DNA of 64,000 bases from Archangium sp. GTDB taxonomy: Bacteria; Myxococcota; Myxococcia; Myxococcales; Myxococcaceae. Position 1 is the stretch's first letter, and every line of letters starts with the position of its first letter. A program made the translations under genes and the position numbers. The notes beneath the pieces are model-generated. The model saw only the letters and a list, made by a program, of their open reading frames with translations, searched no databases and was not told where the DNA came from. The DNA lies in the NCBI GenBank assembly GCA_030681645.1, contig JAUXRX010000059.1, positions 1 through 64,000 of the forward strand, in the 5' to 3' direction. Shown here piece by piece: positions 1 through 64,000 of the stretch.

Positions 1-189
1 AAGTGCCGCTCGCGTAGCTCGACGCTGGGAATCGCGGGCAACCCCAGCACCGTCACCGCGGCGTCAGCCGCCTCGTATGCCCGGCCGACACGCGCCCAAG
101 CCCGTCAACAGGCCTGCCGCCTCAAAGTGATCGTGCACCCGGTCGTTGGATGGACCTCGTGCTCAGTTAGGCTGCGAGCGAGGGCGCAA

Positions 190-1016
190 ATGAACAAGGT
201 CGCGTCGCAAGTCTTCAAAGCTACGGCGATCGAGACACGTGAGTCATTTCAGCACTTCGTTCTCGAACTCCTGGGCCGCTCGTACCCGGAGAGGCGATTC
301 GCCTTCTCGGTGAACCCCGAGATCATCACGCTCGGTGAGATCCAGCTTGGGCTCCAGAACTTGTTCGCACGTGTGAGGACAGAGGGGCCCGACGAGGCGA
401 AGCTGGAGGTGGCGATTCGAGAGCACTTTGACGAGGTGCTCAGAGCCATAGACTCACAGCCGAGAGGGTCGGAGTCCTGGGAGGGCGCTCAGCATGTCGT
501 GCGGCTTCAACTGTTGCCGGTTGAAGACGCGCTCACGGACGTTCCTTCGGCCAAGCTCGGGCGTGATGTGATCAGCGTCGTTGTCGAGTCGATCGGACTG
601 ATGCACCAGGCCGTCTCCCGCCGCTCGATACGCGCGTGGGGAGTCTCTGAAGAGGCCGTCCGAGATCAGGCCGAGCGCAACCTGCTCGCGGCCAGTACGT
701 CACTTTCGTTCGATGTCTTCGGTGCTCAATCCGAGTGTCTTGCCCTCGTACGGGCGACGGTTTCGACGCCGCGAGGCTCCTGGTTCCGTCCATTCGGTAC
801 GAGATCGCCAGGCGCATGGGCTCTCCGTTCCTAGCCGCCATTCCGAATCGAGACTTCCTGATCGTCTGGCCGACGGACTGCTCACGCGAACTCAGCCGCA
901 TCATCCGTGCAAAGACGCAGCAGTACTTCGGCGAGTACCCCTACCCGCTCTCGCGAAGTCGGTTTCGGGGGACGGTCGACTACCTCGAAGCAGATACGAG
1001 TTGGCCGGAACAGTGA
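190..1016 (+). pseudogene. DUF1444 (YtpQ-like) family gene, frameshifted
   Basis: Two reading frames together make one DUF1444 protein. The first runs from ATG 190 to about 750 and includes a region resembling the family's 'VREMALFNARSLSYEF' helix (here EEAVRDQAERNLLAASTSLSF). The second, one frame back, runs to 1016 and carries the family hallmarks GDGFDAARLL and AAIPNRDFLIVW. The switch falls at about 750-757, where the first frame leaves the family pattern and runs on without similarity to 834. A single missing base would explain it. Function of the family is unknown. It could be a genuine pseudogene or an assembly error. Frame 1 is also open upstream to the window edge, but that part does not resemble a DUF1444 N-terminus, so ATG 190 is preferred. 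Confidence 0.6.
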
Positions 1017-1025
1017 CCGGAGGCC

Positions 1026-1805
1026 TCAGCGGCCGCCGGCCTGCGCGCTGAAGCGGGCCGACTGGGTCCGCGGGATGGTCAGCTTCTTCTCGCGGGTGAG
1101 GGTGACGCCCCCGTCGAGGTCGTCGCGACTCAGCACCACCGCATCCGTCTCGACCGCGAGCGTGAGCGTCTCGGCCGACTCTTCGAGCACCCGCAGCGCG
1201 ACGCGCGGGCCGGCGTCGGGAAAGCCGAGGATGGCGAAGCCGTAGAGTTTTCCCGTGGGGCTCGCGAACGAGATCGACTGCCGGCCTCCGAGCGCGGCCC
1301 AGGTGACCTCCACCTGGCCCTCGTCGAGGTTGCTGTTGAACACGAGCCCGCGCGCAGAGAACCCCACCACCGGCATGAGGTGGTCCACGTCCCAGTCGGG
1401 GTGATCAGTCGGGAACAGCTTCGCCCCGACGATGACAGGGTGACCGCGGCGCACGTGGCCGATGATCCACGAGAGGAACTGGTCGCGACCGGTGGACGGT
1501 CCTCGCTCGTACTTCAGGCCTAGCCTGTCGAGCGCGGTGGGAATGTCCTCCTCCCAGAGATCGACGTGGGTCGACCGGCCCAACGCGTTGATCACCGGCT
1601 GCGGCACCCACGCCCCGTAGTGGAGGGCGGCCATCTGAATGCTCGTCTCGCCGCACCAGCCCTCGTCGGGTGCGCCTTCAGCCCACTGGCGATCCGGAAT
1701 CGGGAGGCGCACCCCGTCGGTGGGTGGCACGAACGGGGCCGGCGTCGGCTCGCTCTTCTTGCAGCCGCACAGGCTCAGCAGGCACAGCAGCGCGACGCGG
1801 CTCAC
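1026..1805 (-). CDS. C39/papain-like cysteine peptidase lipoprotein
   Basis: A 259-aa predicted lipoprotein. From GTG 1805 the protein starts with a short hydrophobic signal ending in LSLCGC. A papain/C39-like fold is suggested by a catalytic-Cys motif (GWCGETSIQMAALHYG, Cys about residue 51), a His motif (DVDHLMPVVGF) and a following VFNSN segment that could supply the Asn/Asp. The longer frame upstream of 1805 is Arg-rich shadow and was not used. The start overlaps the stop of the small gene at 1802-2023 (GTGA), so the two are probably co-translated. Substrate is unknown; a peptidase or amidase acting outside the inner membrane is inferred. Confidence 0.7.
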   Translation of the reverse strand: MSRVALLCLLSLCGCKKSEPTPAPFVPPTDGVRLPIPDRQWAEGAPDEGWCGETSIQMAALHYGAWVPQPVINALGRSTHVDLWEEDIPTALDRLGLKYERGPSTGRDQFLSWIIGHVRRGHPVIVGAKLFPTDHPDWDVDHLMPVVGFSARGLVFNSNLDEGQVEVTWAALGGRQSISFASPTGKLYGFAILGFPDAGPRVALRVLEESAETLTLAVETDAVVLSRDDLDGGVTLTREKKLTIPRTQSARFSAQAGGR

Positions 1806-2023
1806 CCCTCGGAGACTCGCACGGTTTCGATCTCCCGCACCCAGCCCACGCCCGAGAGCGAAGCGAGGTGGCGGAAGCGCCCCACGGCGAGCAGGCGCGC
1901 TTCGTCTTCGTCGCGCGCCACGATGTCCTTCAAGGTCCAGGTGTAGGGCTGCTCGCGGGGCGCGGTGGCCAGCTCGTAGGTGGGCTCGCGGAACTCGATG
2001 CACACGACGTAGTGGTGAGCCAT
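1802..2023 (-). CDS. Conserved small protein of unknown function
   Basis: A 73-aa protein beginning MAHHYVVCIEF. ATG 2023 is preferred over an upstream GTG at 2047 because GGAGG lies 8-9 bases before it. It is rich in charged residues and has no signal peptide or membrane segment. It overlaps the downstream lipoprotein peptidase by four bases, which suggests a two-gene operon. I do not recognise the family. The clear RBS and the translational coupling support it as real. Confidence 0.6.
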   Translation of the reverse strand: MAHHYVVCIEFREPTYELATAPREQPYTWTLKDIVARDEDEARLLAVGRFRHLASLSGVGWVREIETVRVSEG

Positions 2024-2071
2024 CACGCCTCCGCCTTCATTCGACACCCGCCCGCCGCGCAGGGGAAGGGG

Positions 2072-3478
2072 TCAGCGGGCGAAGCGGAGATCGATGAGGG
2101 GCAGCCGAAGCAGGTGCACTTCTTCCCTCGTCACCTCCAACTCAACGTCGAGGTGCGAGCGACCCAACGCGAGCACGCGCAGTTTTTTCAGCCACGGCGT
2201 CTGGCCCGGTGGCAGCAGCAGCGCACCCACGTACCGGCCACCCAGCTCGAGCCCGTCGTGAAAGGGGAGCTCCAGCGACAGCACTTCCGCGCCCGCCTCG
2301 ACGCGCAACCGCGCGGGCTCACAGCCGGGGTTCCAGTCTTCCAGGGTGATGCGAGTTCCCGCCCACGGTTTGGTGGCCGTCAGCACCACGTCGCGCGCCG
2401 GACTCAGAGGAGGGGCGCCTTGCACCCAGGGGGAGCTGACGTCCCTGTTTCCGGGGACCAGCGTCCACCCGTCGTCGTCGAGACGCTTCGTCCACACCCC
2501 ACCTTCCCCTTCGACCCGCAGCTCCCGGTCGGCGTTGGCCGGCCCGGTCTGGAGAATGGTGATGCGCGTGGTGTGCCTGCCGGGGATCCGCGGCTGGGCG
2601 ACCCAGTCGGGCCCCGGCAAGGTGCGAATGGCGCCCTTCGCGCCGCGGCGCCGCTCGCGCCCGTACGAGTAGGGCAGGGCGGGGTTGTCGCCGTGAATGT
2701 CGAAGTCCACCAGGCGGGTGAAGGCGCGGCCCGCGGCGTCCATCACGAACACCGTCGACGCGCTCGCCGACAACGCGCTGGCGATGAAGCGGCCGCGCTC
2801 GGGGAGACAGAGCGTGCGCTCGAAGTTCGGCGGCAGCCACGGGTCTGCAAAGGCGAGCGTGCGCCCTCCATCGCGCAGCCCGTAGAGCGTGGTGACGCCC
2901 GCCGTGACCGGATGTGGATTCCCGTCGAGATCTTCGTACGCGATCTTCCGGTGGCTCATCGCGAACGCGTCGAGGCGCTTCACGCTCAGCGTGCCCTGCA
3001 AGCCCTTCGGCCCCCACTGGTCCACCCAGTCGAGCGTGGAGAGCTTGGCGTAATAGACGGTGCCGCCGGGCCCGATGGCGATGAGGTTGTCACCGTCGGC
3101 TGAGATCGACTCGATGCGCTCGGGGCGCCGGAAGGGCTTCGGTGCTGCGGGGAGGTCTGCGGTCAGCTCCTTGAGCGCCTCGAGGCGGCCGCGCGGTGCG
3201 GGCAACCCATCGGGTTGGAGCAGCGTCCACGCCGCGCCGTGCTTGCGCCACCACAGGCGCCCGTCGCGCAGCGCCACCTCGTGCGTGGCGGTGAAGGTCT
3301 CGGCCGGCGTCTTCAGGGCGATCTGCTCGGGCAGGGCGAGCAGCAGCATCATCAGCAGCACGGCGCCGAGCGTAGTCGAACCGGTCGAGGGGCGAGCCCG
3401 TTTGAGGAGAGGCTCGCGACCCAACAGCCCGCGTCCCATCGGGGTGTCTTCCCATGACGTGCCGGCCGCGATGGCCAT
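2072..3478 (-). CDS. Membrane-anchored protein with beta-propeller-like repeats, unknown function
   Basis: A 468-aa protein. After about 30 N-terminal residues comes one hydrophobic segment (TTLGAVLLMMLLLALP), acting as a signal anchor or uncleaved signal. The remainder is rich in short beta-type stretches with Trp and Gly (for example GGTVYYAKLSTLDWVDQWG), as in propeller-like exported proteins, but no family was recognised. ATG 3478 was chosen because GAGGGAGGGG directly precedes it; ATG 3439 and 3496 are alternatives. The frame stays open to 4918, but that part is the antisense shadow of the nucleotidase-like gene. It is divergent from the gene at 3512, with about 33 bases between starts. 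Confidence 0.65.
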   Translation of the reverse strand: MAIAAGTSWEDTPMGRGLLGREPLLKRARPSTGSTTLGAVLLMMLLLALPEQIALKTPAETFTATHEVALRDGRLWWRKHGAAWTLLQPDGLPAPRGRLEALKELTADLPAAPKPFRRPERIESISADGDNLIAIGPGGTVYYAKLSTLDWVDQWGPKGLQGTLSVKRLDAFAMSHRKIAYEDLDGNPHPVTAGVTTLYGLRDGGRTLAFADPWLPPNFERTLCLPERGRFIASALSASASTVFVMDAAGRAFTRLVDFDIHGDNPALPYSYGRERRRGAKGAIRTLPGPDWVAQPRIPGRHTTRITILQTGPANADRELRVEGEGGVWTKRLDDDGWTLVPGNRDVSSPWVQGAPPLSPARDVVLTATKPWAGTRITLEDWNPGCEPARLRVEAGAEVLSLELPFHDGLELGGRYVGALLLPPGQTPWLKKLRVLALGRSHLDVELEVTREEVHLLRLPLIDLRFAR

Positions 3479-3511
3479 CCCCTCCCTCGTCGGCATGGTA
3501 GAGCGCCAGCC

Positions 3512-5035
3512 ATGCGCTCTCGCCTGCTCATCGCGACCGTGGTGCTCGGTTCCATCTTCGCCTGCAAGAAGGAGACGCCTCCTCCTGAACCCGAGGTGCA
3601 CGGCGCCGCCGCCGTCGATGCCTCGGTTCCTTCCAAAGAGGTCGAGCTCACCTTCCTCATCACCGGCGCCGAGAACGGCTACCTGCTGCCCACGCCCGAA
3701 GCGGACGGCGGCCGCGGTGGTGCGGCCGAGGTGCTGGGCCGCTGGCTGACCGACGAGGCCCACTGCGTCGAGGCCGACGCGGGCCGCTGCGCGGACAGCA
3801 AGACCATCGCGCTCTCCACCGGCGACAACGCGAACGGCCAGAGCATCTCGAGCTACTTCAAGGGCACCTCCACCGCCGAGGTGATGCGCCTCATGGGGTA
3901 CGCCGGCTCGGCCTTCGGCAACCGCGAGCTCGACTGGCAGCGCGAGCAGTTCCTCGCCAACACCAAGACCGGCGGCTTTCCGTACCTCGCGGCCAACTTG
4001 AAGCCGAAGGACGACCAGGGCAAGGCGCTGGGTCTCGAGCCGTTCGTGATGGTGCAGCGCCAGGGCGTGAAGGTCGCCGTGGTGGGGCTCGCCGCGCGCA
4101 AGTCGACGTGGACGCCGATGCCCGGCCGCATGGCGGGCCTCGAGCTGGTGAGCGACGACGCGGCGCTGTCGGTGGCGATCCCCGCGGCGCGGCAGGCGGG
4201 CGCAGAGGTGATCGCCATCGTCACCGACGGCTGCCTGCACGACGTGCCCGGCCTGCTCGAGCAGCACCAGGACTGGGCGCCCGCCTTCGTGGCCGGCCGC
4301 GACTGCGAGCGCGAGTACCCCGAGACCGTGGGCCTCACCCGCCTCGTCTACCCGGGCCGTCACTGGAACGACTACGCAAAGGTCTCGGTGCGCGTCGACG
4401 TGCTCAAGCCGCTGCAGCAGCGCCTGGTGAAGGTCGACTCGACGGTGGTCGCGGTGACCAGCGCCGCGAAGGCCGACGCCGCGGCCGCCGCGCTCATCGC
4501 CACCTGGAAGAAGAAGCTCGACGACGCGCTCGGCGCGCCCATCGGCTTCACGAAGACCGGCCTCGAGCAGGAATCGGCCGAGATGAGCGCGTGGCTCACC
4601 ACCTCGCTCAAGGAGCGCTTCAAGACCGACGTGGCGCTGCTCAACCGCAAGGGCGTGCGGCAGGGCCTGCCCGCGGGCCCGCTCACCAGCGCCACCGTGT
4701 GGGACCTGGTGCCCTTCGAGAACGAGATCGTCACCGTGAAGGTGACCGGAGAGCAGCTGCTCGCGGCCGCGCAGAACACCGAGGCGCGCTTCGCCGGCCT
4801 GCGCGCGAAGGGCGAGGGCTTCGTCGACGGCAAGGGCGCCGACCTCGACCCGAAGAAGACGTACACGCTGGCGACGACCGACTATCTCTACCTGGGTGGC
4901 GACGGCTTCAAGCTGCACGAGGCCGACAAGGCGCCCACCCAGACGAAGATCTCCTGGCAGAGCGCGCTCATCGAGTGGACGAAGGGCAAGAAGAGCGACG
5001 AGAAGAAGCCGCTCGAGACGATGCTGCCGAAGTGA
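3512..5035 (+). CDS. UshA/5'-nucleotidase-fold lipoprotein, probably catalytically degenerate
   Basis: A 507-aa predicted lipoprotein (lipobox GSIFAC, Cys18) with the two-domain 5'-nucleotidase architecture. The N-terminal metallophosphatase domain keeps STGD and a GN motif, but the usual GNHEFD is GNRELD, so the catalytic His is Arg. The N-terminal D-x-H metal pair is replaced (FLITGAENG) and the later GGHxH motif reads VAGRDC. The C-terminal substrate-binding domain is well kept (PFENEIVTVKVTG and TTDYLYLGGDGF). It is a paralogue of the convergent gene at 5036-6442, whose stop abuts this one. It may bind nucleotides without hydrolysing them, or use a different chemistry. Confidence 0.8.
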   Translation: MRSRLLIATVVLGSIFACKKETPPPEPEVHGAAAVDASVPSKEVELTFLITGAENGYLLPTPEADGGRGGAAEVLGRWLTDEAHCVEADAGRCADSKTIALSTGDNANGQSISSYFKGTSTAEVMRLMGYAGSAFGNRELDWQREQFLANTKTGGFPYLAANLKPKDDQGKALGLEPFVMVQRQGVKVAVVGLAARKSTWTPMPGRMAGLELVSDDAALSVAIPAARQAGAEVIAIVTDGCLHDVPGLLEQHQDWAPAFVAGRDCEREYPETVGLTRLVYPGRHWNDYAKVSVRVDVLKPLQQRLVKVDSTVVAVTSAAKADAAAAALIATWKKKLDDALGAPIGFTKTGLEQESAEMSAWLTTSLKERFKTDVALLNRKGVRQGLPAGPLTSATVWDLVPFENEIVTVKVTGEQLLAAAQNTEARFAGLRAKGEGFVDGKGADLDPKKTYTLATTDYLYLGGDGFKLHEADKAPTQTKISWQSALIEWTKGKKSDEKKPLETMLPK

Positions 5036-6442
5036 CTACTTGATCAACTTCTCCAGGGGCTTCTTCTCGTTGCAGCCCTGCTTCTCGAGCCAGGTGATCA
5101 CCGGCGTCTGCCAGACCTGGCCGGTGAGCTCGAGGTCGGGCGCGACGGCTTCGAGGCCGAGCCCGTCGCCGCCGAAGTAGATGTATTCGGTGGTGGCGAG
5201 CACGTAGTCCTTCGCCGGGTCGATCTTCGCGGGCGTGACCAGCACCGCCTCGGGGTGTGTCTTCAGCTTGATCAACGCCTCGCCCTTCAGCTTCACCGTC
5301 ACCACCGCGTTGTCGAACGGAATGATCGAGTACACGCTGGCGCGGGTGATCACTCCCTTCGGCAACGAGGCGCGCACGCCCTTCTTGTTGAACAGCGCGG
5401 CGTCGGCCTTCGACTCGTCCCGCAGCGCGGTGGCGACCCAGGTGCGCAGCTGCGCGGCGTCTTCCTTGAAACCGGTCTTCGTGAAGCCGATCTTCTGGCC
5501 GAGCTCCTCGTCGAGCTTCTTCTGCCAGCGGTCGCGCAGCGCGAGCAGGTCGGCGTCTTCGGCGCCCTGCGGCTCGAGGTCCTTGCGCGAAGCGGTGAGC
5601 GTCTTCGTGCCGTCGGGGTTGAGCTGGAAGGCGGCCGACACGTAGTGCGTGAGGTCGTCGCCGACCGAGAAGAACTTCGTGGGGCCCTTGAGGTACTCCT
5701 GGTCTCCTTCGCAGCGCGTGCCGACCACGAGGTCGATCTTCCAGTCGGCGCGGGTCGCCAGCACCTTCTGCAGGGTGAGGAAGCAGTCGTCGATCACCGC
5801 GAGCACCACGTCGGGTTCGTCCTTCTTCAGCGTCTCGAGCGCGGGGCCCACCGAGGCCTCGAGCGTGGCCAGGTCGAGGCCCGAGGCGCGCCCCGAGATG
5901 GCGGTGGCGACGGTCTTCGCGCTGGTGAAGCCGATGACGCCCACCTTGATGCCTTCGCGCGTGACCAGCAGCGACGGCGCGAGCTTGAGCGGCTGCTCGG
6001 CGCCCGGGGTGTCCTTCAGGTTGGCGGCCAGCAGCGTCAGGCCCGAGGTCTCGCGGAACGCGCGCAGCGTGTCGAAGCCGAGGTCGAGATCGTGATTGCC
6101 GAGCGCCGCCGCCTTGTACTGCAGGGCCTTCATCACCTCGGCCGTGGGGGTGCCCATGAAGTGCGAGGAGATCGCCGCGCCCGCGAACGAGTCGCCGGTG
6201 GAGAAGGCGAGCGCGTTGGGCCAGCCCTCTTCCTGCTTCCACTGCGCGAGCAGGCGCGGCGCCTTCGCGGGCAGCATTCCTGATTCGTGGCCCGTCACCA
6301 GCAGCGTCACCTTGCCGGTGCGGGTGGGCGCGACGGGCGGAAGGGCGGCGGTCTTCGGCGGCTCGGGCGGCTTCTCGGCGGGGCAGGCGGTGAGCGCAAC
6401 GGCGGCAGCGATGAGCAGGAAGGGGAAGCGCATGGCCGCCAT
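5036..6442 (-). CDS. UshA/5'-nucleotidase-fold lipoprotein, paralogue of 3512-5035
   Basis: A 468-aa predicted lipoprotein (lipobox ALTAC). It has the same two-domain layout as its convergent neighbour. It retains STGD and GNHDLD, so the catalytic-loop His is present. The N-terminal D-x-H site (here LLVTGHESG) and the GGHxH site (here LVVGTRC) are changed. Cys residues occur at matching places in both paralogues (TDGC/IDDC and GRDC/GTRC) and could form a disulfide. The C-terminal domain keeps IPFDNAVVTVKLKG and TTEYIYFGGDGL. ATG 6442 is used; ATG 6433 is possible. A tail-to-tail paralogous pair is compatible with an inverted duplication. Confidence 0.8.
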   Translation of the reverse strand: MAAMRFPFLLIAAAVALTACPAEKPPEPPKTAALPPVAPTRTGKVTLLVTGHESGMLPAKAPRLLAQWKQEEGWPNALAFSTGDSFAGAAISSHFMGTPTAEVMKALQYKAAALGNHDLDLGFDTLRAFRETSGLTLLAANLKDTPGAEQPLKLAPSLLVTREGIKVGVIGFTSAKTVATAISGRASGLDLATLEASVGPALETLKKDEPDVVLAVIDDCFLTLQKVLATRADWKIDLVVGTRCEGDQEYLKGPTKFFSVGDDLTHYVSAAFQLNPDGTKTLTASRKDLEPQGAEDADLLALRDRWQKKLDEELGQKIGFTKTGFKEDAAQLRTWVATALRDESKADAALFNKKGVRASLPKGVITRASVYSIIPFDNAVVTVKLKGEALIKLKTHPEAVLVTPAKIDPAKDYVLATTEYIYFGGDGLGLEAVAPDLELTGQVWQTPVITWLEKQGCNEKKPLEKLIK

Positions 6443-6456
6443 CTATTCCCACCGTT

Positions 6457-6538
6457 CCCCTGAGTCGATCACCGTCGCCCTCGCCACCGAGATGAAGCGA
6501 CGGCGCCCGAGGCGACGGCAACGGCATCGACTCAGGGG
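6457..6538. repeat. Long imperfect inverted repeat
   Basis: Outer arms CCCCTGAGTCGAT (6457-6469) and ATCGACTCAGGGG (6526-6538) are exact complements. Inner arms CCGTCGCC (6472-6479) and GGCGACGG (6511-6518) also pair, leaving small bulges and a loop of about 31 bases. It lies between the quinone oxidoreductase stop and the start of the 5036-6442 gene, so it could be a terminator/processing hairpin or a dispersed palindromic element. Confidence 0.7.
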
Positions 6539-6550
6539 GACGGGGCCTCT

Positions 6551-7501
6551 TCACCGAATCCGCAGCACCCATTTGCCGGTGGTGAGCCCGCCCTCGAGGC
6601 GGCGGTGCGCGCGCGCGGCGTCTTCGAGGGGGCCGGTGGTGACCTCGAGCTGGAGGCGGCCGTCGGCGATGCGCGCCACCACCTCTTCAGCAGCGCGCGC
6701 GGTGACCGCGGCGGGGAGCTCGGTGCGCAGCCAGAACGCGCTCACGGTGATGGACTTCTCGAAGAGGGCCTGGAGATCGAGGTGTGGTGGGGGACCCGAG
6801 GCCGTGCCGAACGTGACCCAGCGCCCGAGCGGCTTGAGGCAGCGCAGCGCCTCGGGGGCGATCTCCGCGCCGAGGCCCTCGAGCATGAGCTCGACTCCGC
6901 CGGGGGCGAGCGCGTGGAGCCGCTCGACGAAGTCCGGCCCGCGGGTGAGCACGTGGTCGGCGCGGGTGCGTTCGTGCTTGGCGTCGCGCGAGACGGTGCC
7001 GATGACCCGCGCGCCGGCTTCCTGCGCGAGCTGCACGAGCAGCTGGCCCACGCCGCCGGCGGCGCTGTGCACGAGCACGGTCTCCCCCTCGACCACGCGG
7101 CCGAGCGTGTGCACCAGGTGCCACGCGGTGAGCGCCTGCACGGGGAAGGCGGCGCCGGTGATGAAGTCGATGGCCTCGGGGAGCGCGATGAGCTTGCCCA
7201 CGGGCACGGTGCAGTACTCGGCGTGCGCGCGTGGCGCGGTGAAGGCCACCCGGCGGCGCAGCCACGAAGGCTCCACGCCCTGGCCGACGGCGAACACCAC
7301 GCCCGCGCCCTCGAAGCCCGAGGTGTCGGGCAGCGGGCTGTCGGCGAGGTAGAGCCCGCGGCGGCGCTCGGTGTCGGCGAAGTTGAGCCCGCCTGCGTGC
7401 ACCTCGACGAGCACCTCGCCTGCGTGGGGCGACGGCGTCTCGACCTCTTCCACGTGCAGGACGTCGGGCCCACCGAAGGAAGCAAAGCGAAGCGCGCGCA
7501 C
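6551..7501 (-). CDS. Zinc-independent quinone oxidoreductase (MDR superfamily)
   Basis: A 316-aa cytoplasmic NADPH:quinone reductase/zeta-crystallin-like protein starting at GTG 7501. The N-terminal GroES-like domain has GEVLVEVHAGGLNFAD and DTSGFEGAGVV. The NADPH-binding motif is VLVHSAAGGVGQLLVQLA, and the C-terminus is the typical LEGGLTTGKWVLR. Catalytic-zinc ligands are absent, which fits the QOR class. The 951-bp length is normal for the family. Substrate is not predictable; it is probably a quinone or reactive enone. Confidence 0.85.
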   Translation of the reverse strand: MRALRFASFGGPDVLHVEEVETPSPHAGEVLVEVHAGGLNFADTERRRGLYLADSPLPDTSGFEGAGVVFAVGQGVEPSWLRRRVAFTAPRAHAEYCTVPVGKLIALPEAIDFITGAAFPVQALTAWHLVHTLGRVVEGETVLVHSAAGGVGQLLVQLAQEAGARVIGTVSRDAKHERTRADHVLTRGPDFVERLHALAPGGVELMLEGLGAEIAPEALRCLKPLGRWVTFGTASGPPPHLDLQALFEKSITVSAFWLRTELPAAVTARAAEEVVARIADGRLQLEVTTGPLEDAARAHRRLEGGLTTGKWVLRIR

Positions 7502-7526
7502 GGGAGGACACTACACGAACCGTCCT

Positions 7527-7552
7527 CCCTCTCCCCGCAAGCGGGGAGAGGG
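7527..7552. repeat. REP-like palindrome, copy 1
   Basis: Perfect 12-bp arms CCCTCTCCCCGC and GCGGGGAGAGGG with a two-base loop, followed by TCGGGGTGAGGGG (7553-7565). It lies between the divergent quinone oxidoreductase and ATP-grasp genes. The same core recurs at 9351, 13425 and 14495. Confidence 0.8.
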
Positions 7553-7584
7553 TCGGGGTGAGGGGCGTCGTGTATACCCGCGCC

Positions 7585-8424
7585 GTGCGAATCGGCTTCC
7601 TCACCTCGACGCAGTTCTCAACCCTCTACGAAGACGACCGCCTCGCCGCGGACGAGCTCCGCCGCCGCGGGCACACCGTCGAGCCGATCATCTGGACCGA
7701 ACCGAACGACCTCGACGCCTTCGACCTCGTCGTGATGCGAACCCCGTGGGACTGGTTCCATCACCGCGCGCGCTTCCGAGCCTTCCTCGAGTCACTCCCT
7801 TCGGTCCGGGCACGCGTGGTCAACCCGCCCGCGCAGCTCCTCGCCTTCGCCGACAAGACCTACCTCCCGCGCCTGCAGGCCGCCGGGGTCGCGGTGGTGC
7901 CGACGGAACAGCTCGCCTCCTCCGAACTCCACCGCGTACCGGAGTTGCTCGCGAACCACGGCTGGAACCGCGCCGTGCTCAAGCCCGCCTTCACCGCCAA
8001 CGCCGTGGGAGCGCGCCTCTTCGAGGCCGCTGACGCGAGCCGGGTGGTGGCCGAGCTCGAGAAGGACGCCGAGCCCTGGCTGCTGCAGCCGTTCGTTCCA
8101 TCGATCGCCCAGGGCGAGCTGTCCTTCATCTTCTTCGGCGGCGTCTTCAGCCACGCCGTGCGCAAGCGTCCCCGCCCCGACGAGTGGCGGGTGCAGCACG
8201 AGTACGGCGGCGAATCAGCCCCCCACGCGCCCACCGCCCGGGAGCTCGACGAGGCCGCGGTGCTGCTCCAGCGCTCGGCGCCCGGCACCGTCTACGGCCG
8301 CGTCGACGCGGTGGAATGGCAGGGCCGGCTGCACCTGATGGAGCTCGAGGTGGTCGAGCCCGAGCTCTTCTTCCGTCACGCCGCGCGGTCACCCGCGCTC
8401 TTCGCCGACGCGCTCGGCGTTTGA
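7585..8424 (+). CDS. ATP-grasp family protein
   Basis: A 279-aa protein beginning VRIGFLTST. It resembles RimK/glutathione-synthetase-like ATP-grasp ligases: an N-terminal pre-ATP-grasp domain (RTPWDWFHHRARF), VNPPAQLLAFADKTYLPRL, a central VLKPAFTANAVGARLF segment, and C-terminal VYGRVDAVEW and LMELEVVEPELFF with the Asp/Glu metal ligands. GTG 7585 is used because the upstream GTG at 7558 lies inside the REP-like element. It probably forms an amide or peptide-like bond; the substrate is unknown. It is convergent with the acetyltransferase gene, one base apart. Confidence 0.75.
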   Translation: MRIGFLTSTQFSTLYEDDRLAADELRRRGHTVEPIIWTEPNDLDAFDLVVMRTPWDWFHHRARFRAFLESLPSVRARVVNPPAQLLAFADKTYLPRLQAAGVAVVPTEQLASSELHRVPELLANHGWNRAVLKPAFTANAVGARLFEAADASRVVAELEKDAEPWLLQPFVPSIAQGELSFIFFGGVFSHAVRKRPRPDEWRVQHEYGGESAPHAPTARELDEAAVLLQRSAPGTVYGRVDAVEWQGRLHLMELEVVEPELFFRHAARSPALFADALGV

Positions 8425-8425
8425 C

Positions 8426-9334
8426 TCAGGCCCACAGGCCGCGCTCGACCATCGTCCACGCCTGCACGCCGGGGAGCAGCGGCAGGAACATCGCCACCTC
8501 GTCCGTGCGCTCGACGCGACGCGCGCCCGGGAGCGCGGTGAGCGCGCTCGTCTCCCAGACGCGCACCGTGGGGAGGCCCGCGAGGTGGGCCGCGTGCGAG
8601 GCCGCGTGGAGCAGCGGCGCCAGGTGCCGCGGGTCGTGCGCGTCGAGGCTGAGCACCTGGAGCTCGTTCGTCTTCCAGTACGCAGTCCAGGTGATGGTCG
8701 ACCCGTCCACGCGCGCGCCGTGTCGCTCGAGCGGGGTGCGCTCGAGCGCCGAGGTGTAGAGGCGCTCGCGCTCGAGGTGCCAGTCGAGGCGCGGGGCGGA
8801 GAGCGTCAGCCGCAGCGTGTGCTCGTCGCCCGGAGAATGGCGCGGTGCGGGGAGCGGCGCGTGGAGCCACTCCACCGACGGCGCGTCTGCCCGAGCGGGG
8901 AAGAAGGTGTCGAACGCGGGCACCGGCCAGAAGCCGAGGCGCGCGTAGAAGTTCGTGCCGATCTCGGAGAAGAGCGTCACGGCGAGACAGGACGCGTCGG
9001 CGCGCAGGCGCTCGATGACGGCACGGAGCATGTTGGCGGCGTGACCGTGGGCCCTCAAGCGCGGCTCCGTGAAGACCGAAGCGATGAGGGCGGCCGTGCC
9101 GGTGCGGGTGCCGGCCTGTGCTTCGTCGAGGAACGTCTCGCAGGAGGACAGGGTGGCGCCGGTCTCGTCTCGCCAGAGCCAGGTCGTCAGCGTTCGCGCG
9201 GCCCAGTCGTGCCCGCGGAGCCGTTGCTCTCTTTCGAGGAACTGCTCTGGCGTGAGGCCCGCTCCCCAGGCCGCGAAGGTGGCGTGGTCGCGGTCGCGTT
9301 GCTCGGTGGGTGTGGCGATCGTCAGGTTTGACAC
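8426..9334 (-). CDS. GNAT-family N-acetyltransferase (LYC1-like)
   Basis: A 302-aa protein from GTG 9334. GNAT signatures are a central acetyl-CoA loop region (LRAHGHAANMLRAVIERLRA) and the motif-B segment FSEIGTNFYARLGFW. The long C-terminal half resembles that of fungal LYC1-type lysine N6-acetyltransferases, so that relation is suggested rather than firm. No signal peptide is seen. It is monocistronic, between the ATP-grasp gene and a REP-like element. Confidence 0.7.
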   Translation of the reverse strand: MSNLTIATPTEQRDRDHATFAAWGAGLTPEQFLEREQRLRGHDWAARTLTTWLWRDETGATLSSCETFLDEAQAGTRTGTAALIASVFTEPRLRAHGHAANMLRAVIERLRADASCLAVTLFSEIGTNFYARLGFWPVPAFDTFFPARADAPSVEWLHAPLPAPRHSPGDEHTLRLTLSAPRLDWHLERERLYTSALERTPLERHGARVDGSTITWTAYWKTNELQVLSLDAHDPRHLAPLLHAASHAAHLAGLPTVRVWETSALTALPGARRVERTDEVAMFLPLLPGVQAWTMVERGLWA

Positions 9335-9350
9335 GGTGGCCCCTCACCCT

Positions 9351-9381
9351 CTCCCTCTCCCCGCTCCGCAGGGAGAGGGAG
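9351..9381. repeat. REP-like palindrome, copy 2
   Basis: Exact 11-bp arms CTCCCTCTCCC (9351-9361) and GGGAGAGGGAG (9371-9381) with a nine-base loop, preceded by CCCCTCACC. It lies directly upstream of the acetyltransferase start and downstream of the 9387-10502 gene. Confidence 0.75.
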
Positions 9382-9386
9382 ACAGG

Positions 9387-10502
9387 TCATTTTGCGAGCA
9401 GCAGCGACTTGCCGTCGTCGCCCGTGGTGAGCAGGAAGAGCGTGGTGCCCCCGAGCGCGAGCCCGCGCGCGCTGCCGGTGATCGGCATCACCTCGGTCGG
9501 CTCGGCGCCGCTCGTCACCTCCATCAGCTTCGGCCCCGCGCCCACCGTGGCGAACCGCACCAGGCCGCTCGAGGCCACCAGGAAGCCCACGTCGGCCGCG
9601 GCGAGCGTCTGCATGTTTCCGCCGGCGCGGCCCACCCGGCGCAGCTCCGCGCCCGTGCCGAGCGGCGAGCGGAAGAACGCGCCGTCGCCGTCGAGCGCGA
9701 TCGGATCTTCCGCCTTGTCCGAGAGCTGCGAGCTGAACGCGCCGTCGAGCGCGCCGCGCCACAGCCCCGGGGGAAAGCCGGCCACCCAGAACGCGTCCTT
9801 GCCGTCGGTGAGCGCCGCGCGCGGCCGCACCTGCTCCTGGGCGATCAACGTCACCTCGCCGTCACTCGAGATCGCCGCCACCGCGCCCACGGCGTCGGTC
9901 GACAGCGGGTCGACGCCCTTCGGCATCAGCGTCACCACCACGAGGTCGCCCGACGACGCGAGGCTCGTCACCACCGCGTTCTTGAAGCGCGCCCGCACCA
10001 CCACCGGCTCACCACCCCGCGCGTGGGTCGAGGCGACCAGGCCGCCCTCGGAGAAGAAGACCGTGCTGCCATCGACCGCGAGCGCGCCGATGGAGTCGCG
10101 CGAGAAGAGCAGCTTCGGCGCCTCACCCTGGCTCGCGCGCACCAGGCCGCTCTTGCCATTCGCTTCCATCACGAACAGCGCCGCGCCGAACCCGCCCTTG
10201 AGCTCGCGAGCGGTGAACGTGCCACCCGCGATGGGGGAGAAGCCGGCCACCGGAGCGCCCTCGGGCGTCGAGAGCAGCGCCGCCAGCTCGGGCGACGCGC
10301 TCGGGGTGTCGGTGCCCGCCGGGTCAGTCTCGAGCAGCGCGGCCACGGCCTTCGGGTACGAGGGCTTCTTCTTGCCGCCAGGCAGCGTCTCGGGCTCGGT
10401 GGTGGTCGAGCCGTCGCCCTTCGTCGCCGGGTTGCGACGCATGTATTCGGTGAGGCCGATGCCGAGGGAAAGGCACACCAGGCCCGCGAGGAGAAAGCGC
10501 AT
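9387..10502 (-). CDS. Membrane-anchored protein with propeller-like repeats, unknown function
   Basis: A 371-aa protein with an N-terminal hydrophobic segment (FLLAGLVCLSLGIGLTEY), then a low-complexity linker (residues 23-75). About seven short repeats follow in the style of a beta-propeller (IGALAVDGSTVFFSEGGLV; PIALDGDGAFFRSPLG; GLALGGTTLFLLTTGD). Such proteins are common in myxobacteria, but I recognise no specific family. It is probably periplasmic, tethered to the inner membrane. Confidence 0.7.
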   Translation of the reverse strand: MRFLLAGLVCLSLGIGLTEYMRRNPATKGDGSTTTEPETLPGGKKKPSYPKAVAALLETDPAGTDTPSASPELAALLSTPEGAPVAGFSPIAGGTFTARELKGGFGAALFVMEANGKSGLVRASQGEAPKLLFSRDSIGALAVDGSTVFFSEGGLVASTHARGGEPVVVRARFKNAVVTSLASSGDLVVVTLMPKGVDPLSTDAVGAVAAISSDGEVTLIAQEQVRPRAALTDGKDAFWVAGFPPGLWRGALDGAFSSQLSDKAEDPIALDGDGAFFRSPLGTGAELRRVGRAGGNMQTLAAADVGFLVASSGLVRFATVGAGPKLMEVTSGAEPTEVMPITGSARGLALGGTTLFLLTTGDDGKSLLLAK

Positions 10503-10526
10503 GCGCGGTGAGCTACCACAGGGCCG

Positions 10527-12161
10527 TCAGAACGGAGCCGGAACCTCGAACTCCAGCCAGGCCCCGGTCGAAGGCACCCGAAACCGCAGCCACTCAGCGT
10601 GAAGCATCAACCGCGCCCCCGGCTTTCCGTACAGCCGATCGCCCACGATGGGAGTCCCCAGCCCGAGCTGATGAGCCGCATGAACCCGCAGCTGATGCGT
10701 GCGGCCCGTCAGAGGAAAGAACGCCACGCGAGTCCGGTTCTCCGCGCGGGAAAGCACCTCGAACCGCGTGTGCGCCGCCTTGCCATGCTCGAAGTCGACG
10801 AGCTGGCGCGGCCGCTGATCGAGATCGACGCGAAGAGGCAGCTCGATCGTGCCCCCATCACGGGCCACGTCCCCCTCGAGCACGGCGACGTATCGCTTCT
10901 GCACCTCGCGAGAGAGAAACTGCGCCTGCAGCAGCCGGTACATGTCTCCGTCGAGGGCGACGAGCAGCAGCCCCGAGGTGTCGAGATCGAGCCGGTGCAC
11001 CGCGAGCGCGTCGGGAAAGCGGCGCTGCACGCGAGCCTCGAGCGAGTCGGTGATCGTCTCGTCGCGAGCCGGCACCGAGAGCATGCCCGCCGGCTTGTGG
11101 AGCACGAGGAAGCGCTGGTCGCGGTGCACGATCACCAGCTCTTCTTCCTCCACCTCGCGCGGCTTCCACGTCTGGCGCGCCGCGACCTCGAGGCCGCCCA
11201 GGAGAAACGGCAGCACCGGCCCGCACTTCTCGCGGCACGCCGGGAAGAACATGCCCTCGACCCGGCCGCCGCCCGGCGGGGGCGCGCCCCACCAGAACTC
11301 CGCGAGCGCGAGCGGCCGCAGCCCTGCCACCCGCGCGGCCGCGAGCAGCTTCGGCGCCGCACAGTCCGCCGCGCCGGAAGGTGGATCTCCCGCGGGAAAC
11401 AGCGCGCGCAGGGTGGTCGTCTCGCCGGCGAAGTTGGTGAGCCGGTAGCTGTCCCAGATGCGGCGCATCGTCTCCTGCGACACGATCCGTCGCAGGCGCT
11501 CGAGGGCGGCGAGCCGTCGCTCCAGTGGAGACAGCGTGGCCAGCGCCGCGGCGCGCTCTTCCCGGGCGGCAGCCTCGGCGCTGCGGCGCTCGTGATCGTC
11601 CTTGCGGCTCAGCTGGTCCAGCGCGTGGAGGGCGGCCGTGTCGGTCGTCGCCTCGCGCGCGACCTTGCGCTCCTGCTTTCGGCTGGCGTGCTGGGCCTTG
11701 AGGGCGCCGCGCTTCGCCGCGTGGCTTGCGTCGAGCTCCGCGAGGGCTGCTCGTGCGGCGAGCAGGGTCGGTTCGACGCGCGCCACCTCGACGCGGGCCG
11801 TGAGGCCCTTCACCATCACCTCGGCAGGCAGCTCGGACGCGACGCGCTGCTCGGCGTCGAACACCGGCGGCGCGTAGCCCTCGAGCTTCCACGCGCGCTC
11901 GACCTGCCCCGAGACCGCGCGCAGGAAGCCGACGCGCCCTTCGGCCGACTCGACCACGAGCACGCCGAACATCTTGCCGCCCTCGGCGCGCATGAGCACC
12001 GAGGTGGGAAAGCCGGGCGCGATCAGGCCGGAGCGGAGGTCGGCCTTCACCACCTCCGCGCAGCGCTGGGCGAGCGCGTGAGGCGCGACGTCGTCGAAGG
12101 GGCTGGGGAAGACGCGCGGCCGCTCATCGCGGGGAGGCTGCGTCTCGAGCCAGGTGACCAT
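10527..12161 (-). CDS. Long-form RluA-family pseudouridine synthase
   Basis: A 544-aa protein. The C-terminal half (from about residue 340) is an RluA-type pseudouridine synthase: FLVLHKPAGMLSVPA, then the catalytic motif VHRLDLDTSGLLLVA with the nucleophilic Asp, then FFPLTGRTHQLRVHAAH. The N-terminal 330 residues include a charged coiled coil (about 135-215) and a Cys motif (FFPACREKCGPVLPF), as in the approx. 550-aa RluA-like enzymes of proteobacteria. It would isomerise uridine in rRNA or tRNA. Its start overlaps the small coiled-coil gene upstream by 38 bases. Confidence 0.85.
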   Translation of the reverse strand: MVTWLETQPPRDERPRVFPSPFDDVAPHALAQRCAEVVKADLRSGLIAPGFPTSVLMRAEGGKMFGVLVVESAEGRVGFLRAVSGQVERAWKLEGYAPPVFDAEQRVASELPAEVMVKGLTARVEVARVEPTLLAARAALAELDASHAAKRGALKAQHASRKQERKVAREATTDTAALHALDQLSRKDDHERRSAEAAAREERAAALATLSPLERRLAALERLRRIVSQETMRRIWDSYRLTNFAGETTTLRALFPAGDPPSGAADCAAPKLLAAARVAGLRPLALAEFWWGAPPPGGGRVEGMFFPACREKCGPVLPFLLGGLEVAARQTWKPREVEEEELVIVHRDQRFLVLHKPAGMLSVPARDETITDSLEARVQRRFPDALAVHRLDLDTSGLLLVALDGDMYRLLQAQFLSREVQKRYVAVLEGDVARDGGTIELPLRVDLDQRPRQLVDFEHGKAAHTRFEVLSRAENRTRVAFFPLTGRTHQLRVHAAHQLGLGTPIVGDRLYGKPGARLMLHAEWLRFRVPSTGAWLEFEVPAPF

Positions 12162-12336
12162 GAGGTCCCTTATCGCTCAGGGGCGTTGCCGTCACCCGGG
12201 CGAGGTCGAGGCGCAGGCGGGTGAGGAGCAGCTGTTGGTCTGCCAGCCTGCCCTCCACCCGGTCACTCAGGGAGTCCACCTGGTCTCGCAGCGACAGCAG
12301 CATCGCCTCGAGCCTCGTCAGCGCTTCGTCACTCAT
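12124..12336 (-). CDS. Possible small coiled-coil protein
   Basis: A 70-aa frame from ATG 12336 (MSDEALTRLEAMLLSLRDQV). Residues 3-45 show a heptad-like pattern with strong Leu spacing, as in SlyX-like short coiled coils. The C-terminus is basic and disordered. It overlaps the start of the pseudouridine synthase gene by 38 bases. No clear RBS is visible, so it may be spurious, but its composition looks more like a protein than the usual high-GC shadows. Confidence 0.4.
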   Translation of the reverse strand: MSDEALTRLEAMLLSLRDQVDSLSDRVEGRLADQQLLLTRLRLDLARVTATPLSDKGPHGHLARDAASPR

Positions 12337-12467
12337 GCACGGCACTGTGGACGCGGCGTGTGAAGTCGCGATGCGCGGCGAGCAACATCATCGTCACTTC
12401 CGGCGCTTCGCCTGGCGAGATCCAGCAGGTCCCGGGGTCGAGGTCTTCGAGCTGCGCTGCGCGCCTG

Positions 12468-12493
12468 GAGGCCGGGTGTTAGTTTCCGGCCTC
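12468..12493 (+). promoter_or_regulatory. Hairpin at the translation start of the pirin gene
   Basis: GAGGCCGG (12468-12475) and CCGGCCTC (12486-12493) form a perfect 8-bp stem ending one base before the ATG at 12495. The only nearby purine-rich RBS-like sequence (GGAG, 12467-12470) overlaps the 5' arm, so the stem could limit translation. It is an inference from base pairing alone. Confidence 0.45.
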
Positions 12494-12494
12494 G

Positions 12495-13406
12495 ATGCTG
12501 AAGCGACGCGAGCTGCTCCTCACTTCCGCCGCGCTGGCGCTGAGCTGCGCGAAGAAGAGCTCCACCACTTCTTCGCGCGCCGTGTCGCTGGTGGTGGCTG
12601 CGCAGCCGACCCGTGACGGTGCGGGGGTATCGCTCAACCGGGCGCTCGGCTCCCGCGCGCTGGGGATGCTCGACCCGTTCCTGATGCTCGACGAGTTCCA
12701 GACCGAGAACCCCGACGACTACATCGCGGGCTTCCCTGATCATCCACACCGCGGCTTCGAGACCGTGACGTACATGATTCACGGCGCGATGGAGCACAGG
12801 GACTCGGTCGGCAACCAGGGCCGGCTGCGCCCGGGCTCGGCGCAGTGGATGACCGCGGGGCGGGGCATCGTGCACTCCGAGATGCCGAAGCAGGAGCGCG
12901 GGCTCATGTGGGGCTTCCAGCTCTGGGTGAACCTGCCGGCCGCGCGGAAGATGATTTCCCCGCGGTACCAGGACATCGCGCCCGAGACGATCCCCGAGGT
13001 GGCGCTCGAGCGCGGCCGGCTGCGCGTGGTGGCGGGGACCGCCGAAGGGAAGACGGGCCCGGTGTCCGGCATCGACGTGGCGCCGCTGTTCGTCGACGTC
13101 ACCCTCGAGCGCGGCGGTGCGCTCACCCTGCCCATGCCGGCGAGGCACAACGCGTTCGTGTTCGTGACGGATGGGGCGATGCGCGTCGGCTCGTCACGCG
13201 AGGAAGTGAAGAAGGGCCACCTCGCGGTGCTCAGCGCGGGCGAGGTGCTGCAGTTGGACGGCGAGCAGGGCAGGGCGCTCGTGCTCGCAGGCCGGCCGCT
13301 CGGTGAGCCGGTCTCGCGGTGGGGTCCCTTCGTGATGAACACCGACGCTGAGATCCAGCAGGCCATCGACGACTACCGCAGCGGCCGGCTGGTGCAGCCG
13401 GGCTAG
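12495..13406 (+). CDS. Exported pirin-family protein
   Basis: A 303-aa bicupin of the pirin family. N-terminal cupin metal ligands are visible: HPHRGFETVTY (the His-x-His pair) and GRGIVHSEMP (His and Glu of the second motif). A second cupin follows (LPMPARHNAFVFVTDGAM). Pirins bind Fe(II) and some have quercetinase activity. Unusually, this one starts with a signal: KRRELLLTSAALALSC, with twin Arg and a lipobox-like LALSC, so it may be exported, possibly through Tat, and lipidated. It is convergent with 13403-14416, overlapping by four bases. Confidence 0.85.
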   Translation: MLKRRELLLTSAALALSCAKKSSTTSSRAVSLVVAAQPTRDGAGVSLNRALGSRALGMLDPFLMLDEFQTENPDDYIAGFPDHPHRGFETVTYMIHGAMEHRDSVGNQGRLRPGSAQWMTAGRGIVHSEMPKQERGLMWGFQLWVNLPAARKMISPRYQDIAPETIPEVALERGRLRVVAGTAEGKTGPVSGIDVAPLFVDVTLERGGALTLPMPARHNAFVFVTDGAMRVGSSREEVKKGHLAVLSAGEVLQLDGEQGRALVLAGRPLGEPVSRWGPFVMNTDAEIQQAIDDYRSGRLVQPG

Positions 13407-14416
13407 GGTCGCCCCTCACCCCGACCCTCTCCCCCCACGGGGGGAGAGGGAGTGACAGACTGCCAGCGGCCCTGAAACGAGATCGCCTGCGCGAGCACGC
13501 CCTTCGCCACCTCGCCCCCCGCGCCCGTCATCATCACCGCGCTCGCGCTCGCCTCGAGCTGTCCCGCCAGCACCAGGTCGCCTTGCGACTTCGCCGCCGC
13601 GATGCCGAACGCGCTCGCCGCCGTGCCGATGCCCAGGATGATCGGCCCGGAGTCGACGTCGCCCTTGCGCTCCACGCCTCGCGGCCACTCCCGGAAACCC
13701 ACCACCCCGCCGAGGCGCACGATGAAGTGCTCGCGGTACGCGTCCCACCACTTCGCCGCCAGCTGCGGGTCGACCTCGCCCAGGTAGCGCGTGAGGTACG
13801 ACTGCGCGCAGCCCCGTGGGTGCTTCGCCCCGGGGCCCTTGCCGGTGAGCTCCGACTTCGGGAGCCCGGTCGCCGTGTCGAGGTGCCTGCTCATCACCTC
13901 GCGCCAGCCGTCGAGTGGCGCCTGGAGCAGCGTGGTGCCGTGCGCCGTGTCGAAACGGCCCAGGCTCGCCAGCGTGACGGTCTGATCCGCGGGCCAGCGC
14001 AGGCCGACCCCGTCGTACGAGGCGGCGTGACGGAGCGGGTCGGAGAGTGAGCGCTTCGCCAGCTCGCGGGTGAGGCGCTCGTGCTCCGCTGCGTCCACGC
14101 AGGCGCCCAGCCGATCCGCGGCGCCGTAGATGAGGTTCAGGTGCGAGAGGTGCAGCCCATGGCTCGACTTCGGCAGCGCCTTCGCCCGGCGCAGGGTGGA
14201 CTCGACGCAAGCGCGGGCTTCCGCTTTCAGCTCCGGGTGCGCTCGCGCTTCGCCTACGCAGCCATCGGCCAGATGCGAGAGCGCGATGATGCGGAAGCTG
14301 GGCGGCGTCGCGTCCCACTTGCCGTCGTCGAGGAGCTTCTGGTGGCGCCCCGGGAGTTCGAAGGACGGTGTGTCGGAGGCGGCCAGCAGGAGAGCCGAGA
14401 GGAGCAGCGTTCGCAT
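13403..14416 (-). CDS. Secreted protein of unknown function with REP-encoded tail
   Basis: A 337-aa protein from ATG 14416 with a signal peptide (RTLLLSALLLAAS). The body has helical segments and motifs such as HGLHLSHLNLIYGA and GPIILGIGTAASAFG, which recall alpha/alpha-barrel proteins, but no family is assigned. The last 18 or so residues (SVTPSPPVGGEGRGEGRP) are encoded by the REP-like palindrome at 13425-13450, which suggests that the element moved into the 3' end and replaced the original stop. Confidence 0.65.
   Translation of the reverse strand: MRTLLLSALLLAASDTPSFELPGRHQKLLDDGKWDATPPSFRIIALSHLADGCVGEARAHPELKAEARACVESTLRRAKALPKSSHGLHLSHLNLIYGAADRLGACVDAAEHERLTRELAKRSLSDPLRHAASYDGVGLRWPADQTVTLASLGRFDTAHGTTLLQAPLDGWREVMSRHLDTATGLPKSELTGKGPGAKHPRGCAQSYLTRYLGEVDPQLAAKWWDAYREHFIVRLGGVVGFREWPRGVERKGDVDSGPIILGIGTAASAFGIAAAKSQGDLVLAGQLEASASAVMMTGAGGEVAKGVLAQAISFQGRWQSVTPSPPVGGEGRGEGRP
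13425..13450. repeat. REP-like palindrome, copy 3
   Basis: Perfect 12-bp arms CCCTCTCCCCCC and GGGGGGAGAGGG with a two-base loop, preceded by CCCCTCACCCCGA. This is the reverse orientation of copy 1. It overlaps the 3' end of the 13403-14416 gene and lies just past the pirin stop. Confidence 0.8.
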
Positions 14417-14494
14417 GCGGTGAGTGTGCGGCACGGTCCTCGCCGGGAGTGCTCGATCAGGGTGAGCGGTCGAAAGCGCGGACTGAATGGTCAG

Positions 14495-14517
14495 CCCTCT
14501 CCCCCTCGGGGAGAGGG
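14495..14517. repeat. REP-like palindrome, copy 4
   Basis: Exact 10-bp arms CCCTCTCCCC (14495-14504) and GGGGAGAGGG (14508-14517) with a three-base loop. It lies 18 bases upstream of the YfhO-like gene and 78 bases upstream of the 13403-14416 start. Confidence 0.8.
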
Positions 14518-14535
14518 AGACAGGGTGCGTGACAG

Positions 14536-16464
14536 ATGCGAAGACCCGGCCGCTTGAAGAAGATCAGCCTGCACCTTCTCTTCGTCTTCGGCGTGCAGCT
14601 CGTGCTCTGCCGCGGGCTGCTCCTCGGCGAGCTGCCATACCGAAGAGACCTCTCCCGCCTCTTCGTGCCGCTCAAGCACTACCTCTCCACCGCGCTGCAT
14701 GACGGCTGGTTCCCGCAGTGGTGGCCCTTCGATGGCCTGGGGATGCCGCTGGCCAGCCAGCCGCTGGCGAGCCTCTTCCACCCCACCACCCCGCTCTTCG
14801 CGCTGCTGCCCTTCGGCGCGGCCTTCGCGCTGCAGTTCTTCCTGCCGTTGCCCGTCGCGCTCTTCGGCACCTACCGCCTCGGCCGCGCGCTCGGACTGCG
14901 CGTGTGGGCCGCCGCGCTCGCAGGCGCCGTGTACTCGCTCAGCGGCTACTTCCTCTCGATGACCGAATTCACCTTCTCCTCGCTCGCCGCGGCCGCGCTG
15001 CCGTTCGTGGCGTGGGGCGCGGTGAGCCGGCGCGCCAGCGTGCTCGCGCTCTCGATGGCGCTGCTCCTGCTCGCCGGAGATCCAGTGCTCGTCTACCTCG
15101 CGCTCGGCACCGCGCTCGCGCTCGCCTGGCGCAGGGCCCCCGTGCGCACGCACCTCGTCCTCGTCGGCGCGCTCGCCTGGGCTGCGTGTGCCGCCGCGAT
15201 CCAGTGGTTGCCCGCGGGGCTGCTCTACCTCGAGTCCAGCCGCTCGGCCGGCACCGTGCACGGGTCCACCTTCTGGGCGATGGGCTCGGAGCAGCTGCGC
15301 GGCCTCCTGCTTCCGGGCGATCGCGAGGGGCCGGGTCACCTGCTCGGGTCCACCTACCTGGGCGTCATCACCCTCGCGCTCGCCGCCGTGGGAGGCGCGC
15401 TGCGCGGAAGAAGCCGCGCCGGGCTCCTCGTCGTCGCTGCGGTCAGCTTCGGGCTCTCGCTGGGTGAGCTGATCCCGCTGTGGAAGACGTTCGCCGCCGT
15501 CGTGCCCGGGTGGAGCGCCTTTCGTTTCCCCGCCAAGGCCATCGCGCCCTTCGTGCTGGTGGTGGCCGTGCTCGCGGGCCGGGGCGCCGAACGCCTGCTC
15601 CGTCGCCGCAAGTGGGCCCCCCTCCTCGTCGGCGTGGTCACCCTCGAGCTCGCCCTGGTGAACGGGTTCCTGCTGCAGACCGCGCCGGCCTCGCTGCGCG
15701 ATCCACCTCCGCTGGTCGCCACGCTCCGGGGGAAGGGCGTCGGGCTCGAGGGCGCGACCTATGCGTACCGCTGGGCACCTCCCACGCCACCGAAGGGCCG
15801 GCTCGAGGACGACGCGCGTCAGCTGGCGACGCTCGCGCCTTCGAGCGGCGCGCTGCATGGGCTGCCCTCGATCAACGCCTACGTGCCCGGCTACTCCGTC
15901 GAGTACGCAGAGCTCGCCGTGCGCGAGCAGTGGACCTGGCCAGGCAAGCTGTCCGGCGTCTTCGGTGCGAACGTGCTCATCGACGCCGCGGGCGTGACGG
16001 ACCTTCCCGGCGCGTTGCCGCGCGCGTACCTCAGCCCCGGCGTGAAGTGGTTCAAGCGCTCGCTCGTGGTCGCGTACCTGCGCACCCCGGAGTTCTCACC
16101 CGGCCGCGAGGTCGTGCTCGAGGGTGACTCACCAGAAAGCCGGGCCGCGGGCGCGATGGTTCCCGCGGTGGTGCACCGCCGTGGAGACACGGTCGAGGTG
16201 AGCGCCGTCGTCGAAGTGCCGTCGGTGCTGGTGCTCAATGAGGCGCTCTTCTCGGGTGTGCGCGCCTTCGAGGGCGAGCGCGAGCTGCCCGTGCTGCGCG
16301 CCAATCACCTGGTGCGCGGCGTCATGCTCGAGCCAGGGGCGCACACCGTGCGCTTCACCTTCGAGACGCCGGGCCTGCGGGCGGGCGCGCTCATCAGCAC
16401 CCTGGCCCTCGTGCTCGGCGCCGCGCTCGCCTTCAGGCGCAGCCGGGCTCGGCGAAAGCGCTGA
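14536..16464 (+). CDS. YfhO-like polytopic membrane protein
   Basis: A 642-aa protein with about ten predicted membrane helices in the first 400 residues, followed by a soluble C-terminal domain and a last hydrophobic segment (ALISTLALVLGAALAF) before a basic tail. The early motif YRRDLSRLFVPLKHYLS and the loop QWWPFDGLGMPLASQP are typical of YfhO/GT-C-like proteins that handle lipid-linked sugars. GTWAF-type details are not certain. It is monocistronic. It probably acts in glycosylation or export of surface polysaccharide, by family analogy. Confidence 0.7.
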   Translation: MRRPGRLKKISLHLLFVFGVQLVLCRGLLLGELPYRRDLSRLFVPLKHYLSTALHDGWFPQWWPFDGLGMPLASQPLASLFHPTTPLFALLPFGAAFALQFFLPLPVALFGTYRLGRALGLRVWAAALAGAVYSLSGYFLSMTEFTFSSLAAAALPFVAWGAVSRRASVLALSMALLLLAGDPVLVYLALGTALALAWRRAPVRTHLVLVGALAWAACAAAIQWLPAGLLYLESSRSAGTVHGSTFWAMGSEQLRGLLLPGDREGPGHLLGSTYLGVITLALAAVGGALRGRSRAGLLVVAAVSFGLSLGELIPLWKTFAAVVPGWSAFRFPAKAIAPFVLVVAVLAGRGAERLLRRRKWAPLLVGVVTLELALVNGFLLQTAPASLRDPPPLVATLRGKGVGLEGATYAYRWAPPTPPKGRLEDDARQLATLAPSSGALHGLPSINAYVPGYSVEYAELAVREQWTWPGKLSGVFGANVLIDAAGVTDLPGALPRAYLSPGVKWFKRSLVVAYLRTPEFSPGREVVLEGDSPESRAAGAMVPAVVHRRGDTVEVSAVVEVPSVLVLNEALFSGVRAFEGERELPVLRANHLVRGVMLEPGAHTVRFTFETPGLRAGALISTLALVLGAALAFRRSRARRKR

Positions 16465-16470
16465 GGGCGC

Positions 16471-17097
16471 TCAGAACGTCGCGACGGCGACGCCGGGCTC
16501 GGGCGCGTCGTTCTTGAACGCCTGCACCAGCAGCGGCGTCGCCACCGCTGGAAACACCAGGCCCACGGCGGCCGCGAGGCCGATGGTGAGCGCCGAGGGC
16601 CCGATGAAGACCATGACGAGCACGGCGGCTACCGAGACCAGCGCGCAGATCAGCGCCACGCCGATGGCGTCGGCGAGATCGCGCCCGTAGTCCTTCCCGA
16701 ACATCGCCGCGCCGAGCGCCGTCCCCACGCCCAGCGACGCGATGGCGAATGGCGCGGTGACGATGATCGGCCCCGCGCTGCCGCTGAGGGCGGTGAAGAG
16801 GCCGCCGATGCCCAGGAACCCGGTGGCGACGGCTCCGCCGAGCAACGAGCCGAACAGCAGGCCCATGCCCACGCGTCCCGCCATGGTGTCGCCTTCCACG
16901 CGCGGCGCGCTGAAGAAGCCCGGCTTGCGTCCCAGCTCGTTGGGCAGGGCTTCGGGAGGAACAGGCGCGGCCGCGGGAGGCGGAGGGGGAGGCGGCGAGA
17001 GCTCTGCCGCCGGCTGCACCACGGGCGCATCGGCGGCCTGCGGCGCGGGTTCGACGGGAGCCTGGGCGAGCGCGATGGCGACGACGAGGGCGAACAT
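16471..17097 (-). CDS. Membrane protein with Pro-rich N-terminus, unknown function
   Basis: A 208-aa protein: cleavable or uncleaved signal (FALVVAIALAQA), a Pro/Ala-rich linker (residues 13-50, including eight consecutive Pro), then four to five hydrophobic Gly-rich helices (for example GLLFGSLLGGAVATGFLGIG). Such layouts are frequent in myxobacterial envelope proteins. No family recognised. Confidence 0.65.
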   Translation of the reverse strand: MFALVVAIALAQAPVEPAPQAADAPVVQPAAELSPPPPPPPAAAPVPPEALPNELGRKPGFFSAPRVEGDTMAGRVGMGLLFGSLLGGAVATGFLGIGGLFTALSGSAGPIIVTAPFAIASLGVGTALGAAMFGKDYGRDLADAIGVALICALVSVAAVLVMVFIGPSALTIGLAAAVGLVFPAVATPLLVQAFKNDAPEPGVAVATF

Positions 17098-17145
17098 CGG
17101 CGCACGATGACGGCATCGCCGCCACCCGTCACGAGCTCTCTGTGC

Positions 17146-17973
17146 TCACAGCTTCGCGAAGCGGCCGTCGTGCTCGACGAACAGCTCGGGGCAGACCGCG
17201 CGCACCGCGGCCAGCTTCTCGCCCAGCGTCGAGGGCACCAGGGTCGCCTTGATCCCGTCGAGCACCGCCAGGAGCGCCGGCAACGCCTCGCCGAAGAAGC
17301 ACACCAGGTGCGGGCCCTTTCCATCGGGGCCGTTCACGTGCACGTGCAGCACCGATTCACCCGAGTCGAGCTCGAGCGAGAGGGTGCCGCCGCCGGGTTG
17401 CGCGAAGTTCACGCCGGCGTCGAAGTGTTCGTCCTTGAGCGCGTTCCACCCGTGGCCTGAGAGCGCCAGCACCTGCTCGATGTTGGTGCCGCGATGACCC
17501 TGCCTGCTCGCCGTCTCGCTCTGGGTGGCGAGCTGCTTGAGCACGGCGGTCTCTTCCACCTCGACCCCGACCGCCCTGGCGAGCGCCTCGAAGGCGGCCG
17601 CTTCCTTCTCGGTCACCTTCCCGTCGGCGAGCACCACCCGGTACGCCAGCACCAGTCCGTCGCGGGCGAAGGAGCCGGGGAAGCGGGGGGCGAGCTCGGC
17701 GAGGAAGCGGGCTTCACCCTTGACGATCAGCGCCTTGCGCGCGGCACGGGCGAGATCGAGCAGCCGCGCCGTCGACGCCATGCTGTCGAGGAACTCGTCG
17801 CCCACGGCCGACGAGACCACCTCGCGCATGCTGTCGATGAACACGTTGAGCTCGTCTTCGCCGAAACGCCCATCGGAACCGCCGATGAACACGGCTGCGT
17901 CGACGAGCGCCTCCAACATCCCCTCCACCTGGGGCCTCGCCGCGCGCGCGCTGAGAATCTTGCGGACCGTCAT
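17146..17973 (-). CDS. TerB-like (tellurite-resistance) domain protein
   Basis: A 275-aa soluble protein. ATG 17973 is chosen over an in-frame upstream start because AGGAG lies eight bases before it. Two TerB-like helical, acidic repeats are visible: DAAVFIGGSDGRFGEDELN (about residues 23-41) and VLADGKVTEKEAAAFEAL (about 112-129). The C-terminal 100 residues are a distinct beta-rich domain. TerB-like domains bind metals and occur in stress or envelope-associated complexes; the role here is unknown. It follows dcd on the same strand, 22 bases apart. Confidence 0.65.
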   Translation of the reverse strand: MTVRKILSARAARPQVEGMLEALVDAAVFIGGSDGRFGEDELNVFIDSMREVVSSAVGDEFLDSMASTARLLDLARAARKALIVKGEARFLAELAPRFPGSFARDGLVLAYRVVLADGKVTEKEAAAFEALARAVGVEVEETAVLKQLATQSETASRQGHRGTNIEQVLALSGHGWNALKDEHFDAGVNFAQPGGGTLSLELDSGESVLHVHVNGPDGKGPHLVCFFGEALPALLAVLDGIKATLVPSTLGEKLAAVRAVCPELFVEHDGRFAKL

Positions 17974-17995
17974 GGTCGACTCCTGGTTGCTGAAC

Positions 17996-18562
17996 TCAAG
18001 CCTTGGGAAGGGTAACGCCCGTCTGGCCCTGATACTTGCCGCCGCGATCGCGGTAGCTGGTTTCACACGGCTCGTCGGCCCCGAAGAAGAGCATCTGCGC
18101 CACGCCCTCGTTGGCGTAGATGCGCGCGGGCAGGGGCGTGGTGTTCGAGAACTCGAGCGTCACGTGGCCTTCCCACTCGGGCTCGAGCGGCGTGACGTTC
18201 ACGATGATGCCGCAGCGCGCGTAGGTCGACTTGCCCAGGCACACCACCAACACATCGCGCGGAACGCGGAAGTACTCGACGGTGCGCGCCAGCGCGAACG
18301 AGTTGGGGGGAATGATGCACTGCGGCCCCTTCACGTCGACGAAGCTGCGCGGGTCGAAGTCCTTGGGGTCGACGATGGTCGAGTTGATGTTGGTGAAGAT
18401 CTTGAACTCGTCCGCGCACCGCACGTCGTAGCCGTAGCTCGAGGTGCCGAAGCTGACGGCCTTGTGGCCGTTGATGGATCGCACCAGCGTCGGCTCGAAG
18501 GGCTCGATCATCTTCCCCTCGATCGCCATGCGGCGGATCCACTTGTCGGGCTTGATGCTCAT
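17996..18562 (-). CDS. dcd: dCTP deaminase
   Basis: A 188-aa enzyme, the expected length, converting dCTP to dUTP for thymidylate synthesis. Diagnostic segments are [51 protein letters not shown] and [16 protein letters not shown]; the last contains the catalytic Glu. ATG 18562 gives the standard N-terminus [13 protein letters not shown]. It is divergent from mog, with only 31 bases between start codons. Confidence 0.95.
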
Positions 18563-18593
18563 GGGGCGCGCACCATGCCATATCGTGCAGGGC

Positions 18594-19124
18594 ATGAGCG
18601 CACGCATCGGCATCGTCACCCTCTCTGACCGCGCGTCCGCGGGCGTCTACGAAGACCTCTCGGGCGCGGCCATCCGCCAGACCCTGACCGAATGGCTGAA
18701 GAGCCCGTGGGAAGCGGTGTACCGCCTCATTCCCGACGACGGGCCCGCCATCGAGAAGACGTTGATCGAGCTGTGCGACGTCGAGCGCTGCGGCCTGGTG
18801 GTCACCACGGGGGGCACCGGCCCCGCGCCGCGCGACGTCACGCCCGAGGCCACCGAGGCGGTGTGCCAGAAGATGATGCCGGGCTTCGGCGAGCTGATGC
18901 GCAAGAAGTCGCTCGAGAAGGTGCCCACCGCCATCCTCTCCCGGCAGACCGCGGGCATCCGCAACCAGAGCCTCATCATCAACCTCCCGGGCAAGCCCGC
19001 GTCGATCCGCGAGTGCCTCGAGGCCGTGTTCCCCGCCATCCCCTACTGCCTCGACCTCATCGGCGCCTCGTACCTCGAGGCGACCACCGCCGCGCCAGCG
19101 GTCTTCCGGCCGAAGCCGAAGTGA
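18594..19124 (+). CDS. mog: Molybdopterin adenylyltransferase
   Basis: A 176-aa MoaB/Mog protein that adenylylates molybdopterin before molybdate insertion. Seen: [17 protein letters not shown] at the N-terminus, the substrate loop [19 protein letters not shown], and [21 protein letters not shown] near the C-terminus. The start ATG 18594 has CAGGG upstream; the longer open frame is antisense to dcd. The window shows no other molybdenum-cofactor gene. Confidence 0.92.
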
Positions 19125-19171
19125 AGCTCGCCCCCCTGAACGGCCCGTGGGCGAACACCCTGAAGTCTCAG

Positions 19172-19190
19172 GAGCGCGTTTTTTGCGCTC
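19172..19190 (+). terminator. Possible terminator after mog
   Basis: GAGCGC (19172-19177) and GCGCTC (19185-19190) pair around a loop containing six T. The T-run is in the loop rather than after the stem, so it is not a classical terminator. It sits in the mog/memo intergenic space and might act in either direction. Confidence 0.35.
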
Positions 19191-19228
19191 TTGTTCGCGC
19201 GAGCGCGCTGCCTTAGTTCTGAGGAGAC

Positions 19229-19243
19229 GGAGCCGCCGGCTCC
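19229..19243 (+). promoter_or_regulatory. 5'-UTR hairpin before the Memo/AMMECR1/radical-SAM operon
   Basis: GGAGCC (19229-19234) and GGCTCC (19238-19243) form a perfect 6-bp stem with a three-base loop, immediately followed by the RBS GAGGAGG (19244-19250) and ATG 19256. A stem abutting the RBS may tune translation of the three-gene operon. Confidence 0.4.
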
Positions 19244-19255
19244 GAGGAGGCGCTC

Positions 19256-20068
19256 ATGGCTCACAGCGACACTGCAGTCCGACCAGCCGCGGTCGCGGGC
19301 GCCTTCTACCCCGGTAACGCCGTTCAGCTCGCCCAGCAGGTCGACACGTTGCTCGCGCACGCGCTGGATCCGCACGTGCGGCCCAAGGCGTTGATCGTTC
19401 CGCACGCGGGCTACATCTACTCGGGGCCCATCGCCGCCAGCGCGTACGCCGCGGTCGCGGCGATGAACCCGAAGCCCACGAAGGTGGTGCTGCTGGGGCC
19501 TTCGCATCACGTGGGCTTCAACGGCCTCGCCCTGCCCGGCGTCGAGGCGCTGTCCACGCCCCTGGGGTTGATCGAGGTCGACCAGGGGCTGGTCGAGATC
19601 ATGCGGCGCTTCCCCTTCGTGGGGGAGAGCATTCTCGCCCACAAGCGCGAGCACTCGCTCGAGGTGCAGCTGCCCTTCCTCCAGCGCGCGCTGGGCCGGT
19701 TCACCGTGCTCCCCCTGGTGGTGGGGCACGCCGCGCCCGCCGACGTGGCGCGGGTGCTCGACGCGGTGTGGGGCGGCGACGAGACGTTGATCATCGTCAG
19801 CTCAGACCTGTCGCACTACCTCACCTTCGACGAGGCGCGCGTGGTCGACGCGTACACTGCGAAGTGCATTGGCGCGCTGTGCGAGGGCGATCTCGCCTCG
19901 GAAGGTGCCTGCGGCGCGGAGCCCGTGCGCGGCCTGCTGGTGGCGGCGCGCGAGCACCACCTGTGCGCGCGGCTGCTCGACCTGCGCAACTCCGGTGAGA
20001 CCGCGGGCGATCGCCTGCGCGTGGTGGGCTACGGCGCCTTCGCCTTCGCCCCGGACGAGGTGACATGA
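19256..20068 (+). CDS. amrB: AmmeMemoRadiSam system protein B (MEMO1 family)
   Basis: A 270-aa MEMO1-family protein, fold related to class III extradiol dioxygenases. Family features include RPAAVAGAFYPG at the N-terminus, LIVPHAGYIYSGPIAASAY, LLGPSHHVGFNG, and SSDLSHYLTFDEA; the His residues in these would form the metal site. A strong RBS precedes ATG 19256. It overlaps the next gene by four bases, so the three genes are co-translated. The biochemical role of the trio is not established. Confidence 0.92.
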   Translation: MAHSDTAVRPAAVAGAFYPGNAVQLAQQVDTLLAHALDPHVRPKALIVPHAGYIYSGPIAASAYAAVAAMNPKPTKVVLLGPSHHVGFNGLALPGVEALSTPLGLIEVDQGLVEIMRRFPFVGESILAHKREHSLEVQLPFLQRALGRFTVLPLVVGHAAPADVARVLDAVWGGDETLIIVSSDLSHYLTFDEARVVDAYTAKCIGALCEGDLASEGACGAEPVRGLLVAAREHHLCARLLDLRNSGETAGDRLRVVGYGAFAFAPDEVT

Positions 20069-20634
20069 GCGGTGACGGTTCGAGTGCGGGCGTCCGCGAT
20101 GGCGCCCTGTTGTTGGCGGTCGCGCGCGGCACCATCGCCGAGCAGTTCGGCGGCCCGAAGGTGCAGCGCCCCGAAGGCGAAGCGTGGCTCGAGGAGCGCC
20201 GCGCGGTGTTCGTGACGCTCAAGCGCGACGGTGAGCTGCGCGGCTGCGTCGGCCAGCTCGCCGCGCGCTTCACCCTCTACGAGGCGGTGCGCGAGGCGGC
20301 CACCTCGGCGGCGTTCCGCGACAGCCGCTTCTTCCCCCTGCGCCCGGAGGAGCTGGCCTTCCTGCAGCTCGAGGTCTCCGTGCTCTCGCCGCTCGAGCCG
20401 CTCGAGGTGACGGACGAAGAAGACCTGCTGCGCAAGCTGCGCCCGGGGGTCGACGGAGTGGTGCTCAGCCACCAGTTCCGCTCGGGCCTGTTCATCCCCG
20501 AGATGTGGAAGCAGCTGCCCGAGAAGCGCGACTTCGTCACCCTGCTCAAGCGCAAGGCCGGGCTGCCGCCGGCCTGGGTGCCGGGCACGAAGGTCGAGCG
20601 CTTCACCGCCGAGCACTGGGAGGAGCGGGCGTGA
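20065..20634 (+). CDS. amrA: AmmeMemoRadiSam system protein A (AMMECR1 family)
   Basis: A 189-aa AMMECR1-domain protein. The conserved RGCVGQL-type segment is present (DGELRGCVGQLAARFTLYEAV), as are RDSRFFPLRPEEL, LEVSVLSPLEPL and the C-terminal LKRKAGLPPAWV. It is coupled to neighbours by a four-base overlap on each side. The eukaryotic homologue is linked to a human syndrome; the molecular activity is unknown. Confidence 0.92.
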   Translation: MSGDGSSAGVRDGALLLAVARGTIAEQFGGPKVQRPEGEAWLEERRAVFVTLKRDGELRGCVGQLAARFTLYEAVREAATSAAFRDSRFFPLRPEELAFLQLEVSVLSPLEPLEVTDEEDLLRKLRPGVDGVVLSHQFRSGLFIPEMWKQLPEKRDFVTLLKRKAGLPPAWVPGTKVERFTAEHWEERA

Positions 20635-21701
20635 GCTCGCACCCGGGAAAGTGGTGGCACCGCCTCGAGGACGGGCGCGTGCAGTGCGACCTGTGCCCTC
20701 GCGACTGCAAGCTGCACGAGGGGCAGCGGGGCTTCTGCTTCGTGCGCGCGAATGAAGGCGACCAGATGGTGCTCAAGACGTACGGGCGCTCGTCGGGCTT
20801 CTGCGTCGACCCCATCGAGAAGAAGCCGCTGGCCCACTTCTACCCGGGCAGCAGCGTGCTCTCGTTCGGTACCGCGGGCTGCAACTTGGGGTGCCGCTTC
20901 TGCCAGAACTGGGACATCTCGAAGGCCACCCAGTGGGACAAGCTGGCTGATCAAGCCACGCCCGAGGCCATCGCCGCGCGGGCCAAGCAGCTCGGCTGCA
21001 GGTCGGTCGCGTTCACCTACAACGACCCGACCATCTTCGCGGAGTACGCGTACGACGTGGCGCAGGCCTGCCACGAGGTGGGCGTCAAGACGGTGGCCGT
21101 CACCGCCGGCTACATCCACGCCGAGCCGCGGCGCGAGCTGTACGGCGTGATGGACGCGGCCAACGTCGACCTGAAGGCCTTCACCGAAGATTTCTACCAG
21201 CGCATCACCTTCGCCCACCTGCAGCCGGTGCTGGAGACGATCGAGTACCTGGTGAAGGAAGCGAAGGTGTGGACCGAGCTGACCACCCTGGTCATCCCCG
21301 GGCACAACGATTCCGAGGCGGAGCTGAGGAAGCTCGCGGAGTGGGTGGTGGAGAAGCTGGGCCCCGGCGTGCCGCTGCACTTCTCGGCGTTTCACCCCGA
21401 CTTCAAGATGCTCAACGTGCCGGCCACGCCGCCTCAGACGCTCAAGCGCGCGCGGCGCCTCGCGATGGAGGCGGGGCTGCACCACGTCTACACGGGCAAC
21501 ATGCACGACGTGGAAGGCGACACCACGTACTGCCAGGCCTGCAGGGAGCCGTTGATCATCCGCGACTGGTACGAGGTGCTCGAGTACCGCGTCACCGCCG
21601 AGGGCAGGTGCCCGAGCTGCGCCGCGAGCCTCGTGGGCCACTTCGACGACAAGCCCGGCGCGTGGGGCCGGCGCCGTCAGCCGGTGGTGATGGCGGGCTG
21701 A
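20631..21701 (+). CDS. amrS: AmmeMemoRadiSam system radical SAM enzyme
   Basis: A 356-aa radical SAM protein starting at GTG 20631 (GTGA overlap with amrA). It has an N-terminal Cys cluster (CDLCPRDCKL), the radical SAM motif CNLGCRFCQNWDIS, and a C-terminal zinc-ribbon-like CQAC...CPSC. A family-typical segment is FTYNDPTIFAEYAYDVA. The C-terminal residues AWGRRRQPVVMAG lie in a 44-bp sequence that is repeated at 22937-22980. Substrate unknown. Confidence 0.92.
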   Translation: MSSHPGKWWHRLEDGRVQCDLCPRDCKLHEGQRGFCFVRANEGDQMVLKTYGRSSGFCVDPIEKKPLAHFYPGSSVLSFGTAGCNLGCRFCQNWDISKATQWDKLADQATPEAIAARAKQLGCRSVAFTYNDPTIFAEYAYDVAQACHEVGVKTVAVTAGYIHAEPRRELYGVMDAANVDLKAFTEDFYQRITFAHLQPVLETIEYLVKEAKVWTELTTLVIPGHNDSEAELRKLAEWVVEKLGPGVPLHFSAFHPDFKMLNVPATPPQTLKRARRLAMEAGLHHVYTGNMHDVEGDTTYCQACREPLIIRDWYEVLEYRVTAEGRCPSCAASLVGHFDDKPGAWGRRRQPVVMAG

Positions 21702-21704
21702 GGC
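21661..21704. repeat. 44-bp direct repeat, left copy
   Basis: It matches 22937-22980 at 43 of 44 positions; the only difference is G at 21683 versus C at 22959. It contains the last codons and stop of the radical-SAM gene. Read on the minus strand it would equally encode AITTG plus stop, the end of NnrS. The mismatch is silent in both frames. Confidence 0.9.
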
Positions 21705-22936
21705 CGAGGCACGGCTCACTGAGCTCGGCGTCGCGCTCCCCTCGCGAGGTGAGCGGCGAGATTCCCGGGCTGAGGACCTGATCACTTCTGAGTCTGGTGC
21801 TTCGAACAGGCTAAGGAACGCCGTACAGCTCGTTCCAGGCGCCGCCGAAGAGGTAACCGCCGTCGGGCGCACGAGGGGAACTGCCTCCCGCCTGCGTCGA
21901 GCTGTGTGAGCTGTCGCCATTGCCCGCGTCGATCGAGGTGAAGAGCCGGTGGCTGCCGTTCCACGGCCGCGCGCCCGCTTCGATTCGTTGCGGAGCACCG
22001 GGCAGCTGCAGCACGCCGAAGGCCGACAGGTGCCCCGGGTGCTGCGGGTCGACGCTGTGCGTGAAGCCCCACTGGCGATCGGGTGGGGTGAGCGAAGCCT
22101 GGCTGAGCCACGCCTGGTTGGTGTCGAGCGGGCCTGACAACATCACCGCGCGCGCGACGGGGCGCACCTTCGCGATCACCCCCGCGGTGCTGGCCCCGTG
22201 GCTGATGCCAGAGATGATGATCCGGTCCCACCGCGGCTTGCCGTCGACGATGAAGAACTGCCAGTCGCCCTTCGAGTTGAGCGCCTGCAGCCGTTGCAGC
22301 ATGCGCACCACCCGCACCTCGATGCTGTCGGGGGGCTTGATGTCGATGACGCTGGTGCGATCCACGCCGTCGAAGGCCTCGAGCCTGCAGCCGCCGATGT
22401 CGGCGCCGCAGTTGCCCACGCCGTAGTCCGATACGTAGCAGGGGCCGATGACGTGAAAGCCGCGCGCCGCGAGGAAGTCGCCGTGCGCGGTCGAGCCGCA
22501 GGTGGCCGGTGCGCCCGCCCCGTGCAGATAGACCACCAGCAGGCCCGTCGAGGGCACCCGGGTGTCCAGCGCTGCCACCTCGTTGCCCATCGCCCGCCCC
22601 GCGTCCGCATCAGCCGACGCGGCGGTGAACTGAAAGCGGTAGAGCTGGGGGTTCGAGCGGTCCACCACCAGCACGCCCGCGTCGGCGGGGCCGGCGTCGG
22701 GCCCGCCGGCGTCGAGGTCTCCAGCGTCGGTCGCGCCGGCGTCGAGGTCTCCAGCGTCCGGACTGGCTCCTGCGTCGATCGACTCACCTGCATCGAGGCT
22801 GGCGTCAGGTTCACTGACGAGGGCCGGCCCACATGCGGTGAGCGCCAGGCTCAGCAGGAGGAGTCGTGACATGGGCGTGAACCTAGCCCAGCTCTCCAAC
22901 ACGACGGCGCGGCTGCAGCAGTGCGGTTGCGGGTTG
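21705..22936. other. 1.2-kb block between 44-bp direct repeats (candidate insertion)
   Basis: This block holds the exported hydrolase gene (21811-22872) and short non-coding flanks. It separates the radical-SAM gene from nnrS. Recombination between the flanking 44-bp repeats would remove it and leave these two genes with overlapping 3' ends. The left flank (21705-21810) contains a CCTCGCGAGG palindrome near 21740. No transposase, integrase or terminal inverted repeat is visible. Confidence 0.45.
21811..22872 (-). CDS. Alpha/beta-hydrolase lipoprotein with Asp-Ala-Gly linker
   Basis: A 353-aa predicted lipoprotein (lipobox LSLALTACG). Residues about 20-65 are a low-complexity DAG/DAGA linker encoded by short DNA repeats. 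The catalytic domain has the nucleophile elbow SGISHGASTAG (Gly-x-Ser-x-Gly) preceded by VVYLHGAGAPATCGS, an oxyanion-loop-like segment. A candidate catalytic His is in WNGSHRLFTSID near the C-terminus. It is probably an esterase or depolymerase acting at the outer membrane. It sits between 44-bp direct repeats, so it may be a recent arrival. Confidence 0.75.
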   Translation of the reverse strand: MSRLLLLSLALTACGPALVSEPDASLDAGESIDAGASPDAGDLDAGATDAGDLDAGGPDAGPADAGVLVVDRSNPQLYRFQFTAASADADAGRAMGNEVAALDTRVPSTGLLVVYLHGAGAPATCGSTAHGDFLAARGFHVIGPCYVSDYGVGNCGADIGGCRLEAFDGVDRTSVIDIKPPDSIEVRVVRMLQRLQALNSKGDWQFFIVDGKPRWDRIIISGISHGASTAGVIAKVRPVARAVMLSGPLDTNQAWLSQASLTPPDRQWGFTHSVDPQHPGHLSAFGVLQLPGAPQRIEAGARPWNGSHRLFTSIDAGNGDSSHSSTQAGGSSPRAPDGGYLFGGAWNELYGVP

Positions 22937-22980
22937 CGTGGGGCCGGCGCCGTCAGCCCGTGGTGATGGCGGGCTGAGGC
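22937..22980. repeat. 44-bp direct repeat, right copy
   Basis: It matches 21661-21704 at 43/44 positions. The last codons and stop of nnrS (minus strand, stop at 22953-22955) lie within it. On the plus strand it still encodes the last 13 residues and stop of the radical-SAM protein, now detached from that gene. Confidence 0.9.
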
Positions 22981-24074
22981 TGGCCCTGCGCCGGGGCGCG
23001 CGGAGCCCGCGCCACCGCGAGCGCGGTGCTGCCGAGGAAGAGCACGATGGCCGCGGTGTTGCCCCACGAGCCCGCGCGGCGCAGCGCCTCCTCGCCGAGC
23101 AGGTCGCCTGTCAGTCTCAGCGCGAGCGAGGCGTGCAGCAGGCCGAGGTGCACGTAGAAGCGCGCGTGGAAGGGCACGCGCACGCCCAGCACCGCGGGGA
23201 CGATGATCGGCGCGTGGCCGAAGATCATCGAGAACACGAAGCCCACGAAGGTGGCGTGCAGGATCGCGTCGTAGTGAGGGCCCGCCAGCGGGTTTCCAAA
23301 GGCCAGGCCCAGCCCGCCCGCGAGCGCCAACCAGCCGTAGCCCGACAGCAGCGCCAGGGCGATGAAGCGCACCAGGTCGTGTTGGCGCACGGTGTGACGG
23401 GCGATGTCGAAGCGCAGCAGCCAGGCCGCGAGGCCCAGCTCTCCGGCGGCGAGCACCCGCATCCCCAGGTCGCGCTGCCACCGTGTCAGCAGGGCGCCCG
23501 TCACCATCAGCCCCAGCGCCGCCACGAAGAGGGCCACCGCTCGCGTGGAGCGGGGGAGCACCCGGGTCAGCTCGAGCCGCTCGGCGGCGATGGTGCCCAC
23601 CAGGAAGACCACCCAGAGCACCACCACCTCGAACACGGGCCGGCCCAGGGCGAGCAGCACGTTGCCGGCGAGCCAGCTCAGCGCCGCGAGCACCAGCACG
23701 CCGTGGTGAAGCAGGGGCGAGCTCAGCAGCACCCGCACCAGCACCACCACCACCACCGCGCTGCCCGCGCTCAGCAGCCCCGCGCCCACCAGCGGCCGGC
23801 CGACGATCAGCGCCACGGCGCCCGCGCCACACAGCAGCGGCGCGGAGAAGGCCCAGGCCGCGCGCGCCGCGACCGCGCGCTCGAGGGAGATCACCGTGCC
23901 CAGGAAGCCGCTCACCATCAGCGGACCGTGGGCCATCGCGTCCATCGGCGCGCTCACGGCGCCGAGGCGGCTGAGCCCGGTCCACAGCCCGGCGATCAGC
24001 GCGCCCGCGCCCAGCAGCAGCAACGGCACGCGCCGCGCGTGAAGCCCCGGCGCTCTGTGCGCTTCGGCGCCCAT
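22953..24074 (-). CDS. nnrS: NnrS-family membrane protein
   Basis: A 373-aa protein with about twelve hydrophobic helices. NnrS signatures include MDAMAHGPLMVSGFLGTVISLERAVA-type segments near the N-terminus and a late HATFVGFVFSMIFGHAPII with conserved His (heme/copper-associated in the family). NnrS lowers nitrosative stress, probably by limiting formation of dinitrosyl-iron species. ATG 24074 overlaps the DUF2249 stop (ATGA). It is last in a four-gene operon with RIC, MIP18-like and DUF2249 genes. Its 3' end lies in the 44-bp repeat. Confidence 0.85.
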   Translation of the reverse strand: MGAEAHRAPGLHARRVPLLLLGAGALIAGLWTGLSRLGAVSAPMDAMAHGPLMVSGFLGTVISLERAVAARAAWAFSAPLLCGAGAVALIVGRPLVGAGLLSAGSAVVVVVLVRVLLSSPLLHHGVLVLAALSWLAGNVLLALGRPVFEVVVLWVVFLVGTIAAERLELTRVLPRSTRAVALFVAALGLMVTGALLTRWQRDLGMRVLAAGELGLAAWLLRFDIARHTVRQHDLVRFIALALLSGYGWLALAGGLGLAFGNPLAGPHYDAILHATFVGFVFSMIFGHAPIIVPAVLGVRVPFHARFYVHLGLLHASLALRLTGDLLGEEALRRAGSWGNTAAIVLFLGSTALAVARAPRAPAQGQPQPAITTG

Positions 24075-24304
24075 CAGCCGGCTCGACCGACCTGCACCCG
24101 CCACACCTCGGGGCCGCTCTCGAGGTAGCTCCACACGAGCTGGCCGGGCCGCTCGGCCTGCAGCTGGTAGTAGAGCGGCTTCGGGTCGTGGTCGTTCACC
24201 AGCTCGAACGCCCCGCCGGGGGCGAGCGCGTCGAAGGTGCTGAAGATGAGCGGGTGCCGCTCGCGCGGAATGATGGTGCGGACGTCGACGGTGTTTCGGT
24301 TCAT
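24074..24304 (-). CDS. DUF2249 domain protein
   Basis: A 76-aa single-domain protein with the DUF2249 pattern: DVRTIIPRERHPLIFSTFDAL, GGAFELVNDHDPKPLYYQL, then WSYLESGPEVWRVQV. DUF2249 proteins share a TusA/SirA-like fold and are regularly found beside nitrosative-stress genes. It is operonic: overlapping nnrS and 22 bases after the MIP18-like gene. Confidence 0.85.
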   Translation of the reverse strand: MNRNTVDVRTIIPRERHPLIFSTFDALAPGGAFELVNDHDPKPLYYQLQAERPGQLVWSYLESGPEVWRVQVGRAG

Positions 24305-24326
24305 GGCGGTGCTCCTGGTGGTTGGT

Positions 24327-24626
24327 TCACGGCTCGCCGCCGAGTTGGCGGCGGGCCTCGGGGGACATGCGCTCGGGCGTCCACGGCGGCTCGAAGACGA
24401 GCTCCACGTCGGCGTGGCGTACGCCCGGCACCATCGACTCGACGGCGGTGCGGGCGTCTTCGACGATCGCCTCGCCCAGCGGGCAGGCGGGGCTGGTCAT
24501 GGTCATCACCACCCGCGCGCGATCGCCCTCGCGCGACGTCTCGTACACCAGGCCCAGGGACACCACGTCGACCCCCAGCTCGGGGTCGAGCACGGCGCGC
24601 AGCGCTCGCAGCACCTCGAGGTCCAT
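24327..24626 (-). CDS. MIP18/PaaD-like metal-sulfur cluster assembly factor (DUF59)
   Basis: A 99-aa protein with the DUF59 motifs: ALRAVLDPELGVDVVSLGLVYE, RVVMTMTSPACPLGEAIVEDA (containing the conserved TSPxCP Cys) and VELVFEPPWTPERMSPEAR. It probably assists Fe-S cluster assembly or repair, consistent with RIC next door. ATG 24626 overlaps the RIC stop (ATGA). Confidence 0.9.
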   Translation of the reverse strand: MDLEVLRALRAVLDPELGVDVVSLGLVYETSREGDRARVVMTMTSPACPLGEAIVEDARTAVESMVPGVRHADVELVFEPPWTPERMSPEARRQLGGEP

Positions 24627-25297
24627 CACGCCACCGGGAAGCGCGGCCGGAGCACGTGGTTCTCGAGGTGCACGCTCTCGAAGGTCCGGGCCTCGAGCTG
24701 CTCCAGCTCGGAGAAGAGGGCGCGGTAGCTCCTGCACGCCCAGTCGGGCAGCGCGAAGCCGTCGCTCGCGGCGCGGATCCGCTCGAGCAGGGCCGCCACT
24801 GCGCGGTGCTCAGCCACCATCGCCTCGAGCTGCTGCCGCACCGCCGCGGGGTCCGCCGGCTGCGTCGCGAGCAGGGGAGAGAGCGAGCGCGCCTCGGCCT
24901 CGAGGTGCGGCACCAGCGTGGCCTCGAGCTCTTCCACCGCCGTCTGCAGCTCACGCAGCTTCGGGTTGTGCTCGCCGTGCACCCGGCTCACCTTCACCGC
25001 GAGGGTGCGGGCGAAGGGGATCGCGCGGAGGAGAGCGTCGTGGTTGGCGAGGATGCGCTCGACCAGCTGAGGGGTGCTCAGCGCGCGCAGCTCGACCGGG
25101 GGCGAGCCGGCTCTCGAGGCGATGGCCTCGTTCAGCTCGCGGACCAGCAGGTCGAGGTCCACCTGCTTCGACTGCGCCGCCTGCTCGAGGCTGAGGTCGC
25201 CCCGGCAGCAGAAGTCGATGCGGTGGCGCTGAAAGACCTCCGCGGTCTCGGAGTGGTCGAGCACGACATCGGCGACGGTCTGGTAGCGTTCGAGCAT
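24626..25297 (-). CDS. ric: Iron-sulfur cluster repair di-iron protein RIC (ScdA/YtfE)
   Basis: A 223-aa protein: an N-terminal ScdA/DUF542 domain (VVLDHSETAEVFQRHRIDFCCRGD) and a C-terminal hemerythrin-like domain with the expected spaced ligands (ILANHDALLR; LVPHLEAEARSLSPLL; MVAEHRAVAALLERIR; VHLENHVLRPRF). RIC repairs Fe-S clusters damaged by NO and releases iron. It is first in the operon with MIP18-like, DUF2249 and nnrS. The 148-bp region upstream has repeated TGTTTCA motifs. Confidence 0.92.
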   Translation of the reverse strand: MLERYQTVADVVLDHSETAEVFQRHRIDFCCRGDLSLEQAAQSKQVDLDLLVRELNEAIASRAGSPPVELRALSTPQLVERILANHDALLRAIPFARTLAVKVSRVHGEHNPKLRELQTAVEELEATLVPHLEAEARSLSPLLATQPADPAAVRQQLEAMVAEHRAVAALLERIRAASDGFALPDWACRSYRALFSELEQLEARTFESVHLENHVLRPRFPVA

Positions 25298-25310
25298 GCG
25301 CTCTCACAGA

Positions 25311-25388
25311 GCATGTTTCATGCCGAGCCTGAGTCGGGAGTGCCACCTCCCTCTTTGGTTCGGGATGCGTGTTTCATGGTGTTTCAAT
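25311..25388. promoter_or_regulatory. Repeated TGTTTCA motifs upstream of ric
   Basis: TGTTTCATG occurs at 25314-25322 and 25370-25378, and TGTTTCAAT at 25380-25388. The last two are in phase at 10-bp spacing. The first sits in the palindrome GCATGTTTCATGC (25311-25323). They lie 14-91 bases upstream of the ric start, a natural place for a nitric-oxide-responsive operator. They match no consensus I can name with confidence. Confidence 0.45.
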
Positions 25389-25445
25389 AGAGAACTTTCG
25401 AAGTGCGGCGGGACAGCGGCGGCCTGCGCAATTACATTGGCTCCC

Positions 25446-26081
25446 ATGTATTCGTCCCCCGCCTGCCTGGCGCATGAGTTCGAGCCCGGATCCACCGACC
25501 CGCAGCAGACGCTCGACGTGGCGCGCTGGCGCAAGGCCCAGCGCGAGCGGCTGCTCGCCGAGCGCCGCGTGCTGCACGCGACGGGCACGCAGGCTGCCGC
25601 TGCGGCCATCGCGGTGCGGCTCGACGCGCTGCTCGACGAGCGCTTCGGCCCGGTCTCGGGGCTGATTCTCTCTGCCTGGTGGCCCATCAAGGGCGAGCTC
25701 GACCTTCGCTTCTGGCTGACCGACCTGGTGGCGCGCGGCGCGCGGGTGGCGTTGCCGGTGGTGGTCGAGCGCAACGCCCCCCTTCACTTCCGGGCGTGGA
25801 CGCCTTCGACCCGCATGGAGCGGGGGGTGTGGAACATCCCCGTGCCGGCGGAAGGCGAAGCGCTTCACCCGCAGGTCACCCTGGCGCCGCTGGTCGGCTA
25901 CGACGATGCCCGGTACCGGCTGGGCTACGGCGGTGGCTACTTCGACCGCACGCTCGCCGCGCGCGTGCCCTGCCCGCTGGCCGTCGGCGTGGGGCTGGCC
26001 TCGGCCCGCCTCGCCACCATCTATCCCCAGCCGCACGACGTCCCCATGGACGTGGTCGTCACCGAAGAAGGGCGGCCGTGA
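25446..26081 (+). CDS. 5-formyltetrahydrofolate cyclo-ligase family protein
   Basis: A 211-aa protein from ATG 25446. The signature LGYGGGYFDRTLA and the preceding LVGYDDARYRLGYG identify the MTHFS fold, and WWPIKGELDLRFW is the substrate-side segment. It would convert 5-formyl-THF to 5,10-methenyl-THF using ATP. The frame is open upstream to 25296, but this part is intergenic. Coupled by GTGA to the MarR gene. Confidence 0.85.
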   Translation: MYSSPACLAHEFEPGSTDPQQTLDVARWRKAQRERLLAERRVLHATGTQAAAAAIAVRLDALLDERFGPVSGLILSAWWPIKGELDLRFWLTDLVARGARVALPVVVERNAPLHFRAWTPSTRMERGVWNIPVPAEGEALHPQVTLAPLVGYDDARYRLGYGGGYFDRTLAARVPCPLAVGVGLASARLATIYPQPHDVPMDVVVTEEGRP

Positions 26082-26560
26082 AACGCCCGAAGCCGGACAC
26101 GACCGCCGTGCTCGACGGGCTGCGCCGGGTGGTGAAGGCGCTGCGCGAGAATTCGCGCGCCGCCGAGCAGACGCTGGGCATCAGCGGGGCCCAGCTCTTC
26201 GTGCTCGACGCGTTGTCCGGCGAGCAGGGGCTCTCGTTGAGCGAAGTGGCCGCCCGCACCCGCACCCACCAGAGCAGCGTGTCAGTGGTGGTGAGCCGGC
26301 TGGTGAGCGCGGGGCTGGTGCGGCGGGTGCGGGCGGGCGACGACGCCCGGCGCCTCGAGCTGCGCCTCACCGCGCGGGGCCGCGCGCTGCGCTCGAAGGC
26401 ACCCCAGGCCGCCCAGCACGGGCTCATCGACGCGGTCGAGCGCCTGCCTGCCCCGCAGCGCCGCGCGCTCGCCGAGGCGCTGGGCCGCGTCTGCGCCCTG
26501 ATGGACCTGCCTCGCACGGCCCCGGCCATGTTCTTCGAAGAAGCGCGGCGCCATGAGTGA
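26078..26560 (+). CDS. MarR-family transcriptional regulator
   Basis: A 160-aa protein from GTG 26078. Winged-helix elements in MarR order: LGISGAQLFVLDALSGEQGLSLSEVA, recognition helix THQSSVSVVVSRLVSAGLV, then wing RRVRAGDDARRLELRLTARG. Ligand unknown. Overlaps its neighbours on both sides (folate cyclo-ligase and the zinc-ribbon membrane protein). Confidence 0.88.
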   Translation: MKRPKPDTTAVLDGLRRVVKALRENSRAAEQTLGISGAQLFVLDALSGEQGLSLSEVAARTRTHQSSVSVVVSRLVSAGLVRRVRAGDDARRLELRLTARGRALRSKAPQAAQHGLIDAVERLPAPQRRALAEALGRVCALMDLPRTAPAMFFEEARRHE

Positions 26561-26936
26561 ACCGGTGCCGGTCGCGCTCCAGATTCGCGACTCGGCCCGC
26601 GCGCCGACCGCGGCCACCCTCGAGGTGCAGGTGCTCGCGCCCGGCGCGCGGCTGCAGCGGCTCGCCTTCAGGCTGGTGGTGGCCTGGGGCCTGGCGCTGT
26701 TCTCCCTCTTCATTCCGCTGCTCCACTTCGTGTTGGTGCCGGGCTTCCTGCTCGCGGGGCCCGTGCTGGCGTGGCTCGCGGGGCGCGCGACGGTGCGGGT
26801 GATCAGCACCAGCGTGGCGTGCCCGAAGTGCACCGGGGCCGCGGCGATCGAACCGGACACCACCGGCTGGCCGGCGGCGATGCGGTGCCTTGCCTGCGGC
26901 ACCACCTTCTCGGCGGTTCCCTCGGCGGCGGGCTGA
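26553..26936 (+). CDS. Small membrane protein with C-terminal zinc ribbon
   Basis: A 127-aa protein. Two hydrophobic helices (about residues 40-80) are followed by a CPKC...CLAC zinc-ribbon (residues about 91-115). Unknown function; its start overlaps the end of the MarR gene by eight bases, which suggests co-expression. Confidence 0.65.
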   Translation: MSEPVPVALQIRDSARAPTAATLEVQVLAPGARLQRLAFRLVVAWGLALFSLFIPLLHFVLVPGFLLAGPVLAWLAGRATVRVISTSVACPKCTGAAAIEPDTTGWPAAMRCLACGTTFSAVPSAAG

Positions 26937-26958
26937 AGTCTCCGCTACGGTTGCTTCC

Positions 26959-28704
26959 GTGAAGCGGCTCTTCTGGGTGACGGCGGTGGTGGGGGGCGTG
27001 GTGGGCGCGCTGTTCCTGTTCCGTCACGCGGTCCTGTCGGGCGATCTCTGGGTGAGCAACGGCACGCCGCTCGAGGTCGAGGTGAGCATCGACGGCAGCA
27101 CCTTCTTGATCGAGCCCGGCGCCAACCAGGAAGTGGGCCGCTTCGGCGCGGGCGCCAGGGAACTGGTCACCCGCCGCAAACGCGACGGCCTCGAGCTCGA
27201 TCGCCGCACCGTCATCTTCCAGCGCACCATGACGCACGTGTACAACGTGCTCGGCGCCGCGCCGGTGACGCTGAGCACCATCATCTACAGCACCCACAAC
27301 CCCATCAACGGTGGCACACCGCCGGTCGAGAGCTCGATGTGCGGGAACGACTTCCTCTCGTCCGACGTGCACTACGTCTTCAAGGAACCGCCGCGCAGCA
27401 TCCAGATGGAGAAGCGCTCGGGCGATCTCCGCAAGGTGGTGTTGTCGATCGACCCCGGGGGCTTCACCCGCTGCCTCCAGCAGCTCGGCCCCCAGCCCAG
27501 CCTCGCGGCGGCGTTCGCGGCGCGGCTCGCGCCCGTGCTCGAAGACGCCGGGGCGCGGGCGAGCATGGCCTGGTTCGCGGCCACGCTCTACGCGCGCGAG
27601 GGCGACGCGCCCACCGCGCTGGCCCTGGCCACGCCGCTGCTCGAGGGCGACGACTCGGTGGAGACACACCGCAGCTACCAGGGGGTGTTGCAGTCGCTGG
27701 GCCGCGACTGGCAGGCGAAGCAGACCTACCGGCTGCGCTTCGAGGGCGATCGCTCCGAGACGAACGCGTACCTCTACGCGCGGCTCCTGGGCTCGAAGGA
27801 AGCGCTCGCCTTGCTGGAGCCCTGGGCGAAGGGCTCGAACCCCTGGGTGCACCGCAGCCTGCTCTGGCACCACGGGGTGCTGGGCCAGCACGAGGCGGCG
27901 CTCGAGGAATCAGAGTGGTGCCTCGCCCACGTCGACGCGCAGGACGTCCAGCGCCCGGGGTGCCTCGAGCAGCGGGCGCGCGCGCTGGTGGGGCTGGGCA
28001 AGGCCTCGCTCGCGATGACCGGGCTCGAGGACGAGTACGAGAAGTTCCCCCAGCTGACCTTCGACGTGGCGCTGCTGCTCGACCGGGTCGCCCGCAAGGC
28101 CGAGCGCAAGCCACGCTTCGCCACCTTCGCCCGGCTGCCGACGCGCGGCACCGACGCGGCCATCTACCGCCTGTTCTATGACCTGTCGCTCGGCGGCCCG
28201 CCTCCGAAGAACAACAGCGCCTACCGCGGCTTCACCGTGCTCGAGGAAGCGCGGACGAACCCGCGGCAGGCGCTCGAGCGGCTCGACGCCGACGCCGAGG
28301 GGCTGCGCTACGTGGGCCAGGAACTGGCCACGCTGCTCCTCGGCGAGGCGCTGCGCACCCGCCAGCGTTCGGCCAGCCGCAAGCTGTACAACCTGCTGCC
28401 GCCCGGCGTGCCCCTCGCCGACCTCGAGGCGTGGGTGCGCGACGGCGAGGAACGGGTCGACCTCTCTGACTTCGAGCAGACCTCGCGCGCCGCCTACTAC
28501 TTCGCCCGCGCGCGGCGCCTCGAGTCGCTGGGCGAACGCGAGAAGGCAGACGTCTTCTACCGCGAGGCGCGCCAGGCGGATCTGCTCGAGGGCCTCGCGG
28601 TGCGCGCCCTCACCGACTGGCCCGGCCCCGAGCGCGTCAACGAAGGCGTGCTGGAGCGCGTCGAGGGCCTCGTCCTCCCGGTGCAGCAGGGCTCAGCCCG
28701 CTGA
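26959..28704 (+). CDS. Membrane-anchored TPR-like protein, unknown function
   Basis: A 581-aa protein from GTG 26959 with an N-terminal membrane helix (LFWVTAVVGGVVGALFLF). A beta-rich domain (residues about 30-130) precedes a long helical TPR-like region (ETHRSYQGVLQSLGRDWQAKQTYRL; LLWHHGVLGQHEAALEESEW; RARRLESLGEREKADVFYREA). Such proteins scaffold envelope complexes. It is convergent with the J-like/TPR gene, overlapping by 12 bases. Confidence 0.65.
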   Translation: MKRLFWVTAVVGGVVGALFLFRHAVLSGDLWVSNGTPLEVEVSIDGSTFLIEPGANQEVGRFGAGARELVTRRKRDGLELDRRTVIFQRTMTHVYNVLGAAPVTLSTIIYSTHNPINGGTPPVESSMCGNDFLSSDVHYVFKEPPRSIQMEKRSGDLRKVVLSIDPGGFTRCLQQLGPQPSLAAAFAARLAPVLEDAGARASMAWFAATLYAREGDAPTALALATPLLEGDDSVETHRSYQGVLQSLGRDWQAKQTYRLRFEGDRSETNAYLYARLLGSKEALALLEPWAKGSNPWVHRSLLWHHGVLGQHEAALEESEWCLAHVDAQDVQRPGCLEQRARALVGLGKASLAMTGLEDEYEKFPQLTFDVALLLDRVARKAERKPRFATFARLPTRGTDAAIYRLFYDLSLGGPPPKNNSAYRGFTVLEEARTNPRQALERLDADAEGLRYVGQELATLLLGEALRTRQRSASRKLYNLLPPGVPLADLEAWVRDGEERVDLSDFEQTSRAAYYFARARRLESLGEREKADVFYREARQADLLEGLAVRALTDWPGPERVNEGVLERVEGLVLPVQQGSAR

Positions 28705-30981
28705 GGAGAACAGCACCGACGAGAGCTGCGTACCCAGCTCGGCCCAGGCGGCGTCGAACACCAGCGTGCTCGCGGTGCTCGAGTCACCCTTCAGGATGGC
28801 GGAGATCGCCTGTTGAGAGAGCGACACTTCCCGGGCGGGGACGGCGATCACGTTGCGCTGCACCTCGCCGAAGGTGGCCGTGCCGGCGAGCTTCGCCTCG
28901 GGCCACAGCAGGGTGAGGGGCGTGTTGGGCGTCTTGTAGCGGTAGACGTTGCCCGAGAGGGAGAGCTGGTAGGCGAACTTGAGCGTGAGCGGCCCGGCGC
29001 CGCGCTTCAAGACGAACCACCCCACGCCCGCCAGCTGATCCACCTTCGACTGCAGCGCGGCGATCAGCTCGTCTTCGTGGCGCTGCCGCCCGGTGGCGAG
29101 GAACTCCGAGGCGGGCAGCTCGGCCAGCTTCGACCCGGCGGGGGCCGCCAGCGTGGCGGGGGTGGCCTCGCCCGACAGGTCGAGGAACAGCGGAGTGGCC
29201 TCACCGGGGTTCTGCGCCTCGAGGGCCCGCGCGAGCAGCGGCGCGCCGGCCTGCAGCCGTTGGAGGGCGGCGGCCTTCTTCTTCGCCAGCGCGGCCTCGG
29301 CGGGCCCCTTGAAACGCGCGGGCGGGGGCCCGGCGAGGTATTGCCGCAGCGTCCGCGGGGTCTGGTCGCCCTGCGTGTCGAGCCAGCGCTGGTCTTCGAA
29401 GGCGCGCTGGGCCACCACGCTGGCGGAAAGGGCGAGCACCACGCCCAGCCCCGCGCCCGCGAGCGTCCAGAGGCGATGGCGCTGCGGCGCCCGCGCGGGA
29501 GGCTTCAGCAGCAGCGCGGCAGGCAGAAAGTCGGCGCCTTCTTCCCCCGCCAGCATTCCGCTGTGCAGCAGGTCGAGCAGGCGGCCCCGCAGCTGGTGGA
29601 GGAGCTGCGCGAGGTCCTCGGCGCGCTGCTGCGAGCTGATGGAGAAGCTGTGGCCCTCGGGGCCGAAGGAGAGGCCGAACGTGGTGTGCGTGTAGACCCC
29701 GTTGTTCCCCTGGTGCGTGGCGTTGATGTGCGAGAGCCGCACCATCGGAATGAAGCGCACCTCGTCGAGCCCGACGTCGACGTAGAAGAGCCGGTGGATG
29801 GCGGAGAACCGGCCCAGCGGGCTCTTGAGCGACCGCACCCAACGCAGCAGTGTCGCGCCCTGCAGCGCGCCGGCGCCCGCGAACAGGGTGCACACGAACA
29901 CCAGCTCGCCCGTCGACCACTGGCTGTCGCTCATGAAGGCGAGCAGCGCCATGCCGCAGAAGAGCCCGGTGGCGCCGAGCGCCATCACGCTGTCGGCGAC
30001 CACGCCCACGCCAGGGAAGGAGAACAGCTCGGGGTTCTGCCGCTGCGCCGCGAGCCAGGTGCGCGCGCTCTCGGGCAGGGCGCTCAGGGGCAGGGTGACG
30101 GGCCGGGTGAGCGCCACGCTGCCGCGTGAAGGCGCCAGCGCGGCGAGGCGGGCGAGGAGCGCGTCGGCGTGCGCGTGCTTCTTGCGGGCGAAGAGCGAGG
30201 CCGCCTCGCGCTCGTAGAACCAGCCCAGCTCTTCCTTCAGCTCGGCCGTGGTGGCCTCGGCCTCGAGCGCGGCCAGCGCCTTCGCGGCTTCGTCGAGGCG
30301 CTCGAGGTGGTGGAGCACGCTGACGCGCTCCATGCGCAGGCCCAGCCGCATCGACTCGGGCGCGGTGGTGAGGCGCTGGTCGAGGTAGACGAGCGCGGCC
30401 TCTCCATCGTTCGCCTCGAGGTCGACGTCGACCAGGCTGCGAACGGGCCGGAAGTCCTGGGGGGCCAGCTCGCCCGCGCGCAGGAAGTGGGTGCGCGCCT
30501 CGTGGAAGTGCTTGAGCCCCTGCGCCGCGTAGCCCAGCAGCAGCGGCGCCTGCGCCAGGGTGGGGTGGTGGCGCGCCAGCTCGCCCGCGTGCGTGGCGGC
30601 CTCGCCCAGGCGACCCAGCGCGAGCAGGCACGAGCAGAGCCGCCCGCGCGCCTCTTCGGCCTCGGGCCGTTCCTTGACCACGCCCTCGAGCAGCGGCACG
30701 GCGCGCTCGAACTCGCGGGCCTCGATGGCCTCGAGCGCGCTGCGCATGATGACGGCCAGCTCATCGCCCAGCTGCTCAGACGCCGCCGCGCCCCGGCTCG
30801 CGTCGTACGCCTTGCGCGTCTCTTCGTTCGACAGCACCTCGTAGGCCGCGCGCAGCTTCTGGAACTGCTCGGCATGCGTCTCGGGAGGGAACTGCCGCAC
30901 CAGCCCGAAGTACGCCTTCTTGATGTCTCTGGCGTTCGCGTCAGGCGTGAGGTTCAGCTCGGCGTAGAGATCGTCGCTCAC
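28693..30981 (-). CDS. J-domain-like (HPD-less) TPR membrane protein
   Basis: A 762-aa protein. Residues 1-65 form a J-like domain (DLYAELNLTPDANARDIKKAY; FQKLRAAYEVLSNEETRKAYD) but the HPD that stimulates Hsp70 is replaced by FPPET. TPR-like helices follow (about 80-280), then two membrane helices (about 330-375; MALGATGLFCGMALLAFM), a soluble region, another membrane helix (LWTLAGAGLGVVLALSASVV, about 510) and a C-terminal domain. It lies downstream of the Hsp70 and TPR-Lon genes on the same strand, so it could be a non-classical partner of that Hsp70. Confidence 0.75.
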   Translation of the reverse strand: MSDDLYAELNLTPDANARDIKKAYFGLVRQFPPETHAEQFQKLRAAYEVLSNEETRKAYDASRGAAASEQLGDELAVIMRSALEAIEAREFERAVPLLEGVVKERPEAEEARGRLCSCLLALGRLGEAATHAGELARHHPTLAQAPLLLGYAAQGLKHFHEARTHFLRAGELAPQDFRPVRSLVDVDLEANDGEAALVYLDQRLTTAPESMRLGLRMERVSVLHHLERLDEAAKALAALEAEATTAELKEELGWFYEREAASLFARKKHAHADALLARLAALAPSRGSVALTRPVTLPLSALPESARTWLAAQRQNPELFSFPGVGVVADSVMALGATGLFCGMALLAFMSDSQWSTGELVFVCTLFAGAGALQGATLLRWVRSLKSPLGRFSAIHRLFYVDVGLDEVRFIPMVRLSHINATHQGNNGVYTHTTFGLSFGPEGHSFSISSQQRAEDLAQLLHQLRGRLLDLLHSGMLAGEEGADFLPAALLLKPPARAPQRHRLWTLAGAGLGVVLALSASVVAQRAFEDQRWLDTQGDQTPRTLRQYLAGPPPARFKGPAEAALAKKKAAALQRLQAGAPLLARALEAQNPGEATPLFLDLSGEATPATLAAPAGSKLAELPASEFLATGRQRHEDELIAALQSKVDQLAGVGWFVLKRGAGPLTLKFAYQLSLSGNVYRYKTPNTPLTLLWPEAKLAGTATFGEVQRNVIAVPAREVSLSQQAISAILKGDSSTASTLVFDAAWAELGTQLSSVLFSSAG

Positions 30982-31058
30982 GGTCGGCCGACGATAATCG
31001 GGTTTTCGGGGCGAGTGGCCCCCAGGCTCGCAGGAAGTCGCCCCTCGACTCCGCCCGT

Positions 31059-31070
31059 CCCCGCTCGGGG
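31059..31070. terminator. Short hairpin between the TPR-Lon and J-like genes
   Basis: CCCCG (31059-31063) and CGGGG (31066-31070) form a small GC hairpin, and GCTC/GAGC nearby gives an alternative stem. No T-run follows. It may separate the two transcription units or be part of a dispersed element; nothing else is evident in 30982-31128. Confidence 0.3.
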
Positions 31071-31128
31071 TGAGCGGTGACGAGTTCGAACGCCATTTCG
31101 ATCAACCCTCTCGGGGGACGGTGATTCG

Positions 31129-32450
31129 TCAGGCCGGCCACAGCAACTGCAGCGCCTCGTCGACGGTGGTGACGAACTTGACCTCGAGCGCCTCGCGCAC
31201 GGGGCGGGGCAGGGCCTCGACGTCGGCGCGGTTGGCGCGCGGGGCGAGGATAGTGCGGTAGCCGTCGAGGAAGGCGGCGGTGAGCTTCTCGTGGATTCCC
31301 TGAATGCGCAGGGCCTCGCCGGCCAGCGAGGTGGCGCCGGTGATGGCCACGCGCGCCGGCACCTGGCGGCCCTTGAGCGCGGCGTGGCCTGCCAGCGTGA
31401 GCGCCACGCCCGACGAGAGGCCTTCTTTCCCCAGGTGGGCGTCGGCGAAGTTGAGCTGGAGATCGCGCCGCCCCAGCGCCGCGGTCAGCCCCCAGCTCGC
31501 CGCGCGCGCCTTGAGCAACCCGAAGGCGAGCTTGCCGGCCTCGAGGCCCGAGCCCTTCACGTTGCCGGTGAAGTGGAGCTGGCCCGTGCCTTCCACCGCG
31601 TGCGCCTCGAGCGGAGAGACGGCGCCGCCGTGCGGGCCCCACCCCAGCACCCCGAGGCGGCGGTAGACGCCGCGCCCGATGCGGGCGGCGAGCTCACCGG
31701 TCACCAGGGGCACGGGGCTGCAGCTGCGCGCCTTCTCGAACGACCGCTGGGCGCGCTCGTGCTGGCCTTCGAGCAGGAGCAGCTCGCCCCGCAGCAGGTG
31801 CAGCTCGGCCCGGCCCTCGGCGTGCGCGGCCGCGGCCACCACCCGCTTCTTCGCGCCGGCGAGGTCTTCGCGGATGAGCGCCTCGCGCACCTCGAAGAGC
31901 GGGTCGGCCCGGTCCAGCGCCGCCACCAGGTCGAACGCGTCGTCGACGCCCAGCTCCGCGAGCAGCCACCTGCGGTGGTCGGTCAGCTCGGGTTCTCCGG
32001 GTGCCCTGAGCAGCCCCCGCTCGGCGTGCGCGCGCGCCAGCTCGAGCCGGCCCGTGCTCCGCGCCAGCGCCACGCAGCGCGCGTAGCGTTGAGGGGAGAA
32101 AGGAGGCCGCCGCGCCGCTTCCTGCGCTTCCAGCAGCGCGTCATCGGGCCGTTCGTCTTCGATCAACGCCTGCGCGAGCGTGTCGTGAGCGTCGGCGTCG
32201 TCGGGGGCGTGCTCCACCAGCTGCTGCAGGGCCCGCCGCGCCGCCCCGGCCTCGCCCAGCGCGCGGCACACCACCGAGAGCAGGCGCAGCCCGTTGCCGT
32301 GCGAGGGCTGGCTCACCAGCAGCTTCTCGAGCTGCGTGCGCGCGGGCTGCAGCGAACGTTCACCGAAGAGCGCCTCGGCGAGCGCGAAGCGGGCCTCGAC
32401 GTCTTCGGGGGCCAGCAGCAGGCGGCGCTTGAGCTCGGTGACGTTGCCCA

Positions 32451-32451
<1 letters not shown>
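31129..32451 (-). CDS. TPR protein with Lon-type protease domain
   Basis: A 440-aa protein without an AAA+ module. The N-terminal 270 or so residues are TPR-like helices (QLEKLLVSQPSHGNGLRLLS; DAHDTLAQALIEDERPDDAL). The C-terminal domain matches the Lon (S16) protease: EGLSSGVAL corresponds to the PSAG catalytic-Ser loop, and ITGATSLAGEALRIQGIHEK aligns with Lon's TGExxLxGxxLPIGGLKEK. Counting places Ser and Lys 43 residues apart, exactly as in E. coli Lon (Ser679/Lys722), so the dyad seems intact. ATG 32451 overlaps the Hsp70 stop (ATGA). Confidence 0.85.
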
Positions 32452-34184
<1,733 letters not shown>

Positions 34185-34260
34185 CAGGAGAGCAGAGATA
34201 GCACTTCGGCGGGGTGGTAGACCCGCGCGGCAGCTCACCCGTCGAGGAGACCCTGGTCAA

Positions 34261-35541
34261 ATGCGCGCGTGCCTGGTGATGCTGCTGCTGCTCGCGCCGG
34301 CCGCGCGGGCCGACTTCTTCAACGGCCGCAACCTCCTCATCGGCGAGAAGGCGAGCCTGCTGGGCGGGGCGTTCACCGCGCTCGCCGATGACGCGACCGC
34401 CGGCTACTACAACCCCGCGGGGCTGGTGCAGGCCCCCGGCTTCACCGTGTCTGCGTCGGCCGACATCTACGCGCTGTACCTGCTCACCCGCACCGAGCGG
34501 ATCAACGAGCAGGGCGATCAGCTCGCGCTCTCCTTTCTGCGCACCGTCATCGTCCCCTCGACGTTCGCGCTCTCGTACCGGGTGCACCCGAGGCTGACGC
34601 TGGCGGCCCACGTGTTCAGCCCCGACCGCTTCAGGCTCTCGTCGATCAACTCGGTCGACGCGCCGGTGGTGGCGACCGCGCTGGGCCTGGACAAGACCTA
34701 TGGCGGCCTCTCGCGCTCGGCGCGCTTCGATCAATCGACGGCGTTCTACGGGGTCAGCGGCGGCTTCGCGGTGACCGAGGCGTTCTCCCTGGGGGTGTCG
34801 CTGCACTACCACCTCACCCAGACCAGCCAGGCGCTCGCCTCGACGTACTTCACCCACCCCGACGGCACCTCGCCCGGAGAGCAGGCCACGCTGCAACTGG
34901 ACAACGAGGTCACCTCGGGCGGGCTCATTCCCCAGGTCGGCGTGCTGCTGCGGCTGCCTGCCGGGCTGCGGGTGGGCGTGAACTGGCAGGCCGAGACGAT
35001 CGTCATCCACAGCCAGAACGTGTGGCAGTTGAGCCTGACCTCGCCGCAGGGGCAGGGCTTCGAGTCGGGCACCACGCGCGGCGACACCCGCTACCCCCAC
35101 CGGTTCGCGCTGGGGCTGGCCTGGCAGTCTGAAGCGGTGACGCTGACGCTCGATCTGATCGCCTACGCCCCCCTCGACTACGACGCACCGCACGAGGTGC
35201 TGCGCACGCAGTTCGCCGAGAACCGCCACCGCGAAGACGCGCACTTCGACGCGTCGCTGGGAGCCCAGGTCACGCTCAGCGACATGTTCGTGCTGCGGGG
35301 CGGGCTCTTCACCAACACCTCGAGCGCGTCTGCGCAGTTCGCGGAAGAGAAGATCAACCTCTACGGCGGCGTGCTGGGCCTGGGGGTGCGCAAGGAAGGC
35401 CTCGAGACCGGCTTCGGGATCATGGCGCAGTTCGGCCAGTCACCGTTTCAGCGTGAGAACGAGCAGGGCTTCGAGACGCAGTGGACGCGCTCGCAGCTGA
35501 TGTTCGTGATGGGCGGCTCGCACCGCTTCTTCGAGAAGTGA
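34261..35541 (+). CDS. FadL/OmpP1-family outer membrane transporter
   Basis: A 426-aa protein from ATG 34261 with a signal peptide (CLVMLLLLAPAARA). The FadL signature SLLGGAFTALADDATAGYYNPAGL follows. Alternating beta-strand stretches and an aromatic C-terminus (MGGSHRFFEK, with Phe near the end) fit an outer membrane beta-barrel for hydrophobic compounds. It is divergent from the Hsp70 gene (76 bases between starts). Its last 22 codons and stop lie in a 73-bp sequence repeated at 43038-43110. Confidence 0.88.
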   Translation: MRACLVMLLLLAPAARADFFNGRNLLIGEKASLLGGAFTALADDATAGYYNPAGLVQAPGFTVSASADIYALYLLTRTERINEQGDQLALSFLRTVIVPSTFALSYRVHPRLTLAAHVFSPDRFRLSSINSVDAPVVATALGLDKTYGGLSRSARFDQSTAFYGVSGGFAVTEAFSLGVSLHYHLTQTSQALASTYFTHPDGTSPGEQATLQLDNEVTSGGLIPQVGVLLRLPAGLRVGVNWQAETIVIHSQNVWQLSLTSPQGQGFESGTTRGDTRYPHRFALGLAWQSEAVTLTLDLIAYAPLDYDAPHEVLRTQFAENRHREDAHFDASLGAQVTLSDMFVLRGGLFTNTSSASAQFAEEKINLYGGVLGLGVRKEGLETGFGIMAQFGQSPFQRENEQGFETQWTRSQLMFVMGGSHRFFEK

Positions 35542-35546
35542 GTCAC
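35474..35546. repeat. 73-bp direct repeat, left copy
   Basis: It matches 43038-43110 at 72 of 73 positions; the difference is G at 35483 versus T at 43047. It covers the 3' end of the FadL-like gene, its stop codon and five more bases, GTCAC. Confidence 0.92.
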
Positions 35547-35578
35547 GGAAGTACCGACCATGAGAAGGTGAACGCCCC

Positions 35579-36964
35579 TTGCCCGCGCTGAAGCTCCTCC
35601 TGGTCGAAGACGACCGCATCGTCCGCATTCCCGTTCGCGACGCACTGGTCGACGCCGGCTATCTCGTCACCGACTGCGCTGATGGCACGAGCGCGCAGCG
35701 CCTGCTCACCTCCGAGACCTTCGACATCGTGCTGTCCGACGTTCGGCTCCCCGGCGTCGACGGGCTCTCGCTCTTTCGCCTCGCCCGGGGGCTGCAACCG
35801 CCTCCTGCCGTGGTGTTGATGACCGCGTACGCCGACACGGATCACGCGGTCACCGCCATGCGCGAGGGCGTGCGGGACTACGTGCTCAAGCCCTTCGAGA
35901 TGGACGAGCTGCTGCTCCGCCTCGGCTCCGTGCGCGACGAGGTGCAGTTCCGGCTCCGCGTGGGGCGCGCGCAGCTCATGGAAGCCAGCGAGCTCGGTCA
36001 GCAGCTCGCCGGCGCCACGCCTGCGATGGCGCAGCTGCGGGAGCGCCTCGAGGCCGCTGCCGCCAGCGACATCGCCGTGCTCCTGGCCGGCGAGACCGGC
36101 ACGGGGAAGGACCTCGCCGCCCGGCTCGTTCACCAGCGCAGCGCGCGCGCCGAGCGGCCCTTCGTCGCCGTCAATTGCGCCGCCATCCCCGAGAACCTCT
36201 TCGAGTCCGAGATGTTCGGCCACGAGCGGGGGGCCTTCACCGGCGCCGAGCGCCGTCGCGCCGGGCGCTTCGAGGCCGCCGACCGGGGCACGCTCTTCCT
36301 CGACGAGGTGGGCGAGCTCTCGTTACCCAACCAGGCCAAGCTGCTGCGCGCCATCGAGAGCTCGAGCTTCGAGCCCGTCGGCGCCACCGAGACGAAGCGC
36401 GTCGACGTGCGCGTCATCAGCGCCACCAACCGCGATCTCTCCGACGCCGTCACCACCGGCGCCTTCCGGCGCGATCTCTTCTACCGGCTCAAGGTCATCG
36501 ACGTGCGCCTGCCGCCGCTGCGTGAGCACCGGGCTGACATTCCGCTGCTGGTGGGCAAGTTCCTCACCGACATCGCGGGCCGCCTGGGCAAGCCGACGCA
36601 GGTGCTCTCGCCCGCGGCGGCGGCGGCGCTGGCCACCCACGACTATCCCGGCAACGTGCGCGAGCTGCTCCACGCGCTCGAGCGCGCCGTGGCGCTCGCG
36701 CGCGGCAAGCCGATCTCGCTCGAGCACCTGCCCATCGAGCTGGCGCGGGTGATGCCCCCTTCGGCTGACACCGGCCTGCGCCCGCTGGAGGAAGCCGTCG
36801 AGCAGTTCGAGCGCCAGTACATCGAGCGCGCGCTCGAGCAGGCCGAGGGCCATCGCGGCCGCGCCGCGTCGTTGCTGGGCATCTCGCGAAAGAGCCTGTG
36901 GGAACGGCTCCGCGACGCGCAGGCCGAGGCTCAGCTCAAGAAGGGGAAGCCTCCGAGCCCTTGA
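35579..36964 (+). CDS. NtrC-family sigma-54-dependent response regulator
   Basis: A 461-aa protein starting at TTG 35579; no in-frame ATG or GTG fits upstream. The receiver domain has phosphoacceptor Asp in IVLSDVRLPGVDG and Lys in DYVLKPFEMD. The AAA+ domain has Walker A GETGTGKD, the sigma-54-contact loop GAFTGA, Walker B LFLDEVGEL and an arginine-finger region FRRDLFYRLKV. The C-terminus is a Fis-type HTH (HRGRAASLLGISRKSLWERL). It is convergent with the kinase gene, overlapping by 29 bases. It probably activates the sigma-54 promoter at 39441. Confidence 0.93.
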   Translation: MPALKLLLVEDDRIVRIPVRDALVDAGYLVTDCADGTSAQRLLTSETFDIVLSDVRLPGVDGLSLFRLARGLQPPPAVVLMTAYADTDHAVTAMREGVRDYVLKPFEMDELLLRLGSVRDEVQFRLRVGRAQLMEASELGQQLAGATPAMAQLRERLEAAAASDIAVLLAGETGTGKDLAARLVHQRSARAERPFVAVNCAAIPENLFESEMFGHERGAFTGAERRRAGRFEAADRGTLFLDEVGELSLPNQAKLLRAIESSSFEPVGATETKRVDVRVISATNRDLSDAVTTGAFRRDLFYRLKVIDVRLPPLREHRADIPLLVGKFLTDIAGRLGKPTQVLSPAAAAALATHDYPGNVRELLHALERAVALARGKPISLEHLPIELARVMPPSADTGLRPLEEAVEQFERQYIERALEQAEGHRGRAASLLGISRKSLWERLRDAQAEAQLKKGKPPSP

Positions 36965-38366
36965 GCCACAGGGTGGCGACGGTGCCGCCGCCCGCCGGGA
37001 AGGTGAAGTCGAGCTCGCCGCCGTGAGCGTCGATGATGGTGCGGGTGACCGACAGCCCCAGCCCGGTGCCCTCTCCCGGGGGCTTGGTGGTGAAGAACGG
37101 CGTGAGGATGCGCTCGCGGATGGCCGGTGGGATTCCCGGCCCGTCGTCTTCCACCGCGATGCCCAGCGCCCCGCGCCGCCGCACCAGGCGCAGGCGCACC
37201 TCGCCGCCCTCGGGGCTCGCGTAGCCCGCGTTGAGGAGCAGGTTGACCACCGCCTGGCCGAGGCGATGCCGGTCGGCTTGCACCACGCCGTTCGCGGCCA
37301 CGCCCTCGAGCACGCACCGCACCCGGCGCCGCGCCAGCTGGGACTGCACCAGGTGCGCCGCCCCCTGGGCCAGGGTGAGGGTCGCGATGGGCTCGAGCAG
37401 GGGCGGGTGGGGGCGCGCGAAGTCGAGCAGCCCCTTCACCACGTCTTCGATTCGCCCCAGCCCCTCGTTCATGAGCTCGAGGTACTCGCGCCGCTTCTCC
37501 TCGGGCAGGTCCGGGCGTGAGAGCCGGTGAATGCAGTTCTTCATGCCGGCCAGGGGGTTGTTCACCTCGTGCGTGACGCCCGCCACCAGCGAGCCCAGCG
37601 CGGCCAGCCGCTCGGTCTCCACGCTCTTGAGCCGCGACCGTTCCTGTTCCTGGTGGGCGGCGCGCAGGCGCAGCAGCATCTGGTTGAAGCGATCGCCCAG
37701 CACGGCGAGTTCATCGCTGCCGCGCGTCTCGACCACCGGCTCGAGCTCCCGCGAGGGATCGAAGCGTTCGGCCGAGACCAGGATGTCGCCGATGGGCCGG
37801 GCGATGCTGCGCCCGAAGACGAAGGCCGCGACGAGGCCGGCGAGGATCATCGCCACCGCCAGCAGGCTCAGCTCCAGTGTCAGCTGGCGGCGCGTGTCGG
37901 ACACGATGCCCATGTCCAGGCCGAGGCGGAGCTCGCCCACGTTTCCGAGGATCGGCTCGGCGAGGTCGAGCGTGCGGGTCGCGCCATTGACCACCACCAC
38001 CGGTGCGCTGCTGCCGTCGCGGCGCAGGGCGGAGAGGGCGGCTGGCGTGCTGGCGCCGAAGGACGAGGCCACCACCAGCCCGCCGCGGGTGATGAAGCAG
38101 TAGGAGACGCTGGTGCCACGGGTGGAGACGGCGGAGGACACGATGGCGTCGAGCGCCACCACGTCGTTGACCAGCAGGGCGTCGGTGGACTGATCGGCCA
38201 GCAGCCGCGCGATGCTCCGGCCCAGCTTTTCCTGCTCGAGGGTCAGCGCGCGCCCCGCGATGCGGTTGCCCAGGGCGAGGTGCACGGCGTGCATCCCCAC
38301 CACGCCGACGGCGGCCAGCGCCGCCAGCTTCATCCACAAGCGCACGCGCAGCCTGCGAGGACTCAT
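36936..38366 (-). CDS. Membrane histidine kinase
   Basis: A 476-aa sensor kinase. Two membrane helices (about residues 12-33 and 165-190) bracket a periplasmic sensor domain. A HAMP segment (FGRSIARPIGDILVSAERF) follows. Then come the H-box LVAGVTHEVNNPLAGMKN, N-box LLLNAGYASPEGG, G1 VEDDGPGIPPAIRERI and G2 GEGTGLGLSVTR. It is coupled by ATGA overlap to the upstream PhnD-like lipoprotein gene. It is the probable partner of the NtrC-type regulator encoded convergently. Confidence 0.92.
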   Translation of the reverse strand: MSPRRLRVRLWMKLAALAAVGVVGMHAVHLALGNRIAGRALTLEQEKLGRSIARLLADQSTDALLVNDVVALDAIVSSAVSTRGTSVSYCFITRGGLVVASSFGASTPAALSALRRDGSSAPVVVVNGATRTLDLAEPILGNVGELRLGLDMGIVSDTRRQLTLELSLLAVAMILAGLVAAFVFGRSIARPIGDILVSAERFDPSRELEPVVETRGSDELAVLGDRFNQMLLRLRAAHQEQERSRLKSVETERLAALGSLVAGVTHEVNNPLAGMKNCIHRLSRPDLPEEKRREYLELMNEGLGRIEDVVKGLLDFARPHPPLLEPIATLTLAQGAAHLVQSQLARRRVRCVLEGVAANGVVQADRHRLGQAVVNLLLNAGYASPEGGEVRLRLVRRRGALGIAVEDDGPGIPPAIRERILTPFFTTKPPGEGTGLGLSVTRTIIDAHGGELDFTFPAGGGTVATLWLKGSEASPS

Positions 38367-39292
38367 GGGGCGGGCTGCACGACGTCGTAGGCCGAGTCGA
38401 AGAGCCCGGGGAGCGCGAGGGCGAAGCGGTTGATGCGCAGCGAGCTGAGCAGCGCGGCGCCCTCGGGATCTTCCGAGAGCTCGAGCAGCACCTCGCGCAG
38501 CCCGGCCCGGGTACCCCGGGAGAGCTTCTGCGAGGCGACCACCGGCGTCATGCCGAACTCGGGTGAGCGCTGAATGACGCGGACCTTGTCGAGCAGGGCG
38601 GGGTCCTTCTCGAGCAGGTGCTGGAAGACGATGCTGTGCACCGAAGCGCCATCGACGACGCCACGCGCAACCGCCGAGACCGAACGATCGTGGCTGCGGG
38701 TGAAGGACGTCGCCCCGAAGAAGGTCTCAGGCGTCTTCCCCTGCGCGCGCAGCTCGTGCACCACCCAGGCGCGCCCCGTGAGCGAGAGCTCGTCGGTGAA
38801 GGCGAAGCGCCTGCCCTCGAGCTGTCGCAGCGACTGGGCCTGGCTCGAGGCGGGCACGATGATCAACGACTGGTATGCATCGGAGCCGTTGATGATGGGC
38901 ACGGCGACCACCTCGACCGCGCCCGGGTCTCGTCGCTGCAGCTCGAGGTACCCGCCGGTGCACAGCAGCGCAGCGTCGAGCTCGCCCTTCATCAGCAGCT
39001 CGTTGACCTCCGCGTAGGTTCGTCGCTGCACGAACTCGAGCTCCATTCCACCGCCGAGGCGGTGCGCGACCTCTCCGAAGAGCCGTGACCAGGCCGCGTA
39101 GGTGCCGCTCGGCGATTCCATGCCCGCCACCGAGACGCGGAACGGCTTCGTCGTCGCGGTGGCCGGCCGGGCCAACGGCAACACCTCGGCCTGCACCGGC
39201 CGAATGTCGACGTGCACCTCGCGGAAGGGGCTCTGCTCACAGGCGCTCAGGCCCAGGAGCGCCGTCGTCACCCAGGCCTTCCATCCACCCAT
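38363..39292 (-). CDS. PhnD-like substrate-binding lipoprotein (sensor input)
   Basis: A 309-aa predicted lipoprotein (lipobox LGLSAC). The fold is the phosphate/phosphonate-binding PhnD type: FRVSVAGMESPSGTYAAWSRL, MELEFVQRRTYAEVNELL, LDAALLCTGGYLEL, and LRQLEGRRFAFTDELSLTGR. No ABC permease or ATPase is near. Instead the stop overlaps the kinase start, so it probably feeds the kinase a ligand signal, as the PhnD-like half of TtrS does for tetrathionate. Confidence 0.85.
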   Translation of the reverse strand: MGGWKAWVTTALLGLSACEQSPFREVHVDIRPVQAEVLPLARPATATTKPFRVSVAGMESPSGTYAAWSRLFGEVAHRLGGGMELEFVQRRTYAEVNELLMKGELDAALLCTGGYLELQRRDPGAVEVVAVPIINGSDAYQSLIIVPASSQAQSLRQLEGRRFAFTDELSLTGRAWVVHELRAQGKTPETFFGATSFTRSHDRSVSAVARGVVDGASVHSIVFQHLLEKDPALLDKVRVIQRSPEFGMTPVVASQKLSRGTRAGLREVLLELSEDPEGAALLSSLRINRFALALPGLFDSAYDVVQPAP

Positions 39293-39404
39293 GCCTCATC
39301 AGTGGCAGCAGCGGCGTCGCGCCGCAATCGTCATGAGGGCTCGCCGAACACTTCCGTGAATGTTCCCCATGCGAAACGCCCGTCAGCCCCGAAGACGGGT
39401 GACT

Positions 39405-39420
39405 GTTACCGCGCGGTAAC
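39405..39420. promoter_or_regulatory. 16-bp palindrome, candidate activator site
   Basis: GTTACCGCGCGGTAAC is a perfect palindrome placed between the divergent PhnD-like and cytochrome genes. It is centred about 55 bases upstream of the start site expected from the sigma-54 element. The nearby NtrC-type regulator is the natural candidate to bind it. A smaller inverted repeat (CCCGTC 39379-39384, GACGGG 39394-39399) lies just upstream. Confidence 0.55.
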
Positions 39421-39440
39421 GCCTCCGCACGCAGCGCGCG

Positions 39441-39456
39441 TGGCGCGCCCAGTGCA
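39441..39456 (+). promoter_or_regulatory. Sigma-54 (-24/-12) promoter of the decaheme cytochrome gene
   Basis: TGGCGCGCCCAGTGCA fits the consensus TGGCACG-N4-TTGCA with the essential GG and GC at exact spacing; only two consensus bases differ. Transcription would begin near 39467, leaving a leader of about 50 bases with GGAGG before ATG 39520. Confidence 0.65.
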
Positions 39457-39519
39457 TCTGCGGCCGGCGGGATTCACAGCGCTCCGCACCTCGCGGACCT
39501 GTCGGGTCGGAGGTCTGCA

Positions 39520-42500
39520 ATGAGACTCACTGCGTTCGGTTGTCTGCTCGGGTCGCTGGTGTTGGCCATGTCGTGCGAGGGCCCGGCCGGCCCCTCGGGT
39601 CCCGATGGCACCGACGGGATGAACGGCGCGAACGGCGTCAACGGCACCAACGGCGCCAACGGGGCCGATGGCACGGACGGCATCAACGGCGCGAACGGAG
39701 ACGCAGGCCCGGCCGGACCGCAGGGCCCCGCGGGGCCGCAGGGTGACGCGGGTCCCCAGGGGCCCCAGGGTCCGGTGGGCCCGAACGCGACCACGCTCAC
39801 CCGGTGGGACGACCTGCCGGGCGTGGCGGTGGTCATCACGGGCGTGGCGGGCGGCACCGGCCCCGGGGGCAATCTCCGCGCGGGTGACACGGCGCGAGTC
39901 ACCTTCACGGTGAAGCGGAAGGACGGCCGCAACGTGGCGCTCAGCGAGCTGACGTCCACGGCCATCTACATGTCGGGCCCCACCAGCAACTACCAACGCG
40001 TCATCGCCTCGCAGTCAGACGTGAAGACGCGTTCGGTCGACACCGGCGGCGGCACGTGGACGTACACGTTCGCTGCGCCCATTCCCGCGACCTATCTGGC
40101 GCCGCTCAACGACTCACCGGCGCTCGATGCGGGCTCGGGCGAGCTCACCGGCCAGGCGCTGCTCGACGGCACGTACACGGTGGCGATGACCGCGTACCAG
40201 AACTTCACCATCGACGGAGTCGTCTACCGTGACACCGGCAACGCCACGGCCGACTTCCTCTTCGGTGGCGCGACGACGTTGGTGAAGCGCGCGGTCGTCG
40301 GCGAGGCCAACTGCGAGCAGTGCCACACGCAGCTGCGGGCGCACGGGGGCTCGCGCAACGACCTGGGCGTCTGCCTCACCTGCCACACCGCCGGCGCAGA
40401 GGACCGCAACGTGGCCACCGTCGAGGGCGGCACGCCGGGCGTGTCCATCGACTTCTCGGTGATGGTGCACCGCATTCACAACGCAGCCCACCTGCCGTCG
40501 GTCGTCGGCGTGGGTGTCACCGCCACGGGCGCGCCTGACTACGCGGCTGCCTCGAAGCCCTACAAGATGGTCGGGTACAACAACTCGGTCATCGACTTCT
40601 CCGACTTCGCCTTCCCGGTGATGCCCTCTGCGTACGCGGCCTTCCTCTACGACACGGCGGGCACGACCTACACCGGCGCTGCGGGTAACGGGTTCATGCC
40701 CCGCGACACCGGGTGGTCGGCGCTGACGCCGACGGGAAAGATGAAGAGCGACAAGGTGCGCACCGGCCTGGTGGCCTGCAGCAAGTGCCACGGCGTGCCC
40801 ACGGTGCTCGACGGCGGCGTGGCGCCTGCGCAGGGCAACAACTTCGAGACCGTCATCAATCGCAAGGTGTGCGGCTCGTGCCACGACTCCATCGACTTCT
40901 CGTCGGCGACCGGCGGCCACCTGGCCCAGCTCAACGACAGCCTGTGCGCGACCTGCCACGGCCCCACGGGAACCCACCCGGTGCGGGCGATGCACCTGCA
41001 CCCGTATGAGAACCCGGCCTTCAACACGGGGGTGAACCTCGGCCTCACCGCGATGACTCCCGGCACCGGCGCGGGCGGCAATCACCAGGCAGGCGACCCC
41101 TTCGAGGTCACCTTCTCGGTCACCGATAACGCGGCGGCCAACGTCCCCGTGATGTCGCTCACCCGCCTGCAGATCATCGTGGTCGGCCCGACGTCGAACC
41201 GGCAGATCATCGTGCCCAACGGCAACCCGTACGACTTCGCCTTCCGCAAGTCGTCGCCCTTCACCGGCAACGGCACCATCTCGGCCCCGGCGGTGGCCGC
41301 AGGCGCGGTCGCGCAGGTGCTCGCCGTGGTGATGACGGGCGCCACCACCTTCGACGTGGTGGGCTCGGTGTCGGCCCCGCTGACGGCCCAGAACGTGGGC
41401 ACGGCGGTGACCTACAACGGCGTCACCTTCACCGTGACCGCGGGCACGACGGCCTTCGTCGCAAACGACCGCTTCTTCATCGAGGTGGTGCCGCCGGCCG
41501 CGACCTACACCTTGAGGGTGCCGCTCGACGTCAGCCTGGAGCGCGTGGGCGCGGCGACCGGAGGTGCTGACGTGTTCAACGTTGGTAACCTCCCGCTCTA
41601 CTGGGGCCGGCAGGTGGTGATGGAGCGCACCGCGCTCCTCGGCGCCCCCGGCGCGCTGGGCCAGGCCACCGCCGCCCACCAGCGCTACGCGGTGCTCGAC
41701 CTCGCCGCCAACGCCGGGCTCGCGGTCGGTGACCGCGTGGTGTTCGACCTGGGCCTCGCCACCGAGGAGTACGCGCAGCTGGGCCGGCTGCAGAGCACCG
41801 ACGACGTGACGCTCTTCGACCTCGGCGCCTTCGACCGCATCTGGTTCACCACGCCGCTGCGGTACGCCCACGCGGCGGGGGGCGCCGTGCAGGAGGCGAC
41901 CTTGAGCAACCGCCGCGAGGGCACGGACTACACTGTGTCCAACGCTGCGACGGGTGAGCTCACCGCCCTCGCGGGCCGCTTCACCGCGGGCAACGCGGTG
42001 GTGGTCAGCTACCGCACCGACGGCCGCTTCGGCTGGAAGCGCTCGCCTGGCGACGCCACGCAGAGCCTCTTCCCCGCGCCCATCGCGGACTCCGACGAGG
42101 TGGACGAGTCGTGGGGTGACTGGAAGGGCCTGCCGCTGCTCGACGGCACGTACACGGTGGCCATGTGGGCGAACAGAGACTTCACCGTCACGCCCGCCGG
42201 CACGGTCACCACTACCCAGGCGTGGAACGTGTGGAACAACGACAACACCACCTACCGGATGATGGCGAAGCCCGCGCAGAAGAACTTCCTCTTCGGCGGC
42301 GCCACCACGGTGCAACCGCGCGCGGTCATTTCGTCGGGCGACAACTGCAACGCCTGTCACACCGACCTGGCGGCGCACGGCTTCGGCCGCCGCGGCCTCG
42401 ACACCTGCCTGGTGTGCCACAACGCGCCCGGCCTCGAAGACGGGCCCAAGTTCACCTACGCGTCCTGGTACGTGCGGCCCACGCCCGGCGCGACGATGGA

Positions 42501-42876
42501 CTTCCGCACCCTGGCGCACCGCGTTCACGCGGGGAAGGAGCTGAGCCGCCCCTACGAGGTGAACGGCGTGTTCCTCGGCGTGCCCTACCCGGTGACCTAC
42601 GACACCGTAGGCTTCCCTTCGTTCAAGGGCGGGGTCTCGGAGTGCACCAAGTGCCACGGCGCCACCAACACCGCGTGGAAGGAGCCGGCTCCGCGCAGCC
42701 ACCCGCTCGCGCCCGCGCCGGTGCGCACCTGGGCCGCGGTCTGCAGCTCGTGCCATGACTCTGCGGCGGCCGAGACGCACTTCTTCGTGCAGTCGTACAA
42801 CGGCAGCGAGTCGTGTGCCGTGTGCCACGGCCCTGGCAAGGAGTTCTCGGTCGAGCTCTCACACAAGGTCCGCTGA
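39520..42876 (+). CDS. Collagen-tailed OmcA/MtrC-family decaheme c-type cytochrome
   Basis: A 1118-aa exported multiheme protein. The start has GGAGG upstream and a signal ending LAMSC, probably a lipoprotein. Residues about 20-85 are collagen-like Gly-x-y triplets (GPAGPSGPDG; GPQGPAGPQGDAGPQG). Ten CxxCH heme motifs follow: CEQCH, CLTCH, CSKCH, CGSCH, CATCH, CNACH, CLVCH, CTKCH, CSSCH, CAVCH, in two groups of five with a beta-rich region between. This matches the OmcA/MtrC surface cytochromes that pass electrons to external acceptors. No MtrA or MtrB gene is adjacent. It has a sigma-54 promoter. Confidence 0.93.
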   Translation: MRLTAFGCLLGSLVLAMSCEGPAGPSGPDGTDGMNGANGVNGTNGANGADGTDGINGANGDAGPAGPQGPAGPQGDAGPQGPQGPVGPNATTLTRWDDLPGVAVVITGVAGGTGPGGNLRAGDTARVTFTVKRKDGRNVALSELTSTAIYMSGPTSNYQRVIASQSDVKTRSVDTGGGTWTYTFAAPIPATYLAPLNDSPALDAGSGELTGQALLDGTYTVAMTAYQNFTIDGVVYRDTGNATADFLFGGATTLVKRAVVGEANCEQCHTQLRAHGGSRNDLGVCLTCHTAGAEDRNVATVEGGTPGVSIDFSVMVHRIHNAAHLPSVVGVGVTATGAPDYAAASKPYKMVGYNNSVIDFSDFAFPVMPSAYAAFLYDTAGTTYTGAAGNGFMPRDTGWSALTPTGKMKSDKVRTGLVACSKCHGVPTVLDGGVAPAQGNNFETVINRKVCGSCHDSIDFSSATGGHLAQLNDSLCATCHGPTGTHPVRAMHLHPYENPAFNTGVNLGLTAMTPGTGAGGNHQAGDPFEVTFSVTDNAAANVPVMSLTRLQIIVVGPTSNRQIIVPNGNPYDFAFRKSSPFTGNGTISAPAVAAGAVAQVLAVVMTGATTFDVVGSVSAPLTAQNVGTAVTYNGVTFTVTAGTTAFVANDRFFIEVVPPAATYTLRVPLDVSLERVGAATGGADVFNVGNLPLYWGRQVVMERTALLGAPGALGQATAAHQRYAVLDLAANAGLAVGDRVVFDLGLATEEYAQLGRLQSTDDVTLFDLGAFDRIWFTTPLRYAHAAGGAVQEATLSNRREGTDYTVSNAATGELTALAGRFTAGNAVVVSYRTDGRFGWKRSPGDATQSLFPAPIADSDEVDESWGDWKGLPLLDGTYTVAMWANRDFTVTPAGTVTTTQAWNVWNNDNTTYRMMAKPAQKNFLFGGATTVQPRAVISSGDNCNACHTDLAAHGFGRRGLDTCLVCHNAPGLEDGPKFTYASWYVRPTPGATMDFRTLAHRVHAGKELSRPYEVNGVFLGVPYPVTYDTVGFPSFKGGVSECTKCHGATNTAWKEPAPRSHPLAPAPVRTWAAVCSSCHDSAAAETHFFVQSYNGSESCAVCHGPGKEFSVELSHKVR

Positions 42877-42922
42877 AGGCTGACCGACCGCGCCGGTCGC
42901 GCGGCGAAGCGCGGAGACCCCT

Positions 42923-42956
42923 GTGCCCCCGACGACTCTCCTGGCGTCGGGGGCAC
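42923..42956 (+). terminator. Strong hairpin after the decaheme cytochrome gene
   Basis: GTGCCCCCGACG (42923-42934) and CGTCGGGGGCAC (42945-42956) form a perfect 12-bp stem, 47 bases after the cytochrome stop. Only a short TT follows, so it is a terminator-like or RNA-stabilising hairpin. The rest of 42877-43037 shows no gene. Confidence 0.7.
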
Positions 42957-43037
42957 TTGCATGTGCGCAGCGAGCTCGCCGCGCATGCGCCCCGGCCGCG
43001 CCGCGAACGCTTGATCGTCGCAGCAGGCAGCGGCGCC

Positions 43038-43110
43038 AGACGCAGTTGACGCGCTCGCAGCTGATGTTCGTGATGGGCGGCTCGCACCGCTTCTTCGAGA
43101 AGTGAGTCAC
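43038..43110. repeat. 73-bp direct repeat, right copy (detached FadL 3' end)
   Basis: It matches 35474-35546 at 72/73 positions. It encodes the last residues of the FadL-like protein (SQLMFVMGGSHRFFEK) and stop without the rest of that gene. It ends at the stop codon of the pseudokinase gene (43107-43109, minus strand) plus one base. Confidence 0.92.
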
Positions 43111-44339
43111 CTGCGCAGGTAGCTGCGGCGCCAGCCCGCCAACTGCTTCGCCACGTCCTTGCGGTCCTGCTCGGTGGGCGAGCCGGTCAGGCGCAGCCGC
43201 TGCTTGTTGAGCACGAAGAGCGCCTGGTCGACGTCTTCTCCCGGGCGCACCTGCTTGTAGAAGCGGGACTCGAGGCGGGAAATCTCTGCCGCGAGGGCGC
43301 TGGCGCTGGGCACCCCCTGCACCCGCCGCGGCACGCCCGGGCTCGGCGGGCGCGGCCCGGTCTGCACGGGCCCGGGGACCGCCTGCGTCTCGGCCTGCTC
43401 AGGCTCTTCCTCGAGCAGCAGCTCCTCTTCCTCCGGGGGAAGCGGAGCCTCGACCTCGGGGACCACGGGCGTGCCCGGCGGCCAGAGGTACAGCGCCGCG
43501 CTTCCTGCGAGCACCAGCGCCACCGCGGCCAGGCCCAGCACGGGCCCGCGCCGCCGCGCCGGGGCTGGCGTCGACGGGGTGGGAGGCGGCGCGGCCGGGC
43601 GGTTCACCTTGAGCTGAGTCGCGGGGCCGGCGTCGAGCAGCGAGAGGGCCAGCGCGAACTCCTTGCGCGCCGACGTGGCGTCCGTCACGGCCCGGTCGAG
43701 CAGCTCGCGGAGCAGGCGATCGACCGGCTCGGGGATGCCGCTCCCCAGCGGCGGGGGCGCGCGTTCCCCCAGCTCGGCCCCGGTGAGGAGCGCGAAGCCC
43801 AGCTCACCCAGCTCGTAGAGATCGCCCTCGATGCTCGCGCCGCGCTTCGCCAGCCCGAAGTCGATGAGCTTCACCCCGCCGCCCACCACGAAGATGCTCG
43901 AGGGGCCGAGGTTGCCGTGCGGCACGGCCCACGCGTGCGCCGCCTCGAGCACCTCAGCCACCTGGCCGAGGATCTTCACGGCGTCGGCGGCGGAGAACTT
44001 GCCGCGGCTCTGCATCAGCTGATCGAGCGACTCGCCCTCGAGCAGCTCCATCACCCGGTAGCGCCGCCCATCGGGGAGCTGGCCGAAGTCGGACACGTTG
44101 GCGATGCCGGCGCACTTGATCGCGTTGCTCGCCTTCACCTCCTGGTCATCGCCGGTGAGCCCGGTGCGCAGCACCTCGAGCGTCACGTCTCTGCCCGCCT
44201 GGCGGGCGCGGTAGATCGTACCGAAGCGGCCCTCGCCCACCGGCGCGCCCACTTCCAGCCCACCGACTTGCGTGCCCACCAGCCGGTCCACGTGGACCTG
44301 GGTGGAGTCGGGGATCGGCTGGAAGGGAGCGGGGGCCAA
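43107..44339 (-). CDS. Ser/Thr protein kinase-like protein (predicted pseudokinase)
   Basis: A 410-aa protein. The kinase fold is clear: Gly-rich loop VGEGRFGTIYRA, hinge VMELLEGESLDQLM, DFG motif LIDFGLAKRG. Catalytic residues are lost: the VAIK Lys is Glu (VTLEVLR), and HRDLKPxN reads HGNLGPSS, removing the catalytic Asp and metal-binding Asn. One membrane helix (about residue 275; VLGLAAVALVLAGSAALYLW) is followed by an acidic linker and a helical C-terminal domain. The start is uncertain; TTG 44339 is assumed. Such proteins are probably scaffolds or allosteric sensors. Confidence 0.82.
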   Translation of the reverse strand: MAPAPFQPIPDSTQVHVDRLVGTQVGGLEVGAPVGEGRFGTIYRARQAGRDVTLEVLRTGLTGDDQEVKASNAIKCAGIANVSDFGQLPDGRRYRVMELLEGESLDQLMQSRGKFSAADAVKILGQVAEVLEAAHAWAVPHGNLGPSSIFVVGGGVKLIDFGLAKRGASIEGDLYELGELGFALLTGAELGERAPPPLGSGIPEPVDRLLRELLDRAVTDATSARKEFALALSLLDAGPATQLKVNRPAAPPPTPSTPAPARRRGPVLGLAAVALVLAGSAALYLWPPGTPVVPEVEAPLPPEEEELLLEEEPEQAETQAVPGPVQTGPRPPSPGVPRRVQGVPSASALAAEISRLESRFYKQVRPGEDVDQALFVLNKQRLRLTGSPTEQDRKDVAKQLAGWRRSYLRR

Positions 44340-44387
44340 GAGAGCGGGCAGCGTACCAATACGCGCTGCACGCGCAGCTTCGTGGCT

Positions 44388-45479
44388 TCAGCTTCTCATC
44401 AGCTCGAGCGCTCGCGCTCCGTCCGACAGACTCAGGCTCAGGGCCCCTGCGTGCATCGTCGACCCCGCGACGGTCAGCGCCGCCCTGGGAATCCACCGCA
44501 CCCCCAGCCCCGCGAGACGGCCGGCCACGTCCTCGAGCCGCGGTTGCTCGAGATGGCTGAGCACCGCGTGCACCAGCGCCGCGGGCACGAGCTGGCCATT
44601 CGACCCGAGCTCGCTGGCGACCCTCTCGCGCTGGTGGGTCGGCACCAGCAGCACCCCGGTCTGGAAACTGAGCAGGCTGGCGCTCAGCCCGGCCAGCTCG
44701 TCGACCGCCTCGATCCAGGGCCCCGCGCGTGCCACCGGCGAGAGCACGCCGAGCGCCGGGCTCTGCAGCAGCCTCAGCGCCGCGTGCAGCACCCGCGGTT
44801 CGTGCTCGCTCGTGAGCTGCTCGCCGCCCACGAGCGTCAACACCACCCGGGGGCCCTCCAGGTCGAGCGCTGCGAGATGCACGAGCGGCACCACGCGACC
44901 GCCCTCGAGCTGCAGGTGTCGAGCGGTCAACGACCAACCGCCGGCGCTGGAAGCCTGCAGGCTCACGATGGCCGCGACGGTGGCGCCGAGCAGGAGAATG
45001 AGGCTCTGGGTCATCGCGGCCACCCCCAGGACCCCACAGAGCACCAGCGCAGCCGCGAGTGTCTGGCCGGGCCGCCGGGCCACGGACACGAAGAGGGGCT
45101 CGCTGACCAGCGCGGGTACCGCGACCAGCAGCGCCTCGAGGCCCACGCCCAGCGACGCGGGGCGCCGGCGCAGCCGGTGGGCGACCGCCTCGGTGAGCCG
45201 CACGAGGCGAGCTCGCGCCTGACCCGACAGCTCGGCGAGGGCGTCGAAGGGCTCGGCGGCCCGAAGCGCCTCGTCGAGGGCGGGCAGCAAGGCGCGCACC
45301 TGCTCGAGCAGCGCGATCTGCGGAGGCCCGAGGTGTTCCCGGTCGAGGGCCTCGGCCGCTGCCTCGAGCGCGGCGACGCCGATGGCGAGGGTCTCGACGC
45401 GGCCTTCGAGGCGGGTGCGCAGGGCCTGTGGCACGGCCCGCAGCGCCGGCCGCGACTCGTCAGGAACGATCGGGCTCAT
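44388..45479 (-). CDS. Membrane protein of unknown function
   Basis: A 363-aa protein. The first 130 residues are amphipathic helices (a coiled-coil-like region rich in Leu/Ala). Two membrane helices follow (LAAALVLCGVLGVAAM and LILLLGATVAAIVSLQ, about residues 140-180), then a soluble C-terminal domain of about 180 residues with beta/alpha character. No family recognised. It is divergent from the lipoprotein gene at 45497. Confidence 0.6.
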   Translation of the reverse strand: MSPIVPDESRPALRAVPQALRTRLEGRVETLAIGVAALEAAAEALDREHLGPPQIALLEQVRALLPALDEALRAAEPFDALAELSGQARARLVRLTEAVAHRLRRRPASLGVGLEALLVAVPALVSEPLFVSVARRPGQTLAAALVLCGVLGVAAMTQSLILLLGATVAAIVSLQASSAGGWSLTARHLQLEGGRVVPLVHLAALDLEGPRVVLTLVGGEQLTSEHEPRVLHAALRLLQSPALGVLSPVARAGPWIEAVDELAGLSASLLSFQTGVLLVPTHQRERVASELGSNGQLVPAALVHAVLSHLEQPRLEDVAGRLAGLGVRWIPRAALTVAGSTMHAGALSLSLSDGARALELMRS

Positions 45480-45496
45480 CAGGCTGGGAGTCTCCC

Positions 45497-46171
45497 ATGA
45501 ACGACTTGCCGAGGGCTGCCCTCGCGCCTTATGAGCCGCGCATGGGGCAGCGCCGCATTCTCTGGAGCCTGCTCGTTCTGCTGGCCGCCTGTGAGACCAG
45601 GCCCCCCGCGCCGGGCTCGGCGAGCCAGCAGGCCGCGCTCACCACCGCTACGCTGGGGGGGCTGATCCGCAAGACGCCCCTGGTCGCGCACGTGAAGGTG
45701 GTCTCGGCGACCGGCCGCCCGGGGACGATCGGCACCCAGCAGACCGAGGCCTTCTTCACCGACCTCACGCTGCAGGTCCTCACCTCCATCCACGGGGCCG
45801 CAGACTCGCTGCTGCTCACCACGCTCGGAGGCAGGGTGGGCGCGCGCGAGCTGCACGTGAGCGGGCAGGTGGTGCTCGAGGCGGGAGACGAGGCGATCGT
45901 CTTCGTCGACCCGGCAGTCTCCCTGCACCCGTTCGTGGGAGGGCAGGGCGGCGTGCTGCCGGTGAAGGAAGGCCGCGTCTACGCCTTCGACGGCCGGCCG
46001 CTGGTGGAGGTGCGGTCCGAGGGCTTCGTCTTCGGCCGCGCGCCCGGTGCACCTGCCCTCGCGCCCGCCCTCGAGCCTCGCGGCACGGCGGCGGCGGCCC
46101 GCGTGCTTCCTCCCGAGGGCGCCGCGCTGACCCTCGTCGAGGTGATGGCGGCCCTGAAGGCGCTGCCGTGA
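45497..46171 (+). CDS. Lipoprotein of unknown function
   Basis: A 224-aa predicted lipoprotein. ATG 45497 is preferred because GGGAG lies six bases before it; ATG 45542 would give a shorter signal. The lipobox is LLVLLAAC. The mature part is beta-rich (LVAHVKVVSATGRPG; DEAIVFVDPAVSLHPFVGGQGG), recalling small secreted domains expressed with myxobacterial metalloproteases. The GTGA overlap with the downstream metalloprotease gene supports a functional pair. Confidence 0.65.
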   Translation: MNDLPRAALAPYEPRMGQRRILWSLLVLLAACETRPPAPGSASQQAALTTATLGGLIRKTPLVAHVKVVSATGRPGTIGTQQTEAFFTDLTLQVLTSIHGAADSLLLTTLGGRVGARELHVSGQVVLEAGDEAIVFVDPAVSLHPFVGGQGGVLPVKEGRVYAFDGRPLVEVRSEGFVFGRAPGAPALAPALEPRGTAAAARVLPPEGAALTLVEVMAALKALP

Positions 46172-49100
46172 AGCGCGCCGCGATCTTCCTGGTGCTGTGC
46201 TCCGGGCTCGCCGCCCAGGCGTGGTCGACCCGGGTGTGCTCGACGAACTCGACGCTGCAGCCCAGCTACCCCGGCGGCAGCGTGTGGCCCCTGCAGTACC
46301 TCTCGAACATGCCCTCGGGCAGCAGCGGCCGGCTCGCGGTCTCGAGCGCGATGCAGTCGTGGAACTCCATCGTCGGAGCGTTCGACAACCTGAGCGCTCC
46401 CACCGGAGGCTTCGGCTTCTGCACCAAGCCTGACAACGCCGGGGTCAGCGTCATCGGGTGGGACGACGGCACCTGTCACGCCTGGGGCCCGTCGGAGGTC
46501 GGGGTCGCGGTGGTGTGGACGCAGAGCTGCTCGATCGTGAAGGAGGCCGTGTACTTCAACAGCAACTTCCCCTTCTCGACGGTGGAGCTCGAGGCGACCG
46601 CGCTCCACGAGCTGGGCCACTACCAGAACGCGGCGCACGATTGGTACGAGCTGTCGATCATGGGCTACTCGGATACGGACTTCACGTTCCTGACGGCCGC
46701 TGATCATTCGTTCCTGCGCGGCGTGTGGAGCTCGGGGAACACCACGCTGCCTGACCTGTACTTGAATCGCATCGTCGCCAGCAGCCCGATCCTCCCCGAC
46801 CAGCGGTCGATGGTGCAGTCGGCGCCGCCCACCTGCTCCGGCTCGTGCGCGGACCTCCAGGCTGGAGACACCATCCGCGTGCAGCTCTCCTACGGCAACG
46901 CCGGCTCGACGGCGGCGGGCCCCTTCGACCTCGAGATGCGGCTCGGGTCTCGGGTCATCGGCACCTGGACGCAGTCCAGCTACCCCGCGCACTCCCAGGA
47001 CACGTACTGGTTCGTGGCCACCGTGCCCGCGGGCGTGCCGCCCGGCAGCTACACCCTGAGCGTGGAGATCGATCCCTCCGGGGTGATCAACCAATCCAGC
47101 GGGCCCACCTCGGGTGAGCTCGTCAGCTTCTCCGGCTTCGTGGTGCGCACCCCGGCGGGGTGGACCTGCAGCCCCGCTCGCTACAACGCGCTCGATGGGT
47201 GCGACTGCGCGTGCGGCGTCGCAGACCCGGACTGCACCTCGACCACTCCGGTGGCGCGCGGCTGCGGCGACGCCAACACCTGCACCGACGATCGCTGCAA
47301 CGCCGCGGGGACCTGCGTCTACCCCGCCAACACCGCCTCGTGCGAAGACGGGCTCTACTGCAGCACCAGCGATCGCTGCGCCGCCGGCCTCTGCGCCGCG
47401 GGGACGGCGCGTGATTGTTCGGCGCAGTCGAACGCGTGCAACCTCGGGGTGTGCGACGAGGCCCAGCGCGCCTGCGTGCGCTCACCGCGCAACCAGGGCG
47501 GGGCCTGCGACGACGGCCTCTACTGCACCGTCACCGACCTCTGCGCCGCGGGCACCTGCAGCGGCAGCGCGCGGGACTGCTCGGCCCTGAGCTCGGCCTG
47601 CGCCGCCGGCACCTGCAGCGAGAGCCTGGACCGCTGCGTGGCGTCGCCCATCAACCAGGGGCAGAGCTGCGACGACGGGCTGCGCTGCACCACCGCCGAC
47701 TCGTGCAGCACGGGCACCTGTGCGGGCACGGCGGTCGACTGCAGCTCGCTGAACACCCCATGCACCCGCGGCGAGTGCGACCCCAACACCGGCGCCTGCG
47801 TCAGCGTGCCGCTCGCCAACGGCACCGCGTGCGAAGACGGAGCGTTCTGCACCACCGGCGATCGCTGCACCGCCGGCGCGTGCGTGGCGGGCGTGGCGCG
47901 TGATTGTTCTGCGCAGTCGAACACCTGCAACCTCGGCGTGTGCGACGAGGCGCTGAACGTCTGCGCGCCCGCTCCGCGGAACGAGGGCGGCGGTTGTGAC
48001 GACGGGCTCTTCTGCACCACCGGCGACAGCTGCGCCGCGGGGTTGTGCAGCGGTGGCCCACGCGACTGCTCGGCGTCGAGCTCGGCCTGCGCCGCCGGCA
48101 GCTGCAGCGAGAGCCTCGACCGTTGCGTCGCGGCGCCCATCAACCAGGGGCAGACCTGTGACGACGGCCTGCGGTGCACCACGGGCGACTCGTGCAGCGC
48201 CGGCAGCTGCGGGGGCGCGGCCGTCGACTGCTCGTCGCTGAACACCGCGTGCACGCGCGGCGAGTGCGACCCCAACACCGGCGCCTGCGTCAGCGTGCCG
48301 CTCACCAACGGCACCGCGTGCAGCGACGGCGTGTATTGCACCGTCGGTGAGACCTGCGCCGCGGGCGTCTGTGGTGGTGGCCAGGCGCGCACCTGCGCCT
48401 CGCTCGATTCCACCTGCAGCGTGGGGGTCTGCGACGAGGCGGCCGGGGCCTGCCGCGCCAGCGCGCTCAACGAAGGCGGCGCCTGCAGCGACGGTCGCTT
48501 CTGCACCGAGAACGACACGTGCGTGGCGGGCGCGTGCACGGGCGCCGCGAAGGACTGCTCGACGCTGAACGGGGCGTGCACCCGCGGCACCTGCGACGAC
48601 GTCGCGCAGCGCTGCGTCGCCGCGCCCGCGAACGAAGGGCAGGGCTGCGACGACGGGGCCTTCTGCACCACCGGCGACCGGTGCGCGGCGGGCTCGTGCG
48701 TGGGCGCGCGCAGAGACTGCTCGCAGCTCACCACGGGCTGCACGCTGGGCGTCTGCGACGAGACGGCCCGCGCGTGCGCCGGCCAACCGCGGCCGGAAGG
48801 CCAGGCCTGTGACGACGGTCAACGCTGCACCGTGGGTGAGTCGTGCCGCGGCGGCGTCTGCCAGGGGCGCCCGAGGGACTGCAGCTCGCTCGACTCGGCC
48901 TGCGTGGTGGGCACCTGCGACGCCACCACCGGCGCGTGCGCGGCGGTGCAGGTGCCTGACGGCACCGCGTGCGATGACCGCGCGGCGTGCACCGCAGCAG
49001 ATGCATGCAGGCAGGGGGTGTGCGCGGGAGCGGCGCTCGATTGTTCGCAGCTCAACGACGCGTGCCACTACGGCAGGTGTGACGAGCAGACCGGCCAGTG

Positions 49101-49248
49101 CGCGGTGTTCGGCCAGGTCGGGCCCTGCGACGCACCTTCGGGGTGCGGCTGTGGCGCAGCGCCGCTCCCGGGCGCGGCGTGGGTGGGCCTGCTGCTGGTG
49201 CTGCTGCGGGCGCGCCGACGCTCCGCCCCGAAGGACGTCGCGTTGTAG
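46168..49248 (+). CDS. Secreted metalloprotease with Cys-rich repeats and MYXO-CTERM-like tail
   Basis: A 1026-aa exported protein (signal KRAAIFLVLCSGLAAQA; GTG start). The metzincin-like zinc motif HELGHYQNAAHD places His147, Glu148, His151 and His157. A beta-sandwich domain spans about 200-330. Then at least eleven Cys-rich units of the form CxDGxxCTxxDxCxxGxC run to about residue 965. The C-terminus has a GCGCGA motif, a membrane helix (PGAAWVGLLLVLL) and a basic tail (RARRR), as in MYXO-CTERM surface-anchored proteins. It is coupled to the upstream lipoprotein. Confidence 0.88.
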   Translation: MKRAAIFLVLCSGLAAQAWSTRVCSTNSTLQPSYPGGSVWPLQYLSNMPSGSSGRLAVSSAMQSWNSIVGAFDNLSAPTGGFGFCTKPDNAGVSVIGWDDGTCHAWGPSEVGVAVVWTQSCSIVKEAVYFNSNFPFSTVELEATALHELGHYQNAAHDWYELSIMGYSDTDFTFLTAADHSFLRGVWSSGNTTLPDLYLNRIVASSPILPDQRSMVQSAPPTCSGSCADLQAGDTIRVQLSYGNAGSTAAGPFDLEMRLGSRVIGTWTQSSYPAHSQDTYWFVATVPAGVPPGSYTLSVEIDPSGVINQSSGPTSGELVSFSGFVVRTPAGWTCSPARYNALDGCDCACGVADPDCTSTTPVARGCGDANTCTDDRCNAAGTCVYPANTASCEDGLYCSTSDRCAAGLCAAGTARDCSAQSNACNLGVCDEAQRACVRSPRNQGGACDDGLYCTVTDLCAAGTCSGSARDCSALSSACAAGTCSESLDRCVASPINQGQSCDDGLRCTTADSCSTGTCAGTAVDCSSLNTPCTRGECDPNTGACVSVPLANGTACEDGAFCTTGDRCTAGACVAGVARDCSAQSNTCNLGVCDEALNVCAPAPRNEGGGCDDGLFCTTGDSCAAGLCSGGPRDCSASSSACAAGSCSESLDRCVAAPINQGQTCDDGLRCTTGDSCSAGSCGGAAVDCSSLNTACTRGECDPNTGACVSVPLTNGTACSDGVYCTVGETCAAGVCGGGQARTCASLDSTCSVGVCDEAAGACRASALNEGGACSDGRFCTENDTCVAGACTGAAKDCSTLNGACTRGTCDDVAQRCVAAPANEGQGCDDGAFCTTGDRCAAGSCVGARRDCSQLTTGCTLGVCDETARACAGQPRPEGQACDDGQRCTVGESCRGGVCQGRPRDCSSLDSACVVGTCDATTGACAAVQVPDGTACDDRAACTAADACRQGVCAGAALDCSQLNDACHYGRCDEQTGQCAVFGQVGPCDAPSGCGCGAAPLPGAAWVGLLLVLLRARRRSAPKDVAL

Positions 49249-49276
49249 CGTGCCAATACAGAACCGGGTCGGGGAT

Positions 49277-49292
49277 GGAGCACCGATGCTCC
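49277..49292. terminator. Short hairpin after the metalloprotease gene
   Basis: GGAGCA (49277-49282) and TGCTCC (49287-49292) pair around a four-base loop, 28 bases past the stop. No T-run follows. It may be a weak terminator or a leader hairpin for the gene at 49346. Confidence 0.35.
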
Positions 49293-49345
49293 GATACCTC
49301 CTTGCGGCCTGAACCAATCCCCACGCGGGCCCAAGGACACCTCAG

Positions 49346-50926
49346 ATGGTCTCTCGCATCGGCCCTCCGCCGCAGCTCCAGCCGTCCGTCCCCCGCGTCG
49401 AGACGCCCAGGCGACCGCCGCCGCCACCGGTGGGCAAGGCCTTCGGCAACGAGTTCAGCTCAGGCAGAGGGACCGCGCTGCGGGCCAGGGCGCTCACCAC
49501 CAGCGGCGCCACCACGCTGCGCAACGAGGTGCGAGGCGATGCCAACGCCAACTGCCTGGAGCGCGCGGCCGCGCTCGCTCAGCCGGGCGACTCGGTGATG
49601 CTCCTGATCGACGGCGACGGCGTGGGCCACGCGGTGGTGCTGAAGCCCAGCGGGCAGATCGTCGACCCCAACTTCCCCGGGCAGCCCGCCAGCTCGCTCG
49701 CGGCCTACCTGGCGGCGAACCCGCGCTACCAGCCCGGCCCGGCGATCTCCGATCGCGTGCTGGAGCAGCTGCTGTCCATTCCGCCCGGGCCCCAGCGTGA
49801 CCTCTTCATCCAGGCCGCGGGGCTGTCGAGAGTGGCCTCGCTGAAGGTGAATGACGACCCCAGCCCCATCGGGCCCACCATCGGCACCGCGGCCGAAGGG
49901 GCGCTCCCCGACCCTGCGAGCTGGCCGGTGATGACCACCGTCTTCATGGCCGACCCCACCGAGGCCGCGCGGTGCCGCGCCTCTCCCAGCAGCAGCGGCA
50001 CGGTCTGTGGCTCTTTCGGTGACGCCGAGCCGCTGACCGTTCTTGGGCAGGAGCCTCCAGCCCCGGCCGCGGCCCAGTGGTACCAGGTCGAGGGCACCGG
50101 CAGCGACGGTGAGCCGCTGACCGGCTGGGTGGGGGCGAGCCTGGTGCGTGAGCCCGCGCTCCAGATCGACCCGCGCCTCAACGAGCGCATGCAGGCGCTG
50201 GGCTACGTCGAGCCCGGTGGCTCCGTCGACGCCAACGACCTCCGCAACTTCCAGTTGATGAACGGACTGCCGCCGTCAGGCGAGCCCGACGAGGCCACGC
50301 TCACCCTGATGTGGAGCGCCGACGCGAGGCTCTCCACCTTCATCACCCAATTCGAGACGTCGACCTACAACGCCGAGAAGGACACCCCGGGCGGCGACAA
50401 CAGCTGCGGGCCCGCCTCGGTGGCGATGAACCTGGCCGCGCTGGGCCTGATCACGGTGGACAACGCCGACCCCCAGGCGGTGATCGCCACCGCGCGCACC
50501 GACAGCGGCACCACCGCGCCCAACACCACCGGCACCGACCAGCTGAAGGCGGCGGCCGAGGCGGGTGGCGCCACCACCACCGACGTGGAGGACATGGACG
50601 GCCTCGACGCGGCGCTCGCGCGCGGCGAGCCGGTGGTGCTCTACGGCGTGCCCAACCAGGCGGGCACCTGGTCGCGCGCCTCGGACACCTACGACACCGG
50701 CGACTTCGGGTTCATCCACGAGGAGTCCGCTCACTGGATCAGCGTCATCGGGCGCACCCCCGAGGGGGACTACGTCATCCAGGATCCCCTGAGCCGCGAA
50801 GGCACCATCACCGTCACCCGGGAAGAGCTGGAGGTCTACGCCGTGTGGGATGCCGCCGACGGCACCCCCAGCAGCTTCTCCATGAGCATCGCGCCGCCGG
50901 TGGAGCCCACCACCGGCCCACGGTGA
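49346..50926 (+). CDS. Protein with two papain-like domains and a peptidoglycan-binding-like domain
   Basis: A 526-aa protein without signal peptide. After a Pro-rich N-terminus, residues about 70-125 carry a Cys/His/Asp arrangement (NANCLERAAALAQ; GVGHAVVLKPSGQIVDPNFP). An SH3-like stretch follows (TGWVGASLVR), then a peptidoglycan-binding-like segment (NERMQALGYVEPGG; LRNFQLMNGLPPSGEPDEATL). The C-terminal C39-like domain has DNSCGPASVAMNLAALG and AHWISVIGRTPEGDYVIQDPLS. The combination suggests an effector or toxin acting on cell walls or host/prey proteins, delivered by a non-Sec route. This is inference. Confidence 0.65.
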   Translation: MVSRIGPPPQLQPSVPRVETPRRPPPPPVGKAFGNEFSSGRGTALRARALTTSGATTLRNEVRGDANANCLERAAALAQPGDSVMLLIDGDGVGHAVVLKPSGQIVDPNFPGQPASSLAAYLAANPRYQPGPAISDRVLEQLLSIPPGPQRDLFIQAAGLSRVASLKVNDDPSPIGPTIGTAAEGALPDPASWPVMTTVFMADPTEAARCRASPSSSGTVCGSFGDAEPLTVLGQEPPAPAAAQWYQVEGTGSDGEPLTGWVGASLVREPALQIDPRLNERMQALGYVEPGGSVDANDLRNFQLMNGLPPSGEPDEATLTLMWSADARLSTFITQFETSTYNAEKDTPGGDNSCGPASVAMNLAALGLITVDNADPQAVIATARTDSGTTAPNTTGTDQLKAAAEAGGATTTDVEDMDGLDAALARGEPVVLYGVPNQAGTWSRASDTYDTGDFGFIHEESAHWISVIGRTPEGDYVIQDPLSREGTITVTREELEVYAVWDAADGTPSSFSMSIAPPVEPTTGPR

Positions 50927-50935
50927 TCCCTTCAG

Positions 50936-51673
50936 CTACTGCTGAAAGCAATACAGCGCCGCCATGCTCGAGCACTCCTGCCCGCGCTGGTTCGTCCACT
51001 GTCCGTACACGTCTCCGATGTCGCCCTGGTTGCCGAAGGCGCTCTCGCTCCAGTTCGCGCAGGAGTTGTCGTAGCCACCGGCGGCGCTGGCGTTGCCCGT
51101 GGGCTCGGTGCCGGTCCAGACGAACTGGCCATTGGAGAGCTTCACGCCCAGCTCGTTGCGGTCGATGGGCGCGAGTGGCGCGGTGCGCAGCGAGGCCTTG
51201 TTGTTGAAGGCCTTGATGCGCCGCCCCGAGGTGTCGGTGCCCGTGAGGTACCAGGGACCATCGCCCTGGATGCGGTCGAACGCGTTGACCCGGGTGCCGA
51301 CCGTGTTCGACAGCCACGCGCGCCAGGTGCCGGAGAGCGCGCCAGCGCCCGCCGCCGCAGCGCAGAGCCCGTCAGCCCCCGAGAGCCCTCCGAGGTTGCC
51401 GCTGTAGGTGGTGCGCGTGACGAAGACGAGCTTCGCGCCCGTGGGGAGCGCCTCGACGCCGCAGGCCTGGTCTACGCAGAGCGGAGCGCTGCCACCGCAG
51501 ACGTTGCAGGAGGCCCCGCCCTTGCCGCAGCGGAAGTCCGTGGTCCCGGTGTCACAGATCTCCGCGCTCGCGCAGCACCCGGTGCAGTTGTTGGGTCCGC
51601 ACACGTACTGCGCGGTCGTGGGACCGCACGAAGCGGCAGCGACGAGGACAGCGGCGAGCAGGGCTCGATTCAT
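50936..51673 (-). CDS. Cys-rich lipoprotein with DUF1554 (lectin-like) domain
   Basis: A 245-aa predicted lipoprotein (lipobox VAAASC). A Cys-rich linker (CGPNNCTGCCASAEIC; CNVCGG) precedes a DUF1554 domain, recognised by VFVTRTTYSGNLGGLSGADGLC and the later WTGTEPTG and CANWSE segments. DUF1554 is C-type-lectin-like and is common in Leptospira and myxobacterial surface proteins. It is convergent with 49346-50926, ten bases apart. Confidence 0.75.
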   Translation of the reverse strand: MNRALLAAVLVAAASCGPTTAQYVCGPNNCTGCCASAEICDTGTTDFRCGKGGASCNVCGGSAPLCVDQACGVEALPTGAKLVFVTRTTYSGNLGGLSGADGLCAAAAGAGALSGTWRAWLSNTVGTRVNAFDRIQGDGPWYLTGTDTSGRRIKAFNNKASLRTAPLAPIDRNELGVKLSNGQFVWTGTEPTGNASAAGGYDNSCANWSESAFGNQGDIGDVYGQWTNQRGQECSSMAALYCFQQ

Positions 51674-51772
51674 CGGGCCCGCCTAGCATGATCGCCGGCC
51701 GAGCCCACGCTTCCCGCAACGTTCGGCCCGAGCCTGTGTCTCCCCGGAAATGCCGCACCCTGGGAGAACCTC

Positions 51773-52231
51773 ATGAAGAGCCTCGTCGTCGTCGTCGCCA
51801 GCGTCCTCGCTGCTGCGCCCCCCGCCCCGCCGGAGCCCAGGCCCGGCCTCGAGGTGATGGCCAAAGCCCGCGCCTTCACCCTCGACACCTCGGCGGTGGG
51901 CGGCGCGGTGGTGCTCAGGGCGGGGGACCACGTCGATCTCGTCGCCGTGGTGACCGACCCGGAGTCCAGGCGAATGGTGAGCGTCACGCTGTTGCAGAAC
52001 GTCATCGTGATCGCCAACGCCGCGCCGGCGCCAGGTGAGCCCCGGCAGCTCAGCTTGCTGCTCATTCCCGAGGAGGTGGAGATCCTCGCCTTCGCGAAGC
52101 AAGCCGGGCACCTCACCGCCTCACTGCGCAACCCTGCCGACCTCGACGTGCTGGAAGAGCGGGGCGCGGCGACGATGGCCACCATCACCAGCGGCGAGCG
52201 CACGTCGTACGCGAAGCCGAGGAAGAAGTGA
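51773..52231 (+). CDS. Stand-alone CpaB/RcpC-like domain protein
   Basis: A 152-aa protein with a short N-terminal signal-like stretch (SLVVVVASVLAAA). The rest resembles the C-terminal domain of CpaB/RcpC Flp-pilus proteins: VVLRAGDHVDLVAVVTDPES, VTLLQNVIVIA, LSLLLIPEEVEILAFAKQAG and LTASLRNPADLDV. CpaB usually has an N-terminal SAF domain and lies in a tad operon, but neither is present here. Probably periplasmic. Confidence 0.65.
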   Translation: MKSLVVVVASVLAAAPPAPPEPRPGLEVMAKARAFTLDTSAVGGAVVLRAGDHVDLVAVVTDPESRRMVSVTLLQNVIVIANAAPAPGEPRQLSLLLIPEEVEILAFAKQAGHLTASLRNPADLDVLEERGAATMATITSGERTSYAKPRKK

Positions 52232-52235
52232 CCGC

Positions 52236-55200
52236 TCAGGTGCGTGCGTTCGCGCCGCCGCCGGGGTCTCCAGGCGCGACCCGGTTCTTCGCGTGCCCTC
52301 CCAACCACGAGTAGAGCGCCGGCAGCACGAAGAGCGTCAGCAACGTCGCCGAGATCAGCCCTCCGATGACGACGGTGGCCAGCGGCCGCTGCACCTCGGA
52401 CCCCGGCTCGGTGGAGAGCGCCATGGGCAGGAAGCCCAGCGACGCCACCAGCGCGGTCATCAACACCGGCCGCAGCCGCGCGTCGGCGGCGCGGGAGATG
52501 GCCTCGACGTGACCGAGCCCCGCCGCCTCGAGGTCCCTGGCGAACGCCACCAGCACCAGGCCGTTGAGCACCGCCACGCCGAAGAGCGCGATGAAGCCCA
52601 CGCCCGCAGAGATGGAGAACGGAATGTCGCGCAGCCACAACGCGATGACTCCGCCCACGATGGCGAAGGGCACGTTGAGGAAGATGAGCAGCCCCACGCG
52701 CATCGAGCCGAAGCTCAGCCAGAGCAGGAAGAGGATGAGCGCGAGCGCGAGCGGCACCACCACCGCCAGCCGCGCCCGCGCCTCGAGGTAGTGCTTGAAC
52801 TGTCCGCCCCACTCGACCCGGTAGCCCACCGGGAACTTCACCGGCGCCGTCACGCGCTGCGCGTCCTGCACCACCGAGATCAGGTCGCGGCCCCGCACGT
52901 TGAACTCGACCGCCAGCCGGCGCGACTGCGCTTCGCGGCTGACCTGCGCGGGGCCGGTGACGAAGTTGAGCTCGGCCACGTCACCCAGCGGCACCACCTG
53001 GCCGCTCACCGAGCGCAGCGGCAGCGCGCGCAGCGGCTCGAGGTCGCCGGTGAAGTGATGCGCCGTGCGCACCACGATGCTGAAGCGGCGCTCGCCCTCG
53101 AGCACGTGGCCTACCGGTGAGCCCACCGCGATCGTCTCGGTCGCCTGGTTCACGTCTTCGATGGTCAGCCCGTAGCGCGCGAGCCGGTTGCGGTCGGGCG
53201 TGACGCGCAGGTACTTGAGCCCGGCCATCTGCTCGACGCGCACGTCGACGGCGCCTGGCACCTTGCGCACCGCCGCTGCCACCTGCTCACCCAGGCGCGC
53301 CAGCACCTCGAGGTCTCCGCCGTAGAGCAGGATGCCCACGTCTGAGCGGATGCCGGCCATCAGCTCGTTGGTGCGCATCTCGATCGGCTGCGAGATGGCA
53401 CCGCCCACCTCGGGCGAACGCTCCAGCACCTCCGCCACCTCCTTCGCGATGGAAGCCTTGGTGAAGCCGGGCCGCCACGTCTCACGCGGCTTGAGCTCGA
53501 CGTACACGTCGGACGCCTCGATGCTCATCGGGTCGGTCGCCACCTCGGGAGAGCCCGTGCGCGCGACCACCTGGTCCACCTCGGGAATGGTGAGCAGCTC
53601 CTTCTGCAGGTTCAGGTCGGTGCGCACCGACTCGCTCAACGCCGCGCCGGTGAGGCGCCGCGCTTCGATCAGCAGGTCCCCCTCGTCGAGCTGGGGAATG
53701 AACTCGGCCCCCATGCGCATGAAGAGCCCCACGGCGAGCGCCAGGGACAACACCCCCAGCCCGACGGTCGCCACCCGGTGCTGCATCGCCTGGGCGAAGA
53801 GCGGCCGGTAGAGCTTGTGTGCCTGGCGCAGCAGCCAGGTCTCGCGGTGTTCCTGCGCAGGCTTTACCCAGAGGCTGGTGAGCACCGGCACCAGCGTGAG
53901 CGAGAGCACGAAAGCCCCCGCCAGGGCGAGCAACACCGTGATGGCCATCGGGCGGAAGAGCTTCCCCTCGGTACCGATGAGCGCGAGCAACGGCAGGTAC
54001 ACGATGGCGATGATCGCCTCGCCGAAGACGCTGGCGGCGCGCACCTCGAGCGTCGCGCGCTCCACCACGCCGACCCGCTCCGCGTCGGTGAGCACCGTCG
54101 CGCTCGCTTGCTGGCGTTCGCTGAGCCTGCGCACGGTGTTCTCCACGATGATCACCGCGCCGTCGACCAGGAGCCCGAAGTCGATGGCCCCCAGGCTCAT
54201 CAGGTTTCCCGAGAGGCCAAGCGCGTTCATCACCGTGACGGCGAAGAGCAATGAGAGGGGAATGGTGATCGCCACCACCAGCCCCGCACGCAGGTCGCCC
54301 AGCAGCACGAAGAGCACCAACATCACCAGCAGCGCCCCCTCGAGCAGGTTCTTCCCCACGGTGGCGATGGTGCGATCGACCATCGCCGAGCGATCGTAGA
54401 AGGGCTCGATGCGCGTGCCGGGCGGGAGCGTGGGCTCGAGCGCCTTCAGCTTCGCCTTCACGGCCTCGGTGACGGTGCGCGAGTTCTCGCCCAGCAGCAT
54501 CATCGCCACGCCCACCACCACCTCGCCCTCTCCGTTCTTCGTGGCCGCGCCGCGCCGCAGCCGCGCGCCGAAGCGCACCTCGCCCACCGTGGCGATGGTG
54601 ATGGGCACGCCCTGCGGCGTGGCGCCGATGACCACGCGGTTCAGGTCGTCGAGGCTCTTCACCAGGCCGTCGGTGCCGATGACGAAGTACTCGCGGTTGT
54701 GCTCGATGTAGCCACCCCCCGCGTTCGCGTTCGATTTCTCCAGCGCCGCGACCACCTGCGCGATGGACACGCCCATCGCCTGCAGCCGCCCCGGCTCGAG
54801 CACCACCTGGTACTGCCGGTCTTCACCTCCGAAGCTGTTCACCTCGACGATGCCCGGCACCATGCGCAGCTGCGGCCCGATGTACCAGTCGAGCTGCTCC
54901 TCGAGCTCCATCAGGGTGAGGCGCTCGTTACGCACCACGAATTGGTAGACCTCGCCCAGGCCCGAGCTGATCGGCCCCATCTCGGGCTTGCCGTACTGCG
55001 CGGGCACGGCGCCTTCGGCCTCGCGCATGCGCTCGTTCACGAGCTGGCGCGCCCAGTAGATGTCGGTGCCGTCCTCGAAGGCCACGGTCACCACCGACAC
55101 GCCGTACTTCGAGATGGAGCGCACCTCGGTCGACTTCGGCAGCCCCGCCATCGAGCGCTCGACGGGCACCGTGACGTACTGCTCTACCTCGACGGGAGAG

Positions 55201-55376
55201 AGCGCGGGCGCCGCGGTGATGATCTGCACCTGCACGTTGGTCACGTCGGGCACCGCGTCGATGGGCAGCAGCACCGCCGAGCGCAAGCCCACCGCCACGA
55301 ACAGCAGCGTCGCCACCAGCACGATCACCCGGTTCGCCAGCGACCACCTGACGATGGCGGAGAGCAAGGCGAGCAT
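52236..55376 (-). CDS. czcA: Heavy-metal RND efflux pump, inner membrane subunit (CzcA/CusA)
   Basis: A 1046-aa HME-RND transporter of normal length. Twelve membrane helices with two large periplasmic loops. The helix-4 signature DFGLLVDGAVIIVENTVRRL is of the CzcA class (divalent cations). N-terminal segments VPDVTNVQVQIIT and SVVTVAFEDGTDIYWARQL are characteristic. It pumps metal ions using the proton gradient, in complex with the following two products. It starts at 55376, directly adjacent to the adaptor gene stop. Confidence 0.93.
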   Translation of the reverse strand: MLALLSAIVRWSLANRVIVLVATLLFVAVGLRSAVLLPIDAVPDVTNVQVQIITAAPALSPVEVEQYVTVPVERSMAGLPKSTEVRSISKYGVSVVTVAFEDGTDIYWARQLVNERMREAEGAVPAQYGKPEMGPISSGLGEVYQFVVRNERLTLMELEEQLDWYIGPQLRMVPGIVEVNSFGGEDRQYQVVLEPGRLQAMGVSIAQVVAALEKSNANAGGGYIEHNREYFVIGTDGLVKSLDDLNRVVIGATPQGVPITIATVGEVRFGARLRRGAATKNGEGEVVVGVAMMLLGENSRTVTEAVKAKLKALEPTLPPGTRIEPFYDRSAMVDRTIATVGKNLLEGALLVMLVLFVLLGDLRAGLVVAITIPLSLLFAVTVMNALGLSGNLMSLGAIDFGLLVDGAVIIVENTVRRLSERQQASATVLTDAERVGVVERATLEVRAASVFGEAIIAIVYLPLLALIGTEGKLFRPMAITVLLALAGAFVLSLTLVPVLTSLWVKPAQEHRETWLLRQAHKLYRPLFAQAMQHRVATVGLGVLSLALAVGLFMRMGAEFIPQLDEGDLLIEARRLTGAALSESVRTDLNLQKELLTIPEVDQVVARTGSPEVATDPMSIEASDVYVELKPRETWRPGFTKASIAKEVAEVLERSPEVGGAISQPIEMRTNELMAGIRSDVGILLYGGDLEVLARLGEQVAAAVRKVPGAVDVRVEQMAGLKYLRVTPDRNRLARYGLTIEDVNQATETIAVGSPVGHVLEGERRFSIVVRTAHHFTGDLEPLRALPLRSVSGQVVPLGDVAELNFVTGPAQVSREAQSRRLAVEFNVRGRDLISVVQDAQRVTAPVKFPVGYRVEWGGQFKHYLEARARLAVVVPLALALILFLLWLSFGSMRVGLLIFLNVPFAIVGGVIALWLRDIPFSISAGVGFIALFGVAVLNGLVLVAFARDLEAAGLGHVEAISRAADARLRPVLMTALVASLGFLPMALSTEPGSEVQRPLATVVIGGLISATLLTLFVLPALYSWLGGHAKNRVAPGDPGGGANART

Positions 55377-56549
55377 CTACTCGTCCTCCGCGAGCGTCGA
55401 CTTGAGCAGCAGGCTCTTGAGGGTGAACACGCCGCTCACCACCACCTCTTCGCCCTCGCTGACCCCCGAGAGGATCTGCACGTCGTCCATCGCCGAGTCA
55501 CCCACGGTGACCTCGTGCATCACGAAGTCGCCGTCAGCCGCCTTGATGAAGACGACGGACTTCCCTCCGACGTCGACGATGGCGTCGCGAGGCACCACGA
55601 GCTGCGGCGTCACGGTGCTGGCGTCACCCTGCTCGACGTGGGCGCGGCCGAAGAGCCCGAGCCTGAGGCGGAGATCCGCGTTGCTCACGCGGATGCGCGC
55701 GGTGAGCGTGCGCGCCGCCGGGTCGATCTGCTGGCTGACGTAGTCGACCGCGCCGTGGAAGTGCTCTTTGGGGAAGGCGTTGAGCTCGATCTCGGCGTTC
55801 GCGCCGGCCTTCAAGCGGGTGAGGTCCTTCTCGAAGATGCGGCCGAGGAACCAGACCTCCGAGAGGTCCACCACCGTCGCGAGCACCGCCTCGGGGGTGA
55901 TGGGCTGGCCCACCACCGCGTCGCGGCTGACCACCACGCCCGAGAGAGGCGCCCGCAGCGCGACGATGAAGCCACCGCCGGAATCGGCGTTGACGCCGAT
56001 CGCCGAGAGCTGCTCGCCCAGCGCGTGCAGCTCGGCCTCCTGCGCCTTCGCGTCGGCCTCGGCGTCGACGAGCGCCTGCTCGGACCCCAGCCCGCTCGCC
56101 TTCAGCTCGGCCAGCCGCGCGGCGTTGGTGCGCGCCGCCCGAGCCCTCGAGCCCGCCGCGGCGTACGCCCCGCGCAGCCGGCCCACGTCGGGCACGCGCA
56201 CCGTCGCCATCACGTCGCCCCGCTTGACGGTGGAGCCCTCGTTGAAGAGCACCTGCTCGAGGCGCCCCGGGGTGGCGGACGAAAGCCGCGCCGTGCGGTC
56301 GGGTTCGGCGACGATCTCCCCCGTGAGCGAGAGCGTCGACGCGAGCGCCCCGCGCTTCACCGGGGCCGTCTTGATGCCCGCGCGCCGGGCCTCTGCGTCT
56401 GCCAGCTTGACCTGCCGGGGGAGCTCGTCGTGCCCCTCGGCGTCGTCGTGGTGCGCCTCTTCCTTCACGGCCTCGGCGTCCTTGCCGCTCTTGCAGCTGC
56501 ACGCGGCGAGGGTCGACAGCAGCACCGCGCTCAACAGGGCGTTCTTCAC
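55377..56549 (-). CDS. czcB: Heavy-metal RND periplasmic adaptor (CzcB/CusB)
   Basis: A 390-aa predicted lipoprotein from GTG 56549 (signal LLSAVLLSTLAACSC). A His/Asp-rich metal-binding stretch (EEAHHDDAEGHDEL, residues about 30-45) follows. The hairpin and lipoyl regions are seen as VLFNEGSTVKRGDVMATV and VALRAPLSGVVVSRDAVVGQ. The beta-barrel region has VWFLGRIFEKDLTRLKAG. The GTGA overlap with czcC shows translational coupling. Confidence 0.9.
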   Translation of the reverse strand: MKNALLSAVLLSTLAACSCKSGKDAEAVKEEAHHDDAEGHDELPRQVKLADAEARRAGIKTAPVKRGALASTLSLTGEIVAEPDRTARLSSATPGRLEQVLFNEGSTVKRGDVMATVRVPDVGRLRGAYAAAGSRARAARTNAARLAELKASGLGSEQALVDAEADAKAQEAELHALGEQLSAIGVNADSGGGFIVALRAPLSGVVVSRDAVVGQPITPEAVLATVVDLSEVWFLGRIFEKDLTRLKAGANAEIELNAFPKEHFHGAVDYVSQQIDPAARTLTARIRVSNADLRLRLGLFGRAHVEQGDASTVTPQLVVPRDAIVDVGGKSVVFIKAADGDFVMHEVTVGDSAMDDVQILSGVSEGEEVVVSGVFTLKSLLLKSTLAEDE

Positions 56550-57805
56550 AGGGCACCACCTTCGAGAGAGCCACCATGGGTTCGAATCAGCCGCACCGAC
56601 GCCGCGCAGAGCGCCTCGCGTGCGTTCACCTCGGCCTCGAGGAACCCGACCAGCGCCTGCTGCGAGACCAGCGCCTCGCGCACCGACAGCCGCCCCGCGC
56701 TCAGCTGCGTCGAGATGGCGGCGAGCGCGTGATTGGCGCGGGCGAGGCGCTCGGCCGAGTAGAGCGCCCGCGCCGCCAGGCGCTTGCCGTACTCGCTCGA
56801 GGCCAGCTCCCGTTCTCCGTTCAGCGTGCGCGTCAACCGGTCGAGCTCGGCCTCGAGCCGATGCCCTGCCCCCACGGCCTCGGCGATCTCCCCGGAGTAG
56901 GTGCGCCCCAGCGGCTGCGGCAGGGGAATGGGGATGCCCAGGCCGACGCCGAACACCTTCTCGTCGAAGCCGTCGTTCTGCGCGAAGAACGAGAGGGTGG
57001 GGTTGGGCGCGCGGCTGCGCCGCAGCAGCTCGACCCGGTGGGCCGCGGCCCGGGACAGCGCGGTGAGCGAGGCCACCTCGGGCCGCTCGAGCGAGGCCTC
57101 GTCCCAGCGCAGCGGCTCGAGCGCGCCCGTGACCCGCGGCGTCGCGCTCGCGCCCACCAGCAGCCTCAAGCGGATCTCCGCGGCCCGCACCGCGCTCTCG
57201 GCTTCGAGGCGCTGCTGGCTCGCCGACACCGCGGCCGCGTCGGCCACGGCGGCGTCCACCGGTGACGACAGCCCCTGCGTCGACATGCCCTGCGCCGTCC
57301 TCGCCACCTCGAGGCTGGCCTGCTCGATGCGCAGCGCCAGCGCCACCCGTTCCTTCGAGGCGAGCGCCTGGAACCAGGCGAGCCACGCCTGCTCGGCCAG
57401 CTCGGCGCGCACCACCGTCAGCTGCTGACCCTGCGCGACCAGGTCGCCCCGGGCGACGTCGACCCGCAGGCCGCTCTGGCCGGCCACCTCGAGCTCCTGG
57501 GCCAGCGTCACCGACCAGTTGGTCGCGCTCATGCCACCGCCCGTGCGCGACCCGAGCGAACCCGTCAGCAGCGGGTTCGACGGGAGGAAGGGGCGGGCCG
57601 CTTCCACCTTTCCTTTCGCGCCCTGGAGTGAGGCGAGCTCCGCGGCGATCAGCGGGCTGCGCGCCTGGGCGCAGGCGACGAGGGTTCCGCGGGAGAGCTC
57701 CTCGTCACAGCCGCGCGGCTCCGCGGCCGGAGACACGGCGGGACAAAGAGCGATGAGGACACACAACGCGCGAGAGCGAAGCCCTCGCAGGGCACAAGCA
57801 GGCAT
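56546..57805 (-). CDS. czcC: Outer membrane efflux protein (CzcC, TolC family)
   Basis: A 419-aa protein from ATG 57805 with a signal peptide (ALCVLIALCPAVSPA). TolC-like long helices occur in two repeats: AELASLQGAKGKVEAARPFLPSNPLL and RAAAHRVELLRRSRAPNPTLSFFAQND; the latter with VGLGIPIPLP is a CzcC hallmark. It is upstream of czcB and czcA and completes a tripartite pump. Confidence 0.9.
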   Translation of the reverse strand: MPACALRGLRSRALCVLIALCPAVSPAAEPRGCDEELSRGTLVACAQARSPLIAAELASLQGAKGKVEAARPFLPSNPLLTGSLGSRTGGGMSATNWSVTLAQELEVAGQSGLRVDVARGDLVAQGQQLTVVRAELAEQAWLAWFQALASKERVALALRIEQASLEVARTAQGMSTQGLSSPVDAAVADAAAVSASQQRLEAESAVRAAEIRLRLLVGASATPRVTGALEPLRWDEASLERPEVASLTALSRAAAHRVELLRRSRAPNPTLSFFAQNDGFDEKVFGVGLGIPIPLPQPLGRTYSGEIAEAVGAGHRLEAELDRLTRTLNGERELASSEYGKRLAARALYSAERLARANHALAAISTQLSAGRLSVREALVSQQALVGFLEAEVNAREALCAASVRLIRTHGGSLEGGAL

Positions 57806-57870
57806 GTTCGGACTCCGGGAATTGAACGAGCGCGTGGGCTCGCGAAGGCGAACCCGAGGGGGCTTCTCGT

Positions 57871-58206
57871 TCAGCTCACCGGAGGTCGAAACGGAGGCTC
57901 GAGGTGGCCTCCCAACTGGACCTCGATGGACTGTTCGGTGCGCGCCATCGAACTCCACGTGCCCGCGAGCGGCGCGGTGAGCTCGTGCGGCGCCGCGACC
58001 AGGCGCGTCCCGCAGACGCAGTGCACGCACTGCTGGGTGCACGGCGTGCCTTCGTCACAGTCGTCGGCGCAGCACTCGGCCTCGCCCAGCACCCAGCCGG
58101 TGACGTCGACGATGATGTCCTGCACCGCGGGGCTCACCAGGCACAACATCACCACGGCGAGCCAGCGCAGGAAGGGCGTGCGAAGGGCTGTGGGAAGGCG
58201 AAGCAC
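57871..58206 (-). CDS. Small Cys-rich exported protein upstream of czcCBA
   Basis: A 111-aa protein from GTG 58206 (a TTG at 58239 is also open). A hydrophobic segment (FLRWLAVVMLCLVSPAV) is followed by a Cys cluster AECCADDCDEGTPC and QQCVHCVCGTR, nine Cys in about 30 residues, then a Pro-rich C-terminus. It lies 65 bases upstream of czcC on the same strand. A periplasmic metal chaperone or metal sensor for the pump is inferred. Confidence 0.65.
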   Translation of the reverse strand: MLRLPTALRTPFLRWLAVVMLCLVSPAVQDIIVDVTGWVLGEAECCADDCDEGTPCTQQCVHCVCGTRLVAAPHELTAPLAGTWSSMARTEQSIEVQLGGHLEPPFRPPVS

Positions 58207-58418
58207 TGACGACCAACCTAAGGGCGGTGCCCCCGGCAATCAAGCGGCTGGGCGTGGTGATGGCCGTGGCGCTCAGTGGCGTGGAGCACCACTCCGATGG
58301 CGAAGGCCCCGCTTCCTGCCCGTCGCCCGCAGCAGGGGACGGCTGGCGAGCGAGACCACCATCGCGCCTTGCGACCAGGGGAGTGGCCACGCCGCCACCG
58401 ATGCCCTTACTCACGAGC

Positions 58419-59576
58419 TCAGAGCTTGAACGAGAGCCACGACTTCTCGAAGAGGACTTTTCCCCAGTGATGCCATCGGCTGGGTGCGCGCACCGACACC
58501 ACCGGCTTCGGCTCTGCGTAGAAGTCGCCGCCGCCGAAGCCCGCCTTGCCGTCGCCGATCTCCACGAAGCACTCCCCCTGGCCGGTGAAGCGGGCGGTGC
58601 TCGCGGTGCCGAGAATCGAAGCGGCCACCCGCTGTGCCACCACCTCTGCCTGGCCGTGCGCGAACACGCCGGCCTTCGGGAGGGGCTTGCCCAGCGCGAG
58701 CGGAATCGTGACCACGTCCCCGAGCGCGAAGACCCCGGGGAAGCGGGTCTCGAGCGTGTTGCGATCGACGGGGATCCACCCCGTCTCACCCGCCAACGCG
58801 CTCTCTCGCACCACCTTGGGCGCGCGGTGTGGAGGCACGAAGGCCAACACGTCGAAGGTGACCTGCGCGCCGTTGGCGAACTCCAGGCGCTTCGCCGTCA
58901 CGTCGACGGACTTCACCTGGTGCTCCGGGTGATACGGAATGCCGCGCTCGGCGAGCAGCTGTTTCACCGCCCCCGACATCTCCGGGCCCGCCACGCCCAT
59001 CGGCATCGGCTCGGCGGCGTAGACCTCGATGGTGACCGCGTCGCGCAGGCCCTGCTTGCGGTACAGCGCGTCGATCAGCAGCGCCGCCTCGTACGGCGCC
59101 GCCGGACACTTGTAGGCGGGCGCCGCGGTCATCACCACCACGCGGCCCTTGCGGAGCGTGCCCAGCGCGGTGTGCAGGCTCTCTGCGCCGGCCAGCGTGT
59201 AAAAGTTGTGCCCCGCCTCGGCGAGCCCCGGCACGGTCTCCGGGGCCAGCTCTGCGCCGAGCGTGACGATGAGGTGATCGGCCGTGAGCACCTCTCCTTC
59301 GACCGTCACCTGGCGCGTGGCGGGGTCGAGGCGTTCGATCTCACCCAGGCGCACCTCGATGCCGTGACGCTCGAGCCCCTTGAGGGGCCGCTGAATCGCG
59401 CGCGCCTCGCGCTGGCCCACCATCAGCCAGAGCAGCGAAGGCGCGAAGAGGTGCTCGCGTTCCCTGTCGACGAGCACCACGCGGTGCGTGCGCGGCAACA
59501 CCTTGCGCAGAGAGCGCGCGGCCACCACGCCGCCGACCCCTCCACCCAGGATGACGACCGTGCGGGGCGCGCTCAT
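58419..59576 (-). CDS. FAD/NAD(P)-dependent oxidoreductase, sulfide:quinone reductase type
   Basis: A 385-aa flavoprotein from ATG 59576. FAD-binding VVILGGGVGGVVAARSLR, the family segment AYKCPAAPYEAALLID with its conserved redox Cys, and the FAD-ring motif FPGVFALGDVVTIPLALGKPLPKAG are present. A further Cys occurs in GECFVEIGDG. The SQR family oxidises sulfide to sulfane sulfur and reduces quinone; the operon context (rhodaneses, DsrE, OsmC) supports it. It is last in the operon, two bases after the DsrE-like gene. Confidence 0.82.
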   Translation of the reverse strand: MSAPRTVVILGGGVGGVVAARSLRKVLPRTHRVVLVDREREHLFAPSLLWLMVGQREARAIQRPLKGLERHGIEVRLGEIERLDPATRQVTVEGEVLTADHLIVTLGAELAPETVPGLAEAGHNFYTLAGAESLHTALGTLRKGRVVVMTAAPAYKCPAAPYEAALLIDALYRKQGLRDAVTIEVYAAEPMPMGVAGPEMSGAVKQLLAERGIPYHPEHQVKSVDVTAKRLEFANGAQVTFDVLAFVPPHRAPKVVRESALAGETGWIPVDRNTLETRFPGVFALGDVVTIPLALGKPLPKAGVFAHGQAEVVAQRVAASILGTASTARFTGQGECFVEIGDGKAGFGGGDFYAEPKPVVSVRAPSRWHHWGKVLFEKSWLSFKL

Positions 59577-59578
59577 CC

Positions 59579-59932
59579 TCAGAAGACCAGCACTTTGTCG
59601 GCCCACACCGTCCAGTCGGTGAGCTGCTCGAGGGTGCTGCGCTTCGCGCCCTCGGCCAGCTCGGTCTCGGCGATGCCCCGCGCGTCCATGCAGGTGCCGC
59701 AGACGCCCACCTCAGCCCCGTGACGGCCGGGCGCCTTGAGCATCAGCTCGAGGTTGTAGAAGCCGGCGGGGACCTTCTGGTTGGCCTTGGCGCAGCTCGC
59801 CGCGTCGCCCATCAGGAAGATCTTCAGCTCCTGCCCCTCGCGCCTCGAGAGCGCTCCCGCGAGCCGCAGCCCGTTGTAGCTGCGCTCGGTGCCGTACGGC
59901 GGGTCGTTCAGGATGAAAAGCGTCTTGGTCAT
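59579..59932 (-). CDS. DsrE-family protein
   Basis: A 117-aa protein from ATG 59932 with a clear RBS (AGGAGCAGGA). DsrE/DsrF fold features: TLFILNDPPYGTERSYNGLRLA, LKIFLMGDAASCAKANQ and the conserved Cys pair region VGVCGTCMDARG. DsrE proteins carry persulfide sulfur between partners. It sits between the OsmC gene and the SQR-like gene. Confidence 0.88.
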   Translation of the reverse strand: MTKTLFILNDPPYGTERSYNGLRLAGALSRREGQELKIFLMGDAASCAKANQKVPAGFYNLELMLKAPGRHGAEVGVCGTCMDARGIAETELAEGAKRSTLEQLTDWTVWADKVLVF

Positions 59933-60009
59933 GTCCTGCTCCTCTTCTTCTTCGCGGCGAGGGGTGTTGCCGGCCCCGCCCCGCCGCGGGGGGCGCGATC
60001 GGCGACGAC

Positions 60010-60534
60010 TCAGGCACGCTCGACGCGTGTCTCCAGGGGAACGGCGTTCGCGACGGTGAAGGCGAACGGGCACTTCTCACGCGCCGCCTGCGCCCAGCGG
60101 GCCAGGGTGGCGTCGTCGACGGCGGTGCTCACCGTCACGCGCACCGCGACGCGGCTCACCAGCGGCCGGTCGCCGAACCCGAACACGCGGCCGCTGTCGA
60201 CCGAGTTCTCCGCGGTGGCCTTCAGCCCTTCCAACGACACGCCCTCCATCGAGGCGAGCATGACGAGCGTCGCCGAGTAGCAGGCGGCGAGGCCGAAGAG
60301 CAGGTACTGCAGCGGGTCCGGCGCGAGGGCTCCGCCACCGAAGGGCAGGGCCATGTCGGCGCGGAGCACCGTCTGCGTGGAGCCGTGGGACACCGTGGCC
60401 GAGAACTGCGGCGTCCCGGTGCTGGAGCTCCAGGTGCCTTCCACCCGCTTCTCCATGCGCAGCACGGCCGGGTCTTGCTTCGCCCGTTCAGCCAAGGCCG
60501 CGACCGCGGCCATGTCGACGTTGTTCAGCTTCAT
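60010..60534 (-). CDS. OsmC-family protein
   Basis: A 174-aa protein of the OsmC/Ohr superfamily. The two active-site Cys are visible in FGLAACYSATLVMLAS and REKCPFAFTVANAVP. OsmC proteins reduce organic peroxides, and in sulfur operons they may act on persulfides; the latter is inference. ATG 60534 overlaps the MFS-rhodanese stop (ATGA). Confidence 0.88.
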   Translation of the reverse strand: MKLNNVDMAAVAALAERAKQDPAVLRMEKRVEGTWSSSTGTPQFSATVSHGSTQTVLRADMALPFGGGALAPDPLQYLLFGLAACYSATLVMLASMEGVSLEGLKATAENSVDSGRVFGFGDRPLVSRVAVRVTVSTAVDDATLARWAQAAREKCPFAFTVANAVPLETRVERA

Positions 60535-62072
60535 GAGGTCACCTGGTGGGGTGCGGCGCGTTGTTGCAGCCAGGCCTGGGTCCCGCCGCAGAGGGGACGT
60601 GCCCTTGAAAAGCCTTGCGCCCGGAGCAGCTCGGCCGCGCGATCAGACCGCCCGCCGCCCTTGCCGCAGACGGTGACGACGAGCTGCTGCTTCGGCAGCG
60701 TGGCCGCCCGCACCGGCAGCTCGTCGAGGGGAATGTTGATGGCGCCGTCGACGTGCCCGGCCGAGAACTCCTCGGGCGAGCGCACGTCGACGATGACCGC
60801 GCCAGCCGCGCTCAGCGCTGCGGGCTCGAGACAACCGGTCTCCGGCCGTTGCAGCGTCTCGCGCATGCGCACGGCGACGACCAGGCCCGACGCGAAGGTG
60901 AGCGCGGCCACCAGCCACATCGCCGCGGGCAGCCCGAGCGCGTCAGCCGTCACACCCGCCAGCAGCGCGCCGAGCGCGTAGCCGAGGTCGCGCCACAGTC
61001 GGTACACGCCCACCGACGACGCGCGCCACGAGGGGTGCGCGACGTCGCCGATGGCGGCCAGCAGCGTCGGGTACACCATCGCGGTGCCCACGCCGAGCAG
61101 CGCTGCGCCGCTGGCGAAGCCGAAGAAGCTGACCGACAGCACGATGACCGCGATGCCGACGGCCTGCACCCACATGCCCGAGGCGATGAGCCACTTGCGG
61201 CCGACGCGATCCGACCACGCGCCGGTGAAGAGCTGCGTGAGGCCCCAGGTGGCCGGGTAGATGGCCGCCAGCGTGCCGACCTGCGCGAGGTCCATCTGCG
61301 CGGCCGCGAAGAAGAGGGGGAAGAGGCCCCAGGCCATGCCGTCGTTGAGGTTGTTGACCAGGCCGGCCTGGCTGACGCTGGAGAGGTCAGGGTGGGTGAG
61401 GGTGGTGCGCCAGAAGATCTCCTTCTGCGAGGGCACGCCTCCCGGGGGAAGCGCGCCCGCGAGCTTCGATTCCGCCGCGACGTGGTGCTTCGTCTCGCGC
61501 ACCACGAAGGCCGAGAGCAGGAGGCCGAAGAGCACATACCCGACGCCGAGGTAGAACGGCTGAGGCCGCAGGCCGTAGTGGGCCGCGACGAGCCCGGTGG
61601 CGAGTGCGCTGGCCGCCACCGCGAAGTAGCCCGCGAACTCGTTGAGGCCCATCGCCAGGCCGCGGCGCTGCGGGCCCGCGAGGTCGATCTTCATGATGAC
61701 CGTGGTCGACCAGGTGAGCCCCTGGCTCACGCCGAGCAGCGCGTTGGCGAAGAGCACCCACGACCAGCTCGGCGCCCACATCAACAGGAACGGCACGGGC
61801 GTGGCGACCAGCCAGCCGGCGACCAGCACGTGCTTGCGGCCGAAACGATCCGACAGGCGCCCGGCGAGGTAGTTGGTGAACGCCTTCGTCACCCCGAAGA
61901 CGACGATGAACGAGAGGATGGCGCTCTTCGCCGCGAGGTGGAAGTCGTGCTCGGCGATGCCGGGGAGAATGCTGCGCTCCATGCCGACCATCGCCCCGAC
62001 GAAGGCGTTGACCACCACCAGCAGCGAGAACTGCGGGAGGTTTTCCCGGATGCCCAGGCGCGGCGTGCTCAT
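60531..62072 (-). CDS. MFS transporter fused to a rhodanese domain
   Basis: A 513-aa fusion. Residues 1-400 form an MFS transporter of about twelve helices with the loop motif GRLSDRFGRKHVLVAG between helices 2 and 3 and its partner WSDRVGRKWLIA. Residues about 415-505 form a rhodanese: VIVDVRSPEEFSAGHVDGAINIP and the active-site loop VVTVCGKGGGRSDRA with catalytic Cys. It may couple export or import of a sulfur compound to sulfur transfer. It overlaps neighbours by ATGA on both sides. Confidence 0.88.
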   Translation of the reverse strand: MSTPRLGIRENLPQFSLLVVVNAFVGAMVGMERSILPGIAEHDFHLAAKSAILSFIVVFGVTKAFTNYLAGRLSDRFGRKHVLVAGWLVATPVPFLLMWAPSWSWVLFANALLGVSQGLTWSTTVIMKIDLAGPQRRGLAMGLNEFAGYFAVAASALATGLVAAHYGLRPQPFYLGVGYVLFGLLLSAFVVRETKHHVAAESKLAGALPPGGVPSQKEIFWRTTLTHPDLSSVSQAGLVNNLNDGMAWGLFPLFFAAAQMDLAQVGTLAAIYPATWGLTQLFTGAWSDRVGRKWLIASGMWVQAVGIAVIVLSVSFFGFASGAALLGVGTAMVYPTLLAAIGDVAHPSWRASSVGVYRLWRDLGYALGALLAGVTADALGLPAAMWLVAALTFASGLVVAVRMRETLQRPETGCLEPAALSAAGAVIVDVRSPEEFSAGHVDGAINIPLDELPVRAATLPKQQLVVTVCGKGGGRSDRAAELLRAQGFSRARPLCGGTQAWLQQRAAPHQVTS

Positions 62073-62752
62073 GACTGCTCTCCCGCAGCCACCCGCCAGC
62101 CCCGGGCGCGCAGGTCAGCCACGCTCTTCTCCAGGCGGTGCGCGGTGAAGCCCTTCTTGCGAAGCAGCTCCACGGCCTCGATGGCCATCACGCAGTAGGG
62201 CCCGCGGCAGTAGGCGACCACCTCGCGGTTCTTCGGCAGCTCCTTGAGGCGGGCCTTGAGCTCGCCGATGGGCACCGACAACGCGCCGGGAATGTGGCCG
62301 GCCCGGTATTCTTCACCGGGCCGTACGTCGAGCACCGTCACTTCGCCCTTCTTCACCCGGCGCAGCAGCTCATCGCTGGCGACGGGCTCCATCGCCCCAC
62401 GCTCGGACAGGTAGGCGTTCGTGACCAGCTCGACCTCGGCCAGCCGCGACTCCGCCAGCCCCCGCAGCGAGAGATAGAAATCGCACACCTCTTCGTTGGC
62501 GAGGCGGTACTCGACGTAGAGCCCGCGCTTCTCGGCCTCGACCAGCCGGGCCGCGCGGAGCACCTGCAGGTGCTGAGACGCGTTGGCGATGGTCACCGCC
62601 GCTTCCCTCGCGAGCACCTCGACCGTGCGCGGCCCCTGGCAGAGCAGGTCGAGCAGCTCGAGGCGCTTGGGCGCCGAGGTGGCCTTCCCGATGCGAGCGA
62701 GCTGTTCGTAGACCGAGTCCTTGAAGCGGCGATGCACTGAGGCCATGCCCAT
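62069..62752 (-). CDS. ArsR-family regulator fused to a rhodanese domain
   Basis: A 227-aa protein from ATG 62752 (ATG 62746 also possible). The winged helix is seen as SAPKRLELLDLLCQGPRTVEVLA and TIANASQHLQVLRAARLV. Cys residues in LLCQGP and NEEVCDFY resemble the persulfide-sensing pair of SqrR/BigR-type regulators. The C-terminal rhodanese has VTVLDVRPGEEYRAGHIPGAL and active-site CRGPYC. As first gene of the sulfur operon it probably represses it. An inverted repeat directly upstream may be its operator. Confidence 0.9.
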   Translation of the reverse strand: MGMASVHRRFKDSVYEQLARIGKATSAPKRLELLDLLCQGPRTVEVLAREAAVTIANASQHLQVLRAARLVEAEKRGLYVEYRLANEEVCDFYLSLRGLAESRLAEVELVTNAYLSERGAMEPVASDELLRRVKKGEVTVLDVRPGEEYRAGHIPGALSVPIGELKARLKELPKNREVVAYCRGPYCVMAIEAVELLRKKGFTAHRLEKSVADLRARGWRVAAGEQS

Positions 62753-62753
62753 G

Positions 62754-62775
62754 TATTCAAGTGATCGCGCGAATA
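62754..62775. promoter_or_regulatory. Inverted repeat upstream of the arsR-rhodanese gene, candidate operator
   Basis: TATTC (62754-62758) and GAATA (62771-62775) are complementary with 12 bases between. It starts two bases before the regulator's ATG and is markedly more AT-rich than its surroundings. SqrR/BigR-type regulators bind ATTC...GAAT repeats, usually with a shorter spacer. The rest of 62776-62963 shows nothing clear. Confidence 0.45.
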
Positions 62776-62963
62776 CGCAAGCAAAAGCGTGCAGAAAGAG
62801 CGTGAGGCCCGCGACGCCCCTCGAGGGCTCACGAGGCGATGTCAATTTTCGTGCACAGCCACCCCGAGTGGGGCGTCTTCCTCCCGCGGCGCGAAAACGC
62901 TCAACCTCCGGGAGGGCCGTGCCTAGAGTCGCGCCTCCCGGAACACGCTTCCCGAGGTCCCCC

Positions 62964-64000
62964 ATGTCTGACGCCTCTGACATCCCGACGTTTGGCGACA
63001 AGGTCCGCTACCAGGTCGATCGCTTCCTCTCCTGGAGCCCGATCGCGCGCTTCGTCGGCCTGTTCGGCTTGTCGCTGATCCTGGTGACGATGAACGCCGT
63101 CTTCGTGCGCTTCGCCATGCCGCCCCCCGAGGAAGGCAAGGAAGCCTTCGACTTCTTCGAGGCGCTCTGGTGGGCGACCGGCCGCGTGGCCGACGCCGGC
63201 ACCATGGGCGGCGACGAGGGCACGCTGGTGCGCGGCATCGCCATCTTCACCACGCTCTGCGGCGTGGGCGTGGTGGCGTTGCTCATCGGCCTGGTCAGCT
63301 CGACCATCGGCGACAAGCTCGAAGACCTGCGCAAGGGCAAGAGCCCGGTCATCGACGAGGGCCACACCCTCATCCTCGGCTACGGCGAGAAGGTCTTCGC
63401 CATCTTGCGCGAGCTGCGCGAGGCGAACTCGAACCTGAAGCACGCGGCCATCGTCATCCTCTCGGACACCGACAAGGAAGAGGTCGAGAACACCGTCAAG
63501 GAGCGCATGGGCGACATGGGCCCCACGCGCGTGGTGGTGCGCCAGGGCAGCACCTACTCGGTGCACGACCTGCGCAAGGTGGGCGCCAGCCGGGCCAAGA
63601 GCATCATCATCGTGTCCGACACCCACGGCGACGAGTCGGACGACGCCGACGCGGCGGCCGACATGGGCGCCATCAAGACGCTGCTGGCGCTGCGCCGCAT
63701 CAACGGCGCGCTCACCACCAACCACGCGGTGGTCGAGCTCGCCGACTCGTCCCGGCAGCCGGTGATTGAACAGCTCGGCGGTGGCGGCGTCGAGGTGGTG
63801 GCCATGGCCGAGACCCTCTCGCGAATGATGGTGCAGACCTCGCGGCAGAACGGGCTGGCGGCCGTGTACCGCGACCTGCTCTCGTACGAGGGCAGCGAGT
63901 TCTACTTCAAGAACTTCCCCGAGCTGGCGGGCCAGCCCTTCGGCAACGCGCAGTGGAAGATGAAGGACGCGGTGGTCTGCGGCGTGCGCACCATCAGCGG
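62964..64000 (+). CDS. CASTOR/POLLUX-like ion channel (partial, runs off the window)
   Basis: At least 345 codons are open from ATG 62964 to the window end. A membrane helix (IARFVGLFGLSLILVTMNAVFV) is followed by a pore region (FFEALWWATGRVADAGTMGG) resembling the filter of CASTOR/POLLUX channels (VADSG), and a second helix (VRGIAIFTTLCGVGVVALLIGLV). An RCK/TrkA-N-like domain begins at about residue 130 (TLILGYGEKVFAILRELRE). It is divergent from the sulfur operon by 211 bases. The C-terminal part is outside the window. Confidence 0.85.
   Translation, partial: MSDASDIPTFGDKVRYQVDRFLSWSPIARFVGLFGLSLILVTMNAVFVRFAMPPPEEGKEAFDFFEALWWATGRVADAGTMGGDEGTLVRGIAIFTTLCGVGVVALLIGLVSSTIGDKLEDLRKGKSPVIDEGHTLILGYGEKVFAILRELREANSNLKHAAIVILSDTDKEEVENTVKERMGDMGPTRVVVRQGSTYSVHDLRKVGASRAKSIIIVSDTHGDESDDADAAADMGAIKTLLALRRINGALTTNHAVVELADSSRQPVIEQLGGGGVEVVAMAETLSRMMVQTSRQNGLAAVYRDLLSYEGSEFYFKNFPELAGQPFGNAQWKMKDAVVCGVRTIS

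Follow-up and report, generated by a model that had tools for sequence, protein, structure and literature searches.

Genomic islands are classically bounded by direct att repeats that restore the target gene or tRNA at its 3′ end, and an integrase is expected. Insertion sequences and composite transposons are accompanied by a short target duplication of fixed length (2–14 bp). How genes are inserted between crowded neighbours in bacteria when no integrase is involved has so far been poorly explained. In plants, Woodhouse et al. (2010) describe transposed Arabidopsis genes, among them single-direct cases with flanking repeats of 30–287 bp, and propose circles (PMC2869330). In the cited passages of that paper the flanking repeats are often present at the orthologous target site of the sister species (PMC2869330). 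For rice, patch-mediated break repair has been put forward as a source of tandem duplications, the share of which drops above about 125 bp (Vaughn and Bennetzen 2014, as cited in PMC7971508). In Streptomyces ambofaciens, DNA of 30 bp to 18.8 kb is reported to be inserted at sites of double-strand-break repair (PMC5869714). Finally, 10–18% of the variable segments in E. coli, S. aureus and S. pyogenes are given as flanked by direct repeats, and illegitimate recombination is invoked (PMC2884548).

The locus described here lies in a window of 64 kb (the whole stretch of DNA that was analyzed) and consists of a block of four genes flanked by a direct repeat of 73 bp. The two copies, 35474–35546 and 43038–43110, are identical at 72 of 73 positions and are separated by 7,564 bp. 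As a match of this quality is expected only about 6e-28 times by chance within 64 kb, the repeat noticed in the initial annotation is real, and in the whole 10.24-Mb genome it is matched at these two places only (E ≤ 0.001). The left copy (+ strand) comprises the terminal 68 nt of an outer-membrane barrel gene (34264–35541, + strand, TGA at 35539–35541), then a G and then TCAC, which is the complement of the stop codon of a kinase gene plus one base. It is the genuine 3′ end of the barrel gene, as had been claimed. The right copy (+ strand) is, also as claimed, the same gene end without its gene and runs up to the stop codon (TCA at 43107–43109) of the convergent kinase gene (43107–44339, − strand), which shares four bases with the repeat. 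The sole mismatch, which changes Trp to Leu, is a T private to the right copy; a G is found in the left copy and in the relatives G003, G004 and G005. The right copy resembles the barrel gene of its own lineage and not the versions of the relatives. Since the two copies are closer to each other (72/73) than to any relative compared, the event appears to be recent.

Both neighbours of the block are whole. For the kinase, comparison with six homologs indicates that the stop codon, and thus the C-terminus, is native: three homologs end at the same residue (WRRSYLRR* in G007, WRHSYLRR* in G009 and WRRSYLRP* in G003), and those of G002, G004 and G010 extend a few residues past it. The designation "pseudokinase" is a by-eye reading of the residues. 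The label "FadL-like" for the barrel gene (PorV/FadL type) is backed by weak PorV-type NCBIfam hits, all of them below the cut-off, but not by Pfam, in which the barrel protein has no match.

Like the Arabidopsis cases, this locus involves non-transposon genes and flanking genic direct repeats that are tens to hundreds of base pairs long; unlike it, those cases come from a plant, their target sites are demonstrated and insertion of a circle is proposed (PMC2869330). With the patch repair in rice it may share that the repair of adjacent nicks duplicates the target, but the rice cases are, as cited, mostly simple tandem duplications whose copies do not enclose kilobases of cargo (PMC7971508). 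Streptomyces ambofaciens is, as in our proposal, a bacterium that captures DNA at break-repair sites. There, however, the breaks were induced, the donor DNA was endogenous, and long target duplications are not described in the cited passages (PMC5869714). The segments of E. coli, S. aureus and S. pyogenes are likewise gene-scale differences with flanking direct repeats, but these repeats are reported as mostly shorter than 30 bp and are read as deletion points, unlike here (PMC2884548).

The initial annotation had noted that the block lacks an integrase or transposase, and this is upheld by scans of the four block proteins against Pfam, NCBIfam and PHROGs, none of which gave a match to such an enzyme. 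Terminal inverted repeats are absent from the block as well; the longest exact inverted match within the end 100 bp is 8, and shuffles average 6.7. The length of the duplication, 73 bp here and 45, 50 and 238 bp in three sister cases, is outside the short fixed range of transposons. Thus the block has neither the transposase nor the terminal inverted repeats nor the short fixed target duplication of an insertion sequence or composite transposon. With genomic islands it shares direct repeats by which the target gene regains its 3′ end; unlike islands, no integrase is found among its four proteins, and there are several unrelated cores, each of which spans two genes. A plasmid origin of the block was rejected, as megablast against plasmids returned no match, and so was a block foreign by composition, since the G+C content has no step and the block codon scores are near native. 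We also rejected contig C27 as a contaminant: its tetranucleotide distance of 0.080–0.089 is at the upper end but inside the range of the other contigs (0.048–0.125). A stretch of G005 scores 0.097; therefore, a contaminant of the same genus would be indistinguishable from C27.

If the block was inserted, relatives might have the barrel and kinase genes in direct convergence, with a single copy of the 73 bp, as the initial annotation had suggested. Such an empty site was found in none of the genomes searched. At the DNA level the barrel gene is present at length in 3 of 95 other family genomes, all three of the same genus; close orthologs are found in three of the five same-genus genomes, and among the 90 other family genomes two have short matches only. 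In the three relatives the barrel gene is located elsewhere and never adjoins the kinase in the stretches seen. Its neighbourhoods are mutually unrelated among the relatives, and synteny is therefore uninformative. None of the six kinase homologs has the barrel gene or the block alongside within the stretches fetched.

We surveyed 1.684 Mb of this genome (G000; a draft of 10.24 Mb) for unique two-copy repeat pairs. Of 20 unique direct pairs, 11 were set aside because a flank reaches 50% identity or more, as in paralogs or tandem domains. This left nine isolated direct pairs versus no inverted ones; the single unique inverted pair has similar flanks and hence does not count as isolated. Four of the nine span the ends of two adjoining genes, enclose extra DNA and leave both neighbours whole. 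Their repeats of 45, 73, 50 and 238 bp enclose 1,231, 7,491, 1,699 and 647 bp, respectively, and three of the four cases are on this one 84-kb contig. The other five pairs are not of this junction type: a 48-bp repeat at the end of a tRNA-Phe, 81 bp flanking 15 kb, a 36-bp repeat with one copy within that 15-kb region and the other in the gene immediately to its right, a 66-bp end common to two genes, and 32 bp of a domain that is repeated within one gene. In 0.4 Mb of G012 the isolated pairs were four direct and two inverted, and the two-gene anatomy was found in none of the four direct ones. Twelve loci of relatives (134 kb) contained no repeat pairs. The argument from recurrence thus consists of few cases in one draft genome.

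The 45-bp case is situated in the same window, 14 kb upstream of the block, and was not part of the finding in the initial annotation. Its left copy (21660–21704, + strand) contains 42 nt of the 3′ end of a radical SAM gene (20643–21701) and overlaps the end of the convergent gene; its right copy (22936–22980, + strand, 44/45) contains 28 nt, stop included, of the convergent gene at 22953–24134. The lone inserted gene (21811–22872, − strand, 353 aa) has no match in Pfam or PHROGs, and its codon score per residue (0.22) is below that of both neighbours (0.43). At 24 other places of the radical SAM gene, which include some distant paralogs and some shortened flanks, no homolog of the convergent partner was found within at most 1.5 kb on either side. 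For the 50-bp case, a partial empty site is seen at one of ten loci of relatives: in G005 the left gene survives as a remnant of 35 residues that immediately precedes the right gene in the same frame, and the insert is absent. The other nine loci do not have the left gene beside the right gene. For the 238-bp case, the right gene is present in G003 (81%), but the left gene does not adjoin it. In all three sister cases 28–34 nt of the right-hand gene are included in the repeat, which requires an uninterrupted junction in the ancestor.

Judged from the sequence, insertion of the block with duplication of the junction seems on balance the best single-event explanation. The initial annotation had argued in this direction and is borne out in part: the repeat contains the ends of both neighbouring genes, the kinase stop is native, the cytochrome is an extra one and the anatomy recurs three more times in the surveyed part of the genome, but the empty site was not found. 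We infer a donor, a break, repair enzymes and an empty ancestral junction. In the ancestor, the barrel and kinase genes would have converged directly, with a single base between the two stop codons. A segment with a two-component system, a binding protein and a cytochrome would then have entered this junction and duplicated 73 bp, so that each neighbour keeps a full 3′ end, the barrel gene through the left copy and the kinase gene through the right one. A dedicated recombinase would be unnecessary. The most likely route would be repair of two opposite-strand nicks or of a break with long overhangs, tens of bases apart: both ends would be filled in, which creates the direct repeat, and a DNA fragment would be captured between the filled ends by end joining. 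End joining as the specific route is a tentative suggestion. The genome encodes a Ku gene (290 aa). Besides this gene, an insertion with junction duplication is supported by the repeat itself, the wholeness of both neighbours, the recency of the event, the recurring anatomy and the result that neither a recombinase gene nor terminal inverted repeats were found in the block. Against it stands that the overlap on the kinase side of the 73-bp repeat is the 4 bp TCAC, which could be junction microhomology. Also against it count that none of the genomes searched has an empty site for this block, the weak excess of barrel-gene matches 5′ of the right copy, the silent differences in the 238-bp case, the missing left gene at nine of the ten loci in the 50-bp case and the position of three of the four cases on one contig. 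More tentatively still, this Ku-bearing myxobacterium might repeatedly gain genes without any mobile-element enzyme, in that staggered breaks are filled and foreign fragments captured, and only junction-duplicating insertions (45–238 bp) would survive at packed junctions because both neighbours stay whole. The readable scar, direct repeats over both gene ends, would allow such events to be counted across genomes with and without Ku.

A homology-driven integration, which we regard as unlikely, would start from DNA, perhaps a circle, that carried the block together with the same junction from a related strain, and a single crossover would leave both genes whole. This accounts for long repeats of variable length without a recombinase, and circle insertion is what has been proposed for the Arabidopsis genes with flanking direct repeats (PMC2869330), but the donor must already have had the junction adjoining the block. 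The differences between the copies are divided on this point. In the 238-bp case all six within the frame of the left gene are silent third-position changes, as between two functional alleles, which suggests that one copy comes from a diverged functional homolog and not from a fresh fill-in; the lone difference of the 45-bp pair is silent in both genes. In the 73-bp and 50-bp cases, in contrast, all three differences alter the protein of the left gene and fit a decay of the right copy. It is quite improbable that the repeats are attL and attR of an integrative island at a gene 3′ end, with a site-specific recombinase that acted in trans or was lost. The 48-bp repeat at the tRNA-Phe end is such a case, but the four unrelated core sequences would demand several recombinases, the inserts go down to 0.65–1.7 kb, and the block matches neither integrases nor plasmids.

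Even less probable is a long-standing adjacency of block and barrel gene, in which template switching pasted a stray 73-bp copy of the barrel-gene end next to the kinase, with TCAC as the microhomology. The kinase contributes only 4 bp to the repeat and the barrel gene is beside the kinase in no relative seen; yet the sister cases, with 28–34 nt of the right gene in the repeat, would be left unexplained, and pasting in random orientation should yield inverted pairs, of which the survey holds no isolated example. We give hardly any credence to a complete second barrel gene of which the right copy would be all that is left. Gene remnants do persist elsewhere, for example that of the left gene in G005, and directly 5′ of the right copy there is a weak in-register excess of barrel-gene matches (16/30, 27/60 and 36/90, reached by 0.7%, 2% and 5% of 3,000 random stretches, respectively). 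However, the identity drops at a single point, from 99% to close to background, and upstream of it neither clear further barrel-gene homology nor an in-register protein match was found.

As to its contents, the block proved by Pfam and NCBIfam to hold what the initial annotation had listed. A response regulator with receiver, sigma-54 activator and HTH domains (35579–36964, + strand, start codon TTG; profile scans) is followed by a HAMP-HisKA-HATPase sensor histidine kinase (36936–38366, − strand; Pfam) and by a phosphonate-type substrate-binding protein (38363–39292, − strand), a lipoprotein by eye. The latter reaches 185 bits against PF12974 (Pfam cut-off 27 bits) and scores under the cut-off of the NCBIfam PhnD equivalog; its top match among 95 other family genomes is about 32%. 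The fourth gene (39520–42876, + strand) encodes an OmcA/MtrC family decaheme cytochrome with a collagen-like N-terminus and ten CXXCH motifs (TIGR03507, 273.9 bits, cut-off 209.3 bits). It is an additional, diverged copy; the orthologous copy is on contig C47 and is syntenic with G003. A search of genome contigs with the cytochrome gave three loci, two on G003 contigs and one from a Planctomycetota, and the other three block genes were found at none of them within the stretches examined. The scar would also date the recent gain of a sensor-controlled surface cytochrome. The regulated promoter of the initial annotation is plausible: a candidate −24/−12 (sigma-54) site with one mismatch is located at 39441–39456 (+ strand), but the scan is little over chance (89 sites versus 70 expected). 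Upstream of this site there is a perfect 16-bp palindrome (39405–39420), a candidate activator site, which at up to three mismatches has one match in the window where 0.16 are expected.

The two copies of the 73-bp direct repeat (35474-35546 and 43038-43110) agree at 72 of 73 positions. They are the sole matches to the repeat at E <= 0.001 in the 10.24-Mb genome, and by chance about 6e-28 such pairs are expected in 64 kb. The left copy consists of the 3′-most 68 nt of the barrel gene (34264-35541, + strand; "FadL-like" in the initial annotation) followed by GTCAC. The right copy also terminates with GTCAC, in which TCA serves the convergent kinase gene (43107-44339, - strand; the "pseudokinase") as stop codon. 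This kinase end is native: three of six homologs (in G003, G007 and G009) stop at the same residue, and the other three extend a few residues further. The kinase end was thus not overwritten by the right copy. The initial annotation was right about the repeat. The single mismatch is a G in the same-genus relatives G003, G004 and G005; the T is found in the right copy only and changes Trp to Leu. At repeat sites where these relatives differ from the Archangium genome the two copies are identical to each other. The duplication therefore arose in the Archangium lineage and postdates the split from relatives whose barrel protein is 78-82% identical.

The four genes between the copies encode a receiver/sigma-54 activator, a HAMP-HisKA kinase, a PF12974 binding protein and a TIGR03507 decaheme cytochrome with ten CXXCH motifs, which is the content proposed initially. 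An integrase or transposase had been reported absent, and indeed none of the four proteins matches one. We found neither terminal inverted repeats on the block nor a megablast match to plasmid sequence. Matches to PHROGs are to generic regulator and kinase domains and to tail-fibre families, whose alignments fall in the N-terminal portion of the cytochrome that includes its collagen-like stretch. Among 95 other genomes of the family, close homologs of the binding protein are lacking (best about 32%). A second cytochrome copy, on contig C47 of the same genome, has 81% DNA identity to the block copy. It is 83-86% identical to the G003 cytochrome, and about 6 kb downstream of these two genes aligns at about 80%. 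Hence C47 carries the native ortholog, and the extra copy is that in the block. Since the repeat is recent, the block copy most likely came from elsewhere and not from a duplication of the C47 gene at the time of insertion.

We surveyed 1,684,135 bases on seven contigs (about 16% of the genome) for repeat pairs no shorter than 30 bp, with an identity of 90% or more, spaced by 250 bp to 30 kb. Most of the 90 direct and 44 inverted raw pairs belong to multi-copy sequences; C47 is rich in a REP-like family, of which about 20-30 copies occur in the 0.48 Mb of C47 plus C27, the 84-kb contig of the window. Two-copy pairs number 20 direct and one inverted, those with unrelated flanks nine and none. 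In four of these nine (repeats of 45, 73, 50 and 238 bp) the repeat spans the ends of two adjacent genes, extra DNA lies between the copies and both neighbours are whole. All four reappeared when gene ends were scanned separately at higher sensitivity, among 40 direct and 7 inverted matches, the direct ones being mostly paralogs as judged by eye. None of four isolated direct pairs in 0.4 Mb of the comparison genome G012 has this anatomy, a sample too small for a comparison of rates.

The 45-bp repeat (44/45; window 21660-21704 and 22936-22980) flanks a single gene for 353 aa. It comprises 42 nt of the 3′ end of a radical SAM gene and, on the opposite strand, 28 nt of the 3′ end of a convergent gene; the two gene ends overlap. 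The 50-bp repeat (48/50; C27 75456-75505 and 77205-77254, in stretch L084 11321-11370 and 13070-13119) covers the junction at which an RND efflux gene ends and an EamA transporter gene starts, and the codon score of the gene in its 1.7-kb insert is low (0.08 per residue). The 238-bp repeat (231/238; contig C26 220496-220733 and 221381-221618, in stretch L162 496-733 and 1381-1618) spans the ends of two convergent genes and encloses 0.65 kb.

For three of the four, 28-34 nt of the gene now situated past the insert are present in the left copy, and the right copy includes the end of the gene that precedes the insert. As each copy holds the ends of both genes, a single event would account for the arrangement, namely insertion at an uninterrupted junction that was duplicated in the process; in the 73-bp case taken by itself this argument comes down to 4 bp (TCAC). 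Some outside support for the 50-bp case comes from a partial empty site in G005: there a 35-residue efflux-gene remnant (57% identity, E ~5e-6) lies directly upstream of the EamA gene, in frame and with no insert. Such a remnant is absent at the nine other loci of relatives. For the block, no empty site was found in relatives carrying the barrel gene (G003, G004, G005) or kinase homologs. In these three the barrel gene has surroundings that differ from one genome to the next and from those in the window, and neither it nor the block adjoins any of the six kinase homologs within the stretches retrieved, of which three span just 3-5 kb. Because gene order is barely conserved here, this lack counts neither for nor against an insertion. 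The initial proposal that the block was inserted with duplication of the junction is probably right, given the recurring anatomy and the native kinase stop, although its empty site was not found. That the Archangium genome holds several such scars goes beyond this proposal and makes a systematic count worthwhile. We note that four species of the genus each have an unrelated barrel-gene neighbourhood (L012, L013 and L014 are the stretches of G005, G004 and G003), as if this gene moved often.

The repeat lengths vary between 45 and 238 bp, which makes a single recombinase of fixed stagger improbable. Breaks with staggered ends, then fill-in and end joining, would yield duplications of variable length; Ku (290 aa) is encoded in the genome. 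Published cases include breaks in Streptomyces that captured 30 bp to 18.8 kb of DNA (PMC5869714) and duplications in rice from repair of adjacent nicks (PMC7971508). Integration through homology, as proposed for Arabidopsis (PMC2869330), would instead import a related allele. The 238-bp repeat speaks against fill-in and end joining: each of its six differences within the frame of the left gene falls at a third position and is silent, and five of the six lie outside the right gene. By hand, the chance of these five is about 0.004 if all changes fell randomly in the gene-less copy and rises to about 0.02 if some fell in the gene copy. The silent differences thus point to import of a related allele, so that homology-driven integration stays a candidate route. 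In the 73-bp and 50-bp cases, however, all three differences alter the protein of the left gene, as decay of a fresh copy predicts; the sole difference in the 45-bp case is silent in both genes.

Some results speak against the insertion reading. Weak matches in the barrel register run on upstream of the right copy of the 73-bp repeat (16/30, 27/60 and 36/90, equalled by 0.7%, 2% and 5% of random stretches) and could be the trace of a longer second barrel copy; an in-register protein match is absent there. The clustering of three of the four cases on C27 has a probability of 0.0005 if places are random, or about 0.007 (by hand) once the starting case is allowed for. C27 may contain a hot region or may itself be unusual. 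Of its 11 convergent pairs 9 have tight junctions. In composition C27 lies near the top of what the genome shows, a measure that would not reveal a same-genus contaminant, and the draft genome has an estimated contamination of 6.66%. Among the papers listed from the open literature, with subscription papers mostly outside, none deals, judged by title and abstract opening, with insertion of bacterial genes that duplicates tens to hundreds of bp of the target; we do not claim that the anatomy is unpublished.

Other repeats were also seen. On C47 a 48-bp repeat of a tRNA-Phe 3′ end (301797-301844 and 302746-302793, stretch L121) encloses about 0.9 kb with a single called protein without Pfam match, and resembles what would be left of a classic island. 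On C26 (370278-385594) an 81-bp repeat (90%) of a gene 3′ end surrounds 15 kb of mostly poorly scored genes; Pfam revealed no integrase in the eight proteins scanned. Within the window, tandem repeats of about 489 bp (47325-48656) lie in a Cys-rich gene (46168-49248). A short interspersed repeat (7525-7567, 9338-9381 and 13410-13452) also occurs in G003 and G004, and in G003 one copy directly follows the kinase homolog.
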